This document shows, piece by piece, positions 1 through 64,000 of a DNA stretch of 64,000 nucleotides. Position 1 is the first letter of the stretch. Each line of letters begins with the position of its first letter. The notes under the pieces are model-generated. The model saw nothing but the letters and a program-made list of their open reading frames with translations, was not told the DNA's origin and ran no database searches. The translations under genes and the position numbers were made by a program. The DNA comes from Asterias amurensis. Taxonomy: Eukaryota; Echinodermata; Asteroidea; Forcipulatida; Asteriidae. The DNA is taken from assembly GCF_032118995.1 (NCBI RefSeq), contig NC_092665.1, forward strand, positions 16,884,012 through 16,948,011, read 5' to 3'.

Positions 1-249
1 GGGGGAAAATTTTGTGGTGGGCGGCAGTCTATTTTTCAGCTGAAGTGCCGGGCGGAAATTGTCAGTGCTGGGCGGGCCCGCCTACCGCCGCCCACCGTGG
101 CTACAACGCTGTCCATAGCCCTTTTTGGCCGTCTTGTAATTCCAGGAAGGGTATTTGGATTATTTATTCAATGAATGTTATAAAATTGTATCCTTAAAGA
201 ATAAAAGAGGACATTGCATGGACTAAAATATAATCTTTTGCAAACTCAC

Positions 250-2350
250 TTGTGTTTCAGGACAAACTTGACATTCCTGTAAGCAAAGGAAACAAGCCAA
301 GTACTAATGATGGTCATAATACCAAATAGGATTGCAGACTGCACTAAGTCCATCTGGTGCATACGCCAGAACACCCCTGTAGAATAAAAAAATAAAAATA
401 AAACCGTGAATCAAAAACGTAACAAAGAAAAAAGTTACAAATTGTACAAAATGTGCCATTTCTCCTACAAAAGGGAATGAGTTTTACCGATGCAAGGCTC
501 ATGTGTATTTGTACATTTTTTTTACCCCTTGGTCCCACAAACATTGCGTTAACATGTGAAGGAAATAAACTTGCGCCTTTAACAGTCCCAATGTTCAAAT
601 AAGCATAAGTTTTGCAAGGTCTATTGTGTCGGCACTGAACATGCCCATTTACAAGCAATGGAGAGCTGTTGATAGTATCAATGCCGGTTTAAAGTCGGTT
701 GCGCAATGGTCGCACAATGGTCGGGCGCTAGAAATCTTGACGCGCGGTCCAAAAAAGACACAGCTTTTAAGCCTCAGCGATGAACTATAAACTATGTCGC
801 GCGCCAAAATTTCCATCGTGCGACCATCTTTAAACCGGCTTTAAAACATTGTGAGAAACGGCTCCCTCTGCAGTCATGTAGTTTTCAGGAAAGAAGTAGT
901 TTTCCACGAATTTGATTTCAAGACCTCAGAATTAGATTTTGAGGTCCCCAAATCAAGCATCTGAAAGCACACAACTATGGGTGACAAGGGTGTTTTTTCT
1001 TCCATATTGTCTCGCAGCTTTGATGACCAATTGGAGTTCAAATTTCACAGATTTGTTTTTTCATGCATATGTTGAGAGAATGAGATACACCAACCAAGTG
1101 AGAGGACTGGTCTTTGACAAATAGTGTAAGTGTCTTGGACACTTTCGGTATAGAAAAAAAAGTTAAAAGTTCACAGATTTACAAGTAACTTACAGGGTTT
1201 ACAGAAGGTAATGGTGAAAGACTTCTCTTGAAATATTATTCCATTAAATGCTTTACTTTTTGAGAAAACATTAAAACAATATCGATTCTCGATATCGAGA
1301 ATTACGGATTTATTTTAAACACATGTCATGAAACGACGAAACGTGCGGAAACAAGGGTGGGTTTTCCCGTTATTTTCTACCGACTCCGATGATCAATTGA
1401 GGCTTAATTTTCACAGGTTTGTTATTTTGGATAACTTTCCGTAAGGCGCCACCACTTTTTTACTCATTTTTACAAAAAGTGATATCTCATTGAGGTAAAT
1501 TAGATGCTATAATATTTCATATCAAATGAAAAAGTGGTGGCGCCATACGGAAACTTTTCCGTTATTTTATATAGAAGTTGTGATACACGAAGTGTGGGCC
1601 TTGGACAATACTGTTTACCAAAAGTATCCAACGGCTTTAACAAAAGGGAAATATTATATTGTTTATATTTTTTAGTCAAAACCTTGCTTGGATCCTTTTA
1701 TGCACCAGCCACCAGCATGACCAGAGTATAAACCAGAATTTGATTGATAAATTAATTTTAAATAATTCAAGTTTCGGACTGACCTTTTTATTTTTTGGAT
1801 AGCTTTCCGTATGGCGCCACCACCTTTTCACTCATTTTTACAAAAAGGGATATCTCATTTAGGTAAATTAGATACTATATTATTTCATATCGAATGAAAA
1901 AGTGGTGGCGCCATACGGAAACTTTTCCTATTTTTTTATTTAGTTTTTTTTAAACACAGAAACTGGGATTTTTATCCACACAAGCTCTGTCATTTTTACG
2001 TTACGATACAAATATGCGTGCAAGACTTGAATTTGAGCATTCAATCAAAATATGGGATAAATCTTGAGCCTGAATTTAGACTTAGAGAAGAACAAGAAGG
2101 CTCAAACGCAATGTTAAAAAATTCTCACGAAACTGGTTAAACATGTAAAACACATTCGATTTTGGTTTAAATATGGCAACACATTACTGCCGAAATTTTG
2201 TTGTTTGGGGTATAAAAACTCACATATGGGAAGAGCTGACACTATGAATGCATTGCCATAGAACAAAGCTGACGACTTTGTGGTGACATTTCTACTGAAA
2301 TCTTGAAGTAAAAGCTCTTCTTCTTTCGTCAATTTCTTTCCACCTGCCAT
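250..2350 (-). CDS. SSR3: SSR3 (TRAP-gamma), first two coding exons; gene runs off the left edge
   Basis: Translocon-associated protein gamma, a multi-pass ER membrane subunit of the TRAP complex that assists Sec61-dependent translocation. Exon 1 is 2350-2224 (ATG at 2350). It gives a Lys-rich start, then LLLQDFSRN and [18 protein letters not shown], nearly the human SSR3 N-terminus, and ends in phase 1 at a gtgagt donor. Exon 2 is 376-250, after a ttctacag acceptor. It begins by completing a Trp, reads [18 protein letters not shown] and then [12 protein letters not shown], and ends in phase 2 at gtgagt. Both exons match human SSR3 in order and spacing (residues about 1-85). The remaining exons, with the C-terminal membrane segments, lie outside the window. 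Intron 1 (377-2223) carries several small transposons. Family identity is seen directly; function is from the known family. Confidence 0.94.
648..1137. repeat. TTAA-class MITE family A, copy interrupted by a nested element
   Basis: From 'gagctgttgatagtat' (648) and again from 846 to about 1137 the sequence matches the complete family-A copy at 8335-8719 (shared words such as gaaacggctccctctg and tttgatttcaagacctca). Between about 682 and 845 a roughly 160-bp block interrupts it. That block has inverted ends (GCCGGTTTAAAG on the left, CTTTAAACCGGC-like on the right) and inner inverted words around TGGTCGCAC, so a second small element inserted into the first. All of this lies in SSR3 intron 1. 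Confidence 0.7.
1117..1330. repeat. Partial copy of TTAA-class MITE family B
   Basis: The words 'tcacagatttacaagtaacttacagggttt' and 'gaaatattattccattaaatgcttt' are diverged matches to one arm of the family-B elements at 4030-4389 and 6653-7078. Only one arm is recognisable; it abuts the family-A copy. Confidence 0.5.
1429..1560 (+). mobile_element. hAT-type MITE (132 bp), copy 1
   Basis: Terminal inverted repeats of about 34 bp: GGATAACTTTCCGTAAGGCG at the left, mirrored by CGCCATACGGAAACTTTTCC at the right. The 8-bp flank GTTATTTT is repeated exactly at 1421-1428 and 1561-1568. An 8-bp target duplication with short TIRs is typical of hAT elements. No coding capacity. Confidence 0.9.
1797..1928 (+). 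mobile_element. hAT-type MITE (132 bp), copy 2
   Basis: Same family and orientation as the copy at 1429. The 8-bp duplication TATTTTTT flanks it exactly (1789-1796 and 1929-1936). It lies in SSR3 intron 1, 236 bp from copy 1. Confidence 0.9.
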
Positions 2351-4029
2351 TGTGAATTTGTGCCACGGAGTCAGAGAAAGAAAATCAGGTGCTCATCAAT
2401 GCAATTCGTTGAGATGCTGTGTGTTGCGTCTGGGTTTCAGACAGGTAGTTGGCAGCGTGAGTACGTCATCAAATTTGTAACCAATGGCGTGCCTTTACGC
2501 TCGGGGCACTCACATGCAGTAGGCCAACCTGTTAAAATTGTTAATTTATGGGAATCAATAAATAATTATAGCTTTCATCTTTGAACAATAGGACTGGCCC
2601 TAACTCGTAGGCATATGAAAGAATATCCTTTAACCCCATTCGTTCACAATAAACACACAGTCAACTTCATAACCTCTGAAATTGTCATTAGTAAAAACCA
2701 GAGTGTTTGGTCATGTTTTTGCATGCAACACCGGAGCATGCTGCCGGGCATGGTTGTAGTCGCGGCCTATACGACAGCGGTGGGCGGGGTCTTCCTTCAA
2801 AATCCACCCCCCCCTCTCAACGATTCCTGTTGGATACTTAATACTTCATACTTAAACTCTACTAATTATGTTGTCATTATTGCAATTCAGAAGTTCAATC
2901 GTCATCCTTCGGCGGCAAACAAGACATAAGGGCGGTTCCAGACCAAAATGTTAAAGGGGGGGGGGGGGGATCCATCAAAGATGGAGCATGCTTGATGAAG
3001 GGGCATTTACTGAAAATTACAATCTTTCTCAACATTTCTTCTCTTATATCTCTTTATTATTTGCTTCAGTATTTGTTTTGAAAAATTGTGTACATCACAG
3101 TGTCATCATTTATATTTTTTACCGTACAGTACTTGACCTTGTAAGTACAATTTTTAGTATATTTATAAACTGGTGGCCCAAAGGCCAAAATCGCTTTAAT
3201 GTATAAAATAAAAAAATAAAAAATTGCATTAAACTATTACAAAGTTACAATACAAAAATACAACAAACAAGCCAAGTGGCTTTATAGCAATATACAGCAA
3301 ATTGAAAAATAATTCATCTTGAAGACTAAAAAATACAAGTATTAAGGAGCAAGCAAGATGGTCAGAGTTGTAAACCACAACCAGGCCCGTCTTTGGCATT
3401 CATGAGTTTCATTAGAGCAAGATTGTGGATACTTTAGGCCTACAAAAAAATAAAAACACTAATAGTAACATGTACAACCCCAAAATAAACTTACTTCTTA
3501 TTTGATAATTTCAATACAAGCCTATTTGAAGTACATTACTAACAGTTCTTGTTAAACAAATACATTGACAGTTATTGCTTGGCAATGTTTGTAGTAAACC
3601 ACATATAACAAAATATTTGAAACATTGTTCAAATATCTGTTCTCTTCTCTTACTTAGTTACTGTTGTTCATTTAGAAAGAAAAAAACATGCACATTAGAA
3701 TCTATTTTTAAACTAAAACCCAAGTTTTCATTTCATCACAGTACTAAATTTGTTTAAAAACAATAATAGATAGATTTAAGTAAAAAATCATGGCAGCCAC
3801 AATATACAGCATTGGTTAAATATACAGCATTTATTTAGTAGTTGGAATTTTAGATACTTTTTTATTTGGTTTATTTTCTTCTCTGTCTTACACTACTTAT
3901 AAGAGATATACGATAGAGATAGGAAAGACATGGCATAATTTCAGTTAACATCCTGACAACTGGAAGACACTATAGTGCACTAGCCAACCAGGGCAACAAT
4001 TCACTCCCTATCATTATTTGCACCCATCC
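2351..4029. other. Intergenic, SSR3 promoter side; no gene recognised
   Basis: The first few hundred bases upstream of the SSR3 ATG (2350) must include its promoter, but I see no clear core element. A G-run lies at about 2956-2969. The open frames here (for example 2615-2929 and 2988-3206) have no recognisable protein features and no consistent splice context. Confidence 0.6.
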
Positions 4030-4389
4030 TTAACGGATTTGGGTACTTTTTCAAAATGTCCATAGATTTACATTAAACTTACAGGGTTTGAAGATAATGA
4101 TTGGAAAGCTTCCCTTCAAATCTTACTTACTGAGGTGCTGTAGTTTTTGAGAAATGAGTAAAACAATGTCATGAAACTACGTTTGCAAATGATTAAAATA
4201 ATTTTCGTCTCATGAAAAGAAAATTATTTTCATGACATTGTTTTACTCATTTCCCCCAAACTACAGCACCTCAGCCCATAGTATTTTCAGGGAAGCTTTC
4301 TACTATCATTATCTTCAAACTGTGTAAGTTTAGTGTAAATCTGTGGACATTGTGTTTTTTGTCCTACAAAAGTTACATAGACCCTTTAA
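4030..4389. mobile_element. TTAA-class MITE family B, copy 1 (foldback)
   Basis: The whole element is an inverted repeat: the left arm (gatttacattaaacttaca, gaaagcttcccttcaaat, tgaggtgctgtagttttt) is mirrored by the right arm, with a short centre near 4200. TTAA lies at both ends (4030-4033 and 4386-4389), the target site used by piggyBac and Kolobok superfamilies. No coding capacity. Confidence 0.8.
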
Positions 4390-4818
4390 TAAGGTCACTT
4401 TATGTAGACATTTTACACTAAATTTATCTCTTTTTAAAAAGCTTCAATGTAAAAATGCAATGAGATACAAAAAATATAAGTTTGCATTATTTTGTGCAGA
4501 CATTGAATATTTTCATGTCAGTACTGATCTTTGGTGAAAAGATTAAAACAAAACAAAAAGAGTATGCTCGAGTCCGGTGCTCTCACTGCTTGGCCATGAC
4601 ACAGCACTAAAACCCTTCACTATAGATAATTCTGTTTGAGGCCAACCAGCAGCAGAAATTCTCCCAGGAATCACTGACCTACGAATAAGTGTTGTCCAAA
4701 CCAAAGACATGTGGTTAACTTTTAAGTAGTTTTACTGTTGTTTCATTAAGTTATAGATGGGTTGTTAATTAAGTAATGTTACTGTTTTATTTAAGTTATA
4801 GATGATTTTACTGTTATT

Positions 4819-5198
4819 TATATGGGTCTATGTACTTTTTGTAGAACACAAAAACACAATGTCCACAGATTTACATAAAACTTACACAAAACTTACACAG
4901 TTTGACAATAATAATGGTAGAAAGCTTCCCTGAAAAATATTACGTGCTGAGGTGCTGTAGTTTTCGAAAAAATTAGTAAAACAATGTCATGAAAATAATA
5001 TTCGTCTCACTGAAATTATTTTAGCGTTCATGAACATATTTTCATGACATTGTTTAACTCATTTCTCAAAAACTACAGTACCCCAGCATCTAAGATTTTG
5101 AGGTCACTTTCTACTATCATTATCTTCAAACGGTGTAAGTGTAGTGTAAATCTGTGGCCATTGTGCTTTGTGTTATAAAAAGTACCCAAATCCTTTAA
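4819..5198. mobile_element. TTAA-class MITE family B, copy 2 (foldback)
   Basis: Inverted-repeat element matching the copy at 4030-4389, including acaatgtccacagatttaca on the left and tgtaaatctgtggccattgt on the right. The right end keeps TTAA (5195-5198); the left end is eroded. Confidence 0.75.
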
Positions 5199-5466
5199 TC
5201 AAGTGATAGATAGGTTATTAATAAAGTAATTTGACTTTTAATTAATCAAGTTATAAATGGGTTACTAATTAAATTTCCCATTTATATTATAGTTTGCAGC
5301 CAGTAATTAATGTTCATTAAGTTTATCCAGAAACTTTGGATGTGAAGGCCAGTGTTTTAAATAACTGCATATATTGCATATTCATGTATTTGTGTACTTG
5401 TTGAATTATGTGTAATGAAGTTTTCAATGTCAGATTCGCAGGAGTTAGTGTGAAGACAACCTTACT

Positions 5467-6262
5467 AAGGCGAAGACTCCTGCTAAGCCAAAGATTCCTG
5501 CTGAACCAGAGGTTCCTGCTGAACCAAAGGTTCCTGCCGAACCAAAGGTTACTGCCGAACCAAAGGTTCCTGCCGAACCAAATGTTCCTGCTGAACCAAA
5601 GACTCCTGCTGAACCAAAGGTTCCTGCTGAACCAACAGTTCCTGCTGAACCAAAGGTTCCTGCTGAACCAAAGGTTCCTGCCGAACCAAAGGTTCCTGCC
5701 GAACCAAAGCTTCCTGCTGAACCAAAGGTTCCTGCTGAACCAAAAGTTCCTGCTGAACCAAAGACTCCTGCCGAACCAAAGGTTCCTGCTGAACCAAAAG
5801 TTCCAACTGAAGCAAAGGTTCCTGCCGAACCACAGGTTCCTGCCGAACCACAGGTTCCTGCCGAACCAAAGGTTCCTGCCGAATCAAAGGTTCCTGCCAT
5901 ACCAAAGGTTCCTGCCGAACCAAAGGTTCCTGCCGAACCAAAGGTTCCTGCTGAACCAACAGTTCCTGCTGAACCAAAGGTTCCTATTGAACCAAAGGTT
6001 CCTATTGAACCAAAGGTTCCTATTGAACCAAAGGTTCCTATTGAACCAAAGGTTCCTGCTGAACCAAAAGTTCCTGCCGTACCAAAGGTTCCTGCCGAAC
6101 CAAAGGTTCCTGCTGAACCAAAGGTTCCTGCAGAACCAAAGGTTCCGGCTGAACCAAAGGTTCCTGCTGAACCAAAGGTTCCTGCCGAACCAAAGGTGCC
6201 TGCTAAAGCAAAGTATCTTGTGGAGACAAAGGTGCCTGTTCCGGTTCGGTCGATTCTGGAGG
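5467..6262. repeat. 18-bp coding-type minisatellite, about 42 units, open on both strands
   Basis: Tandem 18-mers (plus strand cctgctgaaccaaaggtt). In plus frame 1 it is open from 5449 to the TAG at 6265-6267 and reads hexapeptides PAEPKV, with degenerate Lys-rich edges (KTPAKPKIPAEPEVP at the start, VPVPVRSILED at the end). Most unit-to-unit changes (gct/gcc/gca, aag/aaa, cct/ccg) are synonymous in that frame, which would favour a plus-strand coding exon. I found no upstream plus-strand exon or start codon in frame. On the minus strand the array reads QEPLVR/QEPLVQ and continues in frame directly after the stop of the TNFR-like gene. Several frames are stop-free simply because the unit contains no stop. 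Either a plus-strand exon or the receptor's 3'UTR minisatellite is possible. Confidence 0.9.
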
Positions 6263-9200
6263 ACTAGATAGAACATGACCTGGAGACGCTGTGGTCGAAT
6301 TACTTGTAGATGAAACAGTAACTGTAGTACATAGAATGACAGTGAATAACAACAATTATAAAGATGGACCGACCAACAAAAATTACATACGCCCACTCTG
6401 CTTCACAGCTCAGTAAATATTATGAATGTCATACTTGTAGTAAGCACGAGTGCGGCTAGCACTGTTGTGGTGGCACATAGTACATTTACGCTAGTATTGC
6501 TTGTGAACAACCAATGATAATTCCTTTATCCAGACAAGTATTGAATGAATCATTCATTGGAGCATTATTTAATATTTGCTGAATTTTAAGTCCAGAAGTT
6601 CAGTGTTTTCTTTTTAAACACACTTTTTGACAGCTAGACCCATCTCTACTTCTAAGTGTTTGGGTACTTTTTCACAAAACTCAATGTAAACAGATTTACA
6701 TTAAAATTACACAGTTTGAAGACAATAGTGGTAGAAAGCTTCCTTTAAAATATTACTTGCTGAGGAGCTTTAGTTTTTGAAAAAGTAGGAAAACAGCGTC
6801 TCGAAAACAACTTTCGTCTCAGTGAGATAGATTATTATTATGTACAATGTATTTACCAGTTGTGGTATTTAATTACACGTGGTAAATACAATGAACATGA
6901 TAAAATAATGTTTGTGACATTGTTTTACTCATTTCTCAAAACCTATGACAACTCAGCAAATTTTTTTTATGGGAAGCTTTTTACTATCATTATCTTCAAA
7001 CCGTCTTAGTTTAATGTAAATCTGTGGACATTTGTGTTTTGTGTCACAAAAAGTACCTAAGCCGTTCAAGTCCAAACTACCTCCTTAAAATTGTACCGTT
7101 TAAACACCTTTTTAAAAAAATGGTCTGAGACCTTTGTTGAACGTTGTCAGCCCATGAGGGAAATGGCTCACTTTGATTATAACAAACTATAATCACTTAC
7201 AGTCTTTTTTTTTTCCAAAGCAGCACCATTTTGGACGATGGCAGAGGATGACGATGATGAGGATGAGGATGAGGATAATTACTAACAGAAGACCGATAAC
7301 AACATCACAGACAGTTCCACAGCAAACTTCTGCACCTACACAAAACAAAAAATAATCTTTAAGTTGATTTAAAAGGCTTGAGCAATATAAGCAAACATGG
7401 AGATGATGCAAATTGTGGAACATTCAACAATGATCAACAATTATAAATGATTGTTAACAACACCAATGCAATATTTATACTCATTCACTCAAGACCCAAA
7501 ATGAATGACATTTATAGATTTAATATTAACACAGAAATGTTTTGATTATGTAAAAATCTTGTCACAAAAAGGGGGGGGGTTATATTTTAAAAGTAGTGTC
7601 ATTACAATAGTATGTGTGGATCAGCATCGTCTGATCAAGCTGTATAGTATTGTTGACAAATGCATGTTATTTTTTAAAGAGCTGTCACTGTATCCCTTAT
7701 AACCCTGAACTGCATGGCTGTGCAGTGTTCTTATCTGGCTCACCTATAAATGGGTCTGGCTTCTTAGTACTCATATGTGGCTCAGTTGATCTGTCAGGCT
7801 TTGTAGAACTTGTTGCATCAGGGCGTTGTGTTGTTATATCTGCAGGGAAGACTGTGCAGTTAACTTTTTTACATTCTGTAAATAAAAAAGAAAAACATAG
7901 TTTATTGTAGTCTCTTCAGTGACAAACTTTACAGTGTGGGACGGTTGGCTTGTGCGTAAAGCGCTCGCCTCTCACCAAGGTGACCCTGGTTCGATTCCCA
8001 GTCGGGGCCATATGTGAGTTGAGTTGTGCGTTGGTTCTCTGCTGTGCGATGAGGGTTTTCCAGACTATCCGGTTTTCCTCCCTCAGGAAAAAAATCAAAC
8101 ACTTTCGATCTTGGCTTTGCTCCGTGGTCATAATGGGTTGATGTGGCTGGCAGCCAAAGGCGCCCTTTCATGCCGTCTTCTCGAACACGTTGTAGCCGTG
8201 TCCTCCTCAATTCAGCTCTAGCTGCGAGTAAGGATGATTAGCCCCCCCAAATTATTATTATTATTATTTAAAGCCTCGGCTTCCAGATAATGCCTCCATA
8301 TAATAATACTCTTTTGATGATTTTCTCTGCCTTGTTAAAGACACTGAACACTATTGGTAATTGCCTAAGACCAGTCTTTTCACTTGGTGTATCTCAACAT
8401 ATGCATAAAATAATAAATTTGTGAAAATTTGAGCTCAGTAGGTCGTTGAAGTTGCGAGATAATAATGAACGAAAAAACACCTTGTCACACGAAGTTGTGT
8501 GTTTTCAGATGCTTGATTTCAAGACCTCAAATTCTAAATCTGATGTCTCGAAATCAAATTCGTGGAAAATTACTTCTTTCTCGAAAACTACGTCACTTCA
8601 GAGGGGGCTGTTTCTCACAATCTTTTATACTATCAACCTCTCGTCATTACTCGTAATCAAGTAAGTTTTTATGCTAATAATTATTTTGAATAATCACCAA
8701 TAGTGTCCACTGCCTTTAAATAGCATTGTTTATTGATTACTCCTTTAAACAATTTCTTTGTACTGTATTCATGAAGTATGGAAATAAATGTAAGTTTGAA
8801 TGAGAGTGAGAATGACTGGCTATCAATGTTAAGTGTCAAAGGGTATGCTGTGAGGATCCATCCTACAGCAAACAAGTGACTGTATACAAAATCAAACTTG
8901 CTCAAATTAAACAAAAACACAAACAAATTTACAAGGGCGACTTATTATTTCAAATGTCAAGTAATAAACAACAACAGAAACTGACTGGGTAAAATTTCAA
9001 TTCAAATTTGAGTTGAACAAAAACAAGATTTATTGTAGTTACACCTGAGTTCAACTTGATTTTATTTTTTCTTACCCTCGTATGAAATTGGATATTGTCG
9101 GCACTTGCATTTCCGGTCTTCGGCCAATGTGCCATTGCTCTCCTTCAAATTAAAAATCATCAAACGAGACTGGTTAAAATACATGTGAATACACAAGCAA

Positions 9201-12200
9201 GTAAAACTACAGTTAGTTATGAAAACGTCACACTACATGCGCATATTATAATGATTTAGGTTAAATAGTTGCTCTCATATTTGACAAACTTAGAACTGAT
9301 TATTGAACAGTCTGGTGTATTATTGGTGCCTTACCAGTTCTTGGTTTGGATCACATTTGGTGTGGTTTCTGCAATACTCGCAAGTGTTTCTTTTGGCCAT
9401 GAAAGTGCCTTCAGGACATTCACAACAGCAGCTGGAAAATAAATCAAAAATAGTCAAGATTACTCAAAGAACTTGGGTTCATTTTGTATGACACAAAGCG
9501 AAATTGGATTAGATTTACCTTAGACTTACTCGGTTAGGAGATAATGATGGTAGAAATCTTCCCTTGAAATATTACTTGCGGAGGTGTTGTAGTTTATTTG
9601 GGGGAAATGAGTGAAACTTATTCCCTGAATAGTTTTGGCTCTGTGAGATGAAGTTGTTTTTAGCATAAGCAACGGGTATATGAGAAAACAATAAAATAGG
9701 GAAAAACAGTGATCTAAGTGACATTCAGTAACTTGGTGAGGTAGGGCAATGAATTAGACAACGGATATACGAGGCAACAATAATAGGGAAAAACAATGAT
9801 CTAAGTGACATTCAGTAACTTGGTGAGGTAGGGCAATGAATTAGACAACGGTTATACGAGGCAACAATAATAGGGAAAAACAGTGAGCTAAGTGACATTC
9901 AGTAACTTGGTGAGGTAGGGCAATGAATTAGACAACGGTTATACGAGGCAACAATAATATGGAAAAACAATGATCTAAGTGACATTCAGTAACTTGGTGA
10001 GGTAGGGCAATGAATTAGACAACGGTTATCTGAGGCAACAATAATAGGGAAAAACAGTGATCTAAGTGTTATTCAGTAACTTGGTGAGGTAGGGTAATGA
10101 ATTAGACAACGGTTATACGAGGCAACAATAATAGGGAAAAACAGTGATCTAAGTGACATTCAGTAACTTGGTGAGGTAGGGCAATGAATAAGACAACGGA
10201 TATACGAGGCAACAATAATAGGGAAAAACAGTGAGCTAAGTGACATTCAGTAACTTGGTGAGGTAGGGTAATGAATAAGACAACGGATATACGAGGCAAC
10301 AATAATAGGGAAACACAGTGATCTAAGTGCAGTCAGTAACTTGGTGAGGTAGGGTTATGAATTAGACAACGGTTATACGAGGCAACAATAATAGGGAAAA
10401 ACAGTGAGCTAAGTGACATTCAGTAACTTGGTGAGGTAGGGCAATGAATAAGACAACGGTTATCTGAGGCAACAATAATAGGGAAAAACAGTGATCTAAG
10501 TGACATTCCGTAACTTGGTGAGGTAGGGCAATGAATAAGACAACGGATATACGAGGCAACAATAATAGGGAAAAACAGTGAGCTAAGTGACATTCAGTAA
10601 CTTGGTGAGGTAGGGTAATGAATAAGACAACGGATATACGAGGCAACAATAATAGGGAAAAACAGTGATCTAAGTGACATTCAGTAACTTGGTGAGGTAG
10701 GGTAATGAATTAGACAACGGTTATACGAGGCAACAATAATAGGGAAAAACAGTGATCTAAGTGACATTCCGTAACTTGGTGAGGTAGGGTAATGAATTAG
10801 ACAACGGTTATACGAGGCAACAATAATAGGGAAAAACAGTGATCTAAGTGACATTCCGTAACTTGGTGAGGTAGGGCAATGAATTAGACAACGGTTATAC
10901 GAGGCAACAATAATAGGAAAAACAGTGATATAAGTGCAGTCAGTAACTTGGTGAGGTAGGGTAATGAATTAGACAGCGGTTATACGAGGCAACAATAATA
11001 GGGAAACACAGTGATCTAAGTGCAGTCAGTAACTTGGTGAGGTAGGGTAATGAATTAGACAACGGTTATACGAGGCAACAATAATAGGGAAACACAGTGA
11101 TCTACGTGACATTCAGTAACTCGGTGAGGTAGGGTTATGAATTAGACAACGTTTATACGAGGCAACAATAATAGGGAAAAACAGTGATCTAAGTGACATT
11201 CCGTAACTTGGTGAGGTAGGGTAATGAATTAGACAACGGATATGCGAGGCAACAATAATAGGGAAAAACAATGATCTAAGTGACATTCAGTAACTCGGTG
11301 AGGTAGGGTAATGAATTAGACAGCGGTTATACGAGGCAACAATAATAGGGAAAAACAGTGATCTAAGTGACATTCCGTAACTTGGTGAGGTAGGGTAATG
11401 AATTAGACAACGGATATGCGAGGCAACAATAATAGGGAAAAACAATGATCTAAGTGACATTCAGTAACTTGGTGAGGTAGGGCAATGAAATAGACAACGG
11501 TTATACGAGGCAACAATAATAGGGAAACACAGTTATCTACGTGACATTCAGTAACTTGGTGAGGTAGGGTAATGAATAAGACAACGGATATACGAGGCAA
11601 CAATAATAGGGAAAAACAGTGATCTAAGTGACATTCCGTAACTTGGTGAGGTAGGGTATTGAATTAGACAGCGGTTATACGAGGCAACAATAATAGGGAA
11701 ACACAGTGATCTACGTGACATTCAGTAACTCGGTGAGGTAGGGTTATGAATTAGACAACGTTTATACGAGGCAACAATAATAGGGAAAAACAGTGATCTA
11801 AGTGACATTCCGTAACTTGGTGAGGTAGGGTAATGAATTAGACAACGGTTATACGAGGCAACAATAATAGGGAAAAACAATGATCTAAGTGACATTCAGT
11901 AACTTGGTGAGGTAGGGCAATGAATTAGACAACGGTTATACGAGGCAACAATAATAGGAAAAACAGTGATATAAGTGCAGTCAGTAACTTGGTGAGGTAG
12001 GGTGATGAATTAGACAGCGGTTATACGAGGCAACAATAATAGGGAAACACAGTGATCTAAGTGCAGTCAGTAACTTGGTGAGGTAGGGTAATGAATTAGA
12101 CAGCGGTTATACGAGGCAACAATAATAGGGAAAAACAGTGAGCTAAGTGACATTCAGTAACTTGGTGAGGTAAGGTTATGAATTAGACAACGGTTATACG

Positions 12201-15200
12201 AGGCAACAATAATAGGGAAAAACAGTGATCTAAGTGACATTCAGTAACTTGGTGAGGTAGGGCAATGAATTAGACAACGGTTATACGAGGCAACAATAAT
12301 AGGAAAAACAGTGATATAAGTGCAGTCAGTAACTTGGTGAGGTAGGGTAATGAATTAGACAGCGGTTATACGAGGCAACAATAATAGGGAAAAACAGTGA
12401 TCTAAGTGACATTCAGTAACTTGGTGAGGTAGGGTAATGAATTAGACAGCGGTTATACGAGGCAACAATAATAGGGAAACACAGTGATCTAAGTGCAGTC
12501 AGTAACTTGATGAGGTAGGGTAATGAATTAGACAGCGGTTATACGAGGCAACAATAATAGGGAAAAACAGTGTGCAAAGTGACATTCAGTAACTTGGTGA
12601 GGTAGGGTTATGAATTAGACAACGGTTATACGAGGCAACAATAATAGGGAAAAACAGTGAGCTAAGTGACATTCAGTAACTTGGTGAGGTAGGGCAATGA
12701 ATAAGACAACGGATATACGAGGCAACAATAATAGGGAAAAACAGTGATCTAAGTGACATTCAGTAACTTGGTGAGGTAGGGCAATGAATTAGACAACGGT
12801 TATACGAGGCAACAATAATAGGGAAAACAGTGATATAAGTGCAGTCAGTAACTTGGTGAGGTAGGGTAATGAATTAGACAGCGGTTATACGAGGCAACAA
12901 TAATAGGGAAACACAGTGATCTACGTGACATTCAGTAACTTGGTGAGGTAGGGTTATGAATTAGACAACGTTTATACGAGGCAACAATAATAGGGAAAAA
13001 CAGTGATCTAAGTGACATTCAGTAACTTGGTGAGGTAGGGTAATGAATTAGACAACGGTTATACGAGGCAACAATAATAGGGAAAAACAGTGATCTAAGT
13101 GACATTCCGTAACTTGGTGAGGTAGGGTAATGAATCAGACAACGGTTATACGAGGCAACAATAATAGGGAAAAACAGTGATCTAAGTGACATTCCGTAAC
13201 TTGGTGAGGTAGGGCAATGAATTAGACAACGGTTATACGAGGCAACAATAATAGGGAAAAACAGTGATATAAGTGCAGTCAGTAACTTGGTGAGGTAGGG
13301 TAATGAATTAGACAGCGGTTATACGAGGCAACAATAATAGGGAAACACAGTGATCTAAGTGCAGTCAGTAACTTGGTGAGGTAGGGTAATGAATTAGACA
13401 ACGGTTATACGAGGCAACAATAATAGGGAAACACAGTGATCTACGTGACATTCAGTAACTCGGTGAGGTAGGGTTATGAATTAGACAACGTTTATACGAG
13501 GCAACAATAATAGGGAAAAACAGTGATCTAAGTGACATTCCGTAACTTGGTGAGGTAGGGCAATGAATTAGACAACGGATATGCGAGGCAACAATAATAG
13601 GGAAAAACAATGATCTAAGTGACATTCAGTAACTTGGTGAGGTAGGGCAATGAAATAGACAACGGTTATACGAGGCAACAATAATAGGGAAACACAGTTA
13701 TCTACGTGACATTCAGTAACTTGGTGAGGTAGGGTAATGAATAAGACAACGGATATACGAGGCAACAATAATAGGGAAAAACAGTGATCTAAGTGACATT
13801 CCGTAACTTGGTGAGGTAGGGTATTGAATTAGACAGCGGTTATACGAGGCAACAATAATAGGGAAACACAGTGATCTACGTGACATTCAGTAACTCGGTG
13901 AGGTAGGGTTATGAATTAGACAACGTTTATACGAGGCAACAATAATAGGGAAAAACAGTGATCTAAGTGACATTCCGTAACTTGGTGAGGTAGGGTAATG
14001 AATTAGACAACGGTTATACGAGGCAACAATAATAGGGAAAAACAATGATCTAAGTGACATTCAGTAACTTGGTGAGGTAGGGCAATGAATTAGACAACGG
14101 TTATACGAGGCAACAATAATAGGAAAAACAGTGATATAAGTGCAGTCAGTAACTTGGTGAGGTAGGGTGATGAATTAGACAGCGGTTATACGAGGCAACA
14201 ATAATAGGGAAACACAGTGATCTAAGTGCAGTCAGTAACTTGGTGAGGTAGGGTAATGAATTAGACAGCGGTTATACGAGGCAACAATAATAGGGAAAAA
14301 CAGTGAGCTAAGTGACATTCAGTAACTTGGTGAGGTAAGGTTATGAATTAGACAACGGTTATACGAGGCAACAATAATAGGGAAAAACAGTGATCTAAGT
14401 GACATTCAGTAACTTGGTGAGGTAGGGCAATGAATTAGACAACGGTTATACGAGGCAACAATAATAGGAAAAACAGTGATATAAGTGCAGTCAGTAACTT
14501 GGTGAGGTAGGGTAATGAATTAGACAGCGGTTATACGAGGCAACAATAATAGGGAAAAACAGTGATCTAAGTGACATTCAGTAACTTGGTGAGGTAGGGT
14601 AATGAATTAGACAGCGGTTATACGAGGCAACAATAATAGGGAAACACAGTGATCTAAGTGCAGTCAGTAACTTGATGAGGTAGGGTATTGAATTAGACAG
14701 CGGTTATACGAGGCAACAATAATAGGGAAAAACAGTGTGCAAAGTGACATTCAGTAACTTGGTGAGGTAGGGTTATGAATTAGACAACGGTTATACGAGG
14801 CAACAATAATAGGGAAAAACAGTGAGCTAAGTGACATTCAGTAACTTGGTGAGGTAGGGCAATGAATAAGACAACGGATATACGAGGCAACAATAATAGG
14901 GAAAAACAGTGATCTAAGTGACATTCAGTAACTTGGTGAGGTAGGGCAATGAATTAGACAACGGTTATACGAGGCAACAATAATAGGGAAAACAGTGATA
15001 TAAGTGCAGTCAGTAACTTGGTGAGGTAGGGTAATGAATTAGACAGCGGTTATACGAGGCAACAATAATAGGGAAACACAGTGATCTACGTGACATTCAG
15101 TAACTTGGTGAGGTAGGGTTATGAATTAGACAACGTTTATACGAGGCAACAATAATAGGGAAAAACAGTGAGCTAAGTGACATTCAGTAACTTGGTGAGG

Positions 15201-16719
15201 TAGGGCAATGAATAAGACAACGGTTATCTGAGGCAACAATAATAGGGAAAAACAGTGATCTAAGTGACATTCCGTAACTTGGTGAGGTAGGGTAATGAAT
15301 TAGACAACGGTTATACGAGGCAACAATAATAGGAAAAAACAATGATCTAAGTGCAGTCAGTATCTTGGTGAGGTAGGGCAATGAATTAGACAACGGATAT
15401 ACGAGGCAACAATAATAGGGAAAAACAATGATCTAAGTGCAGTCAGTAACATGGTGAGGTAGGGCAATGAATTAGACAACGGTCATACGAGGCAACAATA
15501 ATAGGGAAAACAGTGATCTAAGTGTTGTTCAGTAACTTGGTGAGGTAGGGCAATGAATTAGACAACGGTTATACGAGGCAACAATAATAGGGAAAAACAA
15601 TGATCTAAGTGACATTCAGTAACTTGGTGAGGTAGGGCAATGAATTAGACAACGGTTATACGAGGCAACAATAATAAGGAAAAACAATGATCTAAGTGAC
15701 ATTCAGTAACTTGGTGAGGTAGGGCAATGAATTAGACAACGCTCGCCTGACCTCCTTGTCAACCCACGCTTAAGTTTCCAAAGGATAAACACCAAGTACC
15801 AAGTACTAAGGGCAAGGGGCTTTTACAAATGGAAAGTCCAGGTGAATAAATAAGCCTTTCTGTCAAATTAAGGCAAAAAACAAAACGAACTGGGTATTCT
15901 AAAATTGTTCCAGGCATTTACTAATGAAATTAACTGGCCATCCAGTTGCTAACATTCCCATTTTGTTTCTTACCTGGCCTTGCTGCTCTTGTGCTGTGCG
16001 TAGCTACATGTAAAGCCTGAAATTTGTCCTTCTTGCTCACATTCAGTAAAATTATACCCTTCCTAAAGATAACACAAATATAACATTGGGAACAAAAGTA
16101 TAAATTACCACATGTTTCAAAGGAAAATCGTTTCAAACCTTTACAAAATAAACTGTTAAACCAACAAAGCAAATTTTAATGGTTTGGCTCTGTAAGGATG
16201 GAAGCCAACATTGACTGGTAAAAATCAAAATGATACAATCCTCTTAACAAGCATATGGGGAATCCATAAGATCAGTTTTTCTTTTATTATTGACAGCAAT
16301 AACTCAAGTTCTTGATGACATCAAAAACAACATTTATATAGCACATAAGCAGCGGCATCAATGCGCTTATTTACAAACATTAAATTTCTTAAACAATGTA
16401 TTGAAAATTTAAAATGTACCTTAAGCTACATACATAATGCAGGAACCATAAAACATATCTGGTAATTCGCAGAGTTGCCCTCCAGTAATTAGTCCTTGTG
16501 AGAATTTGTTTGGTAAGTCATTGGGTAGTCTAGAGCGAGTCTTTTAGAGCAAGTCTCACTGCACATCTATCATTGTCATGCTGATCATTTTAATGTTAAA
16601 CTTGATGTCTAAATTTGAAGTGTACCAACCGTTGCTGTTGAGTTATCACATACACATGCTGATTCTGATGATGACTTTAAGATGAGGACACCAAGAAGTA
16701 CCAACATTATTGAAGCCAT
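6203..16719 (-). CDS. TNF-receptor-superfamily-like membrane protein, complete, 7 exons, 242 aa
   Basis: Minus-strand exons 16719-16630, 16062-15974, 9431-9335, 9142-9076, 7875-7744, 7335-7201 and 6321-6203 (TAG) join with matching phases to 729 nt. Order: signal peptide (residues 1-20, MASIMLVLLGVLILKSSSES), then a Cys-rich ectodomain. The ectodomain includes CCCECPEGTFMAKRNTCEYC, then HTKCDPN, DRKCKC and CKKVNC, a TNFR-type CRD pattern. A Thr/Ser/Pro-rich stalk (about 128-158) follows, then a membrane segment (about 170-189, almost all Val/Ile/Leu), a basic/Cys turn (PKWCCFGKKKD) and a short 38-residue tail ending EPEQAPLSPQDTLL. No death domain is present. A receptor of this layout would bind TNF-family or similar ligands at the cell surface; ligand and adaptors are unknown. 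The ATG is preceded by an acceptor (tctttttcag), implying a 5'UTR exon upstream. Exon 1 uses a weak donor (gttggt). Another Cys-rich receptor class is possible. Confidence 0.85.
6653..7078. mobile_element. TTAA-class MITE family B, copy 3, with an inner insertion
   Basis: Arms match the copies at 4030 and 4819 (tgggtactttttcacaaa on the left, tgtaaatctgtggacatttg on the right). The centre (about 6828-6905) carries an extra palindromic block around taccagttgtggtatttaat. It lies in the last intron of the TNFR-like gene. Confidence 0.7.
7935..8270 (+). mobile_element. tRNA-derived SINE
   Basis: The head has an A-box-like stretch (tggcttgtgcgtaaagcg) and a clear B box (ggttcgattcc at 7990-8000), arranged as in a tRNA-derived RNA polymerase III promoter. 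An unrelated body follows, and the 3' tail is an (ATT)n run at about 8249-8268. It lies in intron 4 of the TNFR-like gene. Confidence 0.8.
8335..8719. mobile_element. TTAA-class MITE family A, complete copy
   Basis: TTAA at both ends (8335-8338 and 8716-8719) encloses inverted ends: ACACTATTGGTAATT on the left, CCAATAGTGTCCACTGCCT on the right. There is a central foldback around 8515-8560 (atttcaagacctcaaattc against gatgtctcgaaatcaaat). No coding capacity. Confidence 0.8.
9505..9660. repeat. Partial TTAA-class MITE family B
   Basis: One diverged arm (agattttaccttagacttac-like, gataatgatggtagaaa, gaggtgttgtagttt) abuts the start of the large minisatellite. Confidence 0.5.
9669..15742. repeat. 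Large intronic minisatellite, about 70 units of 87 bp, with a 2165-bp higher-order period
   Basis: The unit contains acaacggttatacgaggcaa, caataatagggaaaaacagt, gatctaagtgacattcagta and acttggtgaggtagggcaat. Variant units carry 'aagtgcagtcagtaac', 'gaaacacagt', 'gacagcgg' or 'cgtttatac'. About 1.67 kb (11340-13004) recurs at an offset of exactly 2165 bp (13505-15169), with the rare variants taaggtt, cttgatgagg and tgtgcaaag in register. This points to a recent multi-unit duplication. Because 87 is a multiple of 3, the array gives false 29-residue-periodic open frames on the minus strand. The array fills most of intron 2 of the TNFR-like gene. Confidence 0.97.
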
Positions 16720-17411
16720 AATCTGAAAAAGATAATATCACAAGAGTCAATATTGAAGATCATGCACCTACTTCTAGAAACTATAAGGCTCCCCCGTTGA
16801 CTCATGAGCTCACAGGGGAGACTAATAGTTTCTGGCCCACAGTAGGATAACAGGAAAATTGTTCACAATCCAAAACTAATTTTGTTTTTTCAAATCATCT
16901 ATCCAATTTTTTAACAATAACCATTTCACTTCATGGTGTGTTGAAGTTTTTAAAGCTTTGGTTTTACGTTGCGAGAGACAGTCCGCCATCAACAGTGCTT
17001 ATGCATGCGCGACATTTGAGCATTGTCATATATTATGTTTTCACACCTTCCATTGGTTAGTATTTTATTGAATATCTAGAAGCTTACTTAGTTACTACTT
17101 AACAAATTTAATTACATTTTTGTCCTAAGGCAATGGCTACTATATTAAAATCCAGAGATATCACAAGGCATGAAAGTAAAACACCCCACCCCTCCTTGTT
17201 ACACTTCATAACAATCCCGTTTCCCTCATTTCAGACCAGTAATGTTTGGTTTCGAGACATAAGAAACCAATCTATGATATTTTCTCTTTAATGTAGACTT
17301 ACTATTTATTACGCTTACCGGAATTTATTACAGTATGCAGTAAATCAAAAAAAAATAAATTGTTGTTATTTTCACTTGAAATATTTTAATATTTTCCCCA
17401 CATTTGCACAC
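16720..17411. other. Upstream side of the TNFR-like gene; no coding feature seen
   Basis: A candidate 3' splice site (tctttttcag) lies just upstream of the receptor ATG, so the 5'UTR and promoter should be within or beyond this stretch. The rest is AT-rich with no recognisable motif. Confidence 0.5.
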
Positions 17412-18326
17412 CATGGATCCCAATTAGTAACCATCTCACGTGGAGACCAGACAACTCGTCCGTTCGGACAACTCGACGGTTCAGACAACTCGACGTTTCG
17501 GACAACTCGACGGATGATTTATTCAACCGTAAGACAACTCGACTTGGGGTCAAGACAAGTCGACGGATGGCCATGACGGGGCTCAGCGCGGGGCGGGAGG
17601 GGGTAAATAGCGGCCTGGGGTGGGGATGTACTGACTAGCGACTTGGCAATGATGCAAGGGCGTTCCCCGGGGGGAGAGGGGTATATTATGGTGGGTGGGT
17701 TTATATCCGGGCAAACGGATAGTTGATTTTTTGATTCTTTTTTTTTACCATGACCCCGCGGCATTTTCATTGCTTGTACCATAGAGCAATGATCGAGTTG
17801 TTATTGTTGTTGGTAATAAAGTAAATAAAAGTAAATCTTCTAATAATAGAGCTGTATATAATGTTTTACTTATTTAATGTTTTAATTGTGTTTTTTAAAC
17901 CTTTTATTTTGAATAAATTGAAGACAACTGCTAGCTGGCTACACATAGAGTCATACCATGGTCATACTCATAGTCTGTTTTTTACACAAAAAGTCTTGAG
18001 ATAGTCACTAACAGATGTTTCTGCAAGTATGGCTTCACTGGAACACCACACTTCTTGTGATAAATAATAATTGGTAAATAATAAAGATCAATATTATAGA
18101 ATCGCAGGAATTATACAGGAAAGTTTGTGTAAACATGACAGTATTAAACGGAGGTCGGCCGCTCAACCGTCGACTTGTCTTGGCCATCCGTCGAGTTGTC
18201 TCAAAGTCGAGTTGTCGGAACCGTCGAGTTGTCGGAACCGTCGAGTTGTCTGAACCGTCGAGTTGTCCGAACGGACGAGTTGTCCGACGGACGAGTTGTC
18301 TGACATTCTCTCACGTGATCCATAGT
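17412..18326. mobile_element. Inverted-repeat element with arrays of a 16-bp sub-terminal word
   Basis: The left end holds about five head-to-tail copies of a word like GACAACTCGACGGTTC (17446-17575). The right end holds about six or seven copies in the opposite orientation (18165-18300). Both outer ends contain cacgtg and atggatc words in mirrored positions. The middle has no coding capacity. Sub-terminal repeats in opposite orientation at the two ends are typical of transposase-binding arrays of cut-and-paste DNA transposons; superfamily not determined. Confidence 0.75.
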
Positions 18327-18668
18327 GACTAAAGCAGAATGAAACTCAATCTAGCAGATAGGCCCCCTAGTAGTTTTGTTTTGAACTTTCGAGGTTGGAT
18401 GATGTTTGTTTGACTCATGTTGGCATAATAATGCACTAGTGATTATTACCAAAAATCAATCATTTGATAAATGTTGAGCATAACCAACGACAGGAAAGTT
18501 TATTCTTAGCATGATTAAGCCTGATGAAAATACAGACCGTGAGTAAACTGCATAGCTTCTGTCACCGGTGCAGCTTGCACAATTTCGCGGTAAACGGGAA
18601 TCAAAGTTGGGGACCGAAAACATATGAGGGTCGATAACGTTTGACGCTACGATATCGATAAACAAGTT

Positions 18669-19678
18669 TACAGTCGTTTGACCAGTTCTGGATCACTTCT
18701 TGAATTCACATGGTTTTTTGTTGCAATCTCTTTGATATCTTAAACAAAAAAGTTTATCAGTTTACCTAAACATGTCATAAAACTCACCAAGTATTCACTG
18801 ACAAAAAAAGATTAGTTCTTTTGAAGAGGCTTTGAGAAAAGTATCGTCACCGGTTTGACCAGTTCAGGATCAGTTGAATCTATTCTGAATCAGTAGAGTG
18901 CCCTTTATTGCAAACCCAAACTCCCATTCATAAAACTGTCTCTCAAGGACACGACAAATCAGAGGTGTGTTGGCATGGACTTGGACTTCCTTTCTTGAGT
19001 GAATGTCATGCAAGTGTCTTTAATAGCAGCGCAAAAACCCAGCGACAAAACCACAAAACAACAGCAAAGGCAAATGAAAAAGTGAAGCGAACCTAAAAAG
19101 CTTAATTTTCTCACAAAATAAAAAATCTACAAGAATTTGTTGAAGTAATGTTTCTCAAAATCAACTAAATAAACTTTCTACTGCAGTAGTATGATTTTAC
19201 CAGACTTAGTAAGTTAGTGCGGCACCATTTGACGCAATGAGATGTTAAGTGATCCCGAACTGGTCAAGGGTAAGTTGCCCCCTCAAAGAAGATTTTGATA
19301 ACTTCGTCTCCTCAAAAAAGCAAGATGACTGCACAGTATTTACAGGAATGTTTTTTTACACATTCTTATCATTTTACATAAATATTTTTTGCCCCGGCAC
19401 TCCAATTCTAAAGGTAAGAAGTTTTAACAGTGTTTTTCAACCAACATTTTTCAACAAAAAAAATGACAAATTTCGCAGACAACCTTCAGGAAAACGGCCA
19501 TAATTTATTTGCTGATGATGTTTGGCACCTTATTTTGGGTTTGTTGGTTTAATGGATGTTAATCTTCACATTTATCAACAGAAATTGGTAATAATGAGAA
19601 ATGATATAATTATTTGGTTATTGCAAATTTGAAGTGATCCCGAACTGGTCAATGATCCCGAACTGGTCAAATGACTGT
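18669..19678. mobile_element. Non-autonomous element with a repeated 18-bp end word
   Basis: The left end ACAGTCGTTTGACCAGTTCT and following GGATCACTTC are mirrored at the right by GAACTGGTCAAATGACTGTA. The word TTGACCAGTTCNGGATCA occurs once at the left, twice in tandem at the right (19633-19670) and at inner positions 18853 and 19250. About 1 kb, no recognisable protein. I found no clear target-site duplication. Confidence 0.65.
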
Positions 19679-21239
19679 ATTATTTGTTTATAATTATTAT
19701 ACTTACATTTTCAATGATTTTATATACCGAGCGACAGGAAGGGTCGGAAACTGGTGATCATGGGTGTGATTGATGAATTGGATGATGGCCGGCAGGCATG
19801 GCAGGTGGGTGGGGTGGCGGTATGGGTGTGTGGAATTAGTCTTGGTTACAAGACCATTGGTGTTGCGCGGTCACACACAACCAACGTTCCGATTATGCAT
19901 AGCCTTGATCAAGGCGCTACAGCCAGCCGCGATCTGCAAAATCCCAGTCCCCATCACTGAATTCCACCAGTGCACCCCCATACATAACACAGTGCATATA
20001 ATACGTATACAGCGTATGTACACACATACGTACTGTACATGTACATGTACCATCTGTATACGGTACACTTACGGTACATGGGTACTTCCTAGCCACGTGT
20101 GCGAGGTTGAAAGTAGTAAGACACGACCGTACTCACGACTACGCTATACTGTTCTCGCTGTACAATGTATGGTAATGTACATTTGTGTATGCACTGCATG
20201 CGTGTGCATAGTCTTGGTTCCAAGACCATTGGTGTTGCGCGGTCACACACAACCAACGTTCCGATTATGCACGGCAAAAACTGTCCACGCTTGTAATGAA
20301 CGAACGCTAGCGGGCGCTGTTTCTCTGATTTACGGATCTCACCATGTCCTGTGCTCACCATGGTCTTGGATATTTGCAAATTGAAGGCGTGGCCAGACTA
20401 TGTAAATTACTTTTAATGTATGCAATATTCATATCACGTGACGAATTGAAGATGACTATTCAAACTAGATCGAGTCAAAGGTCAATATGATCGGCGGTCT
20501 TTTTTTAATAATCTTTGCTCAAAGAGTGATTCCGTGGTCATTATAGGCCTATTAAAAGGAAAACAGTGAAATTTTAAGTATAGGTACCTATTCAGATTAT
20601 GGATACGTGACGATTTGAAATCGTAAATAATGGTCAAAAATCGAACGTAAAATTAGCATTCAGAGAGTCCGTGTATCGGACGCTGTATGGGCCCACGGCG
20701 TGGAGCAATCGGAACGTGAAATAAGCCTTGTGGAATATCACGTACCGCCCATGCCGTGTCTCGTGGGGTTGAAGGTGTTAAATCCCAGGCGCTATGAACT
20801 CCCAGCTTGCGGGTGTCGAATCCGTTGTTTCTTATGATCGCAACGTTCCAATATGCTCCATTTTAATTCATGGCCCCTAATTTCTTTTTGTTATGAGTTT
20901 TCAGGTAATTTTGATGATGTCAAAACCTAGGAATATCGCATATTGTTATATTGACAGTGTTATTGTGTGAGTAGCTTAAAAAAATTATGAGAATTTTTTA
21001 TAAAAGGTTTAAATAAAAACAATGCTAAAACAAAATTCCCTCAAAGCATAATTTTGTCAAACAAAGTATTATTTTTTTAATTCTGTGAATGAAGAGTTAT
21101 TTTTGAGGTAATGATTAAACTGGGCAACTAGTGGAATTTAATGACCCGTCTATTCGCCTCAAATAACTGGGAGTTGAATAGCAGTAGTCGCCGCTGGACA
21201 AGCAATCAAAACTCGAAATTTCTCATGAGTTATTCCAAA

Positions 21240-21960
21240 AGATATTGTTACGACTACATTCCCAAAAAATGTTATTTGGTTACGTTCCAAGCTACGCAGC
21301 TACTCGGCTACGTTTACGTTCCAAGATACGCTTAGGTCTACGTTCCTTCAAGTTACACTATAATATCAAAAGGTATGTTTTCAAGCCCGAGTCAAGCTAC
21401 GCTTACATTCCAAGATACGCAGCTACGTTTACGTTCCAAGATACGCTTAGGTCTACGTTCCTTCAAGTTACACTATAATATCAAAAAGTACGCTTCCAAG
21501 CCCGAGTCAAGCTATGCCTACGTTCAAAGATACGCAGCTGCGTTTATGTTCCAAGATGCTACGCTTCAGTCCAAGATATGCTTACGTTCCAAAAGATGTC
21601 AACGTTCCAAGCTACACAGCTACTCAGCTGCGCTTACAGATCTGCTTACGTTCCTTCAAGTTACGCCATAATATCAAAAGGTACGCTTTCAATCCCATGT
21701 CAAGTTACGCTTACGTTCCAAGATACGCAGCTATGAATTATGTTCCAAGATATGCTTACGCTCCACCAAAAGATACTGTTACGTTCCAAGCTACGCAGCT
21801 ACTCAGCTACGCTTATACACTCCAAGATACTAATAGGTTACGCTACAATATCAAAAAGTACGCTTTCAATCCCAAGTCAAGCTACGCTTACGTTCCAAGA
21901 TATGCAGTTACGGTTACGTTTCAAAATACGTTCTCACAAAGATGCTTTTGAATCCCTCAA
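21240..21960. repeat. Degenerate nested tandem array (tacgttccaagatacgc words)
   Basis: A short word close to CTACGTTCCAAGATACGCAG is scattered about 20 times. A larger block beginning gttccttcaagttacactat and including aatatcaaaaggtacgcttt and gagtcaagctacgcttacgt is repeated about four times, with starts near 21335, 21455, 21650 and 21825. Plus-strand frames read Tyr/Pro/Arg-rich peptides (YVPRYA), but no start, splice or frame consistency supports coding. Confidence 0.75.
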
Positions 21961-22084
21961 GATTTCCTTCCCCCAAGATTAAAAAACTTTCACTGTGAAT
22001 AACACTACAGGGCCCACCAGTTAATATCTGTTTGGCAGAAAATACTGTACACAATTTCTTTACTATCCAAAAATTTACTTGGGC

Positions 22085-22210
22085 ACTACAAAATTTCAAA
22101 TTTAATTAAAAATTGGCTGGCAACCAGTTTCTGCTAAGCAATACTATTTTGTGCTAACTATAAGCAAATTGTTTAGCCAATACAGAGGCTTCATCAGTGT
22201 GGGCCCTGGC
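22085..22210. repeat. Dispersed repeat family E ('gctggcaaccagtttctgct')
   Basis: Shares words (ggctgg, accagttt, ctgctaagcaat, gggccctgg) with 50468-50650 and more weakly with 63168-63405. It looks like a diverged short interspersed or foldback element. Confidence 0.45.
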
Positions 22211-22739
22211 ACGTCGGGAGCATAACGCCACGATCGCATTTCAAGCTGCATATCATGGCAATGCAGGTGTCTGGATCTGGACATTATACACAGAAATGTT
22301 TGTGCTGGTACCACAAACCTTTCTTTATCGTATTTCCACCCTGTGTCAAAGTTTCAAATCCTACTGATCTGGACATTATTATACTCCGATAAAAACTTAT
22401 ATACCCACACACAGAGTAAAGCAAAAGTCATGCAATGGAATTACTGCATGCATTGTACACTACATGCACAACACTGATGAATTATTCATGAGCCAACCGC
22501 AACGCAGCCTCTGATTGGCTCCACCGGAAAGTCGGGGGAGATTTGCCGAAAAACAATAAAAAAGTTAAGACCCGTCGTTGCAAATATTCAAGACCATGGT
22601 GAGATCTAAATCAGAGAAACAGAGCGCCCGCTAGCGTTCGTTCATTACAAGCGTGGACAGTTTTTGCCGTGCATAATCGGAACGTTGGTTGTGTGTGACC
22701 GCGCAACACCAATGGTCTTGGGACCAAGACTAATCCCTG

Positions 22740-25540
22740 CCAAGAACCACTTAACCTCTGGTAAACACTACGCACTGAGAAACCCCCAATAAGCCAACTA
22801 ATAATTAATCAAACTACTTTCTGTTGAAACTTAATGGAGTTTCACATGGTATCAAAAATACACAAATTCTTGTTAATTCCCTACCAAAACAATGTAAATG
22901 AGAATATGACATGAACTATTTTGTATCGCGGAGGGACTCATCCTGAGAGTGAACCAGCACTAAGCCCGCGAAACGTTACGTTAAAGGGACGATGTATGTA
23001 AAATGGTACACTTTGGAAACGTTGATTAAAGGGACGCTGTATATAAATACATCAAAGGCCGTTTCCCCACAATTTCCCTACTTTAAAGATCAGTCGCCCT
23101 CGAACGATCCAATTTTTAAATACTTAGTATATCTTCAAATCTCTCCTCACTGATTGCTTCTTTTTGAAACCTTTAGAAAAACAATCATAAATTTACATAA
23201 TTAACTATCAATACCACAAGTTTCAATTGGAAAGTATTCTAACATTAGTCAACCTCACTTTACACATATATTGTGGTGACACTTAGGTCATGCCCTGTGA
23301 AATTTTACAGGTAACCACTTGTATAGAGTAGAGTATAGTTCTAAAATTAGTTAATCGCGGTAGGATATTGCCCGCGTTTAGCAGTGAGTCGTTTGGAACA
23401 GCGTAGTCCATACAATGTTATACATTTTAATTGAGGTCTTTTTGGCCACGTTTCTGTTTATACATTGTTATACATTTTGAGGTCAACCAGAGTTGCACAG
23501 AACACACCGTGGGAACTTTCTCCACACACTATGATAATACAAATATATAAATGGTGATTCAAGACTATCAAAGTTTTTATAGAAAACACTTTGTATACAA
23601 ATAGTCTTAAAACTGCATGAACAAATCATGAGATATATAATTACACTAATCAGTTCTTACGTGAGGCAATCATTCTTACTCCTCTTTTAACTCTTACTAC
23701 ACTACTCTTACTCTTACTACTCAATTGGATTTCACAAGGCAGGCAAAACTATATCTCAACTACCCACAGATATGTGAATACAATAACTATTTTTAGCTCA
23801 AAAATACAAGTACAGTGATCTTTATACAATACAGATGTCACAAATCAGAGGAACTGGAGAATAAAATGGCTTTACACAGCACTCAATATCAATCACATTA
23901 TTACTCATTAAACTGTATAAGGCCAACCAATGTCTAGCAAATCCTTTTGTTAGGAATAAAATGCTGACTAATCAAACATGCCTTTCAAACAGTATTTTAG
24001 GAGCAATGCCCGTCACTCAAAGTTCTTAGGGTCACAAAACATAGGAATTGGAATTGGAAGTCAATGAAAATACACAACTTGATAACTTGCTAGATATTCA
24101 TGCTGAACACAACCCGTCACTACACGTACTTAGGGTAACCATATACTCACATCGAAGTGTACATAAAATGACTAACTCCAAACCAATAAATATAGTGATT
24201 GATACATAACAATAGCACTTAAAATTCCCCAAGAACACTCTAAGATCACAATATGAACATGTTCCAGAAAGTCAATTATCTGTTTTTCCACAGAAAGATC
24301 ATACTTCAAAATATAAGACTCAATTACTCAATTACCTCCTTGGCCACAATGTTGATATATTAGTGAAAAAGGTTCACTTTTGGACACAAATTACAAATAG
24401 GTCTAAACAACTCGTACAGGTGCTACTCGCACGTTCCGTCACCTATAGTGAACAGACAATCCTCTGCTATTTACACAAAATTTAAGTAATGGCATTTGGC
24501 CACAGACCCAAGATAAAATGTACAGTGGGTCTACTGATGGTCACCGCTACTGCCCAGACAGGTACATGAATATGAAAATAAATTGCAATCCCTAAATACA
24601 AGGGAGACTTCCCTACTTTTTCTTTCGCTTTGCCATCTGGCAAACAAAATGAGGGGCGGTCGAAGCTGACATGGTGGCTATCGTTAAAAACACTCACAGT
24701 AGGAGAAACAAAAACTCCTCCTGCCACCTCTACATAAAACTAGCAGCTTCAAAAACAACTGGCTTAATATTAAGCGGCACAGCCTCCTCAAAAAATACAT
24801 CATTCACATGAGAAATAGAAGGGGAAAAATCAATCGGGTCAGGTGACTGCAATTTATCAGTGTCTGCATTCAAATTTTCAAGACACTTGAAAATATTAGA
24901 AAATCTAGCATCTAATGCAGCTTTGATGCTATCGACCACATTTGTATTAATAGGACATTCATCTTCGTCTTCATCTTCACGTAAAAAACTAGTGAAGGAA
25001 CTCACAATGGTTTCAGCTAAAGCACTGTTTGACTTTGAAACATTGTCTGGCACAGACATAGTTTGAATACTATTATTATCTTCTTCTTATTTCTATAAGC
25101 AATGTACATACAAAATTATGGCTTGTTGAAATACACTGAGGCCTAAATTATCGACCTTCAAAACAGTCTGCTCTTATACAGACAAAAATACAAGTCCAAA
25201 AGATGTCTCACCAACACGGTTGACAAAAAGTACTATTGCATTTCACGAACTCTCAACTGACAATACACACAGTCTTACAAAGACTTAAAAAGTTATTAGT
25301 TTGCCGAGACAAGTAGTCATAAGTATACACCATCACACAAGTGCAACAAGAAATATGCAGTTAGCTGAAAACTCAGTTACAATATTATGTGTGCAACAAG
25401 AAAATTATTTTCTCCTAGTCAGGCAGCTTATGACCATATTTGAGATGGATGTGGACGTTCCGGACAAAAGCACCAAATTTTGTCCACGTGTTCCTTAATA
25501 CCTAAGCTTTGCATTTTTGATAGGAACCACCTCACCAAAA
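22740..25540. other. Gene-poor stretch with one unrecognised acidic open frame
   Basis: The only frame of note is on the minus strand, 25059-24730 (109 codons). It starts ATG, with an acidic patch EDEDEDE and a helical-looking segment (SIKAALDARFSNIFKCLENL). I do not recognise it, and splice sites around it are not convincing. It could be a remnant of a retroelement or a taxon-restricted gene. Elsewhere I see AT-rich sequence and short repeats (ttaaagggacgatgta near 22983 and a similar word at 23025; Leu-codon-like cttactcttact runs at 23670-23720). Confidence 0.3.
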
Positions 25541-26035
25541 CACGTTATGGCGGCCATCTTGGATTTCCAAGATGGCTGCCATTTAAAAACCCATATTTAC
25601 CAATATCTCAGCTTCTAAGTCACCTAGGATCATAATTTTGGTGGCTAAACATACATTTCCATGGTCAAGGAACACAACTGTACCACTCAGAAAAGCAGCA
25701 CAAATTTATTTTCTATAAATGTCAGCCATCTTGGATTTTTAAGACGCACGCTATGTAAAAACCCAGTACAATTATCTCAGCTTCCAAATCACTTAGCGGC
25801 TTTATTTTGGTGGCTAAGCATAAATTTTCATGGTCAGTGAACTCGACCTCACCACCTAGAAAGGCAGCCGTCTTGGATTTTCAGGGTTCGAGCCACGTTA
25901 AACCATGGTTAAACATACATTAAAACGTCACCTTAGATCACATCTTATTGTGTCAAAACATACATTTTCACCATGAAGGAATACAATATTGCAACATTTT
26001 AAAAGAGCAGCAGAAGTTTATTTTTACTACATATA
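25535..26035. repeat. Three diverged tandem units of about 165 bp
   Basis: Each unit contains, in order, a word like gccatcttggattttc, then aaacccatatt or its variant, then atctcagcttctaagtcacc, then ttttggtggctaaacataca, then a ccatggtca-like word, then a gcagca-like end. Units start near 25548, 25728 and 25865. They are diverged, so the duplication is old. No coding signal. Confidence 0.6.
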
Positions 26036-27637
26036 CATTATGAACACATACCATAAATTAACTAGAAATTGAGAGTTTGTGTACAAACTCAGGGTGTTCG
26101 GGTGAATGGTCAAATGAGGTCACGTTGTGTACAACATTTGTAGAACATTACAAGAGGTTTCATGTAGTGAAAGAATCTTGTACGTAGCGTTTGTGGTTCT
26201 CAAGATATGAATTTTTCAATTATTTACCGTTTATTTAACGTAATGACGTCATCGATGACGTCATCATTCCAAAAAAGTTGCGGGTTCATCTACTCATGAA
26301 GGTTCATGTTTATGATAAGTTTCAAGTTCATAGTAGTTTAACATTTTGTTCAAAATCGCACGAAGAAAGATGAGGCGAATCCCAGCGTAGTGGAATTTGA
26401 ATTACGCGCGCCTTCAACGGAGTCTGCATGTGTATACACAACCCGTAATGCCCACAGCCACGCAGTGCTGTTTTGTCGTAGAGCATGGATACAATGTAGG
26501 CCTACATGAACTACACGCACACACACCCACAAGCAAAAGTGTGCACACACATGCGGAAATAACAGCGCGGCCTGTGCACCATACAGGGCGCCCTCATTTG
26601 GGCTATATTAAAAAAAAGTTAACGACCGGAATGTCAAAGTTTGCATATTATTATAAAAAGTATTTCGCCTCAGAGTCCCTTGTCCTCAAAAAGCACACTT
26701 TCCAAACTCGTACGAACTTGAAACTTCACACAGTTCAGATATTTATTAGGAGAGCAAATCTATCAAGTTACGTCATCCATTCTTTGTTGATCTACAGCAG
26801 TACACAAAGTACAATGATAATTAATACGAAGGGTCCTTATAGAAGATACGTGGAGCTGCTGCAGCGTCGCCTCAATCTCATAAACGATTTGATTCCAACT
26901 TCCCTATTGAAAAGCATAACATTATATAATGATGTAGATCTGAAGTAGGGATCAGCTCAATGGATGAAGTGTAGAATATACCTAGATGAGAGGTCAGGAG
27001 CGTTGAAGTGTGTGAACGCAGGATGGAAATCTAATGGCATCAAAGCTGTGATTTGTGCACAGCTAGCTCAAATTATTATGACAGAAGGGTTGCAATGAGT
27101 GGGTTAAAGTGCGATGGATCGCCCGATTGCCTCTCGATCACCTCTCGATCACCAGATGTCAATGATGGCAACTGACTGATAGCCTCGCCAACACCGTGCG
27201 GCTTTCCAAGGGTCCCCGTAGTGTGACGAGAGGTACACGGCGTGCTGCCAATAATGGTAACGAGAATGATACCAAACAAAATAATAGACTCAGAAAATTG
27301 CGGACGACAGCATAAAGGTGCGTTCCGCGTTATGACGTCACACTCTCAAACGACGACCCCTCTGTGCCGACGCAAAAGGGGGCAGCTGATTGGCCGATAG
27401 TTGTTTTTGGTGCGTTAAACGTACGCGTGACCTCAGCGTATCAACAGCGGTGCGTTACGACAAGTACAACACTTTGTGACAGAAAATAGAGATTTTTATC
27501 AGTTCTTTAAACAGTTATTCGTCGAAATAATTATACTCTCCATTAAGAAACTTCGCCATGTTCCAAGCACTCACTGACCATGTCTATGTTTCTCTTGGAT
27601 TGTAGCCCTCATACCGTTCAGCCATCTTCTTCAGAAA
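26036..27637. other. 5' flank of the decarboxylase gene
   Basis: No gene recognised. Two exact palindromic CRE octamers (TGACGTCA) stand 4 bases apart at 26244-26251 and 26256-26263, about 1.4 kb upstream of the decarboxylase ATG. GC content rises from about 27300 to 27480, which may be the promoter. An acceptor-like tcttcag at 27628-27634 just before the ATG suggests a spliced 5'UTR. Confidence 0.45.
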
Positions 27638-29283
27638 ATGGATGACGAAACATTTCGCCTAAGAGTCTCCGAGATGGCAGAGTTCATCTCTAACTACCTC
27701 AGTACAGTCAAGGAACGCCGGGTGTTTCCTGACGTGGAACCAGGCTATCTGAAGAGTCTACTCCCGGTGCAGGCACCGACAACATCAGAAACTTTGGAGA
27801 GCATTATGAAGGATGTAGAGAACAAGATACTTCCAGGGGTACGTCAAATACTTCAGTATTATATCATCGTTTTGTTGTCGATTGTGTGTAATTTCATTGT
27901 ACGTTTAATACTCTACATTTTCATTGGTTGTTATATATTATTATATGAAACTATGGAGAAGAAGAATTTGAAGGCTTTCTTTTTGAGATATCGCCAACAA
28001 TCTGGATCAAATAATATTATAATGTTCACGCAGGAAGAACAATCCAATTTGTTCTTATTTTTAACCGTGCTAAGTCGCAACACTATAGTCAAGCTTTACT
28101 ATATTTGTTCTACCACTGTAGATGACCCATTGGCAGCATCCATCCTTTCCCTTCCATGCCAATTTTTTACTCGCACCTTGTACAATAAAATGCACCTGCA
28201 ACACTTGCCACCGCACATAGGAGTAGAACAAGAACACTAGTAAAGCTTTACTATTTGTTCTACCACTGTATATGACCCATTGGCAGCATCCATCCTTCCC
28301 CTTCCATGCTTACTTTCAACACTAGTCAAGCTTTACTGTGTTTGTCCTACCTCTGTAGATGACCCATTGACAGCATCCATCCTTCCCCTTACATGCATAC
28401 TTTCAATACTAGTCAAGCTTTACTGTGTTTGTTCTACCACTGTAGATGACCCATTGGCAGCATCCATCCTTCCATGCTTACTTTCCAGCTGGTAACTCCT
28501 ACCCATCTATCTTAGCCAGTCTGCTCTCCGATGGATTAGGCTGCATCGGCTTCTCGTGGGTATAAGAACCCCATCCGTTTCTTTGGACATGCATCATAAG
28601 AACAGTTCATTTTGGAGGATATTTCTCGTGGAATTGTGGGAGCGACAAGATGGGACAAGGGTCTGGGGGGGGGGGGGGGCTTCTCACACTCCTCTCAATG
28701 ATAGCCTGTTAAATATCTTTGCTCATGATAAGTCCAAACAAAAAACACAACTCGATGACAAAAATGAAATTTCTATTGCATGCATGGGCACTGGTTGACC
28801 TTGTTGTGTAACTATTCGAATTGAATGTTGTTTGTTGCTTTGTTTGTTAATGAAGAAATGCTTAGTGGGAAAATGTAATTCGGGTTACAAGACAAAAGAA
28901 CGCACCTTGTAAACTCTAGAATTTGTGATTAATGCTACATTAGCATTGCTAATGTCAATAATTGTATTGTATTCAGGCGGCAAGTCCAGCTATGACTGAA
29001 TTAGAAACGGTGATGGTTGATTGGTTGGGTAGGATGATGGGCTTGCCCAATGAGCTGTTGCCATACACAAAGGGCTGCACGGGGGGCGGAGTTTTGCAGG
29101 TATTGCTTCATAAATATTATGATTTCATTTTATGTTTTATAAATACGGGCTGTAGATTCCTTAGGAGCAACATTAGAGAATAATTAAGTAAGAGCCCTTG
29201 TTTAAACCCGCTGACTTCAAAACAGAATTGCGTTGCGGGTCTTCTTTTCATTTGGTGACGATAGGCTACCCATTAAAGTTTTT

Positions 29284-29333
<50 letters not shown>

Positions 29334-32300
29334 TTTTTGCGGAATAAACCCAATCTGAATGTAGAAATCCTCTTTTAAAACTCACCAACATTGTATTTGA
29401 TTTACAGGGGTCTGCCAGCGAGTGTACTTTGGTGTGTATGCTTGCTGCGAGGACAAAGGCTTTGCAGAAACTAAGAAAAGTTTATCCGCATAAAGACGAT
29501 TATGATTTGCTGCCAAAATTGGTGGCATATTTCTCTGAAGAGGTAAGCTGGGTACTCTGGGTAACGAAAGCATTTTTTGTAAGTTTTCTAAAAGAAATCA
29601 AAATTAATGATGTGCAGTTTCACTTTATTTTAGGCGCACTCGTCTGTTGAAAAAGCTGCAAACATTGCTTTTGTGAAGAGACGAAAACTTCCAACAGACA
29701 AGCACTATGCATTCAGAGGGAAGACACTTCGAAAAGCAATGGAGGTAGGTAATAATATACCCCATGGGGAAGACATGGGAATAATTGTAATTAAAAAAAA
29801 AATTAAAAAAGGATCACGATATTTACCAGATAAACTTCTTCGCTCAAAAAATCTTTCCAAAAACTTGTAAAATCAAATGTTCCTCTTTTGTTTCTTTTTA
29901 GCAAGATGAAAAGAGCGGCCTTGTTCCTTTCTTCGTAAGTATAAACAATCGGATGCGAACAAGCTGAGAAAATGAGTCCTTTCCAATGACACCAAAATAT
30001 GTGATTGTGGCATATCACCCCAATCTATGCCACACCTTCTACAATGCCCAGTCAAACTATAAGATAGTGATAACATCCATGAGCAATACAAGAAACTATA
30101 AATGCATTGGATTTTCATTTTTTTTTTATTTGTAATCAACAGGTATGCGGAACGATTGGAACCACAAGCAGCTGTGCATGTGACAATCTCGATGAACTTG
30201 GAGAGACGTGTTCAGCGAATGGTAGGGATGTATGGCTTCACGTTGACGGTGCATACGGGGGAAACGCTCTTATCTGCCCGGAGTTCAGGTACTTGCTTCG
30301 TGGATTTCAGGTAAAAAACGAAACTCCTGAATGTTTTTTAATTGTCAAATATTCTTATTACATTGTGCTATTATCAGTTCTGTCTGGTTGTTGTTTTACT
30401 TTCTTTATGTTTCAGTATGTGACGTCATTCAACGTTAACCCTAACAAATGGCTGCAAGTGAACTTTGATTGCTCTGTGATGTGGTATGAAATTTTCATTT
30501 GTTTCATTTGCACCCAATAGCCAAAAAAACAACACAAACAATATTTTTAAATGATTGTGGCATTGGCAATTAAAATTGTTCTTTATTTGCAGGCATGTTC
30601 GGATTTAAATGTGATCGAGCTAGAAATCCTTTGGGACTTGATGGGCCAATTATGAATTAGTTTTATACATTTTTTACATCATCTGAAGGGTTCGAGATAA
30701 GAATGCACTTATAGACGCCCTCACCGTTAACCCGGCCTATCTTCAGCATGATAATGACGACCGGGTCATAGACTACCGAGTAAGTTTAATAATGACTGTT
30801 TGCAGAAAATAGAATGAACCAACATTAATATAGCGAAATCTGCAAAACCTGTTTGATTTCTTAGTGAATTTCCCTCCTTGATCACCTTTTATACAGAACT
30901 GGACCATACCCCTAAGTCGGCGATTTCGGGCCCTTAAGCTTTGGTTTGTTATCCGGATGTATGGCGTGGAAGGCTTGCAACAGTTCGTACGATTGGTAAG
31001 GCAGTGATAAAAGGAGTTCCCCCCTCCCCCCTCAGGCGATTTCGGGCCCTTAAGCTTTGGTTTGTTATCCGGATGTATGGCGTGGAAGGCTTGCAACAGT
31101 TCGTACGATTGGTAAGGCAGTGATAAAAAGAGTTCCCCCCTCCCCCGTCAGGCGATTTCGGGCCCTTAAGTTTTGGTTTGTTATCCGGATGTATGGCGTG
31201 GAAGGCTTGCAACAGTTCGTACGATTGGTAAGGCAGTGATAAAAAGAGTTCCCCCCTCCCCCGTCAGGCGATTTCGGGCGCTTAAGCTTTGGTTTGTTAT
31301 CCGGATGTATGGCGTGGAAGGCTTGCAACAGTTCGTACGATTGGTAAGGCAGTGATAAAAGGGGTTCCCCCTCCCCCCTCAGGCGATTTCGGGCCCTTAA
31401 GCTTTGGTTTGTTATCCGGATGTATGGCGTGGAAGGCTTGCAACAGTTCGTACGATCGGTAAGGCAGTGATAAAAGGAGTTCCCCCTCCCCCCTCAGGCG
31501 ATTTCGGGCCCTTAAGTTTTGGTTTGTTATCCGGAAGTATGGCGTGGAAGGCTTGCAACAGTTCGTACGATCGGTATATAAGGCGGTGATAAAAGGGGTT
31601 TCCCCCTCCCCCCTCAGGCGATTTCGGGCCCTTAAGCTTCGGTTTGTTATAAGGCTTGCAACAGTTCGTACGATCGGTAAGGCAGTGATAAAAGGGGGGT
31701 TCCCCTCCTCAGATGCGTGTTGGTATCTCCAAAAACAAAAGGGCCATTGTAAAATCTCCAGAAACTTCTTTCAATCGCTCGCAGAAAAATAATATTTTTC
31801 TGCTTCACATTATTCAAATATTTAATTGTTTAAATTCATCTTATCAACCACCGTAACCTTAGAAAATTGCGGTACGAGGACTCGGTGCTTTTTACCCTGC
31901 TAGCCTAGACTGTACCAGCAGCCAGTATATCGGTATCATACAAAGAGATCCTGGTCAAGTTGACATTGTGATTGTATTCATTTAGCATTATTTTTCCTTT
32001 GTCTTGCTGTTTTATGTACACGGAAATTCATTGTACTGTGGTGTTTTATGTCTGTTTGTCTTTAAGCATGTTAGGCTGGCACAACTATTTGAGACGCTGG
32101 TGCGACAGGACCCTCTGTTTGAAATCGTCGGTGATGTAGTCTTTGGATTGGTTTGCTTCAGGATTAAAGTATGTAGTACTGCAACCGGTTAATAATGTAG
32201 AAAATTTTTTTGTTAGATGGATCAAACTAATAAAGTAGTTATATGACAGCAGTGATATAAACACTTTGTTATACATTCTTTGTCAAATAATGTTTTGAAT

Positions 32301-32697
32301 ACTTTGCAGTTTTGTGGAATTGGAAAAGGGTTCTATATCCTTCAAATCATTAAATTGTATTAGTTTGTAAGCTATCAACTTTGTCCAACAAGAATCTGTC
32401 ACAATAAGTATTTACTTATACATTACTTTCTGTTCCTTGAAAATGATTGACCATTCCGTTGTATTAATACAGGGACAGGACAAACTAACAGAGGTTCTTC
32501 TAAAACGTATCAACACTTCAGGAGAAGCTCACATGATCTCAACTCGCTTGGATGATAAGTTTGTCATCCGGTTTGCCGTTTGTCATCCTCAAGCAACTGA
32601 AGATCACATCACACAGTCTTGGAACATTATTAGGCACCATGCTTATCACACATCGTTCCCAAAGGATGGCGCTGTTGAAAAGTTGTTACAGAATTAG
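27638..32697 (+). CDS. Group II PLP amino-acid decarboxylase, tyrosine/histidine-decarboxylase-like, complete, 12 exons, 489 aa
   Basis: Exons 27638-27838, 28446-28559, 28977-29099, 29408-29542, 29634-29744, 29902-29934, 30143-30310, 30416-30483, 30689-30779, 30897-30995, 32067-32168 and 32473-32697 (TAG) join in phase to 490 codons, the usual family length. It would decarboxylate an aromatic or imidazole amino acid in the cytosol as a PLP-dependent dimer. Visible sites: [16 protein letters not shown] (substrate loop), AHSSVE with the PLP-stacking His193, HVDGAY with Asp274 (binds the PLP ring nitrogen), NPNKW with the Schiff-base Lys306, and loop Tyr335. Ser355 in [15 protein letters not shown] sits where human HDC has Ser354 and DDC has Gly. 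FPAGNS, HVDGAY and [12 protein letters not shown] recall insect tyrosine decarboxylases, while the N-terminal [10 protein letters not shown] recalls HDC. So tyramine synthesis is my first guess, histamine second, dopamine/serotonin least likely. Exons 2 and 10 border tandem arrays made from their own edges. Confidence 0.93.
28105..28490 (+). repeat. Exon-edge minisatellite: acceptor side of decarboxylase exon 2, 4 copies
   Basis: The word ctgtagatgacccattggca (acceptor plus first codons of exon 2) occurs at about 28116, 28266, 28353 and 28440. Spacings are 150, 87 and 87 bp. Only the last copy (28446 onward) continues into the full exon. The three upstream copies carry six extra bases (ccttcc.cc) and end at a stop codon shortly after ctttcaa. 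Copies 1 and 3 keep an AG acceptor; in copy 2 it is altered to 'at'. Confidence 0.9.
28560..28976 (+). other. Decarboxylase intron 2
   Basis: Intron with a G-run at about 28665-28679. No other feature; the frame at 28556-28798 is read-through of the exon end and is not coding. Confidence 0.5.
29290..29331. repeat. (AAT)n microsatellite
   Basis: About 13 uninterrupted AAT triplets in decarboxylase intron 3. Confidence 0.95.
30912..31712 (+). repeat. Exon-edge minisatellite: donor side of decarboxylase exon 10, 7 copies
   Basis: The true exon (30897-30995) supplies the first unit. Six more units of about 116 bp follow, starting near 31034, 31147, 31263, 31378, 31494 and 31614. Each repeats the last 78 bases of the exon, the gtaagg donor, about 20 bases of intron and a C-rich tract ending in ctcag or gtcag. 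So each copy looks like a small exon flanked by both splice signals. The coding frame [20 protein letters not shown] is kept in most copies; the last lacks the middle. Splicing a copy in at its cag would start in another frame and meet TAA within six codons. Confidence 0.95.
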
Positions 32698-33506
32698 AAA
32701 CATTGAAAAGTACAGAAAGAAGAATTGGAACCATTTGTGTTGGGAAATGCACTGTGCAGAGCAAGATAGGCCTAAGGACTACCAACCCTTTTTCTTTGGC
32801 GCTACCATAGTAGCCTTTTTAGTCTAAACATACGGGCTGCCGTGGGTACCTTGTCGAAAGGCGAGGTGATACCCATCCAGTCTCCATTAGAATCATAAAG
32901 GAAGCTTGGAAAATTAATCTATTGGCAGGGTCATTGGCTTTTGGCAGGGTCATTGGCTTTTATTTACTAATAAAGTGGCTAGAAATTAAGTAAACATGTT
33001 TTTTTTTTTAGTGAGTAGGCTTGGTTTAGCGGCTGGTGTCAAAATAATATGGGGTGAAGGGGCTGCGCCGGGGGGGGGGGGGGGGGCGACAGAGGGGCGT
33101 TAGATCAGTATTATTATTGGTTGTACTAGTGTGGCTGAGGGTTGTGTTTTCAAAATAATGATGGGTGATCTACAGAGTGTTGGGGGCCAGACACCCCTAA
33201 CTTTGACCCGAAGTTGACACTATATCTTAATAAAATTGTGAGTATTCTTAATATAATATACGTAGGCCTATACATCAGGTTTTTATAAAAAATAACAGCT
33301 GAGCACAGATGCAATCTAAGTAAGCCTAGGCCTGGTCTGGTTCTTAATAAAGTGCGAAGAGTTGGATCAGATTGGATGAGGAGTAACGCGGCGCAATGAA
33401 CATTCTCCCTTTGACCTCGTCGAGGGCGCCCTTCTCATAAGATATGTCGATTCAAGATGGCTGCGCCCATGGTGTCGCATGTTCCATTTGTTTAGGATCG
33501 TTCACA
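32698..33506. other. Decarboxylase 3' flank
   Basis: 3'UTR and intergenic. A doubled word 'ggcagggtcattggctttt' lies at 32926-32962 and a G-run at about 33070-33086. No gene seen before the foldback element at 33507. Confidence 0.5.
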
Positions 33507-34165
33507 GGGTCCTACTAAAAGCCGACAACAAGCCGACAACGCCGACAACAAGTCCAGAGCGCCGCCAACACGCCGCCAACAAGTTTTAAATACCTCAAAA
33601 ATGGCAAATAAACCATATAAATTTTAGAATTATGTGTGTTTTGTAATATAAACATAAATTTAATGGAAAAACTTCACGAAAAGTGTGAATTTTTAACCAG
33701 AAAAAAAAACTTAACGTTCACGGAGAACGGTCGGACGCCATCTTGGCTTAAAATCGTGTTTGGACCAGTCCATTATGATGCGGGTGAGTCAGACTTAGCA
33801 ATAGAGGGCGGGCGTCATGCACTGTGCACACTGCAGTGAAGGTCTTCACATGAAGCCCGCCCTCTGTTGTTGACAAGTGCTAAATCTACCCGTATCATAA
33901 TGGTCTGGTCCAAACACGGTTTTTAAGCCAAGATGGCGTCCGACCGCTTTCCGTGCAAGGGAAGTTTTTTTCTGGTTAAAAATTCACACTTTTTGTGAAG
34001 TTTTTACATTAACTTTATGTTTATATTACAGAACACATATAGTTCTAAAATGTATATGGTTTATTTGCCATTTTTGAGGTATTTAAAACGTGTTGGCGGC
34101 GTGTTGGCGGCGCTCTGGACTTGTTGTCGGCGTTGTCGGCTTGTTGTCGGCTTTTAGTAGGACCG
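33507..34165. mobile_element. Foldback (Mutator-like) element, 659 bp, near-perfect inverted arms
   Basis: The left arm begins GGGTCCTACTAAAAGCCGAC, and the right arm ends with its mirror image CGGCTTTTAGTAGGACCG. The arms (about 320 bp each) are nearly identical and meet near 33830. Flanks TCGTTCACA (33498-33506) and TCGTTGACA (34166-34174) form a 9-bp target duplication with one mismatch, the length used by Mutator-type elements. The arm tips contain short tandem words (GCCGACAACAAG, CGCCGCCAACA). No coding capacity. High arm identity suggests a young or gene-converted copy. Confidence 0.85.
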
Positions 34166-35533
34166 TCGTTGACATCCCGATGTTTTCCACCGGCAGCTGA
34201 CTTTCAATTTGGTATTCTTGGAATAATAATGGAGTCTTAATAAAGTGTCCTATGCATTGAGTGCGCGGGAGACAGCAAAACAACCGTGAGTATTGAGTTG
34301 GAAATTTTTATTTTTATTTCTTGAAAAAATTGAATTGAATAACTTATTATTTATACTAAATAAATTGTAAATATAATTAATTTTGTTTTTATATTAATAT
34401 TATTAATATTGTTAAATAAAATAAATTTAATAAATTTTTATATTATATTATTATTAATTTAATAATATAATGAATAGGGTAGATGGCTTTAGCTTTCGAT
34501 CCAATCCGGACCTTCTTCAGACTGATGCATATTATTATTAATTTTATATATCTATTTGCGGAAAAGTTTCCGTATGGCGCAACCACTTTTTTATTCAATA
34601 GTATCAATTAATATAGTTACTAGTATTAGTATAGTAAGTAGACCTATCTTAATCTAATTTACCTCAACCAGAAAATGAGATATCCTTTTTTGTAAAAATA
34701 AGTGAAAAAGTGGTGGCGCCATACGGAAAGTTATCCGTTTTAATATTTTTTTAACAAATTAATAATTTGAATGATAGGGACGTGCGGACAATTATCCAAA
34801 ATAAGGTTTGGAATCGTAATTACCGCCCGACTCAATGGCTGATTTTGCTGAATTTTCCAAAAAGCACCGTCTGTGGGATGGGAAGCCCTTTTTGCTGAAT
34901 TTCTGAAAAGAAGCGCTGTCTGTTGCGTTGGATCATAGAACAAGGAGGAGGGATGGGTGGGAAGCCTGTTTACCCATCCCATGCAACGGTGCTTTTCGGC
35001 AATTCAGCAAAATTAGTCTGGTGGTTATTGTGATAAACCTTTTTGGATTCGGAAGATGTTTTTTGTGCATGTTTTTACACACAAACTTGACTCTGCAAAG
35101 TTTTGCTGGCTAAAAATTACCATTTGCATTTCAGGCATTTTGTAATAGCTGCCTAGCGTTATGGAGGCCCAAAATGTATTGCTATAATAATTATACCATT
35201 GAGCCTTCTCTACTCCTAGTTAGAACTATATGAGATTCAGCAGAACATTATTCCTAGTTCTAGGAGTAGGTGTAGCCATGGTAGGACGTCAACGGAGGAG
35301 TCCAACCTGGGCTAGGAGTTGGTGTAGAGTTGCAAGACCCCACAGACAGAATGTCAGACTGTTGTGTTAAGCAGTCTAGCTACACATCTTTTTAGGATAA
35401 GGATCTATCTAAAATTTAGTTATGAGTATTGTCTGATTACTTAATCTTATTTTTTACTGTCATTCATTTGCTTTTAATCTACACAGAAAGGCGTGCTGGC
35501 GGTACGTTGTGAATAAAAAAGAGACTAATTAAA
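34166..35533. other. Interval between the foldback element and TTI1
   Basis: An AT-only stretch (about 34300-34470), hAT-type MITE copy 3 (listed separately), and a small inverted repeat at 34838-35017 with arms of about 45 bp (tgctgaattttccaaaaagc against its mirror near 35000). From 35460 a pyrimidine-rich stretch ending in ctacacag (35488) may be the acceptor of the TTI1 5'UTR exon. Confidence 0.5.
34560..34736 (-). mobile_element. hAT-type MITE, copy 3 (177 bp, longer centre)
   Basis: Ends match the 132-bp family (GGAAAAGTTTCCGTATGGCG on the left, ATACGGAAAGTTATCC on the right) in reverse orientation. The centre is about 45 bp longer. Flanking 8-mers do not match, so the duplication has decayed or the copy was rearranged. 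Confidence 0.75.
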
Positions 35534-38500
35534 ATGACACAATCTGCATTTGAGAGGCTGAAGCCAATATGTGTGCATCTCTCCAAAGAACCAACAAATG
35601 AAGGAATTAATCAGCTCAAATCTCTCCTTGATGCAATGGGCGAGGGCGCCCTACAGCCTCTTCAACACTATGTTCTCTTTCCATTACGACTAGTTCTAAG
35701 AGACCCAAGAAAAGTGTAAGTAACTTTATTGACCCTATTTTGGGTCTAACCTTGATGAACCTGACAGAAATAATCAAAGGGCAAAATGTTTTTGGTTTCA
35801 CACATCACACTTGGGCCTGATGTTTCACTGGTTTTCTGACCCTTCATCGATAGATTAAATTGGACAGGAACTACAGTGTATTTCATTGATCATACACAAG
35901 CCTGTATGCTTCGTTTTTGAAAGGGCAAGGGCACCAAGTCATGTAAAGAGCACCCTATGAGGAAATGAACAATTTGTACTGGGGCATTTCAAGGGCACTA
36001 AGGCAATGACCTGGGGCATGGAGACAATCAACTCCATTGCATCCGTGCAGCCCTGCATTATAAATACTGACCATGTTTGTTCCTTTTTTGCAGGCCCACA
36101 GGTTGCTGTGAGAATGCTATTGGGTGTATCAGGCAAATATTCTTGGTAACTACAGTAAATGAATGGCAGGTCTTCTCAGATTTCTTTTCCACCCTGTGTA
36201 TTCTCATCAGTGAAAAGAGTAACTTTAGTAAAGGTAAGGCAGTAAATGTCAAACATATCTGGGGAACTTTCATTCATAAAAAAAAGAAAAGATTTTAGGG
36301 GGAATGTGGTGCCTACCAATTTGTATCACATTTTTTGCTCTCAATAGTTTACTTCCGTTTCTATTTCGTTTTGGGCTTATGAAGTGCTACTTTTACAAGT
36401 CCCACTAGGAACCAAGAAAATTAAAATAGTCAGTAAGTTTTATAGATAGTTCTTACATTGTCTTTTCAGCCTCCAAACACCCAGAAGAATTGAAGCTAGC
36501 TGTGATTCAATGCTTGGAGACTTTGTTAAAACGTGCTTCAAATGAGTGAGTTATTTTAAAATCCTTTGTCTCCCAATTAATAGACTTTGTTAAAACGTGC
36601 TTCAAATGAGTGAGTTTCTACACAATCCTTTGTCTCCCAATTAATAGAAATGTCATTATCTTTAACATCCTTAAAACCAAGGAGTTACTCACTCTAAGTT
36701 TCTTAAGCTTCACAAACATAAACGATAACTATCCCTAACATACAAGTCTTGTTGACAATATTCTCAATTAAACCTATTTCCATTGTTTTCTGTAAAACAA
36801 GGCAGAAATATGAGAAAAATTTAACCAAGCAACATAACAGTTGGTTTAAAAGAAAACAATAGCCCTAAAACTGAACACAAGAATCATACCTCAATAAACC
36901 TTATTTTTTTTTTCCTTTAGTGTTCTAAGGCAGCTGTACAGTCCTGAGTTTTTGCCAGCTGTTGGACACGCTGTGTCACTTCTCATAGCTCTAGCAGAAT
37001 CTGAGAGATTAAGAGAGTTGAGGGTCACATCCATGACCTGTTTGCAAACGCTGGCTCAGTGTCGAGGTAAACATGGTTTCATCTTTTAAAATTCAGAATT
37101 GCAAGCAGTCAAAGTTGTTAGTGTTTTAAAGTGAATAAGAGTTGAAGGTTGGCTTGGTGTAAGGGTTATAAGAGTGATGGGGGTTCAGAGAAGCACCGTT
37201 TGCCTGTGGCCTTTTTTTCAGTGAGGTCTCGGGAAATCTCTGATCTGAGTATACAGTGTTTTGAATGTATGTGATTGGGGTTCAGAGAAGCACCGTTTGC
37301 TTGTGGCCTTTTTTCAGTGAGGTTTTGGGAAATCTCTGATCTGAGTACACAGTGTTTTGAATGTATGTCATTTGATTTACTTATGTTTTGTTTGTGTGTA
37401 GAGGGTGAGCTGATGAGCCACGTTGAGGAAGCCAGAGATTGTTTTGGTTCGTTCCTACCGGGAATCACAATGTCTCTCTGTAGAATCATCCAGGGGGATC
37501 AGAAACAAGGACAGGTAGGAAAATAAACATCCAGCAGTTATTGACTTTTTCATCCGTATATTGCATTGATTGAGTTTTCTGTTTCATTGATTATGATTGA
37601 TTGACTTTCCGGTTTGATTATTGCTTTGATTGACTTTTCTGTTTGATTGATTATTGCATTGATTGACTTAATGCCTTTTTTTTGTTATATCCATTTTTCT
37701 TCAATGACAACTTTGACACAACATCGTTGGAACCAACAGAATGTCACCAACGTAAGTCCTGATTTGTATTTTGTTTCATTTGACTCGATTTGAAGATATT
37801 AAGTAATGCAGAACTAATTCTGAAGCAAAGGGAATTTCACGCTGACAGACATCTCTGAATTTGTTCCAAACTCTTTTTTTCCCTCTCTATTGGTTCTTTT
37901 TAGGATCTCTTGTATGCACTGCTTGTAATTTATGATTATAAGAATGGATAACTTTTCATTGTTAATGTATATTCAATTTGTGGTTATACTATGACTATTG
38001 TTTAAAAGGAATTTTGATTTTATTTTGACAATAGATTGCAATCAAAACGTGGTCCTCCATTGTTGCCATGGTAATGAGTGATTTTCACTCACCAATCCAA
38101 CCTGAGTGTCACTTGGATAAAGGCGGGGCAAAGCACGCAGGAAGAGACTTATTGATTAAGAGAACACAAGATTGGGTAGAGTCAACTGCAAAGAAACTGG
38201 ACATTCTGATTGGTCAGATAGTAACGCTATCAACAAATCCAAACTGGAAAATCCGAACTGCATTGGTGACATTTTCAGAAGAGTTGCTCTTCAGTTGTAA
38301 AAGGTACTGACAAATACTATTAAGAAATACTGTTAATAAAATCTTAATTGAGTCTTTCAACTACTTTTTGGTATTGACATGTATGTATGTATGTATGTAC
38401 CTTGTATTTATTCAGAGAGTATAGATTTAAGTACAAGAGGTAGTGGTGTGCAAACACACCTGTAGCAGCAGTTTTGAAGACAACAAAATTGTGTACTTTA

Positions 38501-41500
38501 TGTATCTTGATGAAAACAGATTGACTAGTGGAGGCAGCTTTGCCAATAAAATCCATGCTTTACACTGTCTTTTGTGTTGGCGCCTAGATCAGTTTTCTGG
38601 AGAAGTGCGCATTGTAAGTCCATATTATTATTATTATTGTTATTATCTTGATTCAATTCATAGAGATTAAGCGTGGCAAGAGTGGTAGTTTAACCAATGC
38701 TACACAGTATTTTTAAGATTGCTTTCCTATGATCTTGTTAAATTACTATTTCAAACTCAATCTGCTTGATTCCATGGTCTTTAGATCCTTATCGCCAAGC
38801 ATCCCTAAACTCCTTGAGGTCTTGGTATCACTAGTTGGAGATGAATACAATGAGGTTGCCTCTCACAGTAAGAGGATTCTTTCAAGATTCAGTGAGGCTC
38901 ATATGAGAGGTACAGATGGAGAAGAAGGTGAAGATGCGAGGCCTTTGGTGGAACTCCTTGAAGACAATTTACATTCCTTGATGACATCGTTGCCTCGGAT
39001 AATGAGAACATCAGGTAAGTTACAGATTGGTTGACCTTTAGTTAAATCATGGAGTAAACTTTATGTAAACTAATTTGACTTGAATCTGGTGTTGTGTTTT
39101 TCTTGAAATCAGTGTCTGCCAAGATGACTTGGTATGTGACTCTAAAGACAAGTAGCTTCATCAAGACGAGAAGAAGAAAAAGATTTGAAGCAAAAATGAT
39201 GATTTACGTTTAACTTGTTTTTATTTGTATGTTGTTTTGCAAAGACTCAAACTTGTGTTTTAGGTCTTATCATTGAAGTGTTTGCTGTCCTTATTATATT
39301 TCACAGAGGTGCATTAAAAGAGGAGTAGTGATGAGGTGAATATCCATTGGTGAAAACTAAATAACTTTTAAAGTTGTTTTCTCTAAAGATTTTTGTTTCC
39401 ATTTCCTTCAGATGATACCTGCAAACTTTCAACATTGAATCTTGTCATTGGATACTTGAAGTTACTAGGTAAGTGTTTATTATTAATTAGTATATTTTTG
39501 TTCAGTCTGCATAATTTGTTGTCAGTCCTCAGTGGTCTTGAAGATATTCTGCTTCCACTATCACTTCTTAACTTCCTCCCTAGGTCCAAGGATCTCTTCT
39601 CTTCTCAACTCCATCTCACATCTCAGACGTCTCTCTCTGGCCCTTATCCAGATCTTAGAGTTTGACTTACGGGACATCAAGATACTTGAAGAGACAACCT
39701 CTGGCCCAGGTAAATTCCTTTTCTGCAATTCTCAGGGATTAAGACGGTAAGTTGTTTGTCGGTTGAGTACAGGAATGGGCGGGAAGGGGCTGAGGAATGC
39801 TCGGGTGAAGGTAACAGCAGAGAGTGGGAGAGGGTCATTTACCCAGAGCGTTGGGTGACCACTGACCCACCATAACACCAGTAAGCATAGCGTGGTGGTG
39901 CTGTTGGGGAAGATGTCTTTGCCTTTAAGACATTGTTTCTCTTTGGAACAGAGGTACAAAAGCTCTTTACTCAAAAGATGTTAGACCAAATCCTTCTCAA
40001 CACTGAGTCTTAAACAAAAATTTATTCAGGTTTAAAATTGTCTGTTTCAGACGGTGCTGCATTTAGCATGGAGGTTTATCAACATTGCCCAACTAGACGT
40101 AAATATTTCAAGCATTTCACAGACGATAAAATCTACAAGGCAGTTGTGCAGGTTTGCCATTTGCTTGGATTGTATGGTAAGTTTTTATCAAATCATCATC
40201 AGATGTTGAAGTATTTTGCATGATTGTACAATAATGGGTAATTATTACAACTATTATTATTTGATTGTTCTGGTAATGAAACAAGGAATGGTCAAAAGTG
40301 TCTTTCTCTGTAACTCGTATGTCTGAAGATACCTGTGAAGAGAAAATGATGAAAGATAGTAAAGGCGGAAAGCTCAAGGTGGGTGGGGTCAGAGAGTGGG
40401 GCTAGAAACTCAATTCATATGCAAGGCTCTGGTCTACTAGGGGTTCAAACTCAACAAGGGTCTTATGAAAGGCAGGAAATGACATTACTGAGCCAACCTT
40501 CTCCCTTCATGTATATAGGAAACATCACACTTCTTGTGGACCATTTTCTTGATCTCTTCCACGAGACGTCTTCGCATCAGAAACAAGCAGTCCTCATCTT
40601 AAATGAGATCATGCTGGGATCAATAGCATCACCGATGGACGACAGCAACAAGGCATCATGGGAAGGATCGGCTTGTCCAGCCTTGAGGGAAAATTCGGAG
40701 ATAGAGAGCGCAGTTCGGTAAGAGATTTCGCTTTTGAATTTATTTTGAAAACCAAACACATTAAAAAGTAGTTAAAGATTTTTTGTTGCAATAATGCAGC
40801 AAGTTGACAAAATGCACCAAACTGACAAAATGCACAATGGGGTATAATGCTTTAGCTTGCACTTAATTGATCTGATCTGATTTGATTTGATTTGATTTAT
40901 TTGAAACAGCAAAGGTAAATCCCATGCATTCCCTTTGTACATCAACTGGAAACCTAAAGATGAAACGGTGGTGTTGCAGAAACGGAGAAACTTCGTTGCA
41001 AGGTCCTATCTCCTTCTACAAGCTTGATTTTTTACTGATGTTCCTCTTCCCTTTCTAGGAATTTACTTCAAGAATACACTTCTCCTTCACATTGGTATCT
41101 GACTACAACTCCCAGCCAATCAGAGTCTGCGATGACACATAAAGGCACAGCTAGTTGGCTGGTTGTTTCGCAGCGAGAAGATAACAGCATTTCATTGGCT
41201 GCATTGAATAGCAATGTTCTTCTCATCAGTTTATTTTTGGAAGGGATTGGTGCGTTTTCTCAGGTATTACAAATAAATCAGTCACTTTTTATTTCTTGTT
41301 GAGTCTTCAATAAAAGTTGGCTTTGAAATGATTTGTTAGAATATTCAATGTTTTTTTCTAACATCATGAATTAATTAACTAACCCTCTCCCACAAAAGGA
41401 GGAACTTCCCTGAACCGTTTCTGACCCAATGGCCATCAGAAGAGTTTTGTTATTGCGCTACATTGTATAATTGTTGATTTGTTGAACTTAAAGGTTTTGA

Positions 41501-44500
41501 GCCCAGCATTCACCATGTTCTTAATGGATTGCCTCTACTCTGTACTGGAGAAAGTTGATGATAGTAAATCCATTATCAGGTAAGATTATTACTCATATCA
41601 AGTCTTGAATGAGTCTCTGATTCAGAGGCTTTATCAAGAAAGTTGACATCCTACTGATCCAGCAAAACATCAAATAAAGACAGTTGGAAGAAGAGACGTT
41701 GAGTGATTTGGATGGTGCAGCTAGCTCAGTCAATGGACATCGCCCAATAATAGATCCATTAGCTTTATGCAAGCATTGGGAAAACAATGTGCTTTCTACT
41801 GTGGAGCAGGCTGGCTCAAAGGACATCACCCAATAATAGATCCATCAGCTTTATGCAAGCATTGGGAAAACAATGTGCTTTCTACTGTGGAGCTGGCTCC
41901 TCATCAAACGACATCACCCAATAATAGTTCCATCAGCTTTATGCAAGCATTGGGAAAACAATGTGCTTTCTATTATGTGATTACTGGAGTGATACTGAAG
42001 AAAATAAGTACAGAAATAATATTCATAAAAATATTTTCAGAAATGTTGTTTGTGACACACTAAAACCCATAACCCTTATTTTTAGCATAAATTTTTCACT
42101 TTGTTTAAGTCTATTTCATCTGTCATCTTTTCATTTTTGTTGTTGTCAGCCAAACAGCGTATTCCACCTTGATGCAAATGTACATGTCATGTGGTTATGA
42201 GAGCATTCCAGACCTGCTAAGCTCCAATTCAGACTATCTCGTTGAGTCAATATCATCTGGTCTTAGACATCTTGATATGTACCCTAAGACGCCACTTGTT
42301 CTTAAAGTCACACTCCAACATAGGTAAGAAGTCAATGTATTAGACTAACTTCCACCCTTATGTAGCGAAACAGCCCAACTCGAAAAATTACCTTTTAAGA
42401 AATGCACGTACAAAGATACGCTGTTTTGCCATAAAAGTGTTTTGAAAGTGTAAAAAGAGGCTGCTAGAAAGGCTGCATGCCTATGATATTTTGAAATTGA
42501 AAAAGTGCTGAGTCCCATTATGGCTAGCTAATTAGCTCTATTGTCCCTTCTCTATTCTGGACCATGTTGATGTTACTCAAGATCTGTAGTGATTGAATCT
42601 TAACGACTGCATATTACTCTTATTTACAGTAATGCTGATATGTTACCTCTTCTACAAGACACCATTGATGAGGTAAGATTCTCAAGAAACAATTTAAGGT
42701 CATGTAACTTTATCTAATATTGGCAACAGTATCAATCTCTGAAAGAGAAAATGTTGTACAAAATTTGCTTCGTCAAATAATTGGTTTTGAATATCAGTGG
42801 CCAATGCAACTCTGTCATATTTCTTTCTACATGATCTATTCCATTCTTATATGCGTTATTTATATTCTTTAATAGATTCTAGTGACGTTGGACGAGTATC
42901 ACCAAGATGTTGCTCCGATGATGATTGATGTCTTGAAGACTCTGGTTGTTGCAATCATCAGATGGTTCCCTGAGGAAAAGGTACCCCAGAGTAATTCAAA
43001 CTAATACTCATGCCTGGTTCATACTACCTGCGAATGCAATATAAACTTTAACATCACAAAGTTGCAACTAACAATTCAGAAAAGTTGAACCATCCTTTCA
43101 TATATTTTATTCTGTATATTTTGACTTTTTTGTTATTAGAAGAAAAGATCACCATTAGAAGGGCAGCAAACTGCTGAGCAATCAGTAGATGAGTCCCAAT
43201 CCAACAATCAAGCTGTAACTCATCAAACAATCAAAGAATTCTTCCTTGAACACCTTCGGCTCAAGCGCCTTGCGCATGGTGATGTACGAGAAGAGGATAT
43301 AGAGGGCAGTGTTGATGATAGCTCTGGTGATGAGGTTTATGATTGTGAGGATGAGGTTGATAAGGAGAAGGAATTACCTCTACATGTTAAGACTGTGAAA
43401 GAGGTAAATCAAAAATAAAGACTTTTAGTGAGCTTGCAAATTCTTTGATGTGTTGCCCATGATAACGTTAAATGTATTATTCTTTGTATTTATAAAACTG
43501 ATTTTTGAAAAACTTTTTTTTTCTCAATCTTTTACAGAATCAATTCTACTGATGACTGTTTTATTTTACTGACTGTTTTGTTTGTTTATTTTTTTTAAGG
43601 TTCTTTCCAGATGTCTCCATTTCCTGTCATCCAGCGACCCACGGCTACGTCTTAAAGTTCTTGACATTATTCAAAATGGCATCATAGCTCTACAAAACTA
43701 TAAAGGTAGACAAGACAGTAGTAATACAGTGATTTCACTTTGTAATATAATTCAATGTAAGACACTTGTCTGTAATATTGAGTAACTTTGACAGTGTGAA
43801 ACCATTAAAGATCATTGATTGTTTTTTGTGACCCTTCCTTTAAAAAACAAACTGTTGAGGTGTGTACTTTTTCAGATCTATGCGGAACACTTCATCAAAA
43901 CAAAGTATCAAGGGGAATCATTCTTGCAAAAATGTGACAAGCTTCCAAGCTTCTAAAATTTACCCAATGTAAATTTTCGTCTAAGATGCAAATTTAAAAA
44001 ACAATTTTGAGGCTTCATGACCTGTTTCAGAAGTCAAACAATGTCTGATGTCAATCTGTTTTTGTTTGGATTACTTTTTTATTCATCTTCTTGTATATTT
44101 CTTTGTAATTTTGTTTTGTTTGTCTTGTCTAACTTTGTTCCATTCAGATGAACTGTTGCCACTGATTCACAGACTCTGGCCTGCCTTTGTACAACGTTTC
44201 AAGGATACCGAGCAACTGGTATCCTGCAAAGCCTGTGAGGCACTTGTTACCATGGGGGATACCAGTGGTGATTTTATACAGAAGAGGATCATAAAGGATG
44301 TGTGGTCTAAACTGGTGTCCTTTCTTACAACACAATCCAATATCAGGTAAACTTTTAATAGCACTCTGCTCTGCATTAATGCTAAAAAATAGATGCCAAG
44401 TAGGCAGTTGTCAGAAAAAGGGTCACATTTCACTAATGAGTACCCACAACCAAGGATTTTGTGTGTACTGACTAAATTACCTGTGCTGTTAGGTGCATCA

Positions 44501-45484
44501 ATGATGCAGTGATTGCGTAAGTGGTTGAATGATTGTCTGACAGTCGAGTGTTTTGAGCAACAGTGACGCCATTAGGGCGAAGGGCTTTAGCAATCATATT
44601 TGTACTAAATGTTAATTTTTCTAATATTATTATAATTAGTTAATTAACTGTCCTCATGAGAAACTCCATACCAGGTGACTGTTTTCTCAAGAACCCCCTA
44701 TTCTCCAACGTGTAGCTGGTATTTCTTGTTCTATTTCCTAAGCACTACTTTGCATCATTTGGTACATGTTGTGCTATTGCTAACTTTCTTGATTTTGTGT
44801 TCTTTCAGTGAGAAGTGTGGTCCAGCTTACAGACATACCCCTTCCTGTAAACTACAACTAGCCATCTTTGCTCTCCTTGGTCCTCTTTGTATTACAACAG
44901 GAATAGGAGGCAGTGAGTTAGCTACGATGGCTTCTGCCTGCTTGCCTTACCTGAATGCTAGACAACCTGAGGTCTTACAGCATGCTGCATTCAATGTCTT
45001 CAAGACGTTTGGTAGTCTGGAACCTGATGCAATGTGGCTTGCATTAAATGATATCTACTGCCCAACCACTCTCAAGGCACCTCATGAATGCTTTCAGTCA
45101 CACAAGGTAAAGATTGAACGATCATCATTGATGCAAGAGAGTAACACCATCAATAATAGTTGGCAATTTCCATCTAGTTCAATCCCATGTAATTAAACTC
45201 AACATTATTAGGATTTGAGAGAGGTTAGGGCCGAAACGTCGGGCCATTAATTTGTTTTATTTACAAAATACGTCCTTTTTTTGGTTTGTAAGCAGTTTAC
45301 AACAGCTTATTTTACTGTCTCAATAAAAACATTTCAAAACAAAATGCCACCTTGCAAACCCTCGGTTGAGTTTTTGATCATTATTCCTAATTTATATTTC
45401 CAGTTTGTTGGTGAGACTCATCCCCAGAGAAACCAGTACTTGAAGAATGTCCAGAAACTTCTTGATCAACTTAATACTTGGTGA
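35534..45484 (+). CDS. TTI1: TTI1 (TELO2-interacting protein 1), complete, 22 exons, 1078 aa
   Basis: TTI1 forms the TTT complex with TELO2 and TTI2, which acts with HSP90/R2TP to fold and stabilise PIKKs (mTOR, ATM, ATR, DNA-PKcs, SMG1). Exons: 35534-35715, 36094-36233, 36470-36545, 36921-37066, 37402-37514, 37740-37751, 38035-38303, 38785-39014, 39412-39468, 39584-39709, 40051-40176, 40519-40717, 41059-41263, 41494-41579, 42150-42323, 42630-42672, 42876-42980, 43140-43403, 43600-43705, 44148-44346, 44809-45106 and 45404-45484. All phases agree and total 3237 nt; human TTI1 is 1089 aa. Recognisable stretches: [73 protein letters not shown] and [13 protein letters not shown]. The protein is alpha-helical (HEAT-type) throughout, with an acidic insert ([19 protein letters not shown]) encoded near 43315-43380 where human TTI1 also has one. 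Exon 6 is a 12-nt microexon. Exon 3 has a duplicated donor edge. Confidence 0.96.
35926..36060. repeat. Dispersed repeat family D ('gcaccctatgaggaaat')
   Basis: About 130 bp in TTI1 intron 1 (aagggcaagggcaccaagt, gcaccctatgaggaaatg, ggggcatttcaagggcac) matches 56100-56262 in the opposite orientation. Two copies are too few to define ends. Confidence 0.65.
36518..36647 (+). repeat. Exon-edge duplication: donor side of TTI1 exon 3, 2 copies
   Basis: A 64-bp unit begins in the last 26 bases of exon 3 (agactttgttaaaacgtgct), includes its gtgagt donor and 38 bases of intron ending aattaatag. It is repeated once immediately downstream. The second copy therefore has an AG in front and a donor behind, so it could be read as a 26-nt exon that would break the frame. 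Confidence 0.92.
37178..37370 (+). repeat. Intronic tandem duplication (about 97-bp unit) in TTI1 intron 4
   Basis: gggttcagagaagcaccgtt, then ttttttcagtgaggt, gggaaatctctgatctgagt and acagtgttttgaatgtatgt occur twice in a row with a few differences. No exon sequence is included. Confidence 0.9.
37740..37751 (+). CDS. TTI1: TTI1 microexon 6 (12 nt, residues NVTN)
   Basis: Flanked by ccaacag and a perfect gtaagt donor. Including it restores exact length agreement with human TTI1 between QGQ (end of exon 5) and the Met in VAMVMSD (exon 7): 18 residues in both. Phase 0 on both sides, so skipping removes four residues without a frameshift. Confidence 0.8.
41745..41975 (+). repeat. Intronic tandem triplication (86-88-bp unit) in TTI1 intron 14
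   Basis: agctttatgcaagcattggg and aaaacaatgtgctttctact recur at 41761, 41847 and 41935. Units are nearly identical; no exon sequence is included. Confidence 0.9.
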
Positions 45485-47283
45485 GATTGATTCCCTGAAT
45501 ACTTGTGTGATTATAACACCAATGTATGAAAATGGGCCACACTATTGTTGCTTTCAACCTCCATGTGGACTTGTATGGAGGGAATAACAACTTGTCATAA
45601 CTAGGAAATTAAGATGAGGTCATATGCCAGGCACTCAATTCATGACGTTAGACTCTTTTAAGATACCCATTTCAGTTTCCTAAAGCCCAGTTTATAGAAA
45701 CTGCAACTTCCCGTAAAGGCAGTCGACACTATTGGTAATTACTCAAAATAATTATTATCATAAAATGTTACTTGGTAACGAGTAATGGGGAGCTGTTGAT
45801 AGTATAAAACATTCTGAGAAATGGCTCCCTCTGAAGTAACGTAGTTTTTGAGAAAGACGTTTACATATAATACCCACAATAGGTCATGTGCACACAGAGC
45901 TCCAGTTAAGGCTCCAAGAGTTATTTGAAAGTGCGCTTTTGGTATGGGATTTGAACAGGCAGAGAAAGCATAAGCAGGAATAGAAGCCTTGTTTTGATAA
46001 TAGCCTATGATAAATTTAGATATGGGAGTTTTTATCCCAGAAGTTAAAGTATTGTGGTAACGACAAATTCTTAACCATTTGTAGGCTGTTAGTGATAGTC
46101 TATTCTGAGGACTGTGCAATGTTGTTACATCATACATAGAGTGCTTGGCTTACCCCAAGCCTTGGAAATAATTCTTTGGTTTATACCAATACCTTGGCGC
46201 TATATAAATTCCCTCTGATTGATTGATTGAATACCTGAATGTAGACTTTGACCCCATCAGTCGGAGCTAGTAACCATAGTAATACCTTAAACCTTAAGAT
46301 AGGAAAGTTGACAACCAAATAATTTGGAGACAAATAAACCATTTCTTGTAAAAATTATCTCCTGGCAGTTGTATTTGTCACAATTATTGTAAGTGAATAA
46401 CATAAAAATACACACACCTCAATTTTTTAATAACCAATTAATAATGCTTTACGAATGTTTATACAAGCTACTCTTCATACAATTGGGCAGTACATGCATA
46501 AACAAAATATTCCCTTGAACTGGAGGAAAAAAAACTTGGTCACCCATTTTAAAATAACATAACAAGCTAACTTGAAAATATATAATATAGAATTGCCTTT
46601 GACAAGGCAGTACACACTGGTTAATCTTAAACTGTTAAAACATTGTAAAAGATTGGTGTGTACAAAGTACTGGGAGTAATGGATCTATAACAGCAACATA
46701 CTCGGAAGATGTTTTGGGCAGCAGAGTATTTCTTCCAGAATTAGAAGTTAAGCCATTTGCAAGAATTGAGCTGTATTGGCAAGTATTAAAAATCTTCACA
46801 TATCAAATCTTAACTGCTGTCAAGAGATGCTGAACTTTTTGTAATTAAGTTTCACCTGAATCTTGACCTGATAAAAATTGGCACAGTTTTAAAATATATT
46901 AAACACATTTTAAAATGTTGCAATAAAAATACTGAAACCACCTAAAACCTGAATTCTACCTTTAAAAAGAAAGAAAACTATTTTTGCTAATAGAATAACA
47001 AAATATTATTCAAGACTGATTTTGCTGTATTGATAATTGTAAAATTGTTAAATTTGACGATCCCTAGAAACAAAACAAGTAAAAAAGTTGCTTGCACAGG
47101 GGACATTTGTTTTGGCAGTGACTTCAAACTACCAATGTATCTGTATAAACAGATATTACTAGTGTTTCCACTTTGAATATAAAGTTTGTTGCTACACTAT
47201 CATCTTTTGTCAAAGAAAACAAAATCTAAAAACCACAACAACAAAACAAACTCAGCTGTGTCAACTTCAAGTCGTCTTTCCCT
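45485..47283. other. Tail-to-tail interval between TTI1 and SLC66A1
   Basis: Holds the 3'UTRs of both genes; I cannot place the cleavage sites. A truncated family-A MITE lies at 45712-45860 (ggcagtcgacactattggta onward). A SINE-like tail 'cttggcgctatataaat' followed by (TTGA)n is at 46190-46230. From 46380 to 47280 the sequence is AT-rich without other features, consistent with the SLC66A1 3'UTR. Confidence 0.5.
45712..45860. repeat. TTAA-class MITE family A, truncated copy
   Basis: Starts with the family end (aaaggcagtcgacactattg), continues with ttggtaacgagtaatggg, gagctgttgatagtataaaa and gctccctctgaagtaacgta, then stops. Shows what the copy at 648 looked like before it was interrupted. 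Confidence 0.75.
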
Positions 47284-50200
47284 TCAGTTTCTGTAGAACC
47301 CTTCATCATCTGATCGAACATTTGGAGTAAGAAGTCCTCTTGCTTCGTCTTCACTCATTACGTCAGTCATTCTATACAGACGGAACTGTAAAAGCATCTT
47401 GTTTAGTTGTTATTAAGGAAATATGTATCCGATTGTTTCCATGGAACTAATACCAAGACACTCTTTGAGTTCCACTCATTACTAGCATCTACTAGTAAGT
47501 TCTGTTTAGTAAACATTACCCAAGACAAAGTCATAAGGTAGTTAGGGTTAGGAGAGAATACATCGGTTCACATTTCTCTTAAACTACAGTAGATGGTAAG
47601 ATGGTGGAGGAAAATGGTAGAAAGTGCTTGAGTGCTGGCAGTTTGGAGGGAAAACCTTGCCCAATGTCTCACAGTACTAGTCTTAGGAACAGTAACAGTA
47701 AAGGGATAAGATAATATGAACTACAAGGGCCAATCAGAAGGGACAGTACTTTGCATAACGTGGCAAACAGGATTGCATTTGCTCCCAAAATAAAGTTGAT
47801 TCTGAGTCGGTGTTAAGATGTAAGTTGAAGTGTACTAAACAACATTTACATACATCTACCCAGATTTGTATAACTGGTTGATATGAATTACTCGGTCTTA
47901 AACATTCATACAAACCTTGGTTTGCAAATGCACAAAGTTTGACCAAATTTATCACCAATCTGTCACTCAACATGTCAAGAACCCTGATCATAATAAGTTT
48001 GTCAGCCTGAGATACCCAACATAACTTAAAAAAAAAAGGATACAATGCAGTCAAAGCAGAGTGTTCCAAGGCTACCCACAAGCCATGGTAAATGTCGTAC
48101 GATGAAGACGGGAGTTGTATTTTCCATTATGATTGAGAGACCATAGAATACATTCCCTAAGACAGTCAGAACGAACATCATGACGGCTACACCTTCAGTA
48201 GACTTACGTTTGAACTGCAAAAACACAAAACACAAATCTTTTATTTATAATGAAAGCAAGTTAAGAAACAGAACGATATAGTGATACAGAACAACTATCT
48301 CAAGGCCTCTTTAAGTACCCTTGTGGTCCAACATTTAATGAATCATACTTTTTAAAGTTACATATTCACCCTCAATCCAAGAAAATCATAATAATAACTT
48401 TTTGATGATATTCTACACCAATTCATGGTAAACACAAATTATGGTATAAATTCAAATTTTTATCTAATTAATTACTCAATGGCATTGAACTTTACTTTAA
48501 CACCAATCATTTAAAATTCCCCCGATCGGTTTATTATTGAACATTGTTAAACATTGTCAATGGCTAATAATTGTGAACTTACATTCTTATAAAGTTGAGG
48601 TATTCTGGACGCTAAATAGAAAACAGCGGAAATACATCCACTGGAGTAGCCAATTATTTCCATGTCATCCTGAAAGAAATCAAACAATAAATGTTTAAGA
48701 TCATGCTGGAAAAGTGCATAATTTAGCGATACATGTGGGACTGCATAAAAACAACTCTCCTGAGGCAATTTGTGCAGACAACAATAAGAAAATAAAGAAG
48801 AAGATTCCATGTGAAGCATAGTCAGAAGATGGAGTAGTCCTTAGACCAAAATGCTGCCCGTCAAGAGTTCCTCAAGTCAACAAAGCCTTTGCATCCACAG
48901 AATTGGATAGAAGAGGGCTAACTTAGGTTGCTAATGAAATGGTTTCTCTCAAATTCCAAAATGGTTTCCCCCAAACCTTAATACTCACATAAATAAAAAT
49001 TTACCAGTTCCAAAGAACGGTACTTGACATATAGTAGTCTCTACTCCAAAATGGTTTCCCCCAAACCATAATACATAAAATAAACATTTACCAGTTCCAA
49101 AGAACGGTACTTGACATATAGTAGTCTCTACCCCAAAATGGTTTCCCCCAAACCTTAATACTCACATAAAATAAACATTCACCAGTTCCAAAGAACGGTA
49201 CTTGACATATAGTAGTCTCTACTCCAAAATGGTTTCCCCCAAACCTTAATACTCACATAAAATAAACATTCACCAGTTCCAAAGAACGGTACTTGACATA
49301 TAGTAGTCTCTACCCCAAAATGGTTTCCCCCAAACCTTAATACTCACATAAAATAAACGTTCACCAGTTCCAAAGAACGGTACTTGACATATAGTAGTCT
49401 CTACCCCAAAATGGTTTCCCCCAAACCTTAATACTCACATAAAATAAACATTCACCAGTTCCAAAGAACGGTACTTGACATATAGTAGTCTCTACTCCAA
49501 AATGGTTTCCCCCAAACCTTAATACTCACATAAAATAAACATTTACCAGTTCCAAAGAACGGTACTTGACATATAGTAGTCTCTACACCAAGGAGTGATC
49601 TTCCTGACCTCCAGCTCCCATCATGCATTGTTGGTTGTTGTTGTTGCCATGGTGATAAGGATAACCAGCTGGTTCCACCCATTATAAGAAGACTTCCGAT
49701 GCCGAATATAACTTGACTATTTTGTGGCTTAGTTTCATTACATGTATCATAGCTTCTCTGAAGTCCTGAATTCATAAATACATTGTTATAAATGATGTTA
49801 ATTTTCTTTTGTAGATAATTATGAATATTATTGAAATAAAACAATAAGTATTAAAGTGCAATAGACTCACAACAAAATTCCACCTTTTGAACAAGTTTGA
49901 ATACATCCATTGTGGGCCAGAAACCATTGTTTAACAACTTCCAATCTATTCTATGGCAACAATTGATTGAATAATGAAATAATAAACTAATATGATATGC
50001 AGTTGAAATCAAGGTCAATAACCAATAAACTGATGATAACGTGTTGTTTAGTATTGACCTTTGTTCCCACAATATCTGATAAAACCACTGAATATAAGAA
50101 CGAGCCATTTCCACTTTCTGAACCTAAGCTTTGACAAGGAAGATTTCACAAAGAATTAAATTCCCATAAAACAAACAAACCAATAAATTGAATTTAATAA

Positions 50201-52624
50201 AAAGGAAAAAAACAGAAGAATTTCTCTTCGAGAGCTAACCTTCTGTGAGCTGCCGCCTTCTTTTATTCTTGATGTAGTAGTAAGTAAACTGTAGTATGAC
50301 TAGCGAATCCATACCTATGTAGTAATATGCTACAGCTATCTGCATAGGAAATAAAATGAAGTACATGTAGATAATGAACCACAAGTCAAATCATAAAAAG
50401 ATCGTATTTGACAATTGGCGATGACGATATACAGTTCATCAAGCACACATGATTCCTGTAAGACACAGTTTCATAAAGCTGTTTAGCAGAAAATACTGGT
50501 TAGCAAACTTGTATGGACCAGTCACAGTGGGGCACCAGTCACAATAGAGTAAACTTAATGTAATTTTGGCTGGTAGCCTGTTTCCAACTAGCAATAATTG
50601 TCTGTGCTAAGCAATTCTTTGTGCTTGCAGGCTTTATGAAATTGGGTCCTGGGTTGTTCATGTTTGATTACTGTACTATGACTAGATGTAAAGCAATGGA
50701 AACTGTTTTTTAAGAACATTGCAGCTGTGCTATCTTTCTTCATTGTTCATGAGGTTGGAGTTTGGGTATAAATTTCGTAATTGGTAATCCTGTTCACCAT
50801 AAGTTTTTGGCACCCAGCTAAATGCAATACAGTTGAAATGAAAACCCCACTTACTGCAGTAAAATGCAACAGATGATTATGTTACATTCTGAAGTGAACT
50901 GCATGGTCTACACAAGCCTTGGCACTAGGTAGTCACCAAACTAAATGCACCAATAAGCATTGAAGTTTAATGGGAACTTTGGATTGTACATTGACATGCC
51001 AAAGCTATTATGAACCCCGGTAAATGCCGCACAGTTAACTGCTAAATGCAACAGACTATTACTTTTTTCCATTTGGCACATTTTTGCTATTGTTGCATGA
51101 AAAACATGACAAAGTTATGTCAGCCTTGAAGACAAATGACAGTCACTTTACCTGTGTACCAAGTTGCTTACTTAGCACACTACCGGTGAGATTAGATACA
51201 TCGCCTAGCAACCACAAGAAAAGGAAGACTGGTGAAATAGCTTCGTCCATATGACCAGTCTTATAAGCATCGTAGAATTGTCTGCAGTAGGAACAACCCA
51301 AAAAAAAATGGACACAATTTAATTAGATAATAAATGGTGTACAGTAAAGCATTGGATTATATAACTACATGAGCCAGAATATCAAAATTAGAAAAAGAAA
51401 CACTGCACAGCATCCTAACGGAAACATTGCACCAACTTTTGTAAAGAGGACAGTGGCGACGAGTTGGGAGGAAAACCCTAAAATGCAGTCAGGTAGACAC
51501 TGAAAACCCAATCCACATGCAAGGCTTTGGTCCGGGAATCAAACTGGTCAACAGAGGTGAAAAGCATAAAGGAAAAAACCCACTTAAATATCATCAAATA
51601 GAATTACAAATTGTTAGAACATGGCTGTATTAGACAGGGAGGCATCTTGGATGCTTCTTTGGGCAACCGATGTCGACTGTACACTATATTTGTGTTACAA
51701 GTATCCAAGTAAATTGAACGCATTATTTTTAAATTTACAGCAACTTTGGACTAACCGTTTAAACTTCTGAACATAGCAATTCTACACTTGAGGCAGATTG
51801 AGCAAGATGAACTGAGAAACAATGCATTTTGTTGACTGGGCTCAGATTATAGCTTCTTAACTGAACAATTGGTGGAATGTCGGTTTCAACAAACAGCTGT
51901 GTTTGACAACTTTGAGGGATAAGAGTGCTTGTTTGTTGTCAAAAGTTACTGATTAACTGAAACAATAGATTGAAAAGTGACTCATTCAAATAAAAAGTAC
52001 TTTAACCTTAAAAAGTAGGTTGTGCAGATACATAGGACATGGAGCTATGCAGCCCACAATGCTTTGGTTGGAGGTCATAGGGCATGGAGCTATGCAGTAC
52101 ACACTGCATGGGTTGGAGGTCATAGGAGGAGACCAATTGAGGTCATGGCAGGTTATGAAGGTCACCAACACATCATTTGGTCTACACCATTAAGCCAATT
52201 TGAGATATGGTGACACTATGGGTTTGGGTAAATTTGTATACACCCAAACTAAATAGCGCCCACCTTATCTCAAAAAGCCTAATTGATTTTCCATGGACAA
52301 TCTGCCTCTTGTACCTCTCTGGGCCTAGTTTAGGAGAAGACTATTCCAATCAATATGCAAACAGAGTATAGCTTCTTATAATAGTCTTTGAACATTAAAT
52401 TGCAAGAGGTGAACTACTCACGGAAGAAACACCACCAACCAGCATAGGATGGAAATTAAACCCAGAAAGAATCCAGCATACTGAACATTATCCACAACGC
52501 ACTCATGGAATATATGCCACACCCAAGGTACACCTCCTAATATGGTACAGTTTACGTCTGGATCGGGGAGTGGATGAGGGTGTGGTCCCCACACTGAAGG
52601 GTCAAAGTCAAGACCAAGTGACAT
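47284..52624 (-). CDS. SLC66A1: SLC66A1 / PQLC2 lysosomal cationic amino-acid exporter, complete, 7 coding exons, 342 aa
   Basis: A seven-helix PQ-loop transporter that exports Arg, Lys and cystine-cysteamine disulfide from lysosomes; in mammals it recruits the C9orf72-SMCR8-WDR41 complex. Minus-strand exons 52624-52422, 51281-51152, 50339-50240, 49765-49530, 48669-48583, 48214-48044 and 47385-47284 (TGA) agree in phase. The N-terminal lumenal part has an NCT glycosylation site. FFLGLISILCWLVVFLPQFY contains PQ loop 1 (Pro68-Gln69 across exons 1/2), followed by DAYKTGHMDEAISPVF. ASRIPQLYKN has PQ loop 2 (Pro247-Gln248), and RHLPWLVGSLGTLCFDCI is the last helix. The tail has EARGLL (residues 323-328), an acidic dileucine lysosomal-sorting motif. 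The exon 4 loop is longer than in the 291-residue human protein. A non-coding first exon probably ends at 53594 (gtaagt). Exon 6 needs a donor (gtatcc) just before a T10 run; without it translation stops after DCIVSFFF. Confidence 0.95.
48952..49591 (-). repeat. Exon-edge minisatellite: donor side of SLC66A1 exon 4, 7 copies
   Basis: The 91-bp unit comprises the last 60 bases or so of exon 4 (minus strand: agagactactatatgtcaagt, accgttctttggaactggta, aatgtttattttat), the gtgagt donor and about 30 bases of intron. The true exon end is at 49530. Six further copies lie downstream in the gene, near 49440, 49349, 49258, 49167, 49077 and 48985. Most keep the donor exactly; the copy near 49077 has lost part of it. 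A 91-bp unit shifts the frame by one, so reading through the true donor meets a stop in the next unit. Confidence 0.95.
50468..50650. repeat. Dispersed repeat family E
   Basis: In SLC66A1 intron 2. Inverted words (tttcataaagctgtttagca at the left; gctttatgaaattgggtcct at the right) suggest a small foldback element related to the copies at 22085 and 63168. Confidence 0.5.
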
Positions 52625-52984
52625 ATTGAAGGGTTCCAAAAGGAATCTGTGATGAAATCCTTCCTGTAAATAAAATAAAAATAAAAATTGATAATTTCAT
52701 TCGGAAAATTATCGTAGGAAGAATGTCCTGTTTTCAAGATGTCCCTAAAATTGATTACCTCCCTGCGCGTTATGCAAACAGTCCCTAGACAAATTTGTTG
52801 TGGTTTGACTTGTCAATGTGGGGGCCATTTAAAATAAATCGCCCACTCGATTATATCAAACACTTTTCAATTCACAATAACATGCACGATGATCAAATCT
52901 AATGAAAATTAGTGTCCCTGACCCTGTAAAGTATTTTTTTCTGTGATTTCTTCCTTACAACAATTCTTTGGTTTATATTATTTG

Positions 52985-53212
52985 CTGTTTTTGAAGTTGC
53001 GATAACGTAACCCTAACCATGCCCTAACGTAACCCTCCTGCCGACGGCAGTTGTTTGAAGACAACTGCTGGCTATAGAGTCATACACAGAGTCTCACAGA
53101 ACACTTGTAGTCATTGCAGATGTTTCTTCCATGTATGGCTTCACCGGGAAACCTAGTTGCGATAATGTAACCCTCTACGCCGTCGGCAGGAGGGTTACGT
53201 TATAGCAACTAC
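52985..53212. mobile_element. Inverted-repeat element with AACGTAACCCTCC end words
   Basis: The left end gttgcgataacgtaacccta, with a second cctaacgtaaccctcctgcc and gccgacggcag, is mirrored on the right by cgccgtcggcaggagggtta and cgttatagcaact. A third gttgcgataatgtaaccct lies internally at 53156. The central 100 bp (gaagacaactgctggctata and catgtatggcttcac) is related to the centre of the element at 17412-18326. Lies upstream of SLC66A1 exon 1 within its 5' intron. Confidence 0.65.
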
Positions 53213-53422
53213 GGGAAACCATACTTTCTTGCCTTGAAAACAGGAAAAACTCAAAACAAATGGGATCAGTTGAAGCCATCAAAGATTGGTGTGTGGTGTG
53301 GGATGAGAAAATTTCAATGTCCATTTTTGTCCATGAAGTTTTAATCATGGAGGTAGATTTCTACCTCCATGTTATGTTTTAGTATATGTTTGCATACTTG
53401 CTTCATATTTTAACAAATGAAG

Positions 53423-53554
53423 GGATAACCCTCCATATGGCGCCACCACTTTTTCACTCATTTTTACAAAAAGGGAAATATCAATCAGGTAAATTAGATA
53501 CTATATTATTTTATTTCGAATGAAAAAGTGGTGGCGCCCTACGGAAACTTTTCC
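53423..53554 (+). mobile_element. hAT-type MITE (132 bp), copy 4
   Basis: GGATAACCCTCCATATGGCG on the left, CTACGGAAACTTTTCC on the right, with exact 8-bp flanking repeats AAATGAAG (53415-53422 and 53555-53562). Lies in the 5' intron of SLC66A1, 40 bp from the probable first exon. Confidence 0.9.
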
Positions 53555-53593
53555 AAATGAAGATAATTAGGGAGAATATAGTAGTTTACTTAC

Positions 53594-53660
53594 CGAAGTG
53601 TAGTGTAAGTATAAGACGACGATCAACAGAACACGATACGAATTTTATTTCGCCTTCTCT
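53594..53660 (-). other. SLC66A1: Probable non-coding first exon of SLC66A1
   Basis: Minus strand: a short GC-richer stretch without ATG ends at a strong gtaagt donor (53593-53588). It is followed by an intron up to the tttatttacag acceptor just upstream of the ATG-bearing exon (52668). The 5' limit is a guess. Confidence 0.4.
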
Positions 53661-55689
53661 GGTCTCTGCGGTGACCGGTGGTGATGACTGATGTCGTAAT
53701 TAAATTAAATTAATAACAAGTTAAAATAACACTTCTATTTCTAGCTGCTGTCAACAAAAAATGTGTTGGTTAATGGTTGGTTGGTTGGCTGCCTAATTAA
53801 TAGATACACACTGTCACAACATCCCCAGTCCCCACGACAAACGCTACCAAACGTCTGTTCTCCAGTTTTGAACTATTAAAGTGGAGAGTGGACACCAAAA
53901 TCCGCCGGAAGGACGGTCTTGACGTGCATAGTGTAGAGCATGTGTAGAGAGAGAGCTACCCAGCTGAGAGAGACTAGACGAGAACAATCAACAAGACTTT
54001 CGCCTCAGTCACGTGAACTTTTGTCATGCGACATTATAAAGCTCTCACTCGTCTACCGCGCGAGGGCGACAGACACTATCTTTTTGGTCATAGGGGAATA
54101 GAACCCGGGTTTAGTATTTCTATGTCTTGGGCAGAAAAAAAGAAAAAAGTAAACAATCAAAACATAATAATTGTAATTAAATTTTCGCCTTCCCTTTTCC
54201 TTCTTTGTACAATTTTCTTTGGTTTGTTTTAATATCAGATTTATACGACTATTTAAAATGTATTCATATTATAGGCAAGCCGCAATTTTGTTTGGCCTAA
54301 AAGTAGTAATGAAGGAAAGAATATGGTAATATTCTATAAATATTATTAATAGAATAATGGATTTGTTTTCGAAAAAATTTGCCGAACAAAAAAGAAACTT
54401 ATTTTACCAGGCTTGTACTCGTATAGGAAGACGAAGAAAGCCCCAAAAGCCGGTAAGGCCCTAACTAACTACCCCGCCCCGATAATAAGTACACCCCATC
54501 CACCCCTATTTTCCCCGCTACTGCTGCACGAGGGCTGGGTATAAACCCCGGTAAATTCTGCTCCCAATATTCTTGTTAGCTAGTAGTACAGGTTATTGGG
54601 CCATGCAAATTAATTTTGAATGTTATACTCTTATGCAATTTCGCTAAATTATATTATACTTTTTACCACACCCCAACCCCAGCCCCGCCTATTATTTTAA
54701 CTGCCATAATTATAGCGCCACCATCGTCCATATTGAGCAATTTCCATGACGTATTTTTCCGAACATTACACGAACATACCCGAACTTTTTGTCTTCGTCT
54801 CCTAGCCGGCTAAGGCAAGCTTAGGTACGACATGTGTATTTTCTGTTTAAATCACACGACATCCTTCCCAATTACAAGCCTTTTATGAACTCCTTGACAT
54901 TTGTGGTAAGAAAAAATGTATTATCTATTCTATCAGTGTAATATTTTCTTATTTTACAGGAGATAACGCCAAGAAAAGGCGAAAACGGCGAGTCCTTATA
55001 CAGGACTACCGTGTCTAAGTTCACGTTGCAATGAGCTTTTCTTCTCACAAGCAGCCCAACAAACCAGGTGTGCCACAGCCGCAGATTCAGCCAAGTATTG
55101 GTTATCGGCAACAACCACAGTATCTTTTTACTTCTAACATCATAAACTATATGATCGTAGCCCCTCTTTACTTTAAATGTCACCCATTTACTTTAAATCA
55201 CATTTTTGTCTAAGGGAGCGAACGGGCTTACCCGGTGTTCGGCCATTTTGTTTTGGTTCATTCCCTTTCTAGTCTGTTTTCCATATGTGCCGACTTTGGC
55301 GATTGCGATTGCGAAATCATGACTGTTTTGCTTATTTAAAGATGACAACAAACACCCATAGTAAACCAGTCATGTAGATTATTACTTGATTACGTATTAT
55401 CTTCTGAGAACAATGTAAATATTCTTCTTCTTGGAAGAATGGGACCATTTTTGAGACTGTGTGCCGAGTGAGTGGTGTGCGGTCGTGTGTGACTATCTCT
55501 GGCATGTTTGTCTGAGTGCTAGTGGTGGTGGTGCATGTATGCACCCAGCCTGGTACAGCCAGGTGCTGAATAGTAATTGTATAATACCCTCTTTTCGTGC
55601 TTATATTTGAGCTATTTCAACATTTCAACAACTGCAGAAATATCAATTTTGGTTTAATCAATGTCTCATCATCTGCTGGGAAAATTAAT

Positions 55690-55821
55690 GGAAAAGTTTC
55701 CGTATGGCGCCACCACTTTTTCATTCGAAATAAAATAATATAGTATCTAATTTACCTGATTGATATATCCCTTTTTGTAAAAATGAGTGAAAAGGTGGTG
55801 GCGCCATACGGAAAGTTATCC
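55690..55821 (-). mobile_element. hAT-type MITE (132 bp), copy 5
   Basis: Reverse orientation: GGAAAAGTTTCCGTATGGCG on the left, ATACGGAAAGTTATCC on the right, with exact 8-bp target duplication AAATTAAT (55682-55689 and 55822-55829). Confidence 0.92.
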
Positions 55822-56099
55822 AAATTAATTAGTGTTTTGTACAACTAACTTATTAATTGTTAATTTTTTTTTAAATTGTTCTGTAGTAAAATTAGACTAC
55901 CTTCTATTTTTCATGAAGTGGATGACCCGGCTGCCTGTAGACTTTATTAAAATCAATTTGTCTCAATGAGTTTGCATGAAAATTAAAATTTATAATTATT
56001 TGAGTCTCATCACATGTCCCTTCTTCCTAATCTTAAAACAACCACGAATGATATGATTTTTGTTTAGATTAGTTTTGTGCAATATCAGGCCTGATACTT

Positions 56100-56262
56100 C
56101 ACGGAGGCTACGGAGGCGATTGCCTCCGTTGCCCCTTGCCATTGCCTTGGTGCCCAGTAGAAATTTACAATTTCCTCATAGGGTGCCCTTTGCCAAAGAG
56201 AAAATGCCTTGGTGCCCTTACCCTTTCAAAAACAAAGCATACAGCCCTGAATATCATAACAC
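56100..56262. repeat. Dispersed repeat family D, inverted relative to 35926
   Basis: ttgccattgccttggtgccc, atttcctcatagggtgccct and tgccttggtgcccttaccct are the reverse complement of the words at 35926-36060. This copy is longer and better preserved. Confidence 0.7.
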
Positions 56263-58599
56263 AGCAGAGGAAAAACTCAATGCGCACAGGTTTTTATAAT
56301 GTAGACCTGGGTTATTAAATAATGGAATTGGTTGTGGACTGGAAGTAAGATTCCTTTTTTAATCCTAAAATTTTAAAAATGAAATTCTATGAACTGTTTC
56401 GATATGATGACAGTTGATTTTGTTTTGTTTAGTTTTGCTATGTTTTTCATGAGAACATATTATTTTATTGTTTGTACTTTGTAGGTAATTCCCTAGTTGA
56501 ACATCAGACAGTGTGTAACATATTTCTGCCACGCCCCCTTTTTTAGTGTAAGAGTGTTGCTCGGACATGTGCTTTGCATGCATCCTGACTCACCCGCTCA
56601 AAATACTCTCATGTTTGCTGTAACTAACTAACTCGACATTCTACGGAAATATCACAATGTTCGTCAGCTCTCCCTCAAAACCCAAAATGACATCCTACGG
56701 CTTTGTGATGTAGCCAGTGACCTTTTGTCCTGGAAAACTCTTTATTGGTAGAGACTGATATAACGTTTTTTCAGGGTTCACTTACTAATACTGTTCCTGT
56801 TAACAGTTTGTATCTTGTTGTGGTGTTCGTTGAGGACATAAAGAAGTTTATTTGAAAATAGTCACTTTTCTTTGAAGGATTTAAAGAATTGTGTGATCCT
56901 ACAATGTATTCACACAACCAAGTTTTTGCCTAAAAAAATTGCTTTTATGAAACTAATGACAATGGCATGCAGTAAATTGTAATCTTCAGTGTGTAATATA
57001 TCCTGTTTATTCACAGTTTTCCATACATTAAAATATCACCCCTTTTTGTTAAACAAAATTTCTGAGGTGTCTTGATGTAATGTCACCAAGCACAAATTGG
57101 TTGACATACTGTCTAAGTCTTTGTTGGCAACACAGGATATGCATCTTAACTTCCTTGTTCTATTCAGTACCTAAAAAAAATGAAAAATAGGTAAGAACAG
57201 AGTAAGAAAACAAAGCAAAATGTAGAACAGTTCCCCATCTTCCTTGCTAACTTTTTACTGTCAGAGGTTTTAAACTTCATGTTTATAAAACTGGTTCAAT
57301 TGCAAACTTATGACTCGTGGTATTTTATCCCAATGTTGCCCCTCTCACAACTATCTTATTTCATACCTCATCCTAACCAGCATTGATTTGGTATTAACTT
57401 CCAAACAATGCTACATACACCTTTTAAATGATCTGCAATAACAACAAATCACCCAAACAAATCAAACACATTAGCCAGCATGAAACTGAATTAGTATGTT
57501 TTATTACATTAGGCTATATGTAAGAAGTACAGTTTATGTGCAAACAATTTTGATGAGGAAGTTATGTGGGGGCTGGTCGCAGCTCAGAAAGAATGTTACA
57601 GTGGGAAGTGTTTTTGTTCCTATAGCTCCTGGTAGGTTTTGATAAAGTTTGAGATAATTAATTCAATATCCTGTACTTGGTGCTTATGAGGTGTTGGGCC
57701 TGGTAATAAATAGATTGTCTCTGTTGGTCATCATAACTTTTGAGTAGGTGATATGTCAAATTATCTCTTAAACTCAAATGTACCACTCAACATCAAGCCT
57801 TAGCAAAAGGCTAGATGAATTTTTAAAGATGCCACAGACAAAACGATTTGCTCTCTTGTCCTTATTTGTGCCCTTAAATATGTATTGTCCTACCCCCACC
57901 ACCACTAACACTTGTTTGTGCAAAATAGTAATCACTCCATGTCAACCAATCACTTGATTTTGATGGACTTGGTTCTGAAATAAAACTCAAGTCAAGAGCT
58001 GAATGTTATCAAATCAAAATCTATAAACCAATTCTTGATCGATTCTGATTGATACAGTACTTTGGCATTAAGCGCACTGGTTATGATTTGTTTGTTGCCA
58101 AAATATTTACGGAATTATTTTGGTATTCACAGAATTACTGAAATTTTAGTAATCAAATAATATAAACTTTGCACACTGAAATCTGGACTGTGTAGTATTA
58201 GAGCCACCCCAAATTCATCTAATAATTGCCTCTTTAACAGGGTCATTTTGCACTATATTATGACATTGAGGTGCAATTAGTTGCAACTTGTTGGAAGAAT
58301 TTGATGTATTTTCCAGCTGATGCATTTTCCAGTTGATGCATTTTCCAGTAAGGATTTATGTTAATCTTAATTCCATCATTAAGGAATTGATCATGATGCT
58401 CAATTAACCAAAAATGTCTTCTTCTTGTTTCTTCCTGTCTGTATCGAACAGGACACATTAGATCAAATCCAATCAGAATAACACATGGTCTCATCCGTCT
58501 CCTACTCATTGCTACAATATGACTGAAGACAAAATAAAATTAAGATATAATTTTTTTTTTTTAACTAACCTGAAAAACACACATGAAAGCTGGAAAACC

Positions 58600-58989
58600 T
58601 TAAAGGAACACGTTGCCTTGGATCGGTCGAGTTGGTCTTTGAAAAGCGTTTGTAACCCATTTGTTATAAAATGCATATGGTTAGAAAGATGTTTTTAAAG
58701 TAGAATACAATGATCAACACAAATATGCCGTGAAATTGCATCGTTTTCCTTTTACTTTGCGAACTAACACGGTCAACCATTTATGGGAATCACTAATTTG
58801 AGTCCCATAAATGGCCTACAGTGTTAGTCAACGAGGTAAAAGGAAAACCATGCAATTTCAAGTGATACTGTGTGGATAATTATATTCTACTTTTAAAATA
58901 TCTTTCTGATAATCTGCATTTTATAACAGACAGTTGACAACGCCTTTCAAAGACCAACTCGACCGATCCAAGGCAAAGTGTTCCTTTAA
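58600..58989. mobile_element. TTAA-class MITE family C (foldback, about 390 bp)
   Basis: TTAA, then AGGAACACGTTGCCTTGGAT and CGGTCGAGTTGGTCTTTGAA at the left, is mirrored by TTCAAAGACCAACTCGACCG, ATCCAAGGCAAAGTGTTCCT and TTAA at the right. Arms are about 190 bp with a centre near 58800 (ttatgggaatcactaatttg and agtcccataaatgg). No coding capacity. Confidence 0.88.
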
Positions 58990-59552
58990 ACCCACACTCC
59001 TGCTTGTTCTGGATGTTATTGCTGCCTCCGTCTACTCCCTCATGAATAATTCATAACAAGACGGTAGTTTTGAATGAGTTCATGCAGCGGTCAGCTATGC
59101 CCACAAGGGGCCTGCAGTTAGAGCGCTGTCTTCATCTAGACAGTGAAATATATGATGGGATCACTGCTCAACATCTTCAGTCAATTTTCTTTCCCTTTCA
59201 CTTAAACTGAAGGGTGCATCGCCTAAATGTACAGGGTGTGTACATGGGTTAGATAGCAAGGATATTTAACAGCAAGGGCGTTTGGGACACAAATGTTTCA
59301 ACAGTGATCTTTGTATATACTGCATGTTCACATCGCTGTCCCTGCAGTTCTCTTGGAAGCTTCTGGGAAGGGGGATCTATGACAAAACTAATTATTTCCA
59401 ATTAATGAGGTCCCAAGCTGAACTTAAATGTGGTTTGCCTGAAATGAGGCTTAGCTGTATATAGGTTTACCTTAAAAGGGATCTAGCTAAAATGCAGTTT
59501 AACAAGGTCCAGTTTAAACGAACAGCTTTAATGAACTTCAGTGCACTGGTTG

Positions 59553-59584
59553 GTTATGATTGATTGACTGATTGACTGATAGAC

Positions 59585-59616
<32 letters not shown>

Positions 59617-59625
59617 GGATGGTCC
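59553..59625. repeat. (ATTG)n microsatellite
   Basis: Runs of gattgatt with a few gact variants. Confidence 0.9.
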
Positions 59626-60217
59626 TACTACTGGCTGTGATTTTTATTTTAATAAACCATTTCAATTCAATTCAAATGATGTTCAATTTGAGGTTCAATC
59701 AGGTTAAGGGTCAGCTTAAAGTTTAACTTTAATGAGGTTCACTTTCCCATCTATTAGGTGTTTGCATTGACTCTCCTGAGGAATATTATTCTATTTGTTT
59801 GCAATAGGAATAAATCACATGCTTCATAGGTTTTTGACATGATTCCCAAACATTTCAGAGATTATTAATAGTTTCTTCTCTGGTTTTGTTTCCTTAAAGA
59901 ACCATCTGCCACTCATTGGCATTGGACATACATGTAATGAAGGATTAAATAACTCGACATATATATCAATAGTGGCTGTTTAATTACATTTTAAAAGCCA
60001 GTTCCATTTTTTTAAACACCTGGTTATATTGGTATTTGGTTTGTATGTTAAGATTGTCATTGCACAATACCTTGTAGACCTAATGCAGTAAGCTGATAAT
60101 GCACTGGGAATAGGTAATTATTTGATTATAATAGCCTACAGTGTCATCTGTCTTTGTGTTATGAAAACTATTGTTTATGTTTAATGTCTCACCTAAAAAG
60201 GTTTTGGGCGATTCCAT

Positions 60218-61836
60218 GGTTAGTCGCATTACACTTTTTAGTGTAATTTCTTGATCTTGGTGCTAGTAGTTCTATGTGAGATATTATTTCCACTAAGTTT
60301 ATAGACTGATTTGTACTTGACACCCAAGGCTTTGAAGTGATGATATTAAAAATGTTGTGGGCATTGTACTCTGGATGTTAAAGCTTTGTAAAAAGCGGTT
60401 AGTCGCATTACACAAAAAGGACATGATAAAAAATACACTTGTCTCAATTCAAAAGTTTCCTCAAACTAAAAAACTTGCAAAGGTTTTACTACGTTTAGCA
60501 CACATCTCTTATACATTAGTATCCAGCAGGATACTTATAAATAGTCAGCAACTTGAACTTTTAGATTTACGTGGCAAAACCATGGTTAGTCGCATTACGG
60601 TTAGTCGCATTACAGTTTGTCCGGCCACTTAAGCCAAGCCCAATGGAGCCCAAACTGAAATACTAAAATAATAACGCCTTTTCTCTGAAAAATCTTAGAA
60701 ACAAGGCTGAAATGTGTATTTTCAGAAAAGCAAACTTACATTTTTCGGAAATATTATTATTTCCCATTTTACTGACCACCTTTATTTTCAGAGTTGTGCA
60801 TTCAACATAAAATGTTAAATATTTTGCCGAGTATGTAGGAATTGAACAAAAAGAAAATCGTAGATTTAAAGTGACTTACATACATGTAACCATGTCCCTG
60901 AAAAATCAAAGTTTGGGTTATTGTTTAAAAGTGGACTGTGAATTTAAAATGGCCTTGTTGGTTATCACAGGTTCCTCAATGCAACAAACCATTTGTTTTG
61001 TGTCGAAAAAGTGTATAAAAACAAAACAAAAAACCTTCTTGATCACCCATCTCCTCGACTTTACCTGGATACATTTCACTGCATGTTACACCACACACCA
61101 CTGACCATGCATTGTTACCCTTGCATCACTACCCTGGTTTGTAAGGCAGCATTTTGTAGTTATCATGTTTCTGCTTTCTGAAGGAAAATGGTGGCAAGAG
61201 GACATCAGCTTTTTGCTTTTGTTTGCTCTTTTGGGAGATTTTTCTGTGCTCTTCTTGAATTCCTTGTATTTTAACATCATTCTGCTTTTTCAGCCTAGGC
61301 AATGGTACAACATGTACATATGTCCACAATTTGTGGAGTAAATTAGTTCCATTACTTCACTTTTCTACTCAAAATTCTCAGAAATGTTGCTTTTCTTTAT
61401 TTTGTTTCATATGTTAATGATGAAACTAGATTGGAGTGGCACATGTACAACACATGTTATAGTTTTCAGCATGGAAAAATGCATTGTGGGTAGGGCATGA
61501 GTGGCATCTGCAGAGCCCCAGATCTCTTAATTCATGTAATATTATCCTCTAGTAAGTCTTAACCAAGATATCCAGCTTTGCTGACCTCTTAGCGTCCTCC
61601 TCTTGAAAAAAGATTTAGTTAGTCGCATTACATTGCATGGTTAGTCGCATTACCGGTTAGTCGCATTACACTTTTTGATGACTCGTTATTAAAATACACC
61701 AACTAGAGTGTTGATTTCTTTACTCATTTCAGACTTGGTAATAAGGGTAGAAGCATATTTTGAATTGCCATGAAGATAGTCAGTGGATTTTTCGTGCAAT
61801 TGAAATAACTTCATCTCTCGGTTAGTCGCATTACGC
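60218..61836 (+). repeat. Cluster of eight copies of the 15-bp word GGTTAGTCGCATTAC
   Basis: Copies near 60221, 60398, 60583, 60599, 61618 (first base differs), 61638, 61654 and 61819, all in the same orientation. They form two clusters about 1 kb apart. Some are followed by ACACTTTTT or ACAAAAA. Between the clusters I see nothing coding. In one frame the word reads VSRIT, but no frame is shared by all copies. Confidence 0.85.
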
Positions 61837-63167
61837 CCTGTTGAAGCTCCCACAAGTACACTAACATATTGCTTAAATGAGAAACACAAGTTAAAATTCT
61901 TTCTGGATTTTAAATAGTTGTACCTGCTGCTAATCACAACTGTTAAAGTTTTGCTGGAAGAACCTTTGTGGGGGACAATATTTAACTTTGAAGAAATCAC
62001 CTTAATGTGCTCACTATTTAGGGTCTGTTCACAGCTTGTGCAAAAATGAGCTGGATTTGTACAAAATGGTACAGAGTGTGTAAAAAAAGTTAATGTCTGT
62101 TTCCTTTCATATGTTAGCTATAACTTTTACTTGGAAAGAAAGTTGTTACACAATTTTTATTTTTTGGTGTCATGTCCATGTTTGCTTGGAATCACCCTTT
62201 TTCATTATCATGTAAATGAATGATTTTATAATACTGTACATGAAATGGTTTTGTGAGTTGAAGATAGAAGTCCGTGTAGATTTCTGACTGAATGACTACT
62301 GTCCTACAAAATGTGCAATGATTTGTTTGCATTTTGCATTATTGATGCGTCTCGTCTCCCATGAACTAAAACATTCTGCTTTTGTGTTATTGCTTTATAT
62401 TCTGATAGAGAGGAAAAGAAAAGAAAAGAAAAAGAAAAGTGTTTTTATTGTTGTCCTTGGATAACAATAAGAGACTGTCATGCTAAATGTACACAATGCA
62501 TTGCTTCTATTATTCCTCTGTTGGATTAGGGTCGTCTCTATTGTGATGGAATGGAATAGTCCGTGCACTATTCAGAAAGACCATTACAGTGTGCACAGCA
62601 GAATACAATTAAATTATTTTCATCAAATCCGATTTTATGCCGTTTTCGTTTAACTGGGGATGATGAAGCTTCTGGAAAAAGAAGTTAAAAGAAAGAAATT
62701 AAAAGATTGAACATAACAAACTTAACATTGCAGCATTATTTTGGGCGGCCTTTAATTTTTGTGTGTGTGTTGTTGGTGTATGGTGAGGACTTCACATGAG
62801 GTTTATGTGTAGCATACATGTACAGTATCATGTTTCCACAGCTAGTGATTAGTGCATGTTTGAATGCACTTTAGGGAAGATGTAATTGAGCTGTTAAGCC
62901 ATTTGGGAACACCCTTGAAACCAGAGGGCAGGCTAGATATGCACAGGTTACAGAGAATCGTACTTTATGTAATTCCTTTTGCCTATTGTACAATAGAAGA
63001 GGACACTTTACATGGAGTACACGACACTGCATATGAACTGTAACAACTTTCAGTGTTTTATCACTATGCCTGCAGAGTCTACTCTTGTTGGACTTATATC
63101 ATATTGGGAGAGTGAAGGATTCACAAGGGCTGTGTATTGAAAAAGTACGGACTAGAAAAGACCAGGG
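61837..63167. other. No gene recognised
   Basis: AT-rich sequence with an (AAAAG)n-like run at about 62408-62438. It could be a long 3'UTR of a gene off the right edge, but nothing in the sequence proves this. Confidence 0.4.
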
Positions 63168-63405
63168 CCTAATTTCATGGCGCTGCTTAGCGTAAGCAGA
63201 GAATGGCGCTTACGGAAGCAGGGAATTGTTTGCTTGCGGCAAGCGTATTTCATAGGTTAGCGGCAAATTTTTTGCTTCTGCGTGTGCGTACTCCGCATTC
63301 CTAGGCATTCTACGTTTACAAGGCTAGCGCAGAAATTTGGCGCTTACACGTTGGCGGGAAATCGTGATCGTAAGCGCAGAATTCTGCGGTAAGCAGAGCC
63401 ATCAA
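63168..63405. repeat. Foldback repeat related to family E
   Basis: Starts cctaatttcatggcgctgct and ends with a mirrored ctgcggtaagcagagccat. It is GC-richer than its surroundings and contains repeated 'gcgcttac' and 'gcttgcgg' words in both orientations. Confidence 0.5.
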
Positions 63406-63536
63406 AAAAGGGCTCAGTTGTCTTTGGTCACGTGACTGTACGATGCCATTTTCGGTCCATGTGCAGCACAACTCGATGTCAAGTCTGGCACCCTGAGTGC
63501 AAGTTCCTCATACCAGATTTTAGAATGTCTATCCCC

Positions 63537-63600
63537 CTGGGTTAAAGGTTAAAGGTGAAGATAGGGGTTTAAGGTTATGAGTTAAAGGTGAAGATTAAAT
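63537..63600. repeat. Short tandem words 'gttaaaggtgaagat'
   Basis: gggttaaaggttaaaggtga and agttaaaggtgaagatta form two or three imperfect copies. No gene assigned in the last 400 bases. Confidence 0.6.
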
Positions 63601-64000
63601 TAGAGCATCATTTCCCCCCATAATTAAATCAGAAAAGAAAAAAACTTCCTTAACATGGTATGTTCAGTATAAGATCTCAGGCACCACTGCACAGGCAAGA
63701 CGACTTTCAACACAGAGGGCCTGGCTACACTAACACGGTAAGAACTTGAGCATTGGAACTAACCAACTATGATAACTTAAAGTGCATCTTATTGTTTGTA
63801 TTGGTTGTTCTCCCTGAATTGGTAACGGAGTGCTTGCTTGGTCAGAAATTATTGTTTTGGATTGGTCAAAATTACCACCTTGAATGTCCAGTCGGTAAGA
63901 TCCAGATGTTTTGCATGGCAAATTACTAATACTAAGTTTTAATTAATTTTTGTTTGTGATAGTTTTTTGATTGTAAACAAAAAAGTATATATTAACTGTT

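What the first reader, a model, noticed from the sequence alone, without database searches (positions are those of the whole stretch)
27638..49765. Shared phenomenon: 'exon-edge minisatellites' in three neighbouring genes
Four independent tandem arrays (units 87, 116, 64 and 91 bp; 4, 7, 2 and 7 copies) in three consecutive genes all start within a coding exon and carry its splice site into the intron. Intron-only arrays also occur (37178, 41745), so tandem duplication is common here. But four of six gene-borne arrays overlapping an exon edge, although exons are the smaller part of these genes, is more than I would expect. Possible causes: duplication favoured at exon-intron borders (R-loop or replication-linked slippage), or selection for spare splice sites. 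I do not know of a described system like this.
Basis: inference. Interest (0 to 1): 0.8.

Follow-up and report, generated by a model that had tools for sequence, protein, structure and literature searches.

The report
Exon-edge tandem repeats in sea star
Short stretches of DNA that straddle the border between a gene's coding part and its intron have been copied several times in a row in a sea star; the same oddity was described before in amphioxus, it seems to be widespread in this genome, and it is most simply explained by random copying that splicing tolerates.

Summary
The four exon-edge arrays are real. The window is near the end of contig C18 of the sea star Asterias amurensis: two scaffold lengths match its published assembly. 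The genes are AADC-like, TTI1 and a PQ-loop gene; spliced models read open through the arrays, so the extra copies read as intron. Such structures are known from amphioxus as "mirages"; my paper searches listed no echinoderm case.

Genome-wide, mirages recur: of 20 fetched array loci with the donor word AGGTAAGT I judged 15 to sit on real exons, 9 with a Pfam or PDB hit. But 10 of 20 single AGGTAAGT sites do too (p 0.19). Donor words against reversed words give 1.6 to 2.2 per locus, depending on counting. Exon halves of copies diverge slightly less than intron halves, not significantly. Neutral duplication fits best; a mild border preference stays open.

The parts
28079..28473 (+). Array 1: 87-bp unit, 4 copies (the first one separated; its start read by eye), spanning the 3' end of intron 1 and the start of AADC exon 2; the real acceptor is in the last copy (exon from 28446)
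   Evidence: TRF; sequence; acceptor copies at 28122, 28272 (AG lost), 28359, 28446; spliced model
30919..31710 (+). Array 2: 116-bp unit, 7 copies (last one shortened); copy 1 is the end of AADC exon 10 with donor at 30995/30996. Each later copy is preceded by a CAG made at the join, so 76-nt exon-like pieces between AG and GT are formed in the full-length copies
   Evidence: 7 matches of the unit, all at this locus (which also gives the end)
36518..36648 (+). Array 3: 64-bp unit, 2 copies; copy 1 is the end of TTI1 exon 3 with donor at 36545/36546
48956..49591 (-). Array 4: 91-bp unit, 7 copies; first copy in transcript order is the end of exon 4 of the PQ-loop gene (donor inside the unit, exact GT not settled)
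   Evidence: 7 matches of the unit, all at this locus
27638..32697 (+). AADC/histidine decarboxylase-like gene, 12 coding exons
   Evidence: spliced protein (typed, one residue wrong) matches AADC 3rbf over residues 4-470, 585 bits; coordinates
35534..45484 (+). TTI1-like gene, 21 coding exons
   Evidence: Pfam TPR_TTI1_N in two of its exons; model, stop codon
47284..52624 (-). PQ-loop gene, SLC66A1-like (the name SLC66A1 is recalled), 7 coding exons
   Evidence: Pfam PQ-loop in two exons; model
37174..37372 (+). Intron-only array in TTI1, 96 bp x 2.1
   Evidence: contains no splice edge of the model
37559..37669 (+).
41730..41972 (+). Intron-only array in TTI1, 86 bp x 2.8
52031..52127 (-).

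Best explanation
These are 'mirages': ordinary minisatellites born by local tandem duplication of a 60-120 bp stretch that happened to include an exon edge, then grown by slippage or unequal exchange. The gene survives because the part of the exon outside the array touches only one copy: splicing from that copy (the first for a donor array, the last for an acceptor array) gives the normal mRNA and leaves all other copies in the intron. The arrays are therefore tolerated, not selected. They are widespread in this sea star because minisatellites are common in and around its genes. Shown: structure, intact reading frames, local origin of two arrays, recurrence in other genes, no frame constraint on unit length. 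Inferred: the birth mechanism, splice-site choice in vivo and neutrality.
For: Spliced models through the arrays are open; the AADC protein matches AADC from residue 4 to 470. The units of arrays 2 and 4 were found only at their own locus in 491.5 Mb (7 matches each), so they are local and not a mobile element. By eye, 15 of 20 fetched array loci with at least 3 copies of AGGTAAGT follow a coding exon; 9 of those have a Pfam or PDB hit: Rod_C (just over its cut-off), VWA, 6PF2K, bromodomain, cullin (E 6e-5, under its cut-off), LDLRA, FH3, GALNT2, phosphorylase kinase. Periods: of these 15 loci, 2 are always a multiple of 3 (L032, L048), 3 only in part (L030, L031, L044), 10 not (L047 has one spacing of three units); in the window 1 of 4 units (87 bp). 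One copy of array 1 lost its AG. Local overlap is within chance.
Against: The locus-level genome ratio of 1.6-2.2 for donor words against reversed words, and 17 against 8 loci for AGGTAAGT at gaps 81-111 (ratio 3.35, p 0.0036, control list cut at 100 of 112 rows) hint that arrays may prefer donors or gene bodies. In 13 array loci the exon part of the copies has fewer substitutions than the intron part (1.8 against 3.3%; lower in 6, higher in 4, equal in 3; p 0.23) and no gaps at all, while intron parts have gaps in 5: not significant, but not the flat picture that strict neutrality would give. No RNA data were available.
Confidence: 0.72

Rival explanations
1. Tandem duplication is truly favoured at exon-intron borders (for example by co-transcriptional R-loops or breaks near splice sites), giving more arrays there than in neighbouring intron.
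For: Donor words stand in arrays more often than reversed words: 22 loci per 13,407 AGGTAAGT against an estimated 22 (related arrays separate) or 13 (collapsed) per 21,153 TGAATGGA; with AGGTGAGT added (12 per 10,455 against 11 per 15,632) the ratio is 1.59 (0.95-2.65) or 2.18 (1.26-3.85). One of the 11 control loci is the array of L031 on its other strand. 15 of 20 array loci but 10 of 20 single sites are real donors.
Against: Local test not significant; raw pair ratios only 1.21, 1.35 and 1.20, array versus single-site comparison p 0.19, and at gaps 50-80 a locus ratio of 0.73-1.35. Real donors all lie in genes, so a higher array density in gene bodies would give part of the same signal.
Confidence: 0.2
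2. Selection keeps spare splice sites, or uses them for alternative splicing.
For: Inner copies mostly keep GT or AG; array 2 forms exon-like pieces between AG and GT. Exon parts of copies are slightly less diverged and free of gaps in 13 of 13 loci.
Against: The difference in substitutions is not significant (p 0.23); one acceptor copy lost; most units are not multiples of 3, so use of inner sites would often shift the frame; array 2 'introns' between the pieces are only about 40 nt. The genome loci were chosen for intact donor words, so they cannot show that the words are kept.
Confidence: 0.05
3. The copies are translated protein repeats (coding minisatellites).
For: The window also holds a coding minisatellite at 5478-6213. 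L032 (39-bp unit) may include one translated copy.
Against: Unit lengths 116, 64 and 91 are not multiples of 3; the units contain intron sequence; the AADC protein without extra copies matches its family.
Confidence: 0.01
4. Mobile elements (introner-like) or assembly artefacts.
For: The genome is repeat-rich (48.69% by its paper).
Against: Units of arrays 2 and 4 were found only at their locus (that search skips very common words); the assembly is from PacBio HiFi reads and copies differ from one another. Units of arrays 1 and 3 were not searched.
Confidence: 0.02

Closest known systems
Amphioxus 'mirages' (Adh3; globins BflGb6 and BflGb9; PGBD5; troponin C)
   Same: [quoted passage not shown] units 10-72 bp (Adh3), 150-160 and 157 bp (globins), 60 and 108 bp (PGBD5) (passages read)
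   Different: Sea star, not cephalochordate; arrays of up to 16 motif copies (L030); length and somatic instability and undisturbed splicing are reported for amphioxus genes and are untested here; PGBD5 copies are less alike
Intron gain by tandem duplication (potato RdRp, across an intron-exon boundary, PMC4974935; Drosophila novel introns, PMC2891723; abstracts read)
   Same: Tandem duplication that includes a splice site or proto-splice site
   Different: There a new intron arose; here the arrays lie at introns of the gene models and no new intron is shown
Human intronic and exonic VNTR minisatellites (recalled; search listings only)
   Same: Tandem arrays with near-identical copies inside genes
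   Different: Not defined by an exon edge inside the unit

Membership tests
Mirage (exon-intron boundary minisatellite) | Tandem unit spans an exon-intron boundary | tested here: met
   4 arrays in the window. Of 15 loci judged real exons elsewhere, 11 have an exon-side match of 10-82 nt (in L032 it is unsure which copy is the exon's) and L036 one of 33 nt; L037 starts at the donor itself; L038 and L044 were measured between later copies only
Mirage (exon-intron boundary minisatellite) | Copies carry AG/GT splice signals, many but not all intact | tested here: met
   array 1 AG intact in 3 of 4 copies; array 2 GT in 7 of 7 copies
Mirage (exon-intron boundary minisatellite) | Does not disturb normal splicing | not testable with these tools
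   No RNA; indirect support from open full-length models
Mirage (exon-intron boundary minisatellite) | Copy number varies between haplotypes or tissues | not testable with these tools
   One assembly only
Intron gain by tandem duplication | A new intron position compared with relatives | not tested
   No relative's gene structures were at hand
Coding minisatellite | Unit length a multiple of 3 and copies translated | tested here: not met
   Units 116, 64 and 91 bp are not (87 bp is); the protein is complete without the copies
Mobile element or introner | Same unit at many places in the genome | tested here: not met
   7 matches each, all at the own locus (units of arrays 1 and 3 not searched)

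The most novel reading that the evidence does not exclude
In this sea star tandem duplication really is drawn to exon-intron borders (two- to three-fold over random sites), so that hundreds of genes carry growing mirages that lengthen introns and keep supplying spare splice sites and exon-like pieces, a standing source of new introns and exons in an echinoderm as proposed for amphioxus.
Probability: 0.22. Interest if true: 0.7.

Novelty: new member of a known kind. Interest (0 to 1): 0.42.

Why it matters
It carries a little-known gene feature, which my paper searches on the subject listed only for amphioxus under this name, to an echinoderm, and suggests that it touches hundreds of genes there. 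It is raw material for intron growth, new exons and intron gain, it makes gene annotation around such edges error-prone, and it offers a fast-changing natural test of how the spliceosome chooses among near-identical sites.

Tried and rejected
A home-made gene finder found most of the known AADC and TTI1 exons but over-predicted, and drifted into junk on self-training; it was dropped. A codon-score scan (one search was the same script and ended in an error) of the 19 random stretches (L012, a satellite, left out) found 0 of 17 arrays overlapping a listed coding segment, but it hit only 17 of 40 known exons, so it says little. A Markov estimate of chance AGGTAAGT counts (14,284 or 18,235 against 13,407 seen) was no use for the share of real donors; I used the 20-site sample instead. 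The idea that array joins always fall at AG held for arrays 2 and 3, L036 and L047 but not generally. PDB searches for the L041 and L038 peptides gave nothing, and Pfam gave nothing for L030, L033, L038, L039, L040, L041, L042, L045 and L048; L033 and L039 then matched PDB chains. Of 4 single-site peptides sent to Pfam, 2 had a hit (spectrin under its cut-off, PARP). L034, L036, L043 and L049 were sent to no family search. Rfam found nothing in the window at gathering scores. A first measure of divergence (0.969 exon-side, 0.970 intron-side over 20 loci) stops where identity drops and is biased to high values; (copies aligned, 11 of the 15 real-exon loci plus arrays 2 and 4; L032, L037, L038 and L044 left out for want of a clear exon part; for array 2 the first five of seven copies) replaces it and shows a small, non-significant difference.

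Rows dropped or unseen before counts: control lists were cut at 100 of 124 rows and 100 of 112 rows, so the union control count was scaled by unlisted genome length from 20 to 22 (separate) and from 12 to 13 (collapsed); of 22 donor loci with two or more rows 20 were fetched (not C5:6704837 or C22:7964856; of the long arrays at C2 and C16 only one end).

Full report
Organism and place. The window is C18:16,884,012-16,948,011 of a 491.5 Mb genome of 23 contigs, the last a 16,427-bp mitochondrion whose genes read open under the echinoderm code, ND1 and ND2 lying opposite to COI, an asteroid arrangement (gene names and arrangement recalled). Two contig lengths, 38,009,675 and 23,750,475, equal the longest scaffold and the N50 in the assembly table of Asterias amurensis, PMC10625585 (passages). 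That paper places the megabase with most genes at the end of chromosome 18; the window lies 160-230 kb from the end of contig C18, if contig numbers follow chromosome numbers.

Genes. AADC-like decarboxylase 27638-32697 (12 coding exons; 585 bits to 3rbf; model), TTI1 35534-45484 (21 exons; Pfam hits; model) and an SLC66A1-like PQ-loop gene 52624-47284 on the minus strand (7 exons; Pfam hits; model; name recalled). All three models are open.

The arrays. Array 1 duplicates the acceptor of AADC exon 2: four copies with exon starts at 28122, 28272 (AG lost), 28359 and 28446, of which only the last runs on into the exon. Array 2 duplicates the last 77 nt of AADC exon 10 with its donor: seven copies, all with a GT; from copy 2 on, the join of intron end and exon start makes a CAG, so 76-nt exon-like pieces between AG and GT are formed, about 40 nt apart. 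Array 3 duplicates the donor of TTI1 exon 3 once. Array 4 duplicates the end of exon 4 of the PQ-loop gene, seven copies; several GTs in the unit could serve, so the exact donor is open. The units of arrays 2 and 4 were found only at their own places (7 matches each); arrays 1 and 3 were not searched.

Chance, locally. The three gene spans hold 74 splice edges in 20,352 bp. A unit of the observed length dropped at random in the collapsed genes covers an edge with probability 0.13 to 0.48. If whole arrays are dropped, 4.2-4.3 of six and 4.9-5.1 of eight are expected. So four is not remarkable. The array density is: 8 in 20.4 kb here against 17 in 190 kb of 19 random stretches (L012, all satellite, left out), P 0.0006 but post hoc.

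Chance, genome-wide. The donor word AGGTAAGT occurs 13,407 times and its reversed control TGAATGGA 21,153 times. Pairs at gaps 50-80: 95 against 124; at 81-111: 96 against 112. For AGGTGAGT: 10,455 singles against 15,632, pairs at 81-111 77 against 96. Raw ratios per single are 1.21, 1.35 and 1.20. Counting, by eye, loci with at least two rows gives a pooled ratio of 1.59 (0.95-2.65) when related control arrays are kept separate and 2.18 (1.26-3.85) when collapsed; single comparisons run from 0.73 to 3.35. Two control lists were cut at 100 rows and their union count scaled.

Are those arrays real exon edges? I fetched 20 of the 22 AGGTAAGT loci. By reading the frame upstream of the first listed copy, 15 of 20 follow a coding exon, and 9 of these have a tool hit: L031 Rod_C, L032 VWA, L035 6PF2K, L037 bromodomain, L044 cullin (under its cut-off), L046 LDLRA, L047 Drf_FH3 (Pfam), L033 GALNT2, L039 phosphorylase kinase (PDB). 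L036 reads like the IP3 receptor (recalled; sequence). L034 and L043 look non-coding; L040, L045 and L049 are unsure. As base rate, 10 of 20 single AGGTAAGT sites from the start of C1 follow a coding exon, with 3 unsure; Fisher p 0.19 for 15 against 10, and 0.73 if all unsure single sites but no unsure array loci are counted. The calls were by eye and not blind. Rough scale (inference): about 15 loci in about 6,700 real AGGTAAGT donors is 0.2%; over about 150,000 introns (16,531 genes, 10.07 exons each) that means some hundreds of donor mirages with three or more exact copies, before counting two-copy and acceptor cases.

How it works. Copies were aligned at 13 array loci (11 of the 15, plus arrays 2 and 4): exon parts differ by 1.8% and intron parts by 3.3% on average; the exon part is lower in 6, higher in 4 and equal in 3 loci (Wilcoxon p 0.23), and has no gaps, while intron parts have gaps in 5 of 13. 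So the extra copies carry at most a faint sign of constraint, which homogenisation with the one used exon copy could also leave (inference). Periods are multiples of three always in L032 and L048 and in part in L030, L031 and L044. The simplest account is a local tandem duplication that happened to include an edge, later growth, and splicing from the one copy that is continuous with the rest of the exon.

What is known. PMC3087553 (passages) describes minisatellite-like duplications of intron-exon boundaries in amphioxus globins, takes the term 'mirages' from Adh3 work (Canestro 2002; not held), reports that splicing is not disturbed by its RT-PCR and the Adh3 data, length and somatic instability, and proposes a model of intron gain. 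PMC3902484 (passage) adds PGBD5 and cites troponin C. Potato (PMC4974935) and Drosophila (PMC2891723) show introns gained by tandem duplication (abstracts). Of my ten paper searches eight were on the subject; the titles and abstract starts that they listed name no echinoderm case, the full texts were not read, and subscription papers are mostly not held. I therefore file it as mirages found in a sea star, with polymorphism and splicing untested.

Verdict. Real, recurrent and interesting as a comparative finding, but not a new kind of system. The claim of an excess at exon edges is unproven: compatible with chance locally, about 1.2 to 2.2-fold genome-wide depending on how it is counted, and confounded with gene density.

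Noticed in passing
window 9670-15741: A 6-kb array of an 87-bp unit, about 70 copies at 93% identity, with strong strand skew of G over C and A over T.
   Followed up: no
window 5478-6213: 18-bp unit, about 41 copies, inside an open frame 5452-6264 giving PAEPKV-type repeats: a coding minisatellite by its look.
   Followed up: partly
window 17448-17513 and 18188-18301: The same 17-bp unit forms arrays in opposite orientation about 700 bp apart.
   Followed up: no
window 21307-21907: Two neighbouring arrays with units of 115 and 177 bp that share sequence.
   Followed up: no
L012 1-10000 (C12:21604793-21614792): The whole stretch is a 323-bp satellite, about 31 copies, roughly 300 kb from the contig end.
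   Followed up: no
window 30000-30052: A fragment in AADC intron 6 with 37 further matches in the genome at 83-97%, evidently a dispersed repeat.
   Followed up: no
L030 (C1:1653077-1654486): 16 motif copies, 93-94 bp unit, at the donor of an unidentified exon.
   Followed up: partly
C1:67882-72029: About 60 copies of AGGTGAGT at 69-bp spacing, a long array not examined for an exon.
   Followed up: no
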